This document shows, piece by piece, positions 1 through 64,000 of a stretch of DNA of 64,000 nt (the stretch's first letter is position 1; each line of letters opens with the position of its first letter). The position numbers were made by a program, and so were the translations under genes. This stretch comes from Nothopassalora personata (taxonomy: Eukaryota > Ascomycota > Dothideomycetes > Mycosphaerellales > Mycosphaerellaceae): positions 1,054,001 through 1,118,000 of the forward strand of contig CM066287.1 of the NCBI GenBank assembly GCA_033816765.1. Reading direction: 5' to 3'. The notes beneath the pieces were generated by a model that made no database searches, was not told where the DNA came from, and worked only from the letters and a program-made list of their open reading frames with translations.

Positions 1-24
1 CCCCTAAGATGCTATATCTTAACA

Positions 25-3000
25 CTCCTACTTATCTTATATGGGAGGTTATAGTCTACTCTTCTCCTATTAGTAGTATCTAGACCTCTATAATAGGTTA
101 AGCTAGCTTACAAACCTCTAGAAGTGTAGACTAGTCTTTAGCTTTATAAACCTATCTACGACTATCTTAGATGTTAGGGTGTACTTAATAGTAATAAGCC
201 TTCTCTACTAAAGTTTCCTAATAGCATTATAGGCAATGTTAATGTACTTTAACTTGTTATAAACATGTGCATCCCTTACTAGGGTAAGGGCAGCTTAGTT
301 GTTACCTCTTAATTGGACTAGTCTTAAGCTTAACATAGTCTCCTAGTTTCTAGTGATCCTTACTTAATAGGAACAGTCTCCTACTAACTCTAGATAGTCC
401 ATCTCCCTTAGTAGTGAAGCTAGGAATTAGGATTGCTTTACACATGCATTTATAGCTATGTATTTAGCTTCTATTATGGATGTTACTATAGACTTTTGCT
501 TCTTGCTTATCTAGGAGACTAGTGCCCTATAGAGGAAGAAGACATACCTAAGGATAGAGACTCTATCTACTTTGTCTATTGCATAATTAGAGTTATAGTA
601 TCTAACTAGGCATCCTTCTCTATGCCTAGAGAAGACAAGGCTAAGATTAGGATATAATCTTAGATATCTTATAATCTTCTTTAAAGCCTTTATATAGTAG
701 GCGGATAGGTTACTTATAAATGAGCTTATCCTTCCTAGGGCAAAAGCAATGTCTAGCCTTGTAATTGTTACTAGCTACATCTATGTACTATTAATACTCT
801 AGTACTCTGCCTTATTATACCTCTTATCTATGTAGCTTAAAGGTTTAAGAGCCTTATAGCTGTCTATAGGTAAGTGTATAGGTGCTGCCTTCTTATGGTT
901 TATCCCTATCTTAGTAAGGTTGTCCCTAACAAAGTGTCCCTAGTTAAGTTTTAGGATTCCTCTCCTCCTGTCCCTTATGACTCTTATGCTAAGGATCTTT
1001 TTAGGTTTACTAAGATCTTTAATCTTAAAGACTTTACTAAGTTCTCTTTTAAACTAGAGAACATCTATTAACTTTAGTATAGTAATTGGAATGTTATCTA
1101 CATGTATAAGAATTATAATCTCTTTTTCCTTATAAATAAGTAGGCATAGATCTACCTCTAACTATATAAATCTAATCTCTCTAAGCTTTAATACATAGAG
1201 TTAATTCCAATCTCTAGCTGCTTGCTTAAGTCTATATAAGCTTTTAAGGATCTTGAACACTATGTTTAGTAGAAGCTTAACTCCTAGTAGTAGTAACATA
1301 AAGATGTCTTTATAGAGGGTGCTTTCTATAAACGCATTGTTTACATCTACTTAGTGAAGATGGAGATCCTTCTTACACATAATAGCTATAAACACCCTAA
1401 GGGTGTCCTGTCTAACTATAGGCGCAAATGTCTCTATAAAGTCAACACTAAACTTCTATAAAAAGCCCCTTATAACTAGCCTAGCCTTAAACTTTTTAAT
1501 GGCTCTACTAATGCTTCTTTTAACATTAAAGACCTATCTTAACGTAACTAAGTTTGCTCCTTTTAGTAGAACAGCATTCTCCTAGGTGTTGTTGCTCTAT
1601 AGAGCATCTAGCTCCTTCTAGATTGCTTCCTTCTAAAGGTGTCCCTATTTCTTGTTATTTATAGCATCCTTGTAGGACTTTAGAATTAGGATCTCTTACT
1701 TATATATAATAACTTCTACAGTTGCTATAAAGGCCATCTCCTTAACTTCTTCTAGGAATTTACTATCCTATAGTACTGAATTATCTACTAATTGTATAGC
1801 TATAAAGAAAGCTTAGTAGTAAGTAGCAAGGTTCTCTAAGAGGTCTATTGCTTCTCCTACTTTAGTAGCTAGTTTAGGTATAGGGACTATAGATCTTAGG
1901 GCTTTCTATTTCTATTTATAGCCCTTAACATTATAGTTAGCCCTCCTCTTACTAAGGGATAATCTAAGAGTAGTTACTTGTGTCCTAGTAACATTCTTTT
2001 CCTAGAGATCTAGTAAACTTATCTTAATTGGCTTATCGATTTTCTGAAATTCCCCTACATTCTTTAGAGGCTAGGGAAGTTGCATAAATAGCTTTCTTAG
2101 CTAGGCTATTACTAGGCTACTCTACTAAATGATTAAATGGTAAATAGGTTGCTCTAAGGATATGTCCTTCCTTAGCCTCCCTAAGGGTCTCCTAGCTAGT
2201 GCATTGCTTAATAGATTCAATTTTGTAACATTAAGATCTATATTACCTCTAGGTTAGTCCTTAAAGAAGTCTATATATGTGTGTTGTTTAATAGCTTTTA
2301 TGTCTAGTTCCTAAAAGAGCTAGGCCTTAGCTATGTTTTTAACGTATCTAATAAACACTACTTCTTTGCCTCTGTTCATTAGTTTATTACTTCTTGCCTA
2401 TTAAGGCTAGGATCTTATGTCTATGTAGACAATAGCTTTATATCCCTAAACCTTCAAATGGTTAATAGTTGGCTTAATACCATTAAAGGCTTTATCTAGT
2501 AAAACCTTAAACCTATTATAGTCTAAACTATTTAGTAGTTTATTCCTTATATAGGTTTGGGCTTCTAGTGCTTTAGGCTAGAATTCAATTGGCATCTTAG
2601 CCTCTTTAAGCATTACCCTTATAGAGTCTTCCAAGGTTTGTATTGACCTTTTAACTAGTCTATTTTAGAGCGAGTTATATGCCTTAGTATGCTCTAGCCT
2701 AATTCCTAAATCCTTCTCCTACTGCTTAACTAATGCAATAAGTTCCCTTACATTGTTAAGCCTAACTGCTTTTAACTGTGCTAATGATTTCCTCTCTACC
2801 TTAATCTTCTAGTTCTAGAGAGTAACTAGAGCATCTTCTCTTTTCTTAAGAGGACAGGTCCACTTTTTTCTAGAGAAGTTGTTAACAATCTTAAGCTAGT
2901 ATTTGAACCCTAGCCTTAATGTTAGTAGTAGACTACATATGTTAATAGATACAAGGGCAAGTCTTTTAGGTCTTCTCTTAGTAACTTTACCTTTGTACTT

Positions 3001-4698
3001 CTTTATCTTTACTATTAAACACACTCTATACTAGTAGAAGCTATCCCTAGGAATAGGAATAGGTTCTTTTAAGTCTATTACCTTATAAAGATTCTAGAGC
3101 AAGTTCTTCCTAAAGTGTGTAAATCTTCTATACTAAAGCTCCTACTGTTTTAGGTTAGTCTCTAATTTAGTAGTTATAAAGGCATTCTCTATTAGTAGTG
3201 TATATAATAAGTAATGTACCCTTTCTTACAGTAGAGGAGAAATCTTATTAATGAATAGAACCCCCCTAAGGAGCCTTGTCTAGACAATAGTTTAGCTAGA
3301 GGGGGATATAAGAGAAAATAAAGGAGGTTAGACACTAAACTGCTTACTGAACTAGTTCTAAGAAACTAGGTTTACCCCTAGCTTAGGTATAAGTAGAACA
3401 TCTTCTAAAACAACTTTCCTACTAGATCTCCTACTTATCTCTATAGTCCTAATATAAGTGGCTAATAAATGCCTACCTCCTACTTTAATCTATTTCTTCT
3501 TTATTAAGGGAGTTATGGATCTAAAGAGGCAGTTCTAGTTAGTTATATAGGATAAAGTACAAGAATTAAGTAACTACTCTAATAAGGGGAACTTGCCTTA
3601 GACTTCTGTAGTTAAGTAAGCTACTTTATTATACTTATTATTATTAGACATTGTCTTCTAGGATAAGTTATATAAGTTAGGTAGCTCTTAGGTAGAGAAA
3701 CCTTTCCTAGTCTTCCTTGTTTTAGAGGAAGGAGACTAGGCCTAGTTCTTCTAGAGTAATAGTATATTAGAGCTAAGTTTCTTTACTATTTTCTTAAGTT
3801 CCTCTATAGAGGACTTCTCTCTTAGTGTTCTTCTTAAAGATAGTAGTAGAGATCTTCTCTTCTTAACATGTGTTACATTCTAGGAGGATAGTGCTTAGGA
3901 ATAAGATCTAAGGACCTTCTTTACCTTAGAGAGACTAGGGCAGTCCTTAATAAGATGGTCCTTCTTATAGAGAAGGCAGGAAAGTGATCTTACCTAACCT
4001 AAGGGCCTAACCTAGGTAGCTGCTATACTATACTTAGCCTTAGAGGGATTTAATCTAGCCTCTTAAGCCTTAAGGATCTTTAAGGTCCTTTTATAATCCA
4101 TCTTTAGCTAAGCTATAATAGTATCCCTAGCTATATAGTAGTTAGGTAGTAGTAAGCTTAAAAGCTAGGTTATTCTTACATTAGCTTTCCTATAGTGCTA
4201 GCCCTCTAGGTTAACATTAGCAATCCTCCTTCTAAGAGACACTAGGTGTACCTATGCAGATCTAATAGTGAACTCTTCACTTATCTTAAAGTTCACAAAC
4301 TGTTTTGTAAGCTTATGTGTATAGGTTAGTAACACCTAGCTGTACTTGTTCTAGAGATGCACCTATATCTTAGCAGCTTTTCTAGATTCGTAAGAGCCCT
4401 TAAGCTCAAATTTATCTTCTTCTATAATCCTACTTAGGATACTAAAGCAGCAAGCTACATTTTGTTTTGTCTATATTAGTGTATTAAGAATCTCTTTAAT
4501 CTTAGTCTCTTCCTAGAGTTTTAGGTTCTTGCCCTTAATATTGTTAAATAATACTTCTAACAGGTCATTAATTGCAAAGAATGCTAACTAGCTCTCTATC
4601 TTATACCTCTAAAGGTTGAACTATCTCTTTTAGTTATCTCTCTTAAGAATTGAGATTTTAGTTCCCTTCTCTTCTCCTTTCTCTTAGTGTAAATCTAT
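25..4698 (-). pseudogene. Copia A gag-pol, destroyed by point mutations
   Basis: Domain order on the minus strand follows copy B: gag with a degenerate zinc knuckle (about 4000-4698), protease/GAG-pre-integrase, integrase (about 2200-3200), reverse transcriptase (about 900-1650) and RNase H (about 100-800). At the position equivalent to the ATG of copy B (36405) the codon here is ATA (4698-4696), a G-to-A change in a TpG context. Tryptophan codons are mostly TAG. No stretch can code for a working protein. Boundaries inside the polyprotein are estimated from conserved neighbourhoods, not from intact frames. Confidence 0.8.
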
Positions 4699-5144
4699 AA
4701 TGAATTGAATATAATAAAACAAGGTATATATGCTTCAAAGTCGTAGCTTAGGTCCTGCTAAGGCTTTTAGTGTAGAATAGTAAGGTTCGTAGGTGTAGAT
4801 ACTAAGGCCTACTTAGTAGGGTAAAGAAAGAGCGGTATAGTCTCGGAGCTAGGACATAGGTCTGTCTCTCCTAGTAGAGTTCTAAATAACTTACTTAAAG
4901 TCCTTCTTAATAGTATCTCGATGTAGTTCTGCCTATAGAGTGTCTTTAAGGTATTAGCTTATAGTAAGCCGTATAGAGTCCTTTTCTAGATTACCTATTA
5001 CTTAGTATTAAACTAAGCTCCTTAATAGGACAGATGGGGTAGACTTCTGCTTCCTAGATGTTTTCTACTATAATAGTAAGGGATATAAGTAACCTGTACT
5101 AATATAGGTTGCTCTTACTCCTATATAAACCCGGGCTTATAACC

Positions 5145-5391
5145 TGTTAAGTTAAGACCTTATAGGATACGTAGTTAGCAGCGGAGTGGAGTAAGAGATC
5201 AATCTTTAACTAGCTAATAGCTATAGGGCATGTAGCAATATATTAGGAACTAATGTATTAATTGTGTTAGATGTCTATCTAAGCTAAAGGGGAGAGAAGG
5301 TGTCTTCCGACAAGCTGAGTTATCGTAGATGCCTTAGGCTATTAGATCATAACCTAACTATTAGCTCCCCCTAAGATGCTACATCTTAACA
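5145..5391 (-). repeat. 5' LTR of Copia A (247 bp)
   Basis: It begins TGTTAAGTTAAG and ends CATCTTAACA, so the ends are TG...CA. It aligns over its full length with the 247-bp LTRs of Copia B (35712-35958 and 41079-41325) and with the LTR in the right arm (56796-57042), differing mainly by C/T and G/A changes. Confidence 0.93.
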
Positions 5392-5787
5392 AGGTACTTC
5401 GATCCTACGCTACGCACGCGAGTCGAAACCGACGCGTTAGGTTTCGCGATCGTAGGTATTATATCCTAATTATTTAGTACTAAGTAGCCTCCTATCGCGT
5501 TCTATTTACGAAAGATAATACTAGCCGAGTGTAACTACGAGACGCACGATTAGGAGCTGCTTACAGTAGTTAAGGCTTTTAAGCATTAGAGGCTATACTT
5601 AGAGGGCGCTACGTATACGGTACGAGTACTAGTTAACTACGCTAACCTATAGGGCTTTATAATAGTAAAGTAGCTAAATGGGCGGTAAGCTCGATAGGCT
5701 ACGTTCCTATAGTCTTTTAATTTTATAGTAGAGCATCGGCCGGGTAAGACTAACCTAGCCGACGCGCCTTCACGTAGCTATAACGTA
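5392..5787 (+). mobile_element. Gypsy-I fragment (RNase H region), RIPed
   Basis: The segment aligns with 15277-15670 of the intact Gypsy-I (RNase H active-site region and the following HRPGKTN-like segment). The changes are almost all CpA-to-TpA or TpG-to-TpA, for example TGGAGG to TAGAGG. It is cut on the left by Copia A and on the right by the hAT element. A short stretch near the right end appears deleted relative to the intact copy. Confidence 0.88.
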
Positions 5788-8700
5788 CAGTCTCCGTAAC
5801 AGTTAATAGCTATTAGTTGTTAGTTACAACTTTAGTTAGCATTAAAGGCCTTAGTTAATCAATTAACTATTGTAGATTAATCAACTAACAACTAGCCTTT
5901 ATAGACAACTTAGTTAAGCAGTTAATAGGCATGTTTCGTCGTGTTGTTAGTGAATCTTTAATATTACATATGATTCTCAGGGCTTATTTTAGCAAGAGAC
6001 CTAAACACTAAGCGTCATTTCCCCGTAAAACCGTTGTCAATCAGATATCGCAGATTAGATCGTAGTCATTGTATGGCTAGAGCTAACTCCGACCCGCGCG
6101 GTCCGTCCTCGGAAGCTGCACCTCTAAACCTTGCGGCACTCCGGAGAAGAGCTTTTAGGAGACTTAGGATTTGCAACCATATTATCGCCCTTATTATACT
6201 ACAACTAACACCTCAATATAGCTTTATAGACTCGCAAAAGTAAGCGCTAACATAGTCAAGTCGATCCTAAAGGTTCTAGACCTAGACCTGCGACATAGGC
6301 TACACGATCGAAGCGAGCGCGAAAATCCTAATCTACCCTCCCCTTTACGAACAAAACACTAGAAACACCACCTCCTACGTAGCCTATCGCGTCGCAATCG
6401 AGCGCTAACGACACGCCGAACACATAGACTAAAGACACCGAGTTATTAGACGATAATAGCGATACGCGCGAGGTCGCTACTGTCGCTGCCTCGGAGCGGT
6501 GTCACTTCGAGATCGACTATAAACGGCTTAAGGGCGCGAAAGTCGTGCTACGCTTTCGTAATAAACGCAACACCTTCGGTAACAAGATATTGTTTATCTT
6601 TAAGCACGGCCTCGAAGTTTAGAAGGTCGAATAGGGTAAGGCGAAGGGTAGGTAGTAGCTCTATAGATACTACTACGAAGACAACGCGGCGAAATAGCTA
6701 TAGGCTTATCGCTCGACTACTAGCTATATAGAACATCTTTAGAGGCAACACGGTATTACCTCGTCGCGTGCGACGACGGCGGCACCGAAAGAGCCTAATA
6801 ACGCAATCGCTAGCTATCTCGAGCACCTCGATCCCTTCGCCGCCGAGTAGTTTTTAACCGACTTTATTAACTAGATCGCACGCGATGACATTACCTTCGA
6901 ACAGGCGGCAAGCGACAACCTCCGAAAGGTTATACTCGGCGGAGGGCCTACCGTAAAACATCTACTACCGGTAGCGCGAACAGTGTTGACATAGCTTAAG
7001 TAAGCCTATCGCGAACGACGGCCGGACCTCGTAAAACAGCTCGAGCGCGTCGCTAAAGTACACCTTAGTATAGATATCTAGGCGACAAGTAACGATCTAT
7101 CGCTACTCGCTATCGTAGCGCACTTTATCGACGCGAATAGGCAGTTTAAAATAGCGTTGCTCGGATTGCGACCGGTCGGCGGACATTATAATAGAGTCAA
7201 TATTACGACCGTAGCGCGGTAGGTGATAAACGACTTTAATCTAGACGGTAAGATAGGCGCCTTCGTTATAGACAATGCGGACAATAACGACACGGCGATT
7301 CGAGCGCTCGCGGCATTACTTTAATAGCTAGTCGACGAGCACGAGCAGCGACTATGATGCCTCGGACACATTATAAACCTCGTCGTTAAGGCCCTACTGT
7401 TTAGCGACGGACTAAAGAAACTCGAAAGCGAATTGCGTAAGGCAGGTAAGTAGAAATAGTTAGATTGCGACCGTAGAGCTAGCACTGCGATACCCCTTAT
7501 AAAACCCCTAACACACTTCTTAATCGTTCAAAACTGCCCTTAGATCTGTCGGCCAATAAGAGCCCTAAGAACTGCTTCAACTTACGAGGCTAATACGAAG
7601 ATTCGCGCTTAAAACGCGTCTATAGCCTAATTAAAACAACACTCCTCGGTCGCAATCTAACTGTTTCTCGTAGGCGACGACGAGTCCTTCACCTTGTGGC
7701 GTAAGGCCGGCGCGATTAGTAAACTTTATAACCTCGTCACCTATATCTATCGCTCCGAGGCACGAATCGAGGCGTTTAACGAAGCATAGCGCGAAGAATA
7801 GACGACCCTCTACTATAACTACCTCCGACTAATTCGCGACGGCGGCGTAAGGTAGAACAGCACGCTGGCTATAATAAGACGCGCTCTTAAGCTTTAAGGA
7901 GCGATCGATCGATACTGCCGCCGGTAGACTCGCGGCGACGGCCGTAACGAGCAGAACTATTCGATTAAAGACGACACGCTTAATGCGGACGATTGGGAAG
8001 AATTGAGACACTTTAAAGAGCTGCTATTACCGTTCGAACAGGCTATAAAACGCGTCGAAGGTAACGCTAGATCTAGCGCCTTCGGAGCAGTATAGGAGGT
8101 CCTACCTATTATGGACTTCTTGTTTCTCACACTTAAGCGTCGTAGCGATAAGGTAGAAGCGAACTCGGACTTATTCACCGACAGATATCGCCACTGTCTT
8201 AACCACGGCTTCGTTAAGCTTAAGGACTATTATGGACTAACTAACAGGTCTCGAATCTATCGTGCCGCGATCGCTCTACACCCCTGCTACCGTTACACGT
8301 ACTTCGAGGAAACATGGGCTAATCACAACACGAAGGACGATATCGCGAAGGCTAAACAGACTGTCCACGACCTCTACGCCGAACTACTCGACGAGCTGTC
8401 TAGCGAGCCTACTATCAAACCGATTCGACCGCCGCCGGAGCTACGAACTAAGTAAGACTTCGACGAAGACTAGACGGCCGTGTTTAAGGACTTTACTTCA
8501 CGTGTCGTTTAGCAGCCAGCGGTCCAACATCGTCGCAAGCGACAGAGGCAAGAGACGGAGCTATAGCGATATCTTAAGGACGATACGCTCAATACGGTGA
8601 AGTACGACAGCGACGGCAAGGTCGTAAAGAACTACTATCTAAATAGACCTCTCGAGTAGTGGCGAGAGCGTAGCGAGCTATTATATCCAACTGTCGCTTA

Positions 8701-9106
8701 GCTAGCCTATCGTCTATTCGCAATCCCCGGCATGTCGACTAAATGCGAACGAGTTTTCTCACAGGGCAAGAAAGTAGTGACAGACGAGCGCTACAACATC
8801 AAGGTAGACATAATAGAGGCGTCGTTGACACTAAAAGATTAGCTAAAGAACGAGTTATGCGATGGCAGAGCTCTATGGACAACACTAGCTAAGGTGAATG
8901 AAAAACAGGCCCAGAAAGACGCTGAAGAAGCAGATATATTGGCAGCAGTATTACATGAATAACGACTATATTCACCTCAATCAACTACTCAACCAGTCAA
9001 CCAGTTGGCTCTAAGGCCTTAACCAATCAACTGAGGCGACAGCGACCCTCAGTCAACAACCATGGCCTAGGCAACTTCAAGGGTTGGTTGGTTGTTGCGG
9101 ACACTG
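5788..9106 (+). mobile_element. hAT DNA transposon, degenerate
   Basis: The left end starts CAGTCTCCGTAACAG and the right end, read on the minus strand, starts CAGTGTCCGCAACAA. These are imperfect terminal inverted repeats beginning CAG, as known for hAT elements. Both subterminal zones carry TCAACTAAC-like and AAGGCCTTA motifs. The interior encodes a hAT transposase. The left flank ATAACGTA (5780-5787) matches the Gypsy-I target, but the right flank (GCTGGGTA, 9107-9114) does not repeat it and is not Gypsy sequence, so the right junction was altered after insertion or the element is rearranged. Confidence 0.82.
6250..8962 (+). pseudogene. hAT transposase pseudogene
   Basis: One reading frame (frame 2), interrupted by many TAG codons and some TAA, runs to a stop at 8960-8962. 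An open piece of 114 codons remains at 8111-8455. The C-terminal part (about 8690-8900) contains the run AYRLFAIPGMSTKCERVFSQ followed by GKK and DERY, the known hAT dimerisation (Dimer_Tnp_hAT) signature. The middle part holds an RNase H-like transposase core, with a D-containing segment near 7255-7290 and a C..GH motif near 7355-7370. The start is uncertain because the N-terminal region is heavily damaged. The 3' third is less mutated than the 5' part. Confidence 0.8.
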
Positions 9107-9895
9107 GCTGGGTAGATCTGGCGCACATAGTCCGCCGAGTTCTCGGCACTTCGAGACCGCCTCCGCTTCTGCTTGTTCATAGTCGGCGTGGTGTTAACCA
9201 GAATGCGACGGCCGATGCCTTTGTCCACGCATAGCGAAGAGGCCATCCTGCCTTGCTAGGTGTGTTCTAGCAAGGGCTGCGGCCATCTGACAGCTATGGC
9301 ACCGTGTCCTTGTTCCGATTGACAGGCTCCACGCTGTCCGTAATAGTAGGCTCGTCACACAACCTTTTGTTAATGCCATCGTGAGCACTACATCCACTAG
9401 GTTCGTCGCTCGGGGGGATAATACCTACAAGTTGCAAGCCCTCCTTCATCCTTAGCGAAAAGCGAAATCTGTTGTATGAAGGGTTGGTGAACAACTTGAT
9501 TGACTTGATTGTTGTTGCTATCTACAAGTGAATGAGCATGCCCTTATATACCCTTCTGCGCTAAGATGTACGCGTAAGCATCTAATCACATAGAGCGTGA
9601 GTGAATGCTATAGAACCCACTAGCAAACCTTGTTACGTAGAGGAATCCCATATGCTACGCTGCTGCCTTCGGGTAGCGACGGCTAAGTTCAACCGAATCG
9701 CTGGAATGGAGTCTTTCGGCGGTTACTGAGTAGGCTGGTTAAGCTGGTCGAGCTAATCGGGGGATTGTTTAGGTCCGTTTGTTTAAGGCTTAAGCAGACA
9801 GATTGTACATGCCCTCCTAGGTCCCTCACCCGCACGCAGTGGAAAGCTGAGAAGTGTGCTTCAATGATGCTCGTCCGGCAGGCGTGATCGCCCGC
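9107..9895. other. Low-copy sequence without a convincing gene
   Basis: Base composition changes sharply here: CpA and TpG are frequent, so RIP did not act on it. Short open frames exist on the minus strand (66 codons from 9494, 67 codons from 9397), and a TATATAAGG-like box lies upstream at about 9541-9552. They may be remains of exons of one minus-strand gene, but I find no splice pattern or known motif that joins them. I do not call a gene. Confidence 0.4.
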
Positions 9896-10497
9896 CTAGG
9901 GCATGCTGCTTCTCGAACCTCCGTGCTCCTCCTCTGCCCACTGAAGATCTACCTTCATTTCTCCCAGTCCTACGGCGGCTGCTTCGTCGATACAGTCACG
10001 ATAACTATTCTCGTATTTGAGAGAACCGCCGGCCGACAGTAGGTCCTGCCGGGTCAGGCCAGCTATTGTCTTTGTGATTAGATGCCCGATCTCGTATGAT
10101 CCTTCGGTGCGAACAGATAAGAGCTGAGCAAAGGGTTTGCCGTGGACAGCTCGTCTGGCTGCAACATCGCGCGTTATTAGGTATGGGCCTGTCGTGATAA
10201 GAATCGAGAGCGGATCATCGCGACTAGACCGTGACCGCGGTAGTAGTCTGGTATTCGGCAGGTGCATTATATAACACTGCCGGGCGCCCAGTAACATAGA
10301 TATCCCTCCATGAGTGAGTTTATCATGAGCGGTGATTGCGGTCTTAATGACTTTGGAGAACGCCGCCCACCTTGCATAACCTCGCCCACTTCAAAGCCGG
10401 CGACTCTTAGCCCAAAGCCGGCGATCTCCAGCTCAAAGTCGGCGACTTCCAGCTAAAACTCGTTAATTTCCGTTTCGAGTCCTTGCTGAGCGCACAT
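9896..10497 (-). pseudogene. Hypothetical protein gene, probably broken
   Basis: The main open part runs 10297 to 9896 (133 codons from its first Met). Coding-like sequence in the same frame continues upstream to about 10380. Further upstream, from an ATG at 10497 and in another frame, a segment contains three to four degenerate 7-residue repeats of the type xLEVAGF (21-bp DNA repeats at about 10392-10458), with an in-frame TAG just before them. Joining the two parts needs a frame change near 10370 and read-through of the TAG. I therefore read it as a decayed gene, although an unrecognised intron could also explain it. No family recognised; no signal peptide or membrane segment seen. Confidence 0.4.
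10392..10458. repeat. 21-bp tandem repeats (3-4 degenerate units)
   Basis: Units of the form CAAAGCCGGCGAxxTC follow each other at 21-bp spacing: CAAAGCCGGCGACTC, CAAAGCCGGCGATCTCC, CAAAGTCGGCGACTTCC, then a weaker fourth. On the minus strand each unit encodes seven residues, so the array can expand without a frameshift. Confidence 0.75.
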
Positions 10498-10582
10498 GAT
10501 TGGGTTCCTTATCCCAGCGGTATGCCGAACCGTAATACAGTATTCGTCCGTCGTCGCGACTCCTATCGCGATAGTCGAGTGC

Positions 10583-11143
10583 TCAAACTTTTCCGCAGGG
10601 TATGTTACATATCAACCAGCCAGCAATTCTATCCATTAGTTCCATAGGGCTAGGGCAACGGCGAACCTGGTGGAGCGCTTCTCCATTAGTATCGGAGAAC
10701 GACACTGCGCCTTCCTGATAATTACACGCGCCAAGAGGTACGCCCTGTTCGTCGGTAATGAAATCGAGCCTTGGTTGCATCGGAGGGATATGGTAAGGTA
10801 CGTTGTTTTCATCGGTTGCTCTAAATGCCCGTAGATTAAGTGCGATCCTGTATCCCATATGGCCTTGCTGATTTTGTGGACCAAGTGATGTCATCTGCGA
10901 TTGAATGTAGCCTTGAGTATGAAACGTAGCCGGGGGAGTATCATCGGGCATAATACACCAACCATCTGTAACTACGACTGCTGGTCGGAAATTCGTAGAG
11001 GGGCTAAAGATGGTTATAGAGAGATATGCGTGACAGATCCATGAGTCAAGGCCGTAAGTCATAATATACCTGTACGTTGTGGCGCTTGAGAAATGCGTTA
11101 AGCATAGAATGACAGTAAGCAGTAGTTTCCGAATAGCGACCAT
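10583..11143 (-). CDS. Candidate small secreted six-cysteine protein
   Basis: The frame is open from 11260, but I choose the Met at 11143 (186 aa). It is followed at once by a typical signal peptide: MVAIRK, then LLLTVILCL, then a small-residue stretch ending near SSA (about residues 20-21). The first in-frame ATG at 11260 lies only about 13-20 bp from a TATATAAGG box (11273-11282), so transcription should start downstream of it. The mature part is about 165 aa, without a membrane segment, and has six cysteines (in the contexts WIC, GWC, GAC, RRC, LIC and IPC), an even number compatible with three disulphides. No intron is needed. I recognise no domain. Small size, secretion, even cysteine count and a transposon-rich location fit an effector-like protein, but that is inference only. 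The region is not RIPed. Confidence 0.55.
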   Translation of the reverse strand: MVAIRKLLLTVILCLTHFSSATTYRYIMTYGLDSWICHAYLSITIFSPSTNFRPAVVVTDGWCIMPDDTPPATFHTQGYIQSQMTSLGPQNQQGHMGYRIALNLRAFRATDENNVPYHIPPMQPRLDFITDEQGVPLGACNYQEGAVSFSDTNGEALHQVRRCPSPMELMDRIAGWLICNIPCGKV

Positions 11144-11148
11144 AATGG

Positions 11149-11216
11149 ACTGTGTAGAGTTTGCTGTGTAGTGACTGTGTAGAGTTGGGTGTGTAGTGAC
11201 TGTGTAGAGTTGGCTG
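11149..11216. repeat. 25-bp tandem repeat upstream of the secreted-protein ORF
   Basis: ACTGTGTAGAGTT recurs at 11149, 11174 and 11199, a period of 25 bp with about 2.7 units. With the chosen start at 11143 the array would lie in the 5' untranslated region, ending only a few bases before the ATG. Confidence 0.8.
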
Positions 11217-11272
11217 AGCGTAGAATAGCAAGCGATATGTTTCTTAGGAAATAAATCCAATCATGATAGCAT

Positions 11273-11282
11273 CCTTATATAG
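11273..11282 (-). promoter_or_regulatory. TATA-box-like sequence for the secreted-protein ORF
   Basis: Read on the minus strand the sequence is CTATATAAGG, about 130 bp upstream of the chosen ATG at 11143 and 12 bp upstream of the alternative ATG at 11260. The position supports the downstream start. It is a motif match only. Confidence 0.4.
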
Positions 11283-11905
11283 GTTAGGCAATGATTATAT
11301 CAACCCCTACCTAGGGTAGATTTTTTATCTAACCTAATATAACGAGCGATATATCGTAACAATATATCGCTCGCTCGTTGTAGTAACGATAATATCGCTC
11401 ACTCGTCACCGTAGAGTTACGCTTAGTGTAAGGGTATCGCGAGCTATAAATAGTATAGATACGAAGGGTTTCCTTTCAAGGAAAGTGGCAGTATATATTG
11501 TTGTAATTAGGTATTTAACGAGTACAAGCTTCTAGATTGAAACGATAGGGTGGATTAGTAACCCTCATGAATTGCTACAAGGTGTGAGACTATCTAGCTA
11601 TAGAAAACAGTGTGATATAGTGTGTGTGTGCCAAGTCCTAACTAACATAGACCTTGGTTACCTAATTCATAACACTCCCCCTTTAGACTAACTACTATAA
11701 AGACAGTCTAATTAACTTAATATTACCTATGTTACTGTATTAGTCTCGAACACCTTCGCTAGTTCTAGATACTAGGTTTCTGCCATAAGCAAGCACATAC
11801 TAAGGATAGTGATCTTGTTAGATTTGCATATATAAGAGACCTACTCTTAGACACACTTAGGCCTTATCTTTCCGCTTTTAGAAGTGAATAGAAGGTTCTC
11901 TCGGC
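11283..11905 (-). repeat. Possible Copia-type LTR remnant
   Basis: On the minus strand a polypurine run AGGGGGAG (about 11675-11682) is followed at 11674 by TGTTATGAATTAGG, which looks like a 3' LTR start after a polypurine tract. The sequence to its left is AT-rich, has a TATTTATAG box near 11445 and a hairpin at about 11341-11383. No second LTR or target duplication was found, and the sequence right of 11682 has no clear coding signal. It differs from Copia A/B. Low-confidence call. Confidence 0.35.
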
Positions 11906-11910
11906 TTAAG

Positions 11911-12107
11911 TGTAAGGGGCAGCCCAGTGGCTAACCCCTACATGTGGCCTTGCATGTGACATGCGGTCGCGACCGGCTGCCAAGCCGCACGTGACACGCA
12001 TGAGTACACCTTGCGACGCGCGATGCGTCTTGAACAAAAGGCAAGAATTAGTTCATCTACGACTGGCAGGTCGTGGGCGTGCTATACATTGCGACATCCC
12101 CTTAACA
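11911..12107 (+). repeat. 5' LTR of Gypsy-I (197 bp)
   Basis: It starts TGTAAGGGGC and ends CCCCTTAACA, giving short inverted ends. It matches the 3' LTR (18578-18774) base for base as far as I can read. Right after it comes GTTCTAATTCTTC, which has no obvious TGG primer-binding start; the same stretch is conserved behind the RIPed LTR at 53276-53473, so priming may be unusual. Confidence 0.96.
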
Positions 12108-12144
12108 GTTCTAATTCTTCTCTTCGTTGCAATCCATACACGCC

Positions 12145-13311
12145 ATGGAGTCCGAACGCGACGACAGCAGCGCTACGCTTGCGGCTCCCCTGAGCCCTAG
12201 GGCCCAGCAACAAGCGAGGCGTGCAGCCTTAGTCGCAAGGAGGGATGCCCTTCGGGCAGAGGTTGAGGAGAAGGAGATACAGAGGGAGATTGAACAGTTG
12301 GAGATCTTGCGGGACGCAAGCGTGCCGCCGGCGGACCCTCAGGGCGAATCCGGCGGAGAACTATCCCCTACTCCCCCTCCCCCTCCTCCATCTGTAGTAA
12401 CTGACGATGATATCGCAGCTCGAGGCGCGGTCGCATCGCATGCGACACGTTTGCGTCTCAAAGAACCTACGCCTTTTAGAGGGGACTCGATCAAGAAAGC
12501 ACGGGTATTCCTAAGGGAGCTCTCTCTTGTCTTTGCCCTCTCAGGCGGCACGTATGCGACGAACGAGTCAAAGGTCCTGTATGGGGTTATGTACCTAAGC
12601 GGAGAGGCAAGTGAGCGATGGCACGCCAACCATAGCGTCCTTGACCTTAAAGGGTATACATACCAGGACTTTGAGGAGTTCTGTCGAGACGCATGCGGTG
12701 ATCCTGTGAACCGCGTGCTCAACGTGATGTTGGAGTATGAGGCGGTGAAACAGAAGGACAACCAGACAGTGCGTCAGTTTGCGACTGAGCTGGATGTCAT
12801 GGAGGATCAGTTGGGGGACTATACGGAGGCGCAACGCGTGCGACATATGCTCGCTAAGCTTGCGCCTGGCCTGCGGTCCGCAATCGTCAAGTTTCATGAC
12901 ATCCCAACAACCAGAGAGGAACTGGTGATCCTGGCTTCGCGCATTGAAAGCACGGAGCGTGGCAGCGGAGGGCACGACCGCGGGCAGCATGGTCGCCGCA
13001 GGCGAGAGACTGAGGGCGACCAAGGGCGAAGCGATCGTGGCTCGAAGCAGCAGAAGCATAGTCAGGCGTCGCGCGACCCGGGTGCGAGTTAACAGCGGGA
13101 CGCCGGCGGATCGTCTGTGACCTTTGATAGGACCAAAGCGGAGTGCTATGGATGCCATAAGAAGGGTCACATTAAGACGGATTGCCCGAACAGGCACCTG
13201 TGGAAGGACCGTGGCGCGCAAGCGGTTCGCAGGGTAGACGCTGCGAAGGCTCTGACTGAGAAGGGCAGCGACCAGGGAAAAGGCAGAGGACCAGAAGTGG
13301 GTCGCTCCTGA
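12145..13311 (+). pseudogene. Gypsy-I gag, interrupted by one in-frame TAA
   Basis: The start at 12145 (context GCCATGG) is preferred over the upstream in-frame ATG at 12127. The N-terminal third is rich in Glu/Arg/Gln and probably coiled-coil. It is followed by the retrotransposon gag domain (about 12470-12960, including LSGEASERWHAN) and a basic segment. The frame stops at TAA 13090-13092, but the same frame continues to 13311 and carries the CCHC zinc knuckle CYGCHKKGHIKTDC. The RIPed relative near 52290 has TAG TAG at the matching place, consistent with two original glutamine codons, so the TAA most simply comes from a C-to-T change. Whether the stop is read through is unknown. Confidence 0.85.
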
Positions 13312-13859
13312 GTCCGAGTTTTCCTGAAGTCGACCCCTTGAGGCGAGTGGATGTGTGTCCATCGCAGCGACCAGGGAAAAGGCAGAGGACCATAAGTGGG
13401 TCGCTCCTGAGTCCGAGTTTTCCTGAAGTCGACCCCTTGAGGCGAGTGGATGTGTGTCCATCGCAGCGACCAGGGAAAAGGCAGAGGACCATAAGTGGGT
13501 CGCTCCTGAGTCCGAGTTTTCCTGAAGTCGACCCCTTGAGGCGAGTGGATGTGTGTCCATCGCAGCGACCAGGGAAAAGGCAGAGGACCATAAGTGGGTC
13601 GCTCCTGAGTCCGAGTTTTCCTGAAGTCGACCCCTTGAGGCGAGTGGATGTGTGTCCATCGCAGCGACCAGGGAAAAGGCAGAGGACCATAAGTGGGTCG
13701 CTCCTGAGTCCGAGTTTTCCTGAAGTCGACCCCTTGAGGCGAGTGGATGTGTGTCCATCGCAGCGACCAGGGAAAAGGCAGAGGACCATAAGTGGGTCGC
13801 TCCTGAGTCCGAGTTTTCCTGAAGTCGACCCCTTGAGGCGAGTGGATGCGTGTCCAGCG
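13266..13859 (+). repeat. 99-bp tandem repeat, six units
   Basis: Units start with CAGCGACCAGGGAAAAGG at 13266, 13365, 13464, 13563, 13662 and 13761. Internal units appear identical; the first has CCAGAAGTGG where the others have CCATAAGTGG, and the last diverges at its end. 99 bp equals 33 codons, so the pol frame stays open. The related RIPed element has a single unit at about 52020-52095 (minus). The unit is free of stops in several frames on both strands, which creates long spurious reverse frames. Confidence 0.95.
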
Positions 13860-14834
13860 CGTCACTTGCGAGGCGCAGTCGAGACTCGTGAGGGCTTTCG
13901 CGAGGCCACGTTTCTCCTGGATGACTGTGCGGATCTCAGCCTAGTGTCGTATGAGTATGTACTCCGACATCAAATGCAACCCATTGATGGGGCAAGGCTG
14001 CCGAAGTTAGAGTCGTATGCGCATGACCCAGGGTATTGCTACGGCGCCTTTGCGGTTCGGCTGCGACTCGCTGATGACGCGGGAGTAGAGCGCGTGAGTG
14101 ACGCCATCTGCTACGCGGTGCCTATGGGTAGGCCATCAGTGATTTTGGGTAGACCCTGGCGGCATCGTAATCGGATAGTGAAGGCCGATAAGGATGACCA
14201 GTGGTACTACGGTGCAGAGACGCCTGCGGTTCAGCAGCGTGACGCACGCGAGTTCCTTGAGGATCTCGAGAGCTCAAAGCAGGTTTATGCGATGAGTGTT
14301 CGGGCTATTGCTGCAGCAGTACCTGAAGGAGAGGGCCCCTCGTGGCCTGAAGAATTTGCAGACTTCCGAGATGTATACGCACCTAATGAGCAGGCGAAGC
14401 GCAAGATGCCCGACGGGGTTGAGCATGCGATTGATCTCGTTGAAGGAAAGAAACCCCCTTTCAAGCCGCTGTACCACCAGTCCTTGACTGAGTTGGAGGC
14501 CTTGAAGGAGTACCTTGCGCAAGCAATGGAGAAGGGGTGGATTAGGCGGTCCGCAAGCGAGGCGGGTGCGCCTATCCTGTTCGTGCCAAAGAAGAATGGC
14601 ACTCTTAGGCTCTGTGTTGATTACAGAGGCCTGAATGAGATTACAGTGAAGAACCGATACCCCCTGCCCCTAATCAGCGAGACGCTAGATAGGCTATCAG
14701 GTTCCAGGTTCTTCACTACAATCGATTTGAAGGACGCCTACCATCGTATCCCTATTAAGCGAGGCGATGAGTGGAAGACTGCGTTTCGCACGCGATACGG
14801 ACACTACGAGTACCTGGTGATGCCGTTCGGTTGA
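13338..14834 (+). pseudogene. Gypsy-I pol part 1: protease and N-terminal reverse transcriptase
   Basis: This frame is -1 relative to gag. After the 33-residue repeats comes a retropepsin-like domain (about 13860-14190) whose active-site region reads [13 protein letters not shown]; the RIPed copy near 51965 has a Gly where this one has Cys, so the protease may be impaired here. The RT begins near 14440 and shows [20 protein letters not shown], then [10 protein letters not shown] and YLVMPFG, where the frame ends in TGA (14832-14834). Compared with the RIPed copy at 50909-51075 about 56 bp are missing directly after this point, including the TNAPATF-type motif. Confidence 0.9.
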
Positions 14835-14844
14835 TGACATTTGC

Positions 14845-16832
14845 GTGGTCTACCTAGATGATATCCTCATCTACAGCGAGACGCGTGAGGCACACGTGCG
14901 AGCCGTACGCGCGGTGCTGGAGAGGCTACGAAAGTTTGCCCTGTTCGCAAACCCTAAGAAGTGTCACTTCTTCCAGGAGAGTGCAGAGTTCCTTGGGTTT
15001 GTCGTGAGCGCCGCAGGCGTGTCGATGGACAGGAGCAGGGTAGCCGCTATCGAGGAATGGCCTACACCTACGACCTTTCATGAGGTCCAGTCCTTCCTTG
15101 GGTTTTGCAACTTCTACCGGCGTTTTATAGAAGGATACTCAAGGGTCTGCAAGCCCCTAACGGACCTGCTAAAGGGATCCAAGGACGGCAAGAAGCACGG
15201 CCCTCTCACGTGGACCTTAAGCGAAGAGCAGGCGTTTCGACAGCTTAAGGCCGGATTCTTAGGTGCACCAATACTTAGGCACTTCGATCCTGCGCTGCGC
15301 ACGCGAGTCGAGACGGATGCCTCAGGTTTCGCGATCGCAGGTATCATATCCCAATTGTTTGGTGCTGAGTGGCATCCCATCGCGTTCTATTCACGCAAGA
15401 TGATACCAGCTGAGTGCAACTACGAGACGCACGATCAGGAGCTACTTGCAGTGGTTGAGGCTTTCAAGCATTGGAGGCCATACTTGGAGGGCGCTACGCA
15501 TGCGGTGCGAGTGCTAGTCGACCACGCTAACCTACAGGGCTTCATGACAGTAAAGCAGCTGAATGGGCGGCAAGCTCGATGGGCTACGTTCCTGCAGTCT
15601 TTTGATTTTGTAGTGGAGCATCGGCCGGGTAAGACTAACCCAGCCGACGCGCCTTCGAGACGCAGTGACTACGCAGCCATAACGCAACAAACTTCGAACT
15701 TGCTGCCTACCTTGCAAAGTAAGCTGTCTTTCTGGAAGGAGTCTCTGGAAGGGACAAGCGAGCCGACGGTGAAGCGCGTGCTTGCCACCTGCGAGGCGAT
15801 GCAGGGCGACATAGGCGCGGCGATGGCAATGCGGAGAGGTGACCTTCCCCATCAAGACAAGCCGTCTTTACCAGCAGCAGTGTGCGCTGCAGTGATACAG
15901 GGTCAAGCTTACAGCTCGACGGGTGAGTTGATCCCACTCTTGATGAAGATCGCGCAGCAGCAAGACGACCAGTGTGTCGCATGCTTGGCGCAGGCGCCAA
16001 GCGCGAGGGACGCCAAGGGATGGCATGTGAAGGATGACCTTGTGTACTGCGGAGACGCGATCGTGGTACCCAGGGATCACGCAATCAGGTCGCATCTGAT
16101 TCGCATGCACCACGACGACGTCCTCGCGGGTCACTTTGGAAGGACCAAGACTGAAGAGCTGTTGCGACGTAATTATTGGTGGGACCCACTTAGCACGGAC
16201 GTGAAACAATACGTCCAAGCCTGCAGAACCTGCCAGGGTTCGAAGGCGAGGCGCCATCGACCCTACGGCGAGCTGCAACCGCTTCCTAGACCGGAGCGAC
16301 CGTGGCAGGAAATCACCATGGATTTCATTACGGACCTACCTCCAAGCACGCGAGCCGGTTGCGTGTATGATGCGATCCTAGTGATAGTCGATCGCTACTC
16401 AAAAATGAGCTTGTACATCCCGACGACGAAGACTTGCACAGCCGTGGAGCTTGCGAGGCTCCTGCGAGACGAAGTCGTGCGACACTATGGTGTCCCGTCA
16501 GGCATAGTGAGCGACCGAGGTCCGGTCTTCACTAGTCAGTTTTGGAGTGACTTCTGCTTCGAGGCGCGTGTGAAGCGCAAGCTATCCACGGCCTTTCACC
16601 CTCAGACTGACGGCCAAACTGAGAGGGCAAACCAAACCCTCGAACAATACCTTCGTTGTTACTGCAGTGACAATCAAACTGAGTGGGCTGAGTGGCTTGC
16701 AGTTGCTGAATTCGCAGCTAATAACAGCATCCACCCAACACTGCGGATGAGTCCGTTCGAAATAGCGCACGGTTGGCGACCTGAGATTGCCCCTGCACCA
16801 ACTGGATCTCGAGACGAGACCCAGGGGGGGGG
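14845..16832 (+). pseudogene. Gypsy-I pol part 2: RT palm, RNase H, integrase core
   Basis: The frame opens with the RT catalytic motif VYLDDILIY. RNase H follows (about 15230-15620; TDASG at its start, YNTHDQELLAVV-like segment near 15420). The integrase has an HHCC zinc-binding region (LIRMHHDD...GHFGRTKTE, then CRTCQGS) and DDE residues in MDFITDLP, SDRGPVFTSQF and TDGQTERANQ (about 16320-16640). The upstream RT portion is in another frame because of the deletion near 14832. At the G9 run (16824-16832) the reading frame shifts; the conserved protein continues in frame 2, while this frame ends at 16971. Confidence 0.92.
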
Positions 16833-17371
16833 AAGTACCAGCAGCGGTAACAGCTGCGAGTCGCATGCGAAAACTACGCGCTACACTCGAGGAGCGATGG
16901 AAGGCTGCAGCAGAAAGCCAGGCTCGCTACTACAACAAGACCCACCAAGCCAAGACCTACCGCGTAGGTGACTTAGTCCTGTTGTCAACGAAGAACCTCA
17001 AGTTGGCAGTGCCAAAGAAGAAGATGGGTCCGAAGTTCATCGGCCCATACCGCATTACGGACGCTGTCGGTTCGCAGGCGTACCGCCTAGCGCTACCAGC
17101 CGACTCAAGGCTCCACAACGTCTTCCATGTCTCTCTCCTCGAGCCGTATATCGGTAGCGATGAGGATGGACCCGTACCCCCTCTAGCTAATGAGGACGGA
17201 GAGTATGAGGTAGAGGCAGTGCTGGATAGGCGTAAGCGCAAGGGCAAGCTGCAGTATCTAGTCCAGTGGAAGGACTGGCCAGAGGAGTACAACAGCTGGG
17301 AACCGGCGGAGGGCCTCGCGAATGCGGATCGCATGGTAGCCGGCTATGAGGCGTCAAGGAGAAGCAAATGA
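16833..17371 (+). pseudogene. Gypsy-I pol part 3: integrase C-terminus and chromodomain
   Basis: It contains the GPF/Y-type module (KKMGPKFIGPYRI..., then HNVFHVSLLEPY) and, at the C-terminus, a chromodomain (YEVEAVLDRRKRKGKLQYLV, then QWKDWPEEYNSWEP). Chromodomains are known to direct chromovirus integration to heterochromatin, which would fit this nested neighbourhood. The frame is +1 shifted from part 2 owing to one extra G in the run at 16824-16832, judged by comparison with 41640-41660 (minus). Confidence 0.92.
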
Positions 17372-17505
17372 GACTGGCACTGGAGCACAAACAAAACTTT
17401 TCTCAACTATAAACAAAACAAAAGCTGAAGAGTGGCGCGCCCACCAGGGGCCACGCAGAGTGGTAGCAGGCGAGGAGCCCGCGAGCAGCGTGTGAGGCGA
17501 GCGCC
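17372..17505. other. Intergenic gap between the convergent pol and antisense genes
   Basis: 134 bp separate the pol stop (17369-17371) from the antisense stop (17506). It includes an A-rich stretch (ACAAACAAAACTTT and AAACAAAACAAAAGC, about 17386-17427) that could serve 3' end formation for either transcript. No other feature seen. Confidence 0.4.
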
Positions 17506-18276
17506 TCAGTTGTCGTCACGCAGTGACTCAGGCAAGAATGCCTGGTCGGCAGTGGTGGCGGCGGCGGCGGAGGCACGCATGCGGGTCTCCCCGGCACGCT
17601 TGTGCTTGTAGGCATTGAACTGCCTGATGGCCTATAGGAAGGGTCAGCCGAAGCACAGGGGACGCACTAGAGCCCTCCCCCGCGAGTAGCAGTCGACTCG
17701 CACGAGCGAAGCAGCGACTTACCTCCTTGATGTCGTTGCCCAGCTGGGCACACAGGCGGATCTGCTCCACCAGCTCCTGCTGCTGGAGGTCTGTGGGCGC
17801 CTGGCCCATCATGGCCGTGAGGAAGTCGCGCTGGGACCGCGCGTCGCGCAGGCGGCTCACCAGCGAGGCGATGGCGTGGCTGGTGTTGGGCACGCAGCTG
17901 TGTTTGCTGCGCCTGCAGCGGCCACACTTCTTCAGGAGCTCGCCGGTGGTGACACTATCACAGTCATCGGCCTCGTCTAGCAAGTGGTTAGCATGCGAAT
18001 CGCAGGCGACGCGCGTGGAGACTTACCCCTGACGAAGTACGGGAGGCACCGCATGCACATGTTGATTCTCTGCGAGAGCTTGGTGGCTGGCGAGGGCGTT
18101 GGTGGCTGCGAGGGTGATGCTGGTCGCTTGCGACCACCAGGCGTTCTGGGTGCGTCGCGCACCAGAGCCGCCTGGCGGCGCTCGTCTTCTGCGGCGCTGG
18201 TGGTGCTGTCGCTGCTGGTGCTGCTGGAGGAGGCGGAGCGGCCAGAGAATGGCGGCGAGGAGGGCACGGCCGACAT
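17506..18276 (-). CDS. Antisense three-exon gene in the Gypsy-I 3' region (Cys-cluster/coiled-coil protein)
   Basis: Exon 1 is 18276-18027 (250 nt), exon 2 17976-17723 (254 nt), exon 3 17631-17506 (126 nt including TGA); together they encode 209 aa. Intron 1 (17977-18026, 50 nt) has GTAAGT, a GCTAAC branch point and TAG. Intron 2 (17632-17722, 91 nt) has GTAAGT, GCTGAC and TAG. The protein starts with a Ser/Thr-rich region, then has the motif CMRC, a cysteine 11 residues later, and after 11 more residues CGRCRRSKHSC. The spacing C-x2-C-x11-C-x11-C-x2-C-x6-C resembles, but does not match, the Zn(II)2Cys6 cluster. A helical, Gln/Glu-rich region follows. The RIPed Gypsy-I copies keep exon 2 at exactly 254 nt with both splice sites, so this is a family feature. 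It may bind nucleic acid; function unknown. Confidence 0.75.
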
Positions 18277-18394
18277 GATGATGATGATGATGCTGGCGAG
18301 GCGCTTGCGATGATGGTGCGGTGCGGGTGCGTGGTGGTGGTGTGGCGAAGGTGATGAGCTGGGGAGCGTGCTGAGAAAGGGCTGGGTTGGGCTG

Positions 18395-18406
18395 GAGTTT
18401 TATGCC
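18395..18406 (-). promoter_or_regulatory. TATA-like box for the antisense gene
   Basis: On the minus strand the sequence reads GGCATAAAACTC, about 120 bp upstream of the ATG at 18276. It lies inside the element between the antisense ATG and the 3' LTR. This is a motif match without other support. Confidence 0.35.
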
Positions 18407-18562
18407 CCTAACCAGCTGCGTCGGCATGGCAACCAAGCCTCACTCACCTACACCTACATGACGACACGCACGCAACCCGCATGTGGGCCGCATAGCAACT
18501 ATGGTTCTGGAAGTACATAGGAGCCTCTACGTAGCAACTAGCGAGCTGAGGACAGCTCGCAC

Positions 18563-18573
18563 GGGAGGGGAGG
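18563..18573 (+). promoter_or_regulatory. Polypurine tract of Gypsy-I
   Basis: GGGAGGGGAGG lies a few bases before the 3' LTR start (18578), the position expected for plus-strand DNA priming in LTR retrotransposons. Confidence 0.75.
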
Positions 18574-18577
18574 CAAT

Positions 18578-18774
18578 TGTAAGGGGCAGCCCAGTGGCTA
18601 ACCCCTACATGTGGCCTTGCATGTGACATGCGGTCGCGACCGGCTGCCAAGCCGCACGTGACACGCATGAGTACACCTTGCGACGCGCGATGCGTCTTGA
18701 ACAAAAGGCAAGAATTAGTTCATCTACGACTGGCAGGTCGTGGGCGTGCTATACATTGCGACATCCCCTTAACA
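18578..18774 (+). repeat. 3' LTR of Gypsy-I (197 bp)
   Basis: Identical by eye to the 5' LTR. It is followed directly by TTAAG (18775-18779), which repeats 11906-11910. Identity of the LTRs indicates a recent insertion. Confidence 0.96.
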
Positions 18775-19544
18775 TTAAGAAGGTCTAGCTAGGCAGCAAC
18801 GCACAAACCTCGTAGGTACGTATAAAAGAAGCTAGTTCTTTACTAAACAACTCTCTCTGCTTTATACTACTTTACACCTCTCTTCCTACCTTTTTAGACT
18901 ACTATACACACTTACACACCCTAACAACTACTACATACACATTCTTAAAGCTTTTTAAGAAGCTTTTAGTAAGGTATGCTATATATGTAATAGTGTTTTA
19001 AGGGTGTTACTAACTTGTAAGTAGCATTATAGCAGATGTTATTAAGTAGACTGCTATAAACTAGTTTAGTAGTACTAGTAATGTCTTTAGTAGTGGATCT
19101 AGCTCTAGTAACGATTAAGATCCTAATAAGCGTCCTCCTAGTAATGGTAGAAAGGGTCTGCCTACATCTAATAGGATCTCTAAGCGTGAGACCTTTATTA
19201 AGGCACTTAGACTAGTTAAGTAGATTATCGAGAGCAAGCGTAAGATTACTAAGAAGAATATAACCTTACAGCTTACTATAGCATCCCTTAAGGTTGCCTT
19301 CTATAAGAAGAAGCTTCTAACTACTAAGGGTAGTATTACTAATCTACTAAACTAGGGTTAGATTAACGCGGCTGCCTAGGATTTCGATTACATAACAGTC
19401 GACCCTTAAGGTCGTATTTCTAACACTATTACTATGAACCTTAATAGTAGTTAGAACTACCTTCCTACCTTGTAGGCTTCCGCTATGGACTATCTTATTT
19501 AGCACTTTAGTAGCGCCTATAACCGCTACAAGGAGAGATCCAAG
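18775..19544. other. Unassigned RIPed sequence
   Basis: The stretch is rich in TA and in stop codons and has a coding-like texture on the plus strand (AAG-, GAG- and CTT-rich triplets between about 19170 and 19340). I cannot match it to any other element in the window. It may be a RIPed gene or part of another repeat. It ends where Gypsy-II homology begins. Confidence 0.4.
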
Positions 19545-20509
19545 TTACGAGGAGGACACTATATTTAATAACATACACTACTACCGAATGACTAACAATT
19601 AGAGATCGACATTAAGATTAGATTGTTTAGCATAATAGTACGAGGAGTTAACTATGAAGTCGAGAAGGAGTCTCGATATAGTTACGGAAGCCTTCATTAG
19701 CGTTTCTATTACTAGGACTCGTGTTAAACCTACTACGACGCTAAAGCAGGCGTAGGGTACTGGCTACAACAGTCAGTAGGAACCCTAGGAGCACAATATA
19801 GACAAAACAAGCTCTAGGAAGTAGATGTAGACGAATCTTGCTTCGACGACGATAAAGAAAACTAGGATCTAGAATGGAACGGACGCTAGTCACTAGCTCC
19901 CGAACAATAAACGAATAAGCTAGACACTATCGAAGAAGATTACGTACCGGAAGAGTTAAGCGAGGACTTATCCGAAGGAGAAGAGAGCGACACCGACGAC
20001 GAAAACGAAGTATGCACGTTTACGGTAGACGCGCTAAGAAAGCTCTATAAGTTAATTATCTACCTCTAACGAAGGCATAAAGAATTCCTACTAAAGTTCT
20101 TAGGGAAACGATACCTAAACCCTAGCGAGTTCGATAAGACACTCGACACGATAAGGGGCATAGTGTAGGGCTACCTAACCATAAACGACACCGAGAACTT
20201 AGCTAAAGCGGTTATCGAACGACTACCTATAGGAAGCCGGATAACAGGTACCGGATACCTAACACTAGTAGGAACTTTCGTCTTAAACGAACTACGAACA
20301 GTAGTATAGTATGTATAGGCTCTCTACTTAGAATCGTAGAAGATCTAGGAACGTAATAGACTATAAGTGTGGACATAGGGCAACGGGCTATAGGTTCTAG
20401 CCGAAGCCTCTAGGCACGAAGTTTCGCGAACTACATACTATTCGGGAAAAGGATTAGCTCCCTAGGAATGAGCGACTAAAGGGAGTTATGTAACACTTAG
20501 GCTTACGCA

Positions 20510-23500
20510 TCGACACTAAACACAGTTTTCTAGATATAAGCAATCGTTAACGGACATAGGACTAGTGTTATAATCGACTCCGGAGTAGCGGGGAGCTTTA
20601 TTTCCGAGTCTTTCACAATAAGAAACGGGCTAGCTACCCTAAAGAAGAAATAGGGTTACGAATTAATCGCGGTAGACGGATTATCGTTACCTAGCGTAGA
20701 ATAGGAGACGACACTATTACTACTAGCTATCTAACAGTACTACGAGAACATTACCTTAGATGTCACTAATATAGCTAGTTATAACATAGTATTAGGTATG
20801 CCTTAGTTAAGAAAGCATAATCTAGTTATCGACTAGAGGAGAAGAGTACTTACATTTAGGCAATGTAACTACGTTATAGGTATTGAACCTACGCATCGAT
20901 AGCGGACGATAGTAGATAAGGCAAGGAAACAGCTTAACGCATTCGAGCTTACGCCGAATAGAAGGAATTAAGAACTACCTTCGACCGGGATAGATACTAG
21001 CGTAGGGCTGCCGAATTACGAAATCACTAGAACGGATAAAAGTAACGCACTATCGAAGGATGCTAGTATATCGGAACTAAGTATTCCTAAGGAGTACCTT
21101 AAGTGGAAAAGGCTCTTTAAAGAGGAAAAGGGCAGAGACGCCTTACCTAGACACTAACTATAGGACTACAAGATAAACATTTAGCTAGGGAAGGAGCCTC
21201 TATAGGGACCCCTATATTAAATGTCCGAGAAAGAGCTTAAAACCCTACGAGAATAGCTAAAGGAGAAACTCGATAAAGGATAGATAAGAAGATTCACCTT
21301 AAGTGCGGGAACTCTATATATGTTTGTTCTAAAACAAAACGGGAAACTACGACTCGTATAAGACTACCGAAAGTTGAACGAGATTACGATAAAGAACCGA
21401 TATCTATTACCGAACATCGAAGAAGCATAGGACCAACTTACCGGATCCGACTAGTACATAAAGATCGATCTACGAGACGCCTTCTACGCTATCCGGATAG
21501 CGGAAGGAGAGGAATGGAAAACCGCATTTAGAACACGATACGGACTCTACGAATTCTTAGTTATGCTAATAGGACTGACTAACGCACCCGCATCCTGTTA
21601 AGACCTAGTTAATGAGACGCTAAGAGAACTTCTCGACGTATGCGTTATTGCCTATATAGACGACATCCTCGTCTACACTAAGGGATCACTATAGAACCAC
21701 GTTAGACAAGTCTAGGACGTCTTTAAGCGCCTTACACGAGTAGGGTTCAAGACGGCACTAGAAAAATACGAGTTCTATAAGAAACAAGTTAAATTCCTCG
21801 GATTTATCATAAGTACAATAGGAATCTAGATCGACCTAGTAAAGACATAGTCTATCGAAGAATGGCCGACGCTAGCTAACGTTAAGGACGTACAATCGTT
21901 CCTCGGACTCGCGAACTATAACCGCAAGTTTATTAAGGACTACTCTAAAACGGCTATAGCTATAACTGCACTCACTAGGAAAGACACTAAGTAGACCTAG
22001 GGCAATAAAGAACGATAAGCTTTCGAAATACTTAAAAGACAGTACGCCTTAGCACTAACGCTTCGACTATTTAACGGGATAAAGGAAGTCCAAATCGAAA
22101 CGGACGCATCGGACATAGCTATAGGCGCATGCCTTACATAAGAACACGATGGGAAAAGACACCTAGTGGCCTATTACTTAAGAAAAATGACACCCGCGGA
22201 ACAAAACTACGACATCCATAATAAGGAACTTCTCGCTATTGTCGCTATAATGTAGTACTAGAGAGTATACGCGGAAGGAGTACCTAAGCTAACGATTCTT
22301 TCTAATCATAAGAATCTTACTTACTTCACTATAACGAAAGTACTAACCCGAAGATAGGCCCGCTAGTCGGAATTACTCGGATAGTACAAGTTTAAAATCC
22401 GCTATACCGTAGGAAAAGACAACGGTAGGGCCGACGCACTAAGCCGAAGAAGCGACTACATAGAAGGAAAGGAACTAGTGCAATAACAAGTACTTAAGAC
22501 TAATCTAGATGGAAGTCTAAGCGCTAACATAAAGGAGTTTAATAACATAGTGCGCGTTCTTTAGGACATAGAAGAACAGTTTCTACTAGTACAAGGAAGA
22601 TACTAAGTACCGAAAGGACGAGAAGAAGAATGTATACGATAACATTACGATAACCCGATGTGCGGACATCCTAGAACTATAAAGACTCTCGAGATTATAT
22701 AACGTAGCTTCTCATTCCTACAAATGAGACAAAAGGTATTAAACTACATTAAGCAATGTGTTTACTGTTAATAAAATAAGGCTGCACGACACGAGAAGTA
22801 TAGACAAATACAGTTTAGGACACTACCGACACAACTATAGGACGAGGTTACGATAGACTTCATTACGAAACTTCCTATATCTACGGATAAGGCGATAGGC
22901 ACGGAATACGACATAATACTAGTTATAGTCGATCGCCTAACGAAATATGCACACTTTATACCTACCTACGAGACATACACGGTAGAGTAACTCGGTTATC
23001 TCGTTCTCAATAAGCTAGTACGATACTACGGATTCCTAAAGGTCTTTATTATAGACCGAGACAAGCTATTTACATCTAACTACTAGAAGACTCTTATAGC
23101 GGAAATTAGTATATAACATAAACTGTCTACGGCATATTACCTATAAACGGACGGATAAACTAAGAGAGCAAATCAAACCTTAGAACAATACCTACGACAC
23201 TACGTTAACTACGCACAAGACAACTAGGTATCACTCCTACCTATGGCACAACTTGTACTAAACAATTACAAACTAGAAACAATAGGCGAAACACCTTTCT
23301 TCGTAAATTTCGGAAGACACCCTACGCTATTCGGTAACAAGAGAGATTACCTACAAGCGGAAAGGGCTATCGCTATAACGGAAGACCTAAGAGAGGTACA
23401 CAAATCCGTTAATAAACGAATTCGGGACTCGTAGTAACGACTTACTAAATCTCGTCGAAAATAACAAATGGCACCTTAGCTAAAGAAGGGGGATAAAGTC

Positions 23501-23890
23501 TACCTTCTTATAAAAAACCTTAAGACACGAAGGAAGACTAAGAAACTAGATTATGTGAAAGTCGGGCTATTTCTCGTTAAAGAGTCACGAGGACTAGTTA
23601 ACTACCGACTACAACTACTAAAAGATGCTAAAATCCATCTAGTGTTCTACATCTCCGTGCTGGAACTAGTAGACCCTAAAACGCTATGCTAGGAAACATT
23701 CTACTACTAACTAGAAGAGGAAACCGAATTCGAAGTCGAAAAAATCCTAGATAAGAGAGGTTAGCGATACCTTGTTAAGTGGAAAGGATACGACAACTTA
23801 GAAAATACCTAGGAACCGAAAAAACACCTACGAAACTATTAACAGAAAATTAAGGATTACGAGAGAAGGAAGAGACCTACTACCTAACTA
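20510..23890 (+). pseudogene. Gypsy-II pol (protease, RT, RNase H, integrase, chromodomain), RIPed
   Basis: Reading through stops shows an aspartic protease with a DSG triad (IIDSG, about 20570), RT with PASC-type and YIDDILVYT motifs (about 21585-21690), RNase H with ETDASD (about 22095), integrase with an HPRTIK-like HHCC region (about 22660) and a D..E core (about 22860-23180), the GPF/Y-like module (about 23480-23660) and a chromodomain (about 23715-23830) containing LVKWKGYDN. The only long open piece, 23243-23434, lies in the integrase. TAG replaces Trp and Gln codons throughout. Confidence 0.82.
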
Positions 23891-23935
23891 ACATTCGGAG
23901 GCTTAATGGGGCTAGCACTCCACTCGGGGAACTGG

Positions 23936-24580
23936 ACACCACTTATAAGACCCTAAGTGGAGGAGGAAACCTGTTCCCTAAAAACGCTATTAAACTCGGA
24001 GAAGTCTACGAGCACCTCGCTACCGGCCGAGGCCGCGGGGGCCTTAGACTCTCCTTCTAGACGCTCTATCTCCTCCGCGGTAGATAAAGCCCTCTTAAAG
24101 GAATTGTCCTCCGTTAATTCCGCGGCACGAAGCTATTTTCGTAGCCGGCGGGCCTTCGCACGGGCAGCTACTACCTTCTACTAAGCCGCTACTATTACCC
24201 TCTCGGCCTCTTCTTCTACTTCGGATAGAGCGTCCTCCGCCTCTTCCGTACTCCTAGACAGCGACTCCCGGATCTTAGCTATCTTCTCGAACTCCTAAAG
24301 AGTAACCCGGAGATTACACTTCTTATAAGCGTCGTTACACGCCTTGTAACGACCGGACCGAGCGTCGACATAACACTCCTAGCCCTAACGACGATACCGA
24401 CTATACGAGACGGGCATAATAGATTGGAACCGGCGAGAACGAGAAAGGGCGTTAATGGTTTCTACGTAGATATTAGAAGAAGACGAAGGGCGAAGAGGTA
24501 TCGTAAGCTATAATAACGAAGACATAGTAGGGAAAGCGATCACAACTATAAAAGGTAGCTCGGGACGAGCTAGGCTAAGA
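23936..24580 (-). pseudogene. Antisense Zn2Cys6-like gene remnant of Gypsy-II (copy 1)
   Basis: On the minus strand, between the chromodomain stop and the 3' LTR, one frame read through stops gives a cluster at 24405-24316. Its six positions are spaced x2, x6, x8, x2, x6. Three are still TGT and three are TAT/TAC, as expected if TGT/TGC were hit by TpG-to-TpA. This is the Zn(II)2Cys6 spacing. It is followed by a highly charged segment rich in Glu and Arg (including EEAEDALSEVEEEAE) that should form a coiled coil, down to about 23960. The plus-strand ORF at 23957-24184 is its shadow. The start codon and introns were not resolved. Confidence 0.6.
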
Positions 24581-24589
24581 GGGGGATGG

Positions 24590-24999
24590 TGTTACGGTAT
24601 AATAACACCGTAAGGGAAAACATCCTAGTACGGGTTACGTATAAAAGATGTATACGCGACGTCCGCGACGCCTAACTAGGGACGACTCGTCGCGCATAGC
24701 GCGAAAGGCGTACCCGCGACATAAGCGACGTCCGCGACGGTAGCGACGAGCGCACTTGTCGTAGAAGGCGCATATAGCGCGAAAGGACAGCTAAGACTAG
24801 CAAATCTCCTTTATATTTAGGAACGCTAAGAATCCCTTATAGCTTCGACTACGTTTAACTTATGTTACGATCTCACTAATTGAAATACACTCTTACTCTA
24901 ATTATTCATCTTCGCTTAGTTTGCTTTAGCCTCTCTAAAGAATACCGCTACGTGACTTGACTTATCTCTCTTTTAAGATTAGCCCTAGAACGAGACATA
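24590..24999 (+). repeat. 3' LTR of Gypsy-II copy 1 (about 410 bp)
   Basis: It starts TGTTACGG after a polypurine tract. The middle (TTATATTTAGGAACGCTAAG, about 24812-24831) also occurs in the LTR at 53675-54081 (about 53859). The right edge is not exact because Gypsy-III LTR sequence abuts it. Confidence 0.65.
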
Positions 25000-27900
25000 A
25001 TACCAGTCTAATCGGACTGCTCGTAATCGGTCTACTTAGACTAATTAGTTACGCTAGGACATAGCACTATATAGACGACGCTCTTTTATAAGTAGATAGG
25101 AGCCTCGTGCTTAGCTCATTTTAAGTATACACTATATACTATTTAGGACCACTACCTTCTTAACGAGTTTAAGACATCTCTATAAAGATCTAAGCCCGGT
25201 TAGGATAACGTACAGCGGTTCCTAACACTATGCTCCTAAATAAGGTTACTATGCGCGATGCTAACATTCCACCGGACACGGATAGGTTCTTAGAGGATTT
25301 TGCCGGGTACCGAGTCGCTTTACTTATAGACCTGTTTTTAGGTTATAATTAGATTACTTTAGACGAGTCCTACCGGGACTTAATAGCCTTTATAACCCCT
25401 CTTAGCCTAGTACGTAACACGACTCTACCTTAAGGAGCTACTAATTTAGTTACTTAGTTCGTACGTACGGTAATAAAGATTCTACTTAATTATATCTCGT
25501 ATCGAGCGAAGCCGTTTCTCGATAACATCGGTATTAAGGGACTAACTAAGGACTATAGGAATATAGAAGTAGAGCCTAGGTTAAGGAAATAGGTCGTTAA
25601 GTACATTGTTTCCCTAGATCTAGTTCTTACTAACCTAGAGAGAGCTAGTGCGGTATTTACTAGAGGCAAATCCTAATAGTTATACGAAAAGCTTAAGATC
25701 GTTAGGTACATTACTAGCCCGGATAGTCGCTATCCTAACCTAAAGATTATAGCTAAGATCCCAGATTAGCCTACGCCTACCTATATTAAGGAGGTCCGTA
25801 CCTATATAGGGCTATATATATACTTCCGGATATAGATTCCCTAGTTCGTTATTATCGCTCGACTAATGTATAAGCTACTAAAGAAGGATGCCGAGTTTAC
25901 CTAGATAGAAAATGAGTAGTTCTCGAAAGAAGAGGTTACTAGATATCTTATATAGGCTCTAGCCTTAGTTACCCTCTACTACTTACCTAGTGCTAGATCT
26001 ATCTTTGTCTTAGTTAATACTAGCGGCACTAGATAGGGATGTATCGTTTCTTAAGAATTAATAGACAGTACCCGACGGCGTTACCCGGTGCGGTATAAGA
26101 GTGGAATCTAGAACGTATTAGAATCTAGATATAATGCTAGTAAGCGGGAATGCCTTAGGGTCCTTAAGGGGCTTAAGAAAATCTAGAGATATATTACTAG
26201 CGTTGATTTTATCCTTAAGGTTAATACTAAGACACTTGTATAGTAGCTTAACCGGCCGGCTTCGGACCTGCCGAACTCGGTAATAGCCCGGTAGGTCGTA
26301 TAGATTAGGCTATTTACGTTCGAAGTAAAGCACGTTACGGGAGCTAGTTATACTAGCCTAGATGCCCTGTCTCGTAGGCCCTCTACACCTTAGGAACCTA
26401 TAGACGCTAACGAAGACGAAGTCGACCGGATAATTAATAATAAGCTATTCGGGTACCCGTAGCCGGTCGACACCTATCTAGTTAAAATCTAGAAAACACG
26501 ACATCTCGGGGACTAATACTCTAAGAGCTCCTAGCAACTTGCTTAGGTTATAGAAACTAGGACCCGGCCCGATAGTGTTACCCGTACTAAGTACCGGCGG
26601 CTAGTAAAGAAGAGCGTCAATTTCTTTATCCGGGACTAATTGCTATTCTTCTAGAAGCGCCGAGGAGTACCGTTATAACTTGTAATTAACGATAATAAGG
26701 CTTAGAAGGAGATCGTTATAGAATGCTATAAAAGACACGGTTACCGCAGCGCTAAGGTCGTATATAACCTTATTTCCGATCGGTATTACTAGGACGGGTG
26801 CTTTGCCGATGTCTCTACGTAGGTTCGAAGTTATGCTCCTTATAGGTTTTGCGAAGGTAACTAGCGCGCTAGTAAGCTTCACTTATTAACCCCTTAGGTC
26901 ATTAGTAAGAAGTAGTACTCGGACCCCGTCTAGGTACATAAAAATAGATACCTCCTAGTTACGCGCGAAGTACTTAGTAACTAGATCGAGGCTAGAGTAA
27001 CGAGGGCACCTCCTAGCTCTAAGACGGTTACTAAGTTTCTATATAAGGATGTCTTCTATAGGCACGGCTACTATGCTAAAATTGTGCTTAATAACGCTAC
27101 GGTTTATGCGGCTAAGGTTAAGCGGTTACTCGTAGGACTTAGTATTCGAAGGATCCGAATATTACCGTACTATCCGTAGTCTAATGCTCCGGTCGAGGTT
27201 AGGTACCGTCCGATTCTTATAGCGTTAGTAAAGCTTATAAGGAACATATACCGCGGATAGGAGCAATAGGCACCCGCTATATTATAGGCTAATAGGACTA
27301 CGACCTATCGTACTACTAGAATAACGCTAGCTTAGGTCCTATATAGCTATCGCACGATTCTACTAATTAAGGTTAAGTACCTAACGTAGGCGAATTATTA
27401 ATAGGGATCGGTTAGGACGACTAAGGACCTACTTACAATACGTGCGCGTTAACTCTAGGCTCGAGACCTTAGTTTAGAGGAGCTATATACTCGAAGGAAG
27501 CGACTAAGAGAACTTAGTAAGGACTGCTTTAATTCTTACCGGAATGTTAACTTTATTAGTTTCTAGAAGGGCGACCTTATTATAAGGTTCGATAAGCTAT
27601 ATAAGGATAACTTCTTACGTAAGATCAATTACCGATAGCAAGGTCTATATCGGGTGTCTAGTGTCTCTAGGGAGTTTAGTACCTATATTCTTAAGGACCT
27701 TAATAGCACGCTAACAAAGGGTGTTTAGGCACGAGAAAACCTTAAGCTAGTTCTAGAGCTTCGCCCGGATAACATAGGAGTACTAGGCCTAGATAATAGG
27801 ATCGATCTCGTAATAGGGGAGGGAGAAGTCGCTAATAGCGTCGCTAATAGCGAAGACAGTAGTAATTCGAACGAGATCGAGCCTATTGCCGACAAAGACG

Positions 27901-28169
27901 TACTACCTATAGGAGTTAACGAAAGGGCATCGTATCCTAAACCGGAATCTAAGAAGCTATAGGTTAGGCCTTATAATCTTTCTACAGCCGAAATTTCACA
28001 GTTTAGTAGGATCGAGGCTAAGAACTAATTAGTTAGTAATAGCGTACGGAGTTTACTTCCCTTAGGCATGTGTTACGTATACCCTTTAGTTTATTAAGCC
28101 AATTCGGTCATCTAGACTTTACTTTATAGGTTGTTCTTACCTTAGTTAGGCCTTAGTTAGTAGAGTTAC
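25000..28169 (+). mobile_element. Gypsy-III (Ty3/Gypsy), internally deleted and RIPed
   Basis: The left LTR (about 25000-25227) is homologous, in opposite orientation, to the solo LTR at 42860-43186 and ends GGTTCCTAACA. Only about 40-60 bp later the sequence is already inside the reverse transcriptase, so gag, protease and the N-terminal RT are deleted. RNase H and integrase follow to about 28030. A TGTTACG motif at 28072 may be the start of the 3' LTR, which element X interrupts. The left LTR appears shortened or diverged in its first third. Confidence 0.7.
25260..28030 (+). pseudogene. Gypsy-III pol remnant (RT, RNase H, integrase)
   Basis: RT motifs seen: a GYRVALLIDLF-type segment, ITLDE and FITPLSLVRNTTLP (about 25310-25440), then PFLDNIGIKG (about 25515), the equivalent of the YxDD region in this lineage, which is known to have FLDD/N. 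RNase H lies about 26000-26370. The integrase zinc region and core lie about 26690-27330, with a long charged C-terminal tail to a stop near 28026. All parts carry many TAG codons. Confidence 0.7.
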
Positions 28170-28639
28170 ATTTACCGGTCCCGGGACCGGTAAATCGGAT
28201 TACGTAATAGCGTAGTATGCCCCTACCGAATACTTACCTAGGTGGTTACTAGTACTGGTTTTCGGTCACATGTAGGATTATTAGACCTTTAGTATAACCT
28301 TAGTAGCACTACTCTTACTACTTATAAGACCGGTCTCGGCGCTACTACCTTATAACGGTTATAGGGACATACGCTAAGAGGCATACTTAAGCGTAGCTCT
28401 CTACCTACTACTTCCTCTATTTTTCTTTAAACACTAGTATATCCTTACCGACAACTAACTACTAACACATCTATCTAATACTACTATATACATTAGACAG
28501 TTCTTTAGCCTCTCTCTTTACGACCTTAACCTTCTTTAAAGCCCTACCCCAATATTAAGCTTTTAAAGCTTACTAACACTCTAGAGTAGCACTACGAGAT
28601 AGCTAACTCTTACGATCTTACTACTAGCGAATCCTAGTT

Positions 28640-31600
28640 ATTATAGCTTTAGCTAGTCCTTCGTTACGCCCGGCTAGCTCGAGTATAGCGCTTACTAGTA
28701 CTATTACTAGGCTTACCCGCCTACCTTAGACCTTGTTCGAGTCCCTTCGTCTACCGGATAACGTTAAGTATGTCCTTACTAATACGAACACGCCGAAGTC
28801 CGCCGCTAATATTATGTTCCGAGAGCTTAGTCCTTAGAAGCGGGTTAAGGTGTTAAAGGACTTCTATAAGGGCTTCGAGAAGGTGTTCGAAGACTACTCC
28901 GTCTAGGTTAACCTATTTTTCGAGGAAGTTAAGAACGGTATAGGCAAGAGCTACTAGGATAAATTCCTTAGTAATAAGAAGCTCGATGTCTTATTTCCTA
29001 TCGTCGGTAAGATTCGTAAGACCGGTTTAGATTGATTATTCCATTAACGTGCTATTTGAGTCAAAGACTATGCAACACGGGTCTCGAGAACGAGACCAAA
29101 ATTTGAGAGAAGGAGAAAAGCCCCGTCGTACCCCGGACGTAAAAACTCCTTAAAAGATGCGAGCAACGCTCGCTATTCGAACCGTAAATCGAATATATTG
29201 CGGCGTAGTACGCGCGTACCCGGTAGTCGTGTCTTGTCGAGAATTGCGGTTTGTCGCCTTGCCCCGGGCGAGACAAGTTTTGCGCCCGTGTCTCGTTCTT
29301 GTTTTAAAAGCCAAGCCGGCCGTACCCGTGCGCACCGAGCAAAATCCCAAGAAACACCCGTTGCCTCTGTTTCAATCCAGTCGCGTTCTCCGGTCTCGAG
29401 TGTAGCTCCTCGGTCGCAGTGGCCTCGCTGTCGTCCCCCCCTCGGCCTCTCTTGGTTCCAGCCGTGCAGTATACGTGGTTTGCGCCCCTAAACGCCTCTC
29501 TTGGTTCCAGCCGGCAGTTTACGTGGTTTGCCGGGACGACAGGTAGGCAGCGCCTTCGTTGTTCGAGCGACGTGTACGCTATGTACGTCGCTTTCCCTTC
29601 TCGCAGTTCCGGAGTTCTTGTTTGTAGATTTTGAGCGTATCTCGTTCGTTCGGTTCGTCCGACCTGTCTTTTCTTGTTTCGAGTCGAGTAGGCTTGTATT
29701 TTTCGAGAGAGAGAGTCTTAGTTTCTCTTCGTCGTAACGAAGATACTTACGTCGTCCGCCGCGTGAAGGCGCTCTCTATAGGACGACAAGACCGGTTTAG
29801 AGATTCGTAACCGAGAGAAGACTCTTCGAGCTACGCTTACCCGCCACTAGCTATAGTAGATAGATAATAAGATTCTTAATCGACGCGTTATCTCCGAGCT
29901 TTATAGTACTAACAGCGGGCGCCGCTAGTTCACGGCCTTTATTAACAAGTACCTAGACTATAGTAGGGCTATTAGTAGAATTTAGAGGGCATTAATCTAG
30001 CGTATAAGGATCGGCCATAAGGGCATAGATCGTAAGCGAATTCTAGAGCCTAGTAATCTTACCCGGTGCGATAGGGAGGCTAAAGCACGTAGCATTAATC
30101 CGCAGTCGGCTAAGAGTAGGGAGATTATTAGAAGATACCGCCTAGCCGTCTATAAGGATAGCCTTCTATACTTTATAGAGGGTACTATTACTAAGAAGTC
30201 CGCGTCCCTAGAGGACAGCATAGATCAACCTAGACCATCTAGCTAGTAACTGCCTTAGCTACATTAGCTACTACCGGGTAGTAAAGGCAAAGGACGTGTA
30301 AAGAGTACTACGCTAACTCTACTAGCCTCTACCTAGCCTATAGTCCTATCGAGAGGCGGTCGTAAGTCGAGTCGACTTAAGTAGCTCCGTATAGGCGAGA
30401 GCATAGGTAAGGGCATAACTACGCCTACTTAATCCTCGCCTAACCGAACGCTAGACGGCGCACCTATACGCGAAGGCAGTCCGCTAGGTATACCGGTTAG
30501 TACCCTACGATCCACTCCGGCCCTAACTAAGAATAGCAATCCGATACTTACTATGTTACCTTCGGCTATAATTAGGGATGTATTAGTCTTTAAGGATTAG
30601 ATCCTATAAGAAGACGAGGCCCTCCGGATTAAACGCGCTAACTACACCTATAATAAGCGGTACTATAGCATTAAGTTTAGAAACTCGATTAATGTAGATA
30701 GCATTAACTAGCTACCTAACTACCGGATAGCGGGCCTTAAGATGCTCGAATATGCTGTCTCGTAGGTTCTTAAGAGGGATAGTAAGGTTAGCGCTATAAT
30801 GTGCGATTAGCATGTTCGAGATTTCTACTACAAGGCCCTCTACTTCGTTACGAATCCCGGTATTACCGCTAATACCCTATGTAAGCGTGCGCTTAAGGTC
30901 TAAGACTAGCTTTTTAAAGGCAAGAGTTTTTTAGCTATTAAGGTGAAGAATAGGTCGTAGTTTCGCCCTAATAAGCGTAGTTAGAAGACTATTAACCCGC
31001 TTAGCTACCTCCGTGTTCGAGGTAAAGTCGGTACTACAAGTAGTATCGTTACGTATACTAACTATAACTAGATCCTCGATAAATTTAGTATTAATGAAGC
31101 TAACTAAGCCGATCTTAATAGCACCGGTACCTACATTAATAGTAATATGCTATACTAGTATAATGACGCTAAACTAGCGCTACGGGTTAAAACAGTTAGA
31201 GAGATAATAAGTCGAGAATTCGACGTATACCGATAGTACCTACGAGAATTAAATAAGGTTAGTAACGGCGGCGTCTACTAGAACATGTAGTATTCTCTAA
31301 GCTAATAGATTATACGATAAGACCCCGGGTTATAGCTCTTATAAGTAGCGCTATACCCTTAACACTACACTCGGTTTATCTCCTTCCCTAGGCCTACGAT
31401 TTTTAGCTTTAATAGGGCTTATTAGGGGGTGACGCGAACACTATAGTGCAGTATGCTAGGGTCGACTTAAACCTCGAAATTGAAAACTACTAGACTAGTA
31501 ACCGGCTTAACATGCTATACTCTCTTAACTTAGAGGGTACTAGTAGGCCGGAGTTTTTACACGGTTTTCATAAGTAAGGGAATGCTAGAGAGTTTATCTA

Positions 31601-32330
31601 GTAGTGCTAGATTAACGACTGCATAGAAGACGGCCGATTTAAGCGTTTCTTCTCGGTTAGGGTCTAGAATTACCTAAGTAAGAATAGCATTAGCTAGTTT
31701 AGAGAGGACCTAAGCGCTAGGTAAATGCGGGTAACTACTATAGGCGTTCTAATAAAACAGGCCGTATATAAGAAGACGCTACGTTAGATTAACCCTTACT
31801 TTATCGAGATCCGCGACGATAACTATCTTAAACTCTAGAGAAGCTAGAGTATGTACTAGGTGATAGACCTCTATCGTGACTTTAAGACGCTAAGTAAGAG
31901 CGCTATAGGGTTTAAGTATCGACGCCTAGTACCCGGCTATCCTTTTCCTACGGCCGTACACCTTAGTAGCATTAGCCCTCTATCCGATGCCCTAGTAGGT
32001 TTAAAGTCTTAGAACGATAACGAAGTCATCCTTAATGCTAGAAGGTGGCTTAATGCTACGGTCCGCCTAGACTCGGAGCTCTTTAATAAGAAGATGCATA
32101 ATTAGCGCGTCCGAGCTATAAAATTAATAGACAAGTAGCTTAGCTTAGTCACTACTCTCGAGTAGATGTACTTTATAAGCGAAGGGCGTAATAAGAGCTT
32201 CTTCCGTAACTACTATAGGAACTTCACTAGCTAGCTACTTAGGGACGCGTCTAGTAAGACTAGTATTAGCTACGATAACGAGTAGGTCTAGACAAAGGAG
32301 TTGTGTAAGAATGAGTGGAACTAAGTAGTT
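28640..32330 (+). pseudogene. Long degenerate coding region of element X
   Basis: Read through TAG/TAA, the plus strand gives a protein-like sequence over about 3 kb once the SINE-like insert (29032-29787) is ignored. An early piece is rich in Lys/Arg and aromatic residues (FRELSP and YKGFEKVFEDY at about 28815-28900). A Pro/Ser/Thr-rich linker lies at about 30230-30560, and a second globular part runs from about 30600 to 32320. There may be two or more frames. I recognise no catalytic motif of DDE, tyrosine recombinase, helicase or RT type. Confidence 0.45.
29032..29787 (-). mobile_element. SINE-like retroposon, copy 1 (756 bp, not RIPed)
   Basis: It is flanked by a 14-bp duplication AAGACCGGTTTAGA (29018-29031 and 29788-29801). 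The right arm shows the empty site near 62955-62975. The 3' end, at the left on the minus strand, ends GGAATAATCAA, with one TCAA unit against two in copy 2. The sequence is GC-rich with normal CpA/TpG and contains a roughly 50-bp internal duplication (TCTCTTGGTTCCAGCCG occurs twice, about 29447-29514). There is no terminal inverted repeat and no convincing ORF. Long variable target duplications, a simple-repeat 3' end and 5' truncation of copy 2 are hallmarks of target-primed insertion. Confidence 0.75.
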
Positions 32331-32929
32331 AGTGCGGGTTTATAGGCTCCTAGTTTCTAGTTAATTTCCAGCTACAGCTGTAGCCTATAGGTTTCTAGTT
32401 CTAATTCTAGTTCTAATTCTAGTTAATGCTTCGGGTACGGGTACTTCTAGTCCTTATATCTTACTTGTTTCTTATAGTCACTTATCTTCCCTTAACTTAC
32501 TTTCTAGCTACGCGATAGACTCGTCTTTAGATTTATTAGGTTACTAGTACTAACACTCACTTATCTTATAAATGGCGTTTACATTATTCGACTATCTAGC
32601 CCGTTCGGTTAATGCTAACATAGCTGCCCAATCCCTCGCTAGTTTCGTAGTATACGTTAACGTAGTGCAACGGGCGCGAGTCGCGGATTATTAACGTTAC
32701 CGTTACGGTCTCTATTAAAGAAATTCTTTCGACCTTCATAAACTGTCGCTAGTAGGCCCTAGGATTGCCTAACATCTTATATGTTAAGCTAAATAGTAGG
32801 ATGAGCTGCTATGCTACTATAAGACTACCTTAGCTTATAGCGACTAACTAAGCTACCTATAGTGCCCGGGCTTACTGCTTTAGAACCTAAGGACAGGTTC
32901 GTAATAGGGGAGGATATATTAACGACTGA

Positions 32930-33010
32930 TAGGTTATGTTAACCTTAGGTCTAGAGGGTGTTAACCTTAGGTCTAGTTATGTCGACCTTAGGTCTAGAGG
33001 GGGGGGTTCC
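32930..33010. repeat. Short tandem repeat with CCTTAGGTCTAG core
   Basis: TTAACCTTAGGTCTAG and its variants follow one another three times, ending in GAGGGGGGGG. It is mirrored in the right arm at about 59744-59824. It lies in the noncoding tail of element X. Confidence 0.65.
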
Positions 33011-33336
33011 TTAGGTCCAACTTGCCCTAATTTCATTTAGGTTTGATTAGACATTTAGGTAAGCTAGCAGGACCTAGTATAGCTATTAAGATATATATAC
33101 TACGTAGCTAACTATTGTAAGCGTAGCATTAAGGCAACAATTCAATTTATACCTCTCGAGTAGAGGGTATAGGAGTTTAGGTCCGCCAATCCTCTTGTTT
33201 TATCTAGCTACTGCGCTGCTCGTCACGTGACCTTATTTCACGGTCCCGGGACCGGTAAATACCTCTGCTTACATAAGCGCCGCTCCATACTACCACAACT
33301 TAGATAGGCCTACATAGGGTAGTTAGTAGACATTAA

Positions 33337-33583
33337 TAGCGTAATACCTTAAGTCTTATCTATAGGAATAAGAAGCTACGCTATATTAGGTCTATTATCT
33401 TTAAAGTTCTAGAGTGTCCGTAAGTTAGTCTATCGTAATTTTATTATATATATTCTTCTTCGTAATCCTTTAGTACTTAGTATTTTCCTTACGATATAGG
33501 GAACTATTCGTCCTTATTGCTTAGTATTCGAACGATGTTATTAAATTCTCTTATATTTATACTAAGACTTCCGTCGTGGTTCG
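33337..33583 (-). mobile_element. Gypsy-II remnant (pol region) in the left arm
   Basis: From ATTAATAGCG to GGTTCG the sequence parallels 46105-46365 of the complete Gypsy-II (same orientation), the segment between RNase H and integrase. It is interrupted on the right by the Gypsy-I LTR at 33584. The continuation expected beyond the other LTR (TCCTTAGTATC) is not found at 53474. Confidence 0.8.
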
Positions 33584-33781
33584 TATTAGGGCCGTAAGGC
33601 TATAAGGGGATGTCGTAATGTATAGCATGCCTACGATCTTCTAATCGTAGATAAACTAAAGCTTACTTTCTTCTATCGACGCTATGCGCGTCTCCTAGTG
33701 TACGCATGCGCGTTACGTACGGCATACTAAGCCGGGCATAGCCCCATTATATATAAGGGTTAGCTATAGGCTACCCTTATA
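33584..33781 (-). repeat. 3' LTR of the RIPed Gypsy-I copy (198 bp)
   Basis: Ends read TATTAGGGCC and CTACCCTTATA, which are RIPed versions of TGTAAGGGC...GGCTACCCTTACA seen at 53276-53473. It aligns over its length with the intact Gypsy-I LTR. The left flank is Gypsy-II sequence (GTTCG), which differs from the flank of the 5' LTR (TTAAT), so the two LTRs do not share a target duplication. Confidence 0.85.
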
Positions 33782-35711
33782 ACTACCTCCCCTTCTAGGA
33801 CGAGCTACCCTTAGCTCGCGGATTTAGGAGGTTTCTATATAAGTAATCTATCTACTTCTCGTAGATTCCGTTACTATGTAACCCGCCTACGGGTCTCGTA
33901 CGTGTCGTTATCGTAGTATAGGTAGGTGTAAAGTTATAGTTACCGGGTTAACTAACACGAGGGTTTAAGAAGCGTACTATCTCCCTCCTTTTCCTTCTTT
34001 TCCCTTATACTACGTTCTCGTAGCGTACTATACCCGTACTACTAGCGATCTACTAGCTCCTCGCTAGCGACTATCTAGCGACCCGCTAGTACTACTATAG
34101 CTTTAGAGGAAGCTATCTAAGACTAGCTCCGCTAGGAGGCCCTTATAGGGGGCCTATTAGTACTACTAACACTATTACTAGTACTACTAGTATAGATGTC
34201 TAGCGCGCTCGGCACTAAATACGCTAGCTAAGCGTAAGTTTAGCGTACTAGGGCCGTAGACCCCTAAGTCCTTACTAGCTAGGCGCCTAGGTATAGATAT
34301 TAAGATATATATACATTATCTCCCGTACTTCGTAGCTAGTAAGTATTCGCTACGCTCTTCGCTTACGATACGCTTACTAATAGTATAGTAGACTAGTAGG
34401 ATACGTGTAATAGTGTTACTACCGGCGAGTTACTTAAGAAGTATAGGCGCTATAGAGACATTAGGCACCCCTACGTTAGTAACACTAGCGTCGCTATCGC
34501 GTAGCTAGTAGCTCGCCTACGCGCCGCTCGCGCCTAGCGCGATAAGCTTATCTAGGGGCTTAGTAACCCTATTACTAAATAAGAGTAGGATGCTCTAGAC
34601 TAGTAGTATAACGTCTACGCCTAGCTAGGCAAGTAGATCTTAGAGGTAAGTACTACGCCTCGCTAGCGCTCCCTACGCTCGCCGTGTACGGCGTACTGTC
34701 GCTCCCTATATAAATCGGCTAACCTCCTCCTAGGCTAACAGGCAGTTTAGTACCTATAAGAATAAGCGTATAGGCGACACCCGCGTACGCTTTACCGGCG
34801 CCTCTACTACTACTACCCCCTCCTCCGCCGCCGCTACTACGTCCGTAGTTCTATAGTAAGAGTAGAACAGGGCCCTTAATAGGCTCTTCAAGCTCGGCCG
34901 TGCTATAAGTACTATACGTGTCGTATACGTGTCCTATGCTAACCGTAGTTATAGTTCCTATAGGCTAGAAACATCGATACCACCGCGGCCGATAGGGCCT
35001 TCTTACTACTAGCCCTACGGGGCGAGTATAATAAGGAGGATAATAAGGATAATAATAACGAGTAATTGCACGCTCTGCGTATATTAGCCGCCTACTACGC
35101 GCCTATCTTCTATCTACGTAGCGCCGTAGCGCGCCCTATAAAAGTTTATTTTTAAAATAAATACTCTTCTCTCTACTCTTCTCTCTCCTTACCTCCCTCT
35201 CTAATGTTATTACTATCGGGGGTGTTCGCTTAACTAAGTAAGCGAGCCTTTTAGTCCGATAGAACATACTATAGGTTAGTATCTTATATGTAGGTTATAG
35301 CTAAGTTTACTATCGGGGGTAGAGGTCCTTATATCTAGCTACCGAAGGGTTAAGGCCAAAATATATAACCTATGCCCTTATTTTAGCGCCTTATACGGCC
35401 TTCGTAGGTACCTGATATTCGACTACTATACGCGTAGCCTTCGCGGATCCTTCCGCCGGCTTATACCGTCTTCGCTAACGCCTTATATTCGGCTACTATA
35501 CGCGTAGCATTCGCGAGTCCTTATACTAGCTCCTAGCTATTATACTCTTCTAGCTAGCCCTTCTATCGTACTAGGTACTACACTTTACCCTTATACCTAC
35601 GCTTTCCTAGTACTACCTCTACTTTATATTCCCCGTCCTTATTAGCGAGGGTTATAGTACCTCTATCCTTCTCGCTACCCGCGTACGGCTCGAGGAGGGA
35701 TATATAGAATA
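33782..35711 (-). mobile_element. 3' part of RIPed Gypsy-I (chromodomain end and noncoding tail)
   Basis: On the minus strand 35711-35440 continues the integrase C-terminus and chromodomain from across the Copia B insertion (homologous to 17135-17371 of the intact copy). The rest is the 3' region with the antisense gene on the plus strand. Other details: an AT-rich palindrome TTTATTTTTAAAATAAA at about 35144-35160, a hairpin-like GTTCGCTTAACTAAGTAAGCGAG (about 35225-35247; only its arms GCTTA/TAAGC pair), and a near-duplicate pair of GGCTACTATACGCGTAGC stretches around 35415 and 35490. Confidence 0.85.
34089..34880 (+). pseudogene. RIPed copy of the Gypsy-I antisense gene (left arm)
   Basis: It lies antisense to its element, like 17506-18276. 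The exon 1 end is followed by a GTAAGT donor at 34339; the acceptor TAG ends at 34391. Exon 2 is 34392-34645, 254 nt, exactly as in the intact gene, and is followed by GTAAGT (34646) and an acceptor at 34731-34733. Several cysteine codons have become TAT/TAC, and stops (TAG) have appeared. The VTTGELLKK stretch is still readable. The exon 3 equivalent starts with homologous residues and then runs past the intact stop position. The start is estimated from the intact exon 1 length. Confidence 0.7.
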
Positions 35712-35958
35712 TGTTAAGATGTAGCATCTTAGGGGGAGCTAACAGTTAGGTTATGATCTAATAGCCTAAGGCATCTACGATAACTTAGCTTATCGGAAGA
35801 CACCTTCTCTCCCCTTTAGCTTAGATAGACATCTAACACAACTAACGCATTGGTTCCTAATATATTGCTGCATGCCCTGTAGCTGTTAGCTAGTTAAAGA
35901 TTAATCTCTTACTCTACTCCGCTACTAACTACGTATCCTATAAGGTCTTAACTTTACA
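35712..35958 (+). repeat. 5' LTR of Copia B (247 bp)
   Basis: It starts TGTTAAGATGTAGC and ends AACTTTACA. It differs from the 3' LTR by scattered transitions, which reflect mutation after insertion and so cannot date the insertion by normal clock rates. Confidence 0.95.
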
Positions 35959-36404
35959 GGTTATAAGCCCGGGTTTGTGCAGGAGTAAGAGCAACCTATA
36001 TTAGTACAGGTTACTTATATCCCTTGCTATTATAGCAGAAAACATCTAGGAAGTAGAAGTCTACCCTATCTATCCTATTAAGGAGCTTAGTTTAATACTA
36101 AGTAATAGGTAATCTAGAAAAGGACTCTATGCAGCTTACTATAAGCTAATACCTTAAAGACACTCTATAGGCAGAACTGCATCGAGATACTATTAAGAAG
36201 GACTTTAAGCAAGTTATTTGGAACTCTACTAGGAGAGACAGACCTATGTCCTAGCTCCGAGACTATACCGCTCTTTCTTTACCCTACTAAGTAGGCCTTA
36301 GTATCTACACCTACGAACCTTACTATTCTACGCTAAAAGCCTTAGCAGGACCTGAGCCACGACTTTAAAGCATATACACCTTGTTTTATTATATTCAATT
36401 TATT

Positions 36405-39400
36405 ATGGATTTATACTAAGAGAAAGGAGAAGAGAAGGGAACTAAAATCCCAATTCTTAGGAGAGACAACTAGAAGAGATAGTTCAACCTTTAGAGATAT
36501 AAGATAGAGAGCCAGTTAGCATTCTTTATAATTGATGACCTGTTAGAAGTGTTATTTAACAACATTAAGGGCAAGAACCTAAAACTCTAGGAAGAGACTA
36601 AGATTAAAGAGATTCTTAATATACTAACATAGACAAAACAAAATGCAGCTTACTGCTTTAGTATCCTAAGTAGGATTATAGAAGAAGATGAATTTAAGCT
36701 TAAGGGCTCTTGCGAATCTAGAAAAGCTACTAAGATATAGGTGCATCTCTAGAACAAGTATAGCTAAGTGTTACTAACCTATGCACATAAGCTTACAAAA
36801 CAGTTTGTGAACTTTAAGATAAGTGAAGAGTTCACTATTAGATCTGTATAGACACACCTAGTGTCTCTTAGAAGGAGGATTGCTAATATTAACCTAGAGG
36901 GCCAGTACTATAGGAAAGCTAATATAAGAATAACCTAGCTTTTAAGCTTACTGCTACCTAACTACCATATAGCTAGGGATACTATTATAGCTTAGCTAAA
37001 GATGGATTATAAAAGGACCTTAAAGATCCTTAAGGCTTAAGAGGCTAGATTAAATCCCTCTAAGGCTAAGTATAGTATAGTAGCTACCTAGGTTAGGCCC
37101 TTAGGTTAGGCAAGATTACTTTCCTGCCTTCTCTATAAGAAGGACTATCTTATTAAGGACTGCCCTAGTCTCTCTAAGGCAAAGAAGGTCCTTAGATCTT
37201 ATTCCTAAGCACTATCCTCCTAGAATGCAATATATGTTAAGAAGAGAAGATCTCTACTACTATCTTTAAGAAGAACACTAAGAGAGAAGTCCTCTATAGA
37301 GGAACTTAAGAAAATAGTAAAGAAACTTAGCTCTAACATGCTATTACTCTAGAAGAACTAGGCCTAGTCTCCTTCCTCTAAAACAAGGAAGACTAGGAAA
37401 GGTTTCTCTACCTGAGAGCTACCTAACTTATGCAACTTATCTTAGAAGACAATGTCTAATAATAATAAGTATAATAAAGTGGCTTACTTAAATACAGAAG
37501 TCTAAGGCAAGTTCCCCTTATTAGAGTAGTTACTTAATTCTTGTACTTTATCCTATATAACTAACTAGAACTGCCTCTTTAGATCCATAACTCCCTTAAT
37601 AAAGAAGAAATAGATCAAGGTAGGAGGTAGGCATTTGTTAGCCACTTATATTAGGACTATAGAGATGAGTAGGAGATCTAGCAGGAAAGTTGTTTTAGAA
37701 GATGTTCTACTTATACCTAAGCTAGGGGTGAACCTAGTTTCTTAGAACTAGTTTAGTAAGCAGTTTAGTGTCTAACCTCCTTCATTTTCTCTTGTATCCC
37801 CCTCTAGCTAAACTATTGTCTAGACAAGGCTTCTTAGGGGGGTTCTATTTATTAATGAGATTTCTCCTCTACTATAAGAAAGGGCACATTACTTATTATG
37901 TGCACTACTAATAGAGAATGCCTTTGTAACTGCTAAATTAGAGACTAACCTAAAACAGTAGGAGCTTTAGCATAGAAGATTTGTACACTTTAGGAAGAAC
38001 TTGCTCTAGAATCTTTACAAGGTAATAGACTTAAAAGAACCTATTCCTATTCCTAGGGATAGCTTCCACTAGTACAGAGTATGTTTAATAGTAAAGATAA
38101 AGAAGTACAAAGGCAAAGTTACTAAGAGAAGACCTAAAAGACTTGCCCTTGTATCTATTAACATATGTAGTCTACTGCTAACATTAAGGCTAGGGTTCAA
38201 ATACTAGCTTAAGATTATTAATAACTTCTCTAGAAAAAAGTGGACCTGTCCTCTTAAGAAAAGAGAAGATGCTCTAGTTGCTCTCTAGAACTAGAAGATT
38301 AAGGCAGAGAGGAAATTATTAGTATAGTTGAAAGCAGTTAGGCTTAACAATGTAAGGGAACTTATTGCATTAGTTAAGCAGTAGGAGAAGGATTTAGGAA
38401 TTAGGCTAGAGTATACTAAGGCATACAACTCGCTCTAAAATAGACTAGTTAAAAGGTTAATACAAACCTTAGAAGACTCTATAAGGGCAATGCTTAAAGA
38501 GGCTAAGATGCTAATTAAATTCTAGCCTAAAGCACTAGAAGCCTAAACCTACATAAGGAACAAACTACTAAATAGTCTAGACTATAATAGGTTTAAGGTT
38601 TCACTAGATAAAGCCTTTAATAGTATTAAGCTAACTATTAACCATTTAAAGGTTTAGGGATGTAAAGCTATTATCTACATAGACATAAGATCCTAGCCTT
38701 AATAGGCAAGAAGTAATAAACTAATAAATAGGGGCAAAGAAGTAGTATTTGTTAGATACGTTAAAAACACAGCTAAGGCCTAGCTCTTTTAGGAACTAGA
38801 CATAAAAGCTGTTAAACAACACACACATATAGACTTCTTTAAGGACCAACCTAGAGGTAATATAGATCTCAATGTTATAAAATTGAATCTATTAAGCAAT
38901 GTACTAGCTAGGAGACCCTTAGGGAGGCTAAGGAAGGATATATCCTTAGAGCAACCTATTTACCATTTAATTATTTAGTAGAGCAGCCTAGTAACAGCCT
39001 AGCTAAGAAAGCTGTTTATACAACTTCCCTAGCCTCTAGAGAATGTAGGGGAATTTTAGAAAATCGATAAGCTAATTAAGATAAGCTTACTAGATCTCTA
39101 GGAAAAGAATGTTACTAGGACACAAGTAACTACTCTTAGATTATCCCTTAGTAAGAGGAGGGCTAACTATAATGTTAAGGGCTATAAATAGAAACAGAAA
39201 GCCCTAAGATCTATAGTCCCTATACCTAAACTAGCTACTAAAGTAGGAGAAGCAATAGACCTCTTAGAGAACCTTGCTGCTTACTACTAAGCTTTCTTTA
39301 CAGCTATGCAATTAGTGGATGATTTAGTACTATAGGATAGTAAATTCCTAGAAGAAGTTAAGGAGATAGCCTTTATAGCAACTGTAGAAGTTATTGCATA

Positions 39401-41050
39401 CAAGCAAGAGATCCTAATTCTAAAGTCCTACAAGGATGCTATAAATAATAAGAAATAGGGACACCTTTAGAAGGAAGCAATCTAGAAGGAGCTAGATGCT
39501 CTATAGAGTAACAACACCTAGGAGAATACTATTCTACTAAAAGGAGCAAACTTAGTTATATTAAGATAGGTCTTTAATGTTAAAAGAAGCATTAGTAGAG
39601 CTATTCAAAAGTTCAAGGCTAGGCTAGTTATAAGGGGCTTTTTATAGAAGTTTAGTGTTAACTTTATAGAGACATTTACGCCTATAGTTAGACAGGACAC
39701 CCTTAGGGTATTCATAGCTATTGTGTGCAAGAAGGATCTCTATCTTTACTAAGTAGATATAAATAATGCGTTTATAGAAAGCACCCTCTATAAAGACATC
39801 TTTATGTTACTACTACTAGGAGTTAAGCTTCTACTAAACATAGTGTTTAAGATCCTTAAAAGCTTGTATAGACTTAAGTAAGCAGCTAGAGATTAGAATT
39901 AACTCTGTGTATTAAAGCTTAGAGAGATTAGATTCACATAGTTAGAGGTGGATCTATGCCTACTTATTTATAAGGAAAAAGAGATCATAATTCTTACATA
40001 TGTAGATAACATTCCAATTGCTGCACTAAAGTTAATAGATGTTCTCTAGTTCAAAAGAGAACTTAGTAAAGTCTTTAAGATTAAAGATCTTAGTAAACCT
40101 AAAAAGATCCTTAGTATAAGAGTTATAAGGGACAGGAGGAGAGGAATCCTAAAACTTAACTAGGGACACTTTATTAGGGACAACCTTACTAAGATAGGGA
40201 TAAACTATAAGAAGGTAGCACTTACACACTTACCTATAGATAGCTATAAGGCTCTTAAACCTTTAAGCCACATAGATAAGAGGTGTAACAAGGTAGAGTA
40301 CTAGAGTATTAATAGTACATAGATGTAGCTAGTAACAATTATAAGGCTAGACATTGCTTTTACCCTAGGAAGGATAAGCTCATTTGTAAGTGACCTATCC
40401 GCCTACTACATAAAGGCTTTAAAGAAGATTACAAGATATCTAAGGTTATATCCTAATCTTAGCCTTATCTTCTCTAGGCATAGAGAAGGATGCCTAGTTA
40501 GATACTATAACTCTAATTATGCAATGGACAAAGTAGACAGAGTCTCTATCCTTAGGTATGTCTTCTTCCTCTATAGGGCACTAGTCTCCTAGATAAGCAA
40601 GAAGCAAAAGTCTATAGAAACATCTATAATAGAAGCTAAATATATAGCCATAAATGCATATACAAAGCAATCCCAATTCCTAGCTTCACTACTAAGGGAG
40701 ATAGACTGTCTAGAGTTAGTGGGAGACTGTTCCTATTAACTAAGGATTACTAGAAACTAGGAGACTGTATTAAGCTTAAGACTAGTCTAATTGAGAGGCG
40801 ACAACTAAGCTGCCCTTACCCTAGTGAGGGATGCACATGTTCATAACAAGTTAAAGCACATTAACATTACCTACAATGCTATTAGGAAACTTTAGTAGAG
40901 AAGGCTTATTACTGTTAAGTACACCCTAACATCTAAGATAGTTATAGACGGGTTTATAAAGCTAAAGACTAGTCTACACTTCTAGAGGTTTGTAAGCTAG
41001 CTTAACCTATTATAGAGGTCCAAATACTACTAATAGGAGAAGAGTAGACT
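36405..41050 (+). pseudogene. Copia B gag-pol, RIPed
   Basis: The ATG at 36405 is intact. Gag follows, ending in a CCHC-like knuckle remnant near 37115-37160. A GAG-pre-integrase/integrase region lies about 37950-38900, RT about 39480-40180 (with TFTPIVRQDTLRV-like and YVDNI segments) and RNase H about 40320-40960 (including SKKQKSIETSIIEAKY). Trp codons are nearly all TAG or TAA. No open frame above about 60 codons remains in the sense direction. Confidence 0.85.
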
Positions 41051-41078
41051 GTAACCTCCTATATAAGATGAGTAGGAG

Positions 41079-41325
41079 TGTTAAGATATAGCATCTTAAG
41101 GGGAGCTAACAGTTAGGTTATAATCTAATAGCCTAAGGCATCTACGATAACTTAGCTTATCGGAAGACACCTTCTCTCCCCTTTAGCTTAGATAGACATC
41201 TAACACAACTAACGCATTAGTTCCTAATATATTGCTACATGCCCTATAGCTATTAGCTAGTTGAAGATTGATCTCTTACTCTACTCCGCTACTAACTACG
41301 TATCCTGTAAGGTCTTAACTTTACA
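41079..41325 (+). repeat. 3' LTR of Copia B (247 bp)
   Basis: It starts TGTTAAGATATAGC after a purine-rich GATGAGTAGGAG tract, ends AACTTTACA and is followed by GAATA. It corresponds base for base to the 5' LTR apart from transitions. Confidence 0.95.
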
Positions 41326-42859
41326 GAATACATTATAAATTCTTAAGTTGGCTAGTAGTACTAGGCGGTACGCCTACGAACCAATAGCGTCGATAATACG
41401 GTACGGTCTAATAAACTTCGGACCTATCTTCTTCTTCGGTAATACTAACCTTAGGTTCTTCGTAGATAATAAGACTATGTCGCCTACGTAATAGCTCTTA
41501 GCCTTATAAGTCTTATTATAGTAGCGAGTCTAATCGGCTACTACGATTTCCTAACGCTTCGTAAGCGTAGCGCGTATCTCTCGTATACGGTTAACTAAGT
41601 CTACCGCTACTAGTACCTTCCCTTCCCGGATCTCGCCTCGAGATCCTATAGGTGTCAGGGTAATCTTAGGTCTCTAACTATACGCTATCTCGAATGGGCT
41701 TATACGTAGCGTAGGGTAGACGCTATTATTACATGCGAATTTAGTAATAGCTAGCTACTTAGCCTACTCTATCTAGTTCTCGCTATAGTAATAACGAAGG
41801 TACTGTTCTAAGGTTTAGTTTATCCTCTTAGTCTAGCCGTTAGTCTAAGGGTAGAAAGCTATAGACAGCTTACGCTTTACCTACGCCTCGAAGTAGAAGT
41901 TACTCTAGAACTTACTCGTAAACACTAACCCGCGGTCACTTACTATACCCGCTAGTACACTATAATGCCGCACGACTTCGTCTCGTAAGATCCTCGTAAG
42001 CTCCGCCGCTATACATGTCTTAGTCGTAGGAATATATAAGTTCATTTTAGGGTAGCGGTCGACGATTACTAGGATCGCATTATATACGTATTCTCCTCGC
42101 TTACTTAGCGGTAGGTCCGTAATAAAATCTATAGTAATTTCCTACTATAGACCGTCTAGCCTAGGTAGTAGCTATAGCTCGCCGTAGGGTCGATAGCGCC
42201 TCGCCTTCGAGGTCTAATAAGCCCTACAGTTTCTAACATACTCCCTTACATCCTTACTAAGTGATTCCTACTAGTAATAACGTCGTAGTAGCTCTTTAGT
42301 CTTTACCTTACTAAAGTGCCCTACTAGTAGGTCGTTATAATGTATATAGAGTAGCTATACTCTTACTATATAGTCTTCGGGTACTATAATTGCGTTCCCG
42401 CAATAGACTAACCCGTCTTTTATATACTAGTCCTTAGCGTCCCCTTTACTAGGCGCCTACGATAAGTATACGACGTATCTATCGTCTCTCCCCTACACGA
42501 TTTTCATTAGTAGTGTAAGCAGTTTACCTAGGCCGCCCTACATTATTATAGCGTACACTCTTACTAGTAGCGATCGGGTCCCCTACGGCTCGTAGGCTAC
42601 TACTGCTATTATCGTCGCCTTATCCTACATCTTCTCGTAGGTAGCGGTTACGCGCCTTACTATAGGCTCGTCCTCTCTTAATAGGGATTCCTTCTAGAAA
42701 GATAGCTTACTTTATAGCGTAGGAAGTAAGTTCGACGTCTACTACGCTACGCGTACGTAGTTACTACGTCGCGATAGCGTATCGGCTAGGTTACTCTTCC
42801 CCGACCTATACTCTACTACGAAGTCGAAAGGTTATAGAAACGTCGCCTATCGAGCTTAC
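41326..42859 (-). pseudogene. RIPed Gypsy-I integrase and RNase H-integrase spacer
   Basis: On the minus strand the segment follows the intact element from about 15595 to 17135: spacer, HHCC zinc region (about 42230-42330), DDE core (about 41830-42140) and the start of the C-terminal module. CpA/TpG are nearly absent. It is bounded by the solo LTR on the right and by Copia B on the left. Confidence 0.85.
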
Positions 42860-43186
42860 TGTTAGGAACCGCTGTACGTTATCCTAACTGGGCTTGGATC
42901 TTTATAGTAATGTCTCTCTCTCGTTAAGAAGGTAGTAGTCCTAAATAGTATATAGTGTATACTTAAAATGAGTTAAGCACGAGGCTCCTATCTACTTGTA
43001 AAAGAGCGTCGTCTATATAGTGCTATGTCTTAGCGTCGTGTCTAACCGTTCGACTAGCTCGTCCGGTCGTCTAGTCGTCCTAGTCGCCTAGACTCACGTG
43101 ACCTCTAATGTGTCCCCTACGGGCCTACACCGTTATTGGTTCTCCGGTCCTAGATTCTTTCTACCTCGTAGAACTGATCCGTAACA
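42860..43186 (-). repeat. Solo LTR of Gypsy-III type (327 bp)
   Basis: It starts TGTTAGGAACCGC and ends GATCCGTAACA, with target duplication CTTAC on both sides (42855-42859 and 43187-43191). The flanks join into continuous Gypsy-I sequence. It is homologous in reverse to 25000-25227. A solo LTR is the known product of recombination between the two LTRs of an element. Confidence 0.9.
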
Positions 43187-43849
43187 CTTACCTCCCGTTT
43201 AGCTACTTTACTATTATAAAACCCTATAGGTTCGTATAGTCGACTAGTACCTAACCGTATACGATGCGCCTTCGAGGTACGGTCGCTAATACTTAAATGC
43301 CTCTACTACTACTAGTAGCTCTTAGTTATAGGTCTTATAATTATACTCGGTAGGTATTATCTTACGAGAATAGAAGGCAATTAGATACTACTTAGTCCTA
43401 AATAGCTAAGAGATAATACCTACAATCGTAAAACCTAAGGCATCCGTCTTAACCCTCGTACGTAATAAAGGATCGAAGTACCTTAGGATAGATGCTCCGA
43501 GGAACCTAGCTTTTAGCCGTTAGAACGCTTACTCCTCGTAAGCGGACTATATAAGAGGCCCTTACTTCTTACTATTCTTACATCCCTTTAGTAGGTCTAT
43601 TAATAGCTTCGCAATCCTCGAGTACCCTTCGATAAAGCGCCTATAGAAGTTATAGAATCCTAGGAAGAATTGAACCTTATAAAAACTCGTAGGCGTAGGC
43701 TATTCCTCGATTACGGCTACCCTACTCCTATCTATCGATACGCCTACGACACTTACGATAAATCCTAGGAACTCGGCATTCTCCTAGAAGAAGCTATACT
43801 TCTTTAGGTTCGTAAATAGGGCGAACTTTCGTAGCCTCTCTAGTACCGC
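43187..43849 (-). pseudogene. RIPed Gypsy-I reverse transcriptase/RNase H segment
   Basis: It corresponds to about 14910-15595 of the intact copy on the minus strand (RT thumb and RNase H). It ends at the ACCGC duplication next to the Gypsy-II insertion. The segment is saturated with RIP-type changes. Confidence 0.85.
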
Positions 43850-44333
43850 TATTAGGTTTAGTATAACCTAATAATATTATAAGATTAGAAGACTAAGCTT
43901 AATTAGGTTTTGTCTCGTAGCCGATGGAAGGTAAGGGAGAGTAATGAAGTAGTAGCTGTCTTAGTCTATAAGACTTAAGAAGCAATAAGGCAGAGGTTAG
44001 GTTATAGTGTATTCTAAATAGTAATATTAAACAGTAAGTTAAACGCCATTATCCATAAAGGAGAATGTCGTTCCTAAATATATACGTTTCTCCTTAGGCG
44101 CTCTCCTATACTCTCTTATGCCCTCTACTACCTTTCCTAATAGGTGAGAGATCTATAGAGAGTACTAGGGAGCTCGCTCGTCGCGCTCTCGCGTACTCTC
44201 TCGCGTTCTTCGCTATCTTAGCCGAAATCTTAGAGAGCTATAGAGAGCACTCGGGAGCGCTTCTACGGGAGCGCCCGCTAGCTATAAGACCGGATTAGTT
44301 AGCTATGCCCTTCCTATCGGTTATTCCGTAACA
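43850..44333 (-). repeat. 3' LTR of Gypsy-II (484 bp)
   Basis: On the plus strand it runs from TATTAGGTTT to TTCCGTAACA. It differs from the other LTR at scattered C/T and G/A sites. A cluster of GAGAGATC/TAGAGAG repeats lies near 44145-44250. Confidence 0.93.
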
Positions 44334-45050
44334 CTATTCCCCTTCTAGTCTAGCTCGTCCCGAGCTTATAAAACAAGGTTTTACCCGTTATCTTCGAGGT
44401 TTATAACGGTTCGTCGTCCTTTTCTTTATTATACCTAAGAAGTTAAGCACTATCCGTCGCGCCGAGTAATCCTAACGAATCGAGTTATTTAGAACCACTA
44501 TAGTACGGGCGTGTTCTAACTGTTAAGAGTCGAAGACGATCTATCGCGTACTCGTAAGCTCCGGGAGATGCGGTGCCTATACTAAGGGGAATAAGAAGGA
44601 TTATAACATTCGGGTTATAAAGGCGGAGTGGTCGAGATTAGAGAAGCAGTATAAACTGCTTCGGGAGCGTAAGGTACGGAATCGCGAAAAGACACGCGAT
44701 CTCCGAGAGAGGGCGCTAGCCCTTTAAAAGGAGATTTAGCACCTATACAAGGAGGAGAGTTGAGCCTAAGGGGAGGACCTCCGGATTTAGAAGGAGATAG
44801 ACCTTCTCGATCGTCGTATAGAGGAGGCGATAGCCGTTAAGGAGGCCGACATCTAGCGCCTAGAGGAGCGCGAGTAATCTACTACTAATCTTTTAGAGGG
44901 CTAGTAGTTCCCTAGCGAGGATCCTCCGTAGTTAGACTCCGGTTCTAGCGCCGCCTTCTTATAGTCTTCTCTCGCCGAGTTAACTACTAGTTTCGATAGA
45001 ACTGTCGTAGGGCCTACGAGCAGTTTATAAGGTTGTCGGTTAGTTCCTAA
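44334..45050 (+). pseudogene. Antisense Zn2Cys6-like/coiled-coil gene remnant of Gypsy-II (copy 2)
   Basis: On the strand opposite to pol, a TATAAAA box (44367-44373) precedes a frame that, read through RIP stops, has six cluster positions starting at codons 44512, 44521, 44542, 44569, 44578 and 44602. Spacing is x2, x6, x8, x2, x7, which fits the Zn(II)2Cys6 consensus. Three codons are still TGT/TGC and three have become TAT. The next about 110 residues are rich in Arg, Glu, Lys and Leu (for example LEKQYKLLRERKVRNREKTR) and should form a coiled coil. A Ser-rich tail follows to about 45050. Introns and exact start unresolved. Confidence 0.62.
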
Positions 45051-45059
45051 GTGTTTTCC

Positions 45060-48000
45060 GAGTTATCGTATCCTTTCCACTTAATAAGGTATCGCTAACC
45101 TCTTTTATCTAGGATCCTTTCGACCTCGAATTTGTTTTCTACTTCCGGTTCGAAGTAGAAGTTCTCTTAGTAAGGTGTTTCGGCGTCTACGGGTTCTAAC
45201 TTAGAGATGTAGAATACTAGATGGATTTCAGCGTCCGGTAGTAGTCGTAGTCGGTAGTTAACTAGTCCTATAACTTTATCGATGAAAAATGGTCCGACCT
45301 TAACGTAATCTAGCTTCTTAGTCTTTCTCCTTATTCTTAGGTTTTTTGTAAGGAGATAGACCTTATCCCCCTCTTTAAGTAGAGGTGCCATTTTTCTTAT
45401 GTCTTACCGTTACCGAGACAGTTTTTATTATACATCTTCGATCGCCTTACGTGCTTCTTTATGCACTTCCGTAAGAGTTTCCGTCGTTACGATCGCTCTT
45501 TCGGCTTATGGGTGGGATCTAGGTGTTCCGAATAGGTTAGGATCTTTACTAAAGTTCGTATAGAATAGTGTCGTTAAAGTTGTCTCTAATTTGTAGTTAT
45601 TTAGTACGATCTGTGCCATTAGTAGTAGTAAAACCTAGTTATCTTATGCGTAGTTAATGTAGTATCGTAGATATTGTTCTAAGGTTTAATTTATTCGTTC
45701 TATTTATCTATCGGTTTCTAGATGATATGCCGTTAATAACTTATGTTTAATTCCGATCGTTCCCATAAGCGTCTTCTAGTAGTTTAATGTAAAGAGTTTA
45801 TCTCTATCCGTTATAAACGCTTAAGGGAATCCGTAGTATCGGATTAGTCTATCTAGTACAAGGTATCCGAGCTGCTCTATAGTATATGTTTCCGATGTAG
45901 GAATAAAGTGTACGTATTTCGTAAGCCTATCGACTATAACTAATATCATGTCGTATGTCTATGTTATAACTCGATCCTTAGATAATAGGAGTTTCGTAAT
46001 AAAGTCTATCGTAACTTCGTCCTATGGTTTCGTTAGTAGTGTCCTAAACTGTAGGTAACCGTATTTCGCGTGTCGTGTAGCTTTGTTTTATTAATAGTGT
46101 ACGCATCGTTTAATGTAGCGTAACACTTTACGTCTTATCTATAGGAATAAGAAGCTGCGCTATATTAGGTCGACCGTCTTTAAAGTTCTAGGATGTCTAT
46201 AAGTCGGCTTATCGTAATGTTGTTGTATACATTCTTCTTCTCGGTCCTTTAGTACTTAGTATTTTCCTTACGATATAGAGAATTGTTCCTCCTTATCGCT
46301 AAGGATTCGTACGATATTACTAAACTCTCTTATGTTAGTACTAAGACTTCCATCGGGGTTCGTCCTTAGTATCTTATGTTATACTAGTTCCTTTCCTTCT
46401 ATATAGTCGCTTCTTCAGCTTAACGCGTTAGCGCGGCTATTCTCTATCCCTAGAGTGTATTTAATTTTAAACTTGTACTGCCCTAGTAGCTCCGACTAGC
46501 GGGCTTGCCTTCGGGTAAGTTCTTTCGTCGTCGTGAAGTACGTAAGATTCTTATAGTCTAAAAGAATCGTTAACTTCGGCAGGCCCTCGACGTACACTCT
46601 CTAATGTTATATAGTAGTAATAATAGCTAGAAGCTCTTTATTATAGATGTCGTAGTTCTGTTCCGCTATAGTTATTTTTCGGGAGTAATAGGCTACTAGG
46701 TGTCTCTACCCGTCGTATGTCTATGTTAGACACGCGCCTATTGCTATATTAGACGTATCGGTCTCGATGTGAACTTCCTTACTACTATCGAATAGTCGAA
46801 GCGTAGGGGCTAAAGCGCATTATTCCTTAAGTTTCTTAAACGCTTCAATTTGTTCCTTTCCCCATTTCTAGGTAACGTCTTTTCTCGTAAGTATCGTTAT
46901 TAGTGCCGCTGTCTTTACGTAGTCCTTAATGAATTTCCGGTTATAATTCGCTAGTCTAAGGAATGATTGTACGTCCTTAACTGTTTTTAGTTCTAGCTAT
47001 TCTCTAATTGACTATATCTTCGTAGGGTCGATCGTTATCCCTATAGTACTAATAATAAAGCCTAAGAATTTAACTTCTTTCTTATAGAATTCGCATTTCT
47101 CTAGTACCGTCTTAAATCCTAAACGCGTAAGTCGTTCGAATACGTCCTAGACTTACTTTATATAATTCTAAAGGGATCCTTTCGTTTAGACTAATATATC
47201 GTCTATGTAAGCGATAACGTATACATCGAGTAGGTCTCTAAGTGTCTCGTTAATAAGGTCCTAATAGGATGCGGGTGCGTTAGTTAGTCCTATTAGCATA
47301 ACTAAGAATTCGTAGAGTCCGTATCTTATTCTAAAAGCGGTTTTCCATTCTTCTCCTTCTACTATCCGTATAGCGTAGAAGGCATCTCGTAGGTTAATCT
47401 TCGTGTACTAGTCTAATCCGGTTAATCTATCTTATACTTCTTCGATGTTAGGTAGCGGGTATCGGTTCTTAATCGTAATCTCGTTCAACTTCCTATAGTC
47501 TTATACGAGTCGTAACTTCCCGTTTGCTTTTAGAACGAACATGTATAGAGTTCCTACACTTAAGGTAGATCTTCTTATCTATCCTTTAGCTAGCTTCTCC
47601 TTTAGCTATTCTCGTAGGGTCTATAGCTCTTTCTTAGACATTTAATATAGGGGTCCCTATAGAGGCTCTTTCCCTAGCTATATATTTATCTTATGATCCT
47701 ATAGTTAGTGCTTAGGTAAGGCGTCCTTACCTCTTTCCTCTTTAAAGAGTCGCTACTACTTACGATACTCCTTAGGAATACTTAACTCTAAGATGTTAGT
47801 ATCCTTCGATAGTACGTTACTTCTATCACTTTTAGTAACTTCGTAACCCGGCGGCCCTACGCTAGTGTCTATTCCGGTCGAGGTTAGTTCTTCCTTTATT
47901 CCTCTAGTCGGCGTAAGCTATATCCTATTTAGCTATCTCTTTACCTTATCTACTAGCGAACGCTACCGCTACGTAGGCTAAATGTCGATAACGTAGTCGC

Positions 48001-48360
48001 ATTCCCTAAATGTAAGTACTCCCCTTCTCTAGTCGATTACTAGGTTATACTTTCTTAACTAAGGCATACCTAGTACGATGTTATAACTAGCTATATTAGT
48101 AACATCTAAGGTAATCTCCTCGTAGTACCGTTAGATAGCAAGTAGTAGCGATATCGTCTCGCGCTCTACGCTAGGTAAGGATAATCCGTCTACCGCGATT
48201 AATTTATAACCCTCTTTCTTCTTATAGGTAGCGATCCTATTTCTTATAATAAACGATTCGGAGGTAAAGTTCCTGCTCGCTCCGGAATCTATTATAGCAT
48301 CTATCTTATGCCCGTTAACGATAATCTTAGTTCGAAACACTATTATCGTTAGTAATGCTT
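45060..48360 (-). pseudogene. Gypsy-II pol, RIPed
   Basis: On the minus strand: aspartic protease (open piece 48340-48131, with IIDSGAS), RT (about 47700-47050, including a YIDD-equivalent near 47200), RNase H (about 46980-46400), integrase (about 46330-45420), an open GPF/Y-type piece (45391-45167, GDKVYLLTKNLRIRRKTKK) and a chromodomain (about 45165-45065, with IKWKGYDN). Few frames longer than 60 codons survive. Confidence 0.85.
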
Positions 48361-49239
48361 AAGCCTTTTCTATATTGCATAACTCCCTTCGGTCGCTTAT
48401 TCCTAGGGAGTTAATCCTTTTCCCTATTTATATATAGAACGTCGTACTTCGTGTCTCGAGGCCTCCGCTTAAACCTAGCGCGAGCCTTTCTATGTCTATA
48501 CCTGTACTCGGTAACGTTCCTAGATCTTCTACGTTTCTAAGTAGAGTACGCGTGCATGTTACACTACGTTACGTAATTCGTTTAATACGAATGTTCCTAA
48601 CGGTATAAGGTATCCGGTACCTATTATTCTACTTCCTATCGGTAGTCGCTCCATAATAGCAGTAGCTAGGTTTTTAGTTGTCTTTATAAGTAGGTATCCC
48701 TAGGCTATCTACCGTAGGGTGTCGAGTGTCTTATCGAACTTAGTAGGGTGTAGCATTCGTCGTCCGCCTATCCTAGGTAGGAATTCTTCGTACCTTCGTT
48801 ATAGGTAAATTATTATATCGTAGAGCCTTTTCAGTACGCCTACGGTAAAGGTCATTTGTTTGTTATCGTCGTTAGCGTCGCTCTCTTCTCCTTCGGAGGA
48901 ATCTTCTTCGCTTAATTCTTCCGGGTCCTAGTCTTCCTTGATAGTATCTAGCCCGGTAGTTTCTTAACTTTCTTCCTATAGTTCTAGTAACTACGATCCG
49001 TTCTATCCTAGGTCCTGATTTTCTTTATCGCTTCTATCTTCGTCGAAGTAGGATTCGTCGATATCTACTTCCTAGAGCGTAGCGTCCTACCTATACGTCG
49101 CTCCTAGGGTTCCTCGCGGTTACTAAGGCTAATACCCTACGCCTAATTTCGCGGCGTAGTGAACTTAACACGAGTCTTAGTAATAGAATTGCTAATGAAG
49201 GCTTCTATAACTATTTCGAGATTCGGATTCGGTCTCGTA

Positions 49240-50400
49240 GTCGACTCTTCGTGTTATTATGTTAAACTGTCGTAGTTAGTTCTTCGCATTAAATGGAATG
49301 ACTACTATTTACTACCTATAGTATCCTCCTCGTCCTTCTAAGGGGTCTAGGAGAGGCGTCGTACTTCTATTACTAGCTCTCTCCCCTACTCTCCGAGTAT
49401 AGTCGGTATCTCCTCGAGATCTAACGCTACTCTTAGATTTACTAGTTCGGGGTTGTATTATGTTAAACTGTTCGCGGCGTACTATATTCTTACCGCGGCA
49501 GTCCCTTACTAGGTAGCTAGGTTTACTACATCCGTAGTAAGTTCGTGTTTCTTTCGAACTCCGGGATGCTCTGTTCCCGTTACTGTTCCTAATCTTACGA
49601 CCTTTCTTAGTAACGTCGAGCTCCATTAGCTATAGTCCGTAGTAGGGCTTGTCCTTAGGCTTGTTATTATAGTTGTCGTTAAAGCCTCTATTTCGATTAT
49701 CGTAGCCTAGAGTGTATCCAGCCGTCCTAGATACCTTAGAGTCGTATCGTCGTTCTATAGCTCTCTCGTAGAGCTTATCGTTAAGATTAATCGTAACTTG
49801 GACTAGATTGCCTAAGCTATCGATCTTCCGACCGTCCCTTATTAACTCGTCCTTAACATGCTCCTTTAGTCCTCTTCGGTATATAACTTAAAGTGCTTCG
49901 TCGTCCCAATCGGTAAGTTACGCGTATTCCTAGAATTTAGTAGCATATTCGGTAGTAGATGTCTTCTAGGTTAAGTGCTAGATGACACGAACGGTAGTAG
50001 TAATCTCGTCAGAGACACTAAAGACGCTCTTTATAGCATACTTAAGATAGTTATAAGACTTAAAGACTCCGTTAGCATTGTCTTCTCCGTTACTGTCTAG
50101 GTACTTCCTAAGGAATGGTTTAACCTAATGCTGTGCTCGTCCTCTTAAGAAGGTAGTAGTAAAGATAGACTTAAGGTTCTTAGGCATAGAGTTAAATAAG
50201 AAGTATATGTCTATCTAAGAGACCTAAGTGTCGAACTTGTCTCGGTCGCCATAGTAGTATTCTAGCTTACTAACCTTAAGGGTGTCGTTGCCTATATAAG
50301 TAGCTAAGGCATTAATAGCATCGTTCGCGGTCTAAGGTCGTCGGGCTCTACTTACTTTACTAGGGGCGGGTATTCCCCGTTTACTCTATCGGTCTCCTAT
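49240..50400 (-). pseudogene. Gypsy-II gag, RIPed
   Basis: The open piece 49626-49312 contains a zinc knuckle remnant (YYGCSKPSYLVRDC) preceded by a basic run. The capsid-like part lies at about 49700-50330. It aligns with 54120-55150 on the plus strand, which retains CSKEGYIVRDC. Confidence 0.8.
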
Positions 50401-50419
50401 CGTAGAGGGCGTTTAAAGC

Positions 50420-50903
50420 TATTAGGTTTAGTATAACCTAATAATATCATAAGATTAGAAGACTAAGCTCAATCGGGTTTTGTCTCGTAGCCGATAGAAG
50501 GTAAGGGAGAGTAATAAAGTAGTAGCTATCTTAGTCTACAAGACTTAAGAAGTAATAAGGTAGAGGTTAGGTTATAGTATATTCTAAACAGTAATATTAA
50601 ACAGTGAGTTAAACGCCATTATCTATAAAGGAGAATGTCGTTCCTAAATATATACGTTTCTCCTTAGGCGCTCTCCTATACTCTCTTATGCCCTCCACTA
50701 CCTTTCCTAATAGGTGAGAGATCTATAGAGAGTACTAGGGAGCTCGCTCGTCGCGCTCTCGCGTACTCTCTCGCGTTCTTCGCTGTCTTAGCCGAAATCT
50801 TAGAGAGCCGTAGAGAGTACTCGGGAGCGCTTCTACGGGAGCGCCCGCTAGCTATAAGACCGGATTAGTTAGCTATGCCCTTCCTATCGGTCATTCCGTA
50901 ATA
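50420..50903 (-). repeat. 5' LTR of Gypsy-II (484 bp)
   Basis: On the plus strand it begins TATTAGGTTT and ends ATTCCGTAATA, where ACA has become ATA. It is followed by the duplication ACCGC. Confidence 0.93.
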
Positions 50904-53238
50904 ACCGCGCGTACGGCTCGCACGTACTCCTTACGCGTTACGCTATAGATAAGGATGTTATCTAGGTAGACTACGTAGATGTTATCTACTAACCTAGTAA
51001 GGGCCTTATTAATGTACCCCTAAAAGGTAGCTAGTGCGTTAGTTAACCTAAAAGGCATAACTAAGTACTCGTACTAACCGTATCGCGTACGAAACGTAGT
51101 CTTCTACTCGTCTCCTCGCTTAATAGGAATACGGTAGTAGGTATCCTATAGGTCGATTATAGTAAAGAGCCTAGCGCCCTATAGCCTATCTAAGGTCTTA
51201 CTAATTAGGGGCAGTAGGTACCGGTTCTTTACTATATTCTCATTTAGGCCTCTATAATCTACATAGAGCCTAAGAGTGCTATTCTTCTTTAGCACGAATA
51301 GGATAGGCGTACCCGCCTCGCTTACGGATCGCCTAATCTACCCCTTCTCTATTGCTTACGTAAGGTACTCCTTTAAGGCTTCTAGCTTAGTTAAGGACTA
51401 GTAGTATAGTAGCTTAAAAGGGGGTTTATTTCCTTTAACGAGATTAATCGCATACTTAACCCCGTCGGGCATCTTACGCTTCGCCTACTTATTAGGTACG
51501 TATATATCTCGGAAGTCTATAAATTCTTTAGGCTACGAGGGGCCCTCTCCTTCGGGTACTACTATAGTAATAGCCCGAATACTTATCGCATAAACCTGCT
51601 TTAAGCTCTCGAGATCCTTAAGGAACTCGCGTGCGTTACGCTACTAAATCGTAGGCGTCTCTATACCGTAGTACTACTAGTTATCCTTATCGGCCTTTAC
51701 TATCCGATTACGATACCGCTAGGGTCTACCTAAAATAACTAACGGCCTACCTATAGGCGCTATATAGTAGATAGCGTCGCTTACGCGCTCTACTCCTACA
51801 TCGTTAGCTAGTCGCACGCGAACCGTATAGGCGCCGTAGTAATGCCCCTAGTCCTACGCGTACGACTCTAGATTTAGAAGCTTTACACTACTAATAGGCT
51901 ACATCTAGTATCGGAGTACATACTCGTACGACACTAAGCTTAAATCTATACCGTCATTTAGAAGAAACGTAGCCTCGCGAAAGCCCTTACGCGTCTCGAC
52001 GGCGCCTCGTAAGTAACGCGCTAGACTTATATCGACTTACCTTAAGGGGTCTATATAGAAACTCGGACTTAGGAGCGACCCTTATCTAGTCCTCTACCTT
52101 TTCCCTATTCGCCCTTCTTAGTTAAAGCCTCGATAGTTTCTAACCTACGAACCGCTTACGCGTCGCGGTCTTTCTATAGGTATCTATTCCGGTACTCCGT
52201 CTTATAGTAACCCTTCCTACCGTAGCCGTAGTACTCTACTTTCGACTTCTAGCTAGTTAAGGACGAGCTACCGGCGTCTCGCTACTAACTCGTACCCGAG
52301 GCGCCCGGTACTTAACTCTACTTCTATTACTTTAGGCGATCAGCCCGCTTATGTACGCCCTTAGCTTTACGCTTACGACGTATATACTACCCGCGGTCGT
52401 GCTCTCCGCTACTACCTCGGCGCTCGGTACTTTCGATACGCGAGGCTAGGACTACTAGGTCTTCCCTAGTCGTAGGGATATTATAGTAGCTAACGATAGC
52501 GGACCGTAAGCGAGGCGTAAGCTTCGCTAGTAGGTGCTATATACGTTACGCTTCCGAGTAGTTACCTAACTAGTCCTCTATAATATCTAGCTTAGTCGCG
52601 AACTGCCGCGCTATCTAGTTATCCTTCTATCTCGTAACCTCGTACTCTAACATAACGTTAAGTACGCGATTTATAAGATCGCCGTATACGTCTTAGTAGA
52701 ACTCCTTAAAGTCCTAGTATATATACCCTACGAGGTTAACGGCGCTATAGTTAGTATACTATCGCTCGCTTACCTCTCCGCTAAGGTACATAACCCTATA
52801 TAGGACCTTTAATTCGTCTATCGCGTATATAGTACCTAAGAGGGCGAAGATAAGTAAGAGCTCCCGAAGGAATACCCTTACCTTCCTTATCGAATCCCCT
52901 CTAAAAGGCGTCGGCTCTTTTAGACGCGGTCGCGTCGCATACGCTACGGCCGCGCCTCGCACTATAATATTATCGTTAGTAGTTATAGAGATAGAGGTAG
53001 GGGTTATAGTAGGGAGGTAATCTTCTCTCCTCCCTCCTATACGCTCTAGAGGCGGTACGCTTATAGCGCGTAAGATCTCTAGCCGCTCGATCTCCCGCTA
53101 TATCTCTTACTCTTTAATCTTAGCCCGTAAGGCCTCTCTTCTCGTAACTAAGGCTACACGACGCGCCTACTACTATACTCTAGGGCTTAGGGGCGGCGTA
53201 GGCGACTCGCCGTCGTGTACGTCGCGATCGGGCTCTAT
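50904..53238 (-). pseudogene. RIPed Gypsy-I gag, protease and N-terminal RT
   Basis: The position equivalent to the ATG of the intact gag is ATA (53238-53236). Gag has one open piece (52962-52759, containing LKEPTPFRGDSIRK). The zinc knuckle region is near 52200-52245, a single copy of the 99-bp unit lies at about 52020-52095, and the protease has a Gly in its active-site loop near 51965. The RT runs to 50909 and includes the segment of about 56 bp that the intact element has lost. This copy is therefore the better guide to the ancestral structure. Confidence 0.85.
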
Positions 53239-53275
53239 AGCGTGTATAGATTGTAACGAAGGGAAGCTTTAGAAC

Positions 53276-53473
53276 TGTAAGGGCCGTAAGGCTATAAGGG
53301 GATGTCGCAATATATAGCACGCCTACGATCTTCTAATCGTAGATAAACTAAAGCTTACTTTCTTCTATCGACGCTATACGCGTCTCCTAGTGTACGTATA
53401 CGCGTTACGTGCGGCATACTAAGCCGGGCATAGCCGTATTATATGTAAGGGTTAGCTATAGGCTACCCTTACA
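53276..53473 (-). repeat. 5' LTR of the RIPed Gypsy-I copy (198 bp)
   Basis: It reads TGTAAGGGCC on the left and GGCTACCCTTACA on the right, so the ends are an 8-bp inverted repeat. The right flank TTAATGCTATC belongs to an element X fragment and does not repeat the flank of the LTR at 33584. Confidence 0.88.
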
Positions 53474-53674
53474 TTAATGCTATCTACGTTAATCGAGTTT
53501 CTAAACTTAACGCTATAGTACCGCTTGTTATAGGTATAGTTAGCGCGCTTAATCCGGAGGGCCTCGTCTTCTTATAGGATCTAATCCTTAAAGACTAATA
53601 TATCCCTAATTATAGCCGAAGGTAACATAGTAAGTATCGGATTACTATTCTTAGTTAAGGCCGGAGTAGATCGT
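53474..53674 (-). mobile_element. Fragment of element X
   Basis: It matches 62053-62245 of the right arm (same orientation there) and, inverted, about 30555-30700 of the left arm. It has its own pattern of point mutations, for example AACGC where the arms have AATGC, so it is an independently mutated copy. Cut by the Gypsy-I LTR on the left and a Gypsy-II LTR on the right. Confidence 0.8.
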
Positions 53675-54081
53675 TATTACGGTCTAAGCGCGATGGGCCT
53701 AAGGCTCCCCCGCACTAGTACGTAACGACATTAGGATCCGTGTCTCGTAACATAGATCCCCTATATAGAGGATCTACCGCTCTCTTAATAGATACTATAG
53801 ACCCTTTAGATCTATAGGATCTGTAGGTAGACACTATAGATCTAGATAATGTATTCCTTATATTTAGGAACGCTAAGAACCCTTATAGTTTCGAGGCGTT
53901 CAACTTACTGTTTAATCTTACTGTTTAGAATATAACCTTACCTAACCGCTACCTTGCTACTACTTTATACTACTCTCCCTCCTACTCCTACTCGACGAGA
54001 ATAAATCTCGATCGAACGAAGGTCACCTAACTTATTAGTTAACTTAGTAAGATTACAGGTTTAACTAAACCTAATAGCTTT
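53675..54081 (+). repeat. 5' LTR of a third Gypsy-II copy (about 407 bp)
   Basis: It begins TATTACGG (from TGTTACGG) and ends AAACCTAATA, directly before GCTTTAAACGCC, the same leader sequence found inside the LTR at 50420. It shares a block with the LTR at 24590-24999. Direct repeats of TATAGATC/AGATCTATAG occur around 53790-53850. Confidence 0.7.
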
Positions 54082-55151
54082 AAACGCCCTCTAGAATGGG
54101 AGATCGATAGAGTACTAGGGGAACACCCGCCCCTAGTGAAGTAGATAGAGGTACCCGACTACGGACCGCGAACGATGCTATTAATGCCTTAGCTACTTAC
54201 GTAGGTAATGAATCCCTTAAGGTTAGTAAGCTAGAGTTCTACTATAGCGATCGAGATAAGTTCGACACTTAGGTTACTTAGATAGACACGTACTTCTTAT
54301 TTAACTCTATAGCTAAGAACCTTAAGCCTATCTTCGCTACTACCTTCTTAAGAGGACGAGCATAGTATTAGGTTAAACCCTTCCTAAGAACCTACTTAGA
54401 TAGCAACGGTACCGACAACGCTAACGGAATCTTTACGTCTTATAACTATCTTAAGAATGCTATAAAGAGCGTCTTTAGGATCTCTAACGAGGTCGCTACT
54501 ACCGTTCGTGTTATATAACACTTAACTTAAAAGACGTCTACTACCGAGTATGCTACTAAATTCTAGGAATACGCTTAACTTACCGATTAGGACGATAAGG
54601 CCCTACAAGTTATGTACCGACGTAGCTTAAAGGAAAACGTTAAGGACGAGTTAATGCGGGATAGTCGAAGAATCGATAACTTAGGTAACCTTATTAGAGT
54701 TACGATTAATCTTAACGACAAGCTCTACGAGAGAGCTATAGAACGACGATACGACTCTAAGGTATCCGGAAAGGCCGGATTTACACTAGACTACGACAAT
54801 CGTAATAGGGACTATAATAGCTTTAATAATAACAAGCCTAGCCACGAGCTATACTATAGACTACAGCCTATAGAACTCGACGTTACCGAGAAAGGTCGCA
54901 AGATCGGAAGTAAGAACAGGGGCAAGAAAGGGCCTAAGAGTTCGAAAGGAAGCTTTACTTACTATAATTGTAGTAAGGAAGGCTACATAGTAAGGGACTG
55001 CTACGGTAAGAGAAATATAGTGCGCCGTAAGTAGTTTAACATAATGCAACAAGGAACTAGTAAACTCGAGAGCAGTGTTAGACCACTAGGAGGTACTAAC
55101 TATACTCGAGGAGTAGAGGAGAGAGTTAGTAACGGAAGTAACATACCTCTC
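54082..55151 (+). pseudogene. Gypsy-II gag (third copy), truncated
   Basis: Leader and gag on the plus strand. The open frame 54612-55034 (140 codons) covers the C-terminal capsid and a zinc knuckle remnant, TYYNCSKEGYIVRDC. Homology to the gag at 49240-50400 stops abruptly at about 55151, where the SINE-like sequence starts. RIP is present but milder than in the pol regions. Confidence 0.8.
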
Positions 55152-55690
55152 CGAACAACGAAGGCGCTGTCTACCTGTCGTCCCGGCAAACCACGTAAAC
55201 TGCCGGCTGGAACCAAGAGAGGCGTTTAGGGGCGCAAACCACGTATACTGCACGGCTGGAACCAAGAGAGGCCGAGGGGGGGACGACAGCGAGGCCACTG
55301 CGACCGAGGAGCTACACTCGAGACCGGAGAACGCGACTGGATTGAAACAGAGGCAACGGGTGTTTCTTGGGATTTTGCTCGGTGCGTACGGGTACGGCCG
55401 GCTTGGCTTTTTAAAACAAGAACGAGACACGGGCGCAAAACTTGTCTCGCCCGGGGCAAGGCGACAAACCGCAATTCTCGACAAGACACGACTACCGGGT
55501 ACGCGCGTACTACGCCGCAATATATTCGATTTACGGTTCGAATAGCGAGCGTTGCTCGCATCTTTTAAGGAGTTTTTACGTCCGGGGTACGACGGGGCTT
55601 TTCTCCTTCTCTCAAATTTTGGTCTCGTTCTCGAGACCCGTGTTGCATAGTCTTTGACTCAAATAGCACGTTAATGGAATAATCAATCAA
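55152..55690 (+). mobile_element. SINE-like retroposon, copy 2 (5'-truncated)
   Basis: It is nearly identical to the reverse complement of 29032-29575, with a 1-bp indel in an A/T run and few base changes. It lacks the first about 200 bp of copy 1, so it is 5'-truncated, and ends (TCAA)2. No target duplication: the left flank is Gypsy-II gag and the right flank is Copia, so this copy sits at a rearrangement junction. Short ORFs on both strands mirror those of copy 1 and look non-coding. Confidence 0.75.
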
Positions 55691-57042
55691 TTAGAGGGAT
55701 TTAATCTAGCCTCTTAAGCCTTAAGGATCTTTAAGGTCCTTTTATAATCCATCTTTAGCTAAGCTATAATAGTATCCCTAGCTATATGGTAGTTAGGTAG
55801 CAGTAAGCTTAAAAGCTAGGTTATTCTTATATTAGCTTTCCTATAGTACTGGCCCTCTAGGTTAATATTAGCAATCCTCCTTCTAAGAGACACTAGGTGT
55901 GTCTATACAGATCTAATAGTGAACTCTTCACTTATCTTAAAGTTCACAAACTGTTTTGTAAGCTTATGTGCATAGGTTAGTAACACTTAGCTATACTTGT
56001 TCTAGAGATGCACCTATATCTTAGTAGCTTTTCTAGATTCGCAAGAGCCCTTAAGCTTAAATTCATCTTCTTCTATAATCCTACTTAGGATACTAAAGCA
56101 GTAAGCTGCATTTTGTTTTGTCTATGTTAGTATATTAAGAATCTCTTTAATCTTAGTCTCTTCCTAGAGTTTTAGGTTCTTGCCCTTAATGTTGTTAAAT
56201 AACACTTCTAACAGGTCATCAATTATAAAGAATGCTAACTGGCTCTCTATCTTATATCTCTAAAGGTTGAACTATCTCTTCTAGTTGTCTCTCCTAAGAA
56301 TTGGGATTTTAGTTCCCTTCTCTTCTCCTTTCTCTTAGTATAAATCCATAATAAATTGAATATAATAAAACAAGGTGTATATGCTTTAAAGTCGTGGCTC
56401 AGGTCCTGCTAAGGCTTTTAGCGTAGAATAGTAAGGTTCGTAGGTGTAGATACTAAGGCCTACTTAGTAGGGTAAAGAAAGAGCGGTATAGTCTCGGAGC
56501 TAGGACATAGGTCTGTCTCTCCTAGTAGAGTTCCAAATAACTTGCTTAAAGTCCTTCTTAATAGTATCTCGATGCAGTTCTGCCTATAGAGTGTCTTTAA
56601 GGTATTAGCTTATAGTAAGCTGCATAGAGTCCTTTTCTAGATTACCTATTACTTAGTATTAAACTAAGCTCCTTAATAGGATAGATAGGGTAGACTTCTA
56701 CTTCCTAGATGTTTTCTGCTATAATAGCAAGGGATATAAGTAACCTGTACTAATATAGGTTGCTCTTACTCCTGCACAAACCCGGGCTTATAACCTGTAA
56801 AGTTAAGACCTTATAGGATACGTAGTTAGTAGCGGAGTAGAGTAAGAGATTAATCTTTAACTAGCTAACAGCTACAGGGCATGCAGCAATATATTAGGAA
56901 CCAATGCGTTAGTTGTGTTAGATGTCTATCTAAGCTAAAGGGGAGAGAAGGTGTCTTCCGATAAGCTAAGTTATCGTAGATGCCTTAGGCTATTAGATCA
57001 TAACCTAACTGTTAGCTCCCCCTAAGATGCTACATCTTAACA
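55691..57042 (-). mobile_element. Copia 5' part in the right arm
   Basis: It contains part of gag, the leader and the 5' LTR (56796-57042), and is the inverted counterpart of 35712-37063. The same insertion site, next to TATTC (rc GAATA), shows it is the duplicate of the Copia B insertion and not a separate insertion. The remaining about 4 kb of Copia is absent. Confidence 0.9.
56796..57042 (-). repeat. Copia LTR in the right arm (247 bp)
   Basis: It starts TGTAAAGTTAAG and ends CATCTTAACA, the exact inverted counterpart of 35712-35958. Confidence 0.93.
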
Positions 57043-58972
57043 TATTCTATATATCCCTCCTCGAGCCGTACGCGGGTAGCGAGAAGGATAGAGGTACTAT
57101 AACCCTCGCTAATAAGGACGGGGAATATAAAGTAGAGGTAGTACTAGGAAAGCGTAGGTATAAGGGTAAAGTGTAGTACCTAGTACGATAGAAGGGCTAG
57201 CTAGAAGAGTATAATAGCTAGGAGCTAGTATAAGGACTCGCGAATGCTACGCGTATAGTAGCCGAATATAAGGCGTTAGCGAAGACGGTATAAGCCGGCG
57301 GAAGGATCCGCGAAGGCTACGCGTATAGTAGTCGAATATCAGGTACCTACGAAGGCCGTATAAGGCGCTAAAATAAGGGCATAGGTTATATATTTTGGCC
57401 TTAACCCTTCGGTAGCTAGATATAAGGACCTCTACCCCCGATAGTAAACTTAGCTATAACCTACATATAAGATACTAACCTATAGTATGTTCTATCGGAC
57501 TAAAAGGCTCGCTTACTTAGTTAAGCGAACACCCCCGATAGTAATAACATTAGAGAGGGAGGTAAGGAGAGAGAAGAGTAGAGAGAAGAGTATTTATTTT
57601 AAAAATAAACTTTTATAGGGCGCGCTACGGCGCTACGTAGATAGAAGATAGGCGCGTAGTAGGCGGCTAATATACGCAGAGCGTGCAATTACTCGTTATT
57701 ATTATCCTTATTATCCTCCTTATTATACTCGCCCCGTAGGGCTAGTAGTAAGAAGGCCCTATCGGCCGCGGTGGTATCGATGTTTCTAGCCTATAGGAAC
57801 TATAACTACGGTTAGCATAGGACACGTATACGACACGTATAGTACTTATAGCACGGCCGAGCTTGAAGAGCCTATTAAGGGCCCTGTTCTACTCTTACTA
57901 TAGAACTACGGACGTAGTAGCGGCGGCGGAGGAGGGGGTAGTAGTAGTAGAGGCGCCGGTAAAGCGTACGCGGGTGTCGCCTATACGCTTATTCTTATAG
58001 GTACTAAACTGCCTGTTAGCCTAGGAGGAGGTTAGCCGATTTATATAGGGAGCGACAGTACGCCGTACACGGCGAGCGTAGGGAGCGCTAGCGAGGCGTA
58101 GTACTTACCTCTAAGATCTACTTGCCTAGCTAGGCGTAGACGTTATACTACTAGTCTAGAGCATCCTACTCTTATTTAGTAATAGGGTTACTAAGCCCCT
58201 AGATAAGCTTATCGCGCTAGGCGCGAGCGGCGCGTAGGCGAGCTACTAGCTACGCGATAGCGACGCTAGTGTTACTAACGTAGGGGTGCCTAATGTCTCT
58301 ATAGCGCCTATACTTCTTAAGTAACTCGCCGGTAGTAACACTATTACACGTATCCTACTAGTCTACTATACTATTAGTAAGCGTATCGTAAGCGAAGAGC
58401 GTAGCGAATACTTACTAGCTACGAAGTACGGGAGATAATGTATATATATCTTAATATCTATACCTAGGCGCCTAGCTAGTAAGGACTTAGGGGTCTACGG
58501 CCCTAGTACGCTAAACTTACGCTTAGCTAGCGTATTTAGTGCCGAGCGCGCTAGACATCTATACTAGTAGTACTAGTAATAGTGTTAGTAGTACTAATAG
58601 GCCCCCTATAAGGGCCTCCTAGCGGAGCTAGTCTTAGATAGCTTCCTCTAAAGCTATAGTAGTACTAGCGGGTCGCTAGATAGTCGCTAGCGAGGAGCTA
58701 GTAGATCGCTAGTAGTACGGGTATAGTACGCTACGAGAACGTAGTATAAGGGAAAAGAAGGAAAAGGAGGGAGATAGTACGCTTCTTAAACCCTCGTGTT
58801 AGTTAACCCGGTAACTATAACTTTACACCTACCTATACTACGATAACGACACGTACGAGACCCGTAGGCGGGTTACATAGTAACGGAATCTACGAGAAGT
58901 AGATAGATTACTTATATAGAAACCTCCTAAATCCGCGAGCTAAGGGTAGCTCGTCCTAGAAGGGGAGGTAGT
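57043..58972 (+). mobile_element. Gypsy-I 3' part in the right arm
   Basis: Inverted copy of 33782-35711: integrase/chromodomain remnant first (about 57043-57320), then the noncoding 3' region with the antisense gene on the minus strand. Almost no CpA/TpG remain, while CpG is frequent. Confidence 0.88.
57874..58665 (-). pseudogene. RIPed copy of the Gypsy-I antisense gene (right arm)
   Basis: Mirror image of 34089-34880. Exon 2 is 58362-58109 (254 nt), bounded by a TAG acceptor and a GTAAGT donor as in the left arm. It shares the left arm's stops, so it adds no independent evidence for conservation. Confidence 0.68.
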
Positions 58973-59170
58973 TATAAGGGTAGCCTATAGCTAACCCTTA
59001 TATATAATGGGGCTATGCCCGGCTTAGTATGCCGTACGTAACGCGCATGCGTACACTAGGAGACGCGCATAGCGTCGATAGAAGAAAGTAAGCTTTAGTT
59101 TATCTACGATTAGAAGATCGTAGGCATGCTATACATTACGACATCCCCTTATAGCCTTACGGCCCTAATA
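58973..59170 (+). repeat. Gypsy-I 3' LTR in the right arm (198 bp)
   Basis: Inverted counterpart of 33584-33781, with the same RIPed ends (TATAAGGGTAG at the left edge). Confidence 0.85.
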
Positions 59171-59493
59171 CGAACCACGACGGAAGTCTTAGTATAAATA
59201 TAAGAGAATTTAATAACATCGTTCGAATACTAAGCAATAAGGACGAATAGTTCCCTATATCGTAAGGAAAATACTAAGTACTAAAGGATTACGAAGAAGA
59301 ATATATATAATAAAATTACGATAGACTAACTTACGGACACTCTAGAACTTTAAAGATAATAGACCTAATATAGCGTAGCTTCTTATTCCTATAGATAAGA
59401 CTTAAGGTATTACGCTATTAATGTCTACTAACTACCCTATGTAGGCCTATCTAAGTTGTGGTAGTATGGAGCGGCGCTTATGTAAGCAGAGGT
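59171..59493 (+). mobile_element. Gypsy-II remnant and short unassigned flank in the right arm
   Basis: 59171-59417 is the inverted counterpart of the Gypsy-II piece 33337-33583. 59418-59493 (about 75 bp, GTCTACTAACTACC onwards) is not assigned and may be part of element X's outer end. Confidence 0.7.
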
Positions 59494-62400
59494 ATTTACC
59501 GGTCCCGGGACCGTGAAATAAGGTCACGTGACGAGCAGCGCAGTAGCTAGATAAAACAAGAGGATTGGCGGACCTAAACTCCTATACCCTCTACTCGAGA
59601 GGTATAAATTGAATTGTTGCCTTAATGCTACGCTTACAATAGTTAGCTACGTAGTATATATATCTTAATAGCTATACTAGGTCCTGCTAGCTTACCTAAA
59701 TGTCTAATCAAACCTAAATGAAATTAGGGCAAGTTGGACCTAAGGAACCCCCCCCTCTAGACCTAAGGTCGACATAACTAGACCTAAGGTTAACACCCTC
59801 TAGACCTAAGGTTAACATAACCTATCAGTCGTTAATATATCCTCCCCTATTACGAACCTGTCCTTAGGTTCTAAAGCAGTAAGCCCGGGCACTATAGGTA
59901 GCTTAGTTAGTCGCTATAAGCTAAGGTAGTCTTATAGTAGCATAGCAGCTCATCCTACTATTTAGCTTAACATATAAGATGTTAGGCAATCCTAGGGCCT
60001 ACTAGCGACAGTTTATGAAGGTCGAAAGAATTTCTTTAATAGAGACCGTAACGGTAACGTTAATAATCCGCGACTCGCGCCCGTTGCACTACGTTAACGT
60101 ATACTACGAAACTAGCGAGGGATTGGGCAGCTATGTTAGCATTAACCGAACGGGCTAGATAGTCGAATAATGTAAACGCCATTTATAAGATAAGTGAGTG
60201 TTAGTACTAGTAACCTAATAAATCTAAAGACGAGTCTATCGCGTAGCTAGAAAGTAAGTTAAGGGAAGATAAGTGACTATAAGAAACAAGTAAGATATAA
60301 GGACTAGAAGTACCCGTACCCGAAGCATTAACTAGAATTAGAACTAGAATTAGAACTAGAAACCTATAGGCTACAGCTGTAGCTGGAAATTAACTAGAAA
60401 CTAGGAGCCTATAAACCCGCACTAACTACTTAGTTCCACTCATTCTTACACAACTCCTTTGTCTAGACCTACTCGTTATCGTAGCTAATACTAGTCTTAC
60501 TAGACGCGTCCCTAAGTAGCTAGCTAGTGAAGTTCCTATAGTAGTTACGGAAGAAGCTCTTATTACGCCCTTCGCTTATAAAGTACATCTACTCGAGAGT
60601 AGTGACTAAGCTAAGCTACTTGTCTATTAATTTTATAGCTCGGACGCGCTAATTATGCATCTTCTTATTAAAGAGCTCCGAGTCTAGGCGGACCGTAGCA
60701 TTAAGCCACCTTCTAGCATTAAGGATGACTTCGTTATCGTTCTAAGACTTTAAACCTACTAGGGCATCGGATAGAGGGCTAATGCTACTAAGGTGTACGG
60801 CCGTAGGAAAAGGATAGCCGGGTACTAGGCGTCGATACTTAAACCCTATAGCGCTCTTACTTAGCGTCTTAAAGTCACGATAGAGGTCTATCACCTAGTA
60901 CATACTCTAGCTTCTCTAGAGTTTAAGATAGTTATCGTCGCGGATCTCGATAAAGTAAGGGTTAATCTAACGTAGCGTCTTCTTATATACGGCCTGTTTT
61001 ATTAGAACGCCTATAGTAGTTACCCGCATTTACCTAGCGCTTAGGTCCTCTCTAAACTAGCTAATGCTATTCTTACTTAGGTAATTCTAGACCCTAACCG
61101 AGAAGAAACGCTTAAATCGGCCGTCTTCTATGCAGTCGTTAATCTAGCACTACTAGATAAACTCTCTAGCATTCCCTTACTTATGAAAACCGTGTAAAAA
61201 CTCCGGCCTACTAGTACCCTCTAAGTTAAGAGAGTATAGCATGTTAAGCCGGTTACTAGTCTAGTAGTTTTCAATTTCGAGGTTTAAGTCGACCCTAGCA
61301 TACTGCACTATAGTGTTCGCGTCACCCCCTAATAAGCCCTATTAAAGCTAAAAATCGTAGGCCTAGGGAAGGAGATAAACCGAGTGTAGTGTTAAGGGTA
61401 TAGCGCTACTTATAAGAGCTATAACCCGGGGTCTTATCGTATAATCTATTAGCTTAGAGAATACTACATGTTCTAGTAGACGCCGCCGTTACTAACCTTA
61501 TTTAATTCTCGTAGGTACTATCGGTATACGTCGAATTCTCGACTTATTATCTCTCTAACTGTTTTAACCCGTAGCGCTAGTTTAGCGTCATTATACTAGT
61601 ATAGCATATTACTATTAATGTAGGTACCGGTGCTATTAAGATCGGCTTAGTTAGCTTCATTAATACTAAATTTATCGAGGATCTAGTTATAGTTAGTATA
61701 CGTAACGATACTACTTGTAGTACCGACTTTACCTCGAACACGGAGGTAGCTAAGCGGGTTAATAGTCTTCTAACTACGCTTATTAGGGCGAAACTACGAC
61801 CTATTCTTCACCTTAATAGCTAAAAAACTCTTGCCTTTAAAAAGCTAGTCTTAGACCTTAAGCGCACGCTTACATAGGGTATTAGCGGTAATACCGGGAT
61901 TCGTAACGAAGTAGAGGGCCTTGTAGTAGAAATCTCGAACATGCTAATCGCACATTATAGCGCTAACCTTACTATCCCTCTTAAGAACCTACGAGACAGC
62001 ATATTCGAGCATCTTAAGGCCCGCTATCCGGTAGTTAGGTAGCTAGTTAATGCTATCTACATTAATCGAGTTTCTAAACTTAATGCTATAGTACCGCTTA
62101 TTATAGGTGTAGTTAGCGCGTTTAATCCGGAGGGCCTCGTCTTCTTATAGGATCTAATCCTTAAAGACTAATACATCCCTAATTATAGCCGAAGGTAACA
62201 TAGTAAGTATCGGATTGCTATTCTTAGTTAGGGCCGGAGTGGATCGTAGGGTACTAACCGGTATACCTAGCGGACTGCCTTCGCGTATAGGTGCGCCGTC
62301 TAGCGTTCGGTTAGGCGAGGATTAAGTAGGCGTAGTTATGCCCTTACCTATGCTCTCGCCTATACGGAGCTACTTAAGTCGACTCGACTTACGACCGCCT

Positions 62401-63764
62401 CTCGATAGGACTATAGGCTAGGTAGAGGCTAGTAGAGTTAGCGTAGTACTCTTTACACGTCCTTTGCCTTTACTACCCGGTAGTAGCTAATGTAGCTAAG
62501 GCAGTTACTAGCTAGATGGTCTAGGTTGATCTATGCTGTCCTCTAGGGACGCGGACTTCTTAGTAATAGTACCCTCTATAAAGTATAGAAGGCTATCCTT
62601 ATAGACGGCTAGGCGGTATCTTCTAATAATCTCCCTACTCTTAGCCGACTGCGGATTAATGCTACGTGCTTTAGCCTCCCTATCGCACCGGGTAAGATTA
62701 CTAGGCTCTAGAATTCGCTTACGATCTATGCCCTTACGGCCGATCCTTATACGCTAGATTAATGCCCTCTAAATTCTACTAATAGCCCTACTATAGTCTA
62801 GGTACTTGTTAATAAAGGCCGTGAACTAGCGGCGCCCGCTGTTAGTACTATAAAGCTCGGAGATAACGCGTCGATTAAGAATCTTATTGTCTATCTACTA
62901 TAGCTAGTAGCGGGTAAGCGTAGCTCGAAGAGTCTTCTCTCGGTTACGAATCTCTAAACCGGTCCTACGAATCTTGCCGACGATAGGAAACAAGATATCG
63001 AGCTTCTTATTACTAAGGAATTCATCCTAGTAGCTCTTACCTATGCCGCTCTTAACTTCCTCGAAAAACAGGTTAACCTAGACGGAGTAGTCTTCGAACA
63101 CCTTCTCGAAGCCCTTATAGAAGTCCTTTAACACCTTAACCCGCTTCTAAGGACTAAGCTCTCGGAACATAACATTAGCGGCGGACTTCGGCGTGTTCGT
63201 ATTAGTAAGGACATGCTTAACGTTGTCCGGTAGGCGAAGGGACTCGAACAAGGCCTAAGGTAGGCGGGTAAGCCTAGTAATAGTACTAGTAAGCGCTATG
63301 CTCGAGCTAGCCGGGCGTGACGATAGACTAGCTAAAGCTATAATAACTAGGATTCGCTATTAGTAAGATCGTAAGACCTAGCTATCTCGTAGTGCTACTC
63401 TAGAGTATTAGTAAGCTTTAAAAGCTTAGTGTCGGGGTAGGGGCTTTAAAGGTTAAGGTCGTAAAGAGAGAGAGGCTAAAGAACCGTCTAATATGTTAGT
63501 GTTTAAAGAAAAAGAGAGGAAGTAGTAGGTAGAGAGCTGCGCTTAAGTATGCCTCTTAGCGTATGTCCCTATAATCGTTATAAGGTAGTAGCGCCGAGAC
63601 CGGTCTTATAAGTAGTAAGAGTAGTACCATTAAGGTTAAACTAAAGGTCCGATAACCCTACATGTAACCGAAAACCAGTGCTAGTGACCACCTAGGTAAG
63701 CATTCGGTAGGGGGCATGCTACGCTATTACGTAATCCGATTTACCGGTCCCGGGACCGGTAAAT
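59494..63764 (-). mobile_element. Element X, right-arm copy (4,271 bp)
   Basis: It is bounded by the same palindromic ends (59494-59519 and 63739-63764). It has no SINE-like insert, so it shows the uninterrupted structure; the empty SINE site is near 62955-62975. The long degenerate coding region is on the minus strand. The copy at 53474-53674 shows the element is present at least twice independently. Confidence 0.55.
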
Positions 63765-63999
63765 GTAACTCTACTAACTAAGGTCTAACTAAGGTAAGAA
63801 CACCCTATAAAGTGAAGTCTAGATAACCGAATCGGCTTAATAAACTAAAGGGCATGCGTAACACATGCCTAAGGGAAGTAAACTCCGTACGCTATTACTA
63901 ACTAATTAGTTCTTAGCCTCGATCCTACTAAACTGTGAAATTTCGGCTGTAGAAAGGTCATAAGGCCTAACCTATAGCTTCTTAGATTCCGGTTTAGGA
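63765..63999 (-). mobile_element. Gypsy-III 3' end in the right arm
   Basis: Inverted counterpart of 27934-28169: end of the integrase tail and the sequence up to the element X boundary. It continues beyond the window. Confidence 0.75.
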
Positions 64000-64000
64000 T

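Follow-up and report, generated by a model that had tools for sequence, protein, structure and literature searches.

An antisense gene behind pol of a chromovirus

The window, as we here call the whole stretch of 64,000 nucleotides of Nothopassalora personata DNA that was analysed, contains a Ty3/gypsy element with a chromodomain and, between its pol gene and its 3' LTR, a gene with spliced structure on the opposite strand. The features of this element, in order along the window, are as follows.

11911–12107, + strand: 5' LTR, 197 bp, with the target duplication TTAAG directly before it
12127–14834, + strand: gag frame, tandem repeats of 99 bp, and the beginning of pol as far as the first part of the reverse transcriptase (RT), which is broken by a 59-nt deletion near 14828
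14845–17371, + strand: remainder of pol, with the end of RT, RNase H, integrase, Tf2-type SH3 and chromodomain, pol lying in two frames in the window copy
17506–17631, − strand: exon 3 of the antisense gene with the stop codon; older copies have exon 3, intron 3 (59 nt) and exon 4 here, with 167 additional nt at about 17551
17632–17722, − strand: intron 2 of the antisense gene, 91 nt, phase 0, GTAAGT..GCTGAC..TAG
17723–17976, − strand: exon 2 of the antisense gene, 254 nt, with four of the six clustered cysteines and a stretch modelled as helices at low confidence
17977–18026, − strand: intron 1 of the antisense gene, 50 nt, phase 1, GTAAGT..GCTAAC..TAG
18027–18276, − strand: exon 1 of the antisense gene, 250 nt, with CMRC near its end
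18277–18577, − strand: region upstream of the antisense gene, a putative antisense promoter, with a TATA-like stretch, CATAAAAC, some 125 nt upstream of the ATG
18578–18774, + strand: 3' LTR, 197 bp, with TTAAG directly after it

Read letter for letter, the antisense gene (17506–18276, − strand) gave a frame of 209 amino acids with two clean introns, starting at the ATG at 18276–18274 and having a stop codon that ends at 17506; its unspliced frame contains internal stops. This agreed in every letter with the three-exon model of a preliminary description of this DNA, including the coordinates, donors, branch points, acceptors, phases and protein length, and both of the cysteine motifs named there, CMRC and CGRCRRSKHSC, are present in the protein. 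The gene is convergent with pol, the stop of which is at 17371, and 134 nt separate the two stops. Just upstream of the start codon is a run of CAT repeats (18277–18293) that differs in length among young siblings of the element.

The order of Pfam domains in pol (RVT_1, RT_RNaseH, Integrase_H2C2, rve, SH3_Tf2-1 and Chromo) is the chromovirus order of RT, RNase H, integrase and chromodomain, and the element has the LTRs and the 5-bp target duplication expected of that class, the two LTRs being identical and flanked by TTAAG. The LTR pair was also 100% identical in 20 of 20 siblings in the genome, and a 5-bp target duplication was found in 16 of the 17 siblings with assessable flanks, being absent in L016 (L012, L024 and L025, with insufficient flanks, are left out of this count). 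The element had been described as intact. Its ends bear this out, with regards to both LTR identity and target duplication, but pol is broken in the RT, where the window copy is without 59 nt that all 20 siblings carry, and the 20-mer around its gag stop occurs in none of the 20, so that the element as a whole cannot be called intact. Between gag and pol (13265–13858) there are tandem 99-bp repeats (33 codons), with a marker motif occurring two to six times among the 20 siblings. Nine bases behind the 5' LTR (12111–12119) are complementary to 12043–12051 inside the LTR, a sort of complementarity that is known from self-priming elements of the Tf1 type.

Older copies, the four-exon form and a second branch

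The genome that was scanned comprised 54.5 Mb in 40 contigs. Using the gene region as a DNA query gave at least 57 matched pieces (40 of 315 candidates scored) and using the antisense protein gave at least 202 (150 of 1092 candidates scored), with the understanding that one copy may yield more than one piece. Among the DNA pieces, 21, including that of the window, showed 99–100% identity across the full 1001-base query, and the regions behind pol in the 20 young siblings were 99.2–99.8% identical to that of the window; one of these 21 young copies has a TAG in exon 1. The aligned older copies showed C-to-T and G-to-A change throughout, which is the mark of repeat-induced point mutation (RIP), and most other matches listed in the protein search had internal TAG stops. 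The 20 siblings (L009–L028) represent a burst of near-identical elements free of RIP, in a genome where the older copies are heavily RIPed.

Two further copies free of RIP, L045 and L046, carry 167 extra nt at window position 17551, and the same piece was held by all 15 of the 15 aligned RIPed copies of this first branch. It consists of 36 codons together with a 59-nt phase-0 intron 3 (GTGAGT...TGCTAAC...TGCAG), whereupon the frame rejoins the same C-terminus, DQAFLPESLRDDN. L045 has four exons (250, 254, 165 and 69 nt), three introns and an open frame of 738 nt encoding 245 amino acids; exon 2 of L046 is 1 nt shorter through a deletion private to that copy, and L030, also free of RIP, has the short form plus a further 93-nt deletion that removes intron 1. 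Because the extra 167 nt are found in older copies both with and without RIP, the three-exon gene of the window is, as judged from these alignments, derived, having lost intron 3 along with exon sequence in a way that kept the frame. By chance, such a loss would leave the frame in register one time in three, and the young lineage multiplied despite losing 36 codons of the C-terminal part. Over 18 aligned first-branch rows, the ends of intron 1 were GT..AG in 15 of the 17 rows bearing it (with one AT and one GC donor), those of intron 2 in 18 of 18 and those of intron 3 in 17 of 17.

The preliminary description had also proposed that introns in this orientation are spared in retrotransposition. 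The aligned copies indeed retained them, with the exception of intron 1 in L030, in which the 93-nt gap around that position is not an exact intron, so that L030 is no processed copy. Patterns for the exon 1–2 and exon 2–3 junctions, covering first-branch copies in which RIP variation is limited and allowing up to two mismatches, each had zero matches in the genome. This is what one would expect of an antisense RNA that does not serve as the template of replication, and it agrees with the proposal while proving little. Survival of the introns would follow from the genomic RNA of the element being the complement, where these signals would not be read as splice sites.

Searching the genome with an old copy, we found relatives that were 67–74% identical to that copy and 62–64% identical to L045, here called the second branch, one of which (L048) had at least 39 other matches in the genome at 95–100% (40 of 523 candidates scored). 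The window itself contains two RIPed second-branch copies of the gene, which, like the ancestral fourth exon and third intron, had no place in the preliminary description.

34103–35065, + strand: RIPed second-branch copy of the antisense gene, with exons at 34103–34338 (start approximate, the first part being poorly alignable), 34392–34645, 34734–34904 and 34964–35065
57689–58651, − strand: mirror copy of the second-branch gene, lying in the second arm of an inverted repeat, with exons identical to those at 34103–35065

The inverted repeat is 7.3 kb in size (29790–37063 and 55691–62964), its arms being 100% complementary although RIPed. In the second branch the gene is again antisense to pol, with a chromodomain match at 35781–35467 (− strand) beside the copy at 34103–35065, and with pol and chromodomain on the + strand in L054 followed by the gene on the − strand in the overlapping locus L047. 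The positions of the three introns are those of the first branch. The donors of introns 1 and 2 were GTAAGT in three of three copies and that of intron 3 was GTAAGT in one copy and ATAAGT in two, with TAG as the acceptor in nine of nine cases. Exon 2 has the same length as in the first branch, exon 3 is 6 nt longer and exon 4 has a stop of its own, in frame, whereas the difference in exon 1 length (236 versus 250 nt) is not reliable, since the first 210 nt align too poorly. The second branch showed no TATA-like stretch where it aligns with that of the window copy.

At two loci (L043:1–458 and L049:1–460), an upstream region 89–91% like that of the second branch and 69–70% like that of the first is joined to a first-branch gene, and these recombinants show that the putative promoter and the gene have been exchanged between the branches. 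L047 and L048 entered the branch comparison given below and L049 the recombinant test, with L050–L053 being matched by BLAST only. The window also holds a third, distant gypsy family (21647–23875 and 45020–47215), at 33–39% to pol and chromodomain.

Purifying selection on the spliced frame

A dN/dS analysis among copies free of RIP had been suggested, but the 21 young copies (that of the window plus 20) are nearly identical and hold too few changes for it; it was the RIPed copies that revealed purifying selection. For these, non-RIP changes (all except C-to-T and G-to-A) were determined against L045 as reference and compared with shuffles that keep the changed base. In the spliced frame of 13 RIPed copies, 21 of 53 non-RIP changes were synonymous versus 8.9 expected (sd 2.7), and none of 2000 shuffles reached 21. 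This set left out L029, having an 80-nt exon deletion, and the recombinant L043, with its very divergent upstream region; with both included (15 copies) the result was 21 of 56 versus 9.5 expected, reached by one of 2000 shuffles. The two shifted frames had no synonymous excess (12 versus 16.0 and 16 versus 16.1 expected), and a mild excess was seen in frame 1 of the opposite strand (16 versus 10.4 expected, 79/2000 shuffles) as well as in the unspliced frame 0, which coincides with the true frame within exon 1 (22 versus 14.9 expected, 66/2000). Using transversions alone, 13 of 37 changes were synonymous in the 13 copies (6.2 expected, 4/2000 shuffles) and 13 of 40 in the 15 copies (6.7 expected, 26/2000). 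The RIP-type changes of the 13 copies showed little excess (89 of 182 versus 77.2 expected, 95/2000).

When taken singly, exon 1 gave the strongest signal (13 of 32 synonymous, 29/2000 shuffles), with exons 2, 3 and 4 not being significant (3 of 10, 315/2000; 2 of 6, 391/2000; and 3 of 4, 65/2000, respectively). The exon indels common to at least two of 16 copies were of 6, 3 and 3 nt, all multiples of three, and the four non-triplet exon indels were each private to one of these copies; a 1-nt deletion common to six copies is located in intron 2.

We also compared the branches, again with L045 as reference, over coding positions 211–720, which begin in the last part of exon 1 and reach into exon 4. 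For the three second-branch copies, which belong to one branch and are thereby not independent, 26 of 95, 27 of 97 and 26 of 96 non-RIP differences were synonymous versus 16.4, 16.9 and 16.8 expected, and these numbers were reached by 15, 17 and 9 of 2000 shuffles, in the same order, with no excess in shifted frames. The same test applied to pol as a positive control gave 76 of 152 synonymous versus 32.6 expected, and 27 of 58 versus 12.9 for the chromodomain part. The synonymous excess between branches was thus about 1.6-fold for the antisense gene versus 2.1–2.3 for pol. On these sequence comparisons, purifying selection acts on the spliced antisense frame as a protein-coding gene in two branches, which have conserved the gene with the same structure, and the gene is constrained, but less than pol. 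The earlier view of it as a protein-coding part of the element with a spliced structure hereby gained support.

The encoded protein, its possible role and known systems

The protein is basic (pI 9.4), with the basic runs RKR, RR and KK and an N-terminus rich in Ser and Pro. Its six clustered Cys residues, at 74, 77, 89, 101, 104 and 111, have the spacing C-x2-C-x11-C-x11-C-x2-C-x6-C. The six codons were TGY or the direct RIP product TAY in three of three second-branch copies; in the 15 old copies of the first branch this held for 89 of 90 cells, the remaining one being TCA at 77. This pattern fits conserved cysteines, being no proof thereof. The spacing differs from that of the fungal Zn2Cys6 cluster (PF00172), which is C-x2-C-x6-C...C-x2-C-x6-C, and that profile gave no match in Pfam at E up to 10, in a search whose filters drop most matches above about 0.1. 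Only sub-threshold matches to Rpn3_C and Herpes_UL92 were obtained in Pfam. Exon 2 modelled alone gave four helices at a mean pLDDT of 59, too poor for a fold search, and both the helices and a dimerisation of the protein are guesses from this model.

No relative of the protein outside this genome was found in the protein database or in viral contigs. The database searches, which need shared 5-residue words, gave 1045 candidates for the 209-amino acid form, with none at E up to 1, and 6653 for the 245-amino acid form, with none at E up to 10. Among viral contigs there were 29 pattern matches with none confirmed, and PDB had no match at E up to 10. A control query with pol found fungal proteins in the same protein database, with Elsinoe, Venturia, Pseudogymnoascus and Fusarium among the 120 listed of 3446.

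With moderate confidence, we favour the interpretation that this is an accessory protein gene of the chromodomain Ty3/gypsy element, having its own promoter and being spliced, and that its product is most likely a nuclear regulator of the element that binds DNA or chromatin. The gene would be transcribed from a promoter just inside the 3' LTR and its transcript would be spliced, with three introns ancestrally and two in the young lineage of the window. As the template of replication would be the other strand, the introns would not be removed in transposition and a multi-intron gene could persist. The most likely site of action of the protein would be the nucleus, where the six-cysteine cluster and the basic segments would bind DNA or chromatin, and the protein may dimerise through its helical C-terminal half, tuning expression or silencing of the element itself.

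It seems rather unlikely that the gene instead is a host gene, captured antisense as DNA or as read-through RNA with introns, that helps the fungus or helps the element otherwise, for example as a particle or import factor. The three introns would suit an origin as a spliced cellular gene, and the Cys pattern resembles that of fungal zinc-cluster proteins in general shape, though with no profile match. The protein database, as searched through shared 5-residue words, gave no relative, and the genome search, covering the best 150 of 1092 candidates, was filled by repeat copies, which leaves room for a host paralogue. Even less probable is a function of the antisense RNA itself, with the protein being incidental, such that transcripts running from the antisense gene into the 3' end of pol would give double-stranded or antisense RNA that regulates the element. 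The convergent arrangement, with 134 nt between the stops, would allow for this, and regulation at the RNA level is discussed for plant elements by Vicient and Casacuberta (PMC7264820), but the synonymous excess in the spliced frame, the shared exon indels that keep the frame and the conserved intron positions are not expected of a role in RNA only, and this explanation is weakened because the selection is frame-specific. A chance open frame with chance splice-like signals, about which the 20 nearly identical young siblings are on their own uninformative, is refuted by the extra exon and intron of the older copies, the frame-specific selection on the spliced frame and the conservation of gene and splice signals in a branch only 62–64% identical.

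An antisense gene in this position has precedents, which the preliminary description did not bring up. The gene called brtn is an extra antisense gene between pol and the 3' LTR of Boty-like gypsy elements with a chromodomain in Botrytis cinerea and Sclerotinia (Zhao et al. 2011, as described in excerpts of PMC7264820, PMC4227169 and PMC8365987), and an excerpt of PMC5987419 reports a transcript from Monilinia that is 63% identical to BRTN. As far as these descriptions go, brtn and the gene of the window share the antisense orientation, the place between pol and the 3' LTR and the host, a fungal gypsy element with chromodomain. The protein database, in which sequences from other fungi are present, gave nothing similar to the antisense protein. 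In plants, the antisense open reading frames called aORFs-3R (Grande gene23, RIRE2, Retand TRP28 and PvRetro13) are located between pol and the 3' LTR in most copies, with the Grande protein being nuclear and its gene having its own promoter, and with that of Retand predicted to bind DNA (PMC7264820 and PMC11963269, in part). The plant proteins differ from that of the window, Retand is described as belonging to a non-chromovirus lineage, unlike the element studied here, and the available parts of the same two papers mention no multi-intron antisense gene. The gene of the window has the position that defines the aORF-3R class, which includes brtn, and that of the second branch is likewise antisense behind pol. 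As regards carriage by most copies and conservation like that of element proteins, which also mark this class, the gene has many copies, with at least 57 DNA and at least 202 protein pieces (some copies giving more than one), and is under selection that between branches is weaker than that on pol.

The words 'antisense' and 'intron' were absent, by term search, from the text of a 2011 survey of fungal LTR elements (PMC3248453), and for such elements the open-access literature, seen in excerpts, gave us no antisense gene with several introns. Antisense accessory genes have been little studied as a class, to which the present gene adds a case supported by protein-level evidence, and since one genome holds many young copies free of RIP as well as old RIPed ones, evolution of the gene becomes directly measurable. 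Retroelements tend to lose introns of the sense strand, and a conserved and selected multi-intron gene in antisense shows a way round this.

Among viruses, the closest parallel is found in HBZ and the APH proteins of human T-lymphotropic viruses, which are encoded antisense at the 3' end of a retroelement, are produced from spliced transcripts and regulate LTR-driven expression, HBZ being nuclear (PMC10186651, in part). HBZ is a bZIP protein whose transcripts start in the 3' LTR, according to the same excerpt, whereas the antisense protein of the window had no bZIP match in Pfam, and its gene has two to three introns inside the coding sequence. We would tentatively suggest, as a possibility held with less confidence than the accessory role as such, that at least two branches of this lineage of elements have retained an antisense gene with three introns whose product is a nuclear regulator of zinc-cluster-like type. 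This would be a functional counterpart of HBZ of independent origin, and its antisense position would be what allows a retroelement to have a gene with introns.
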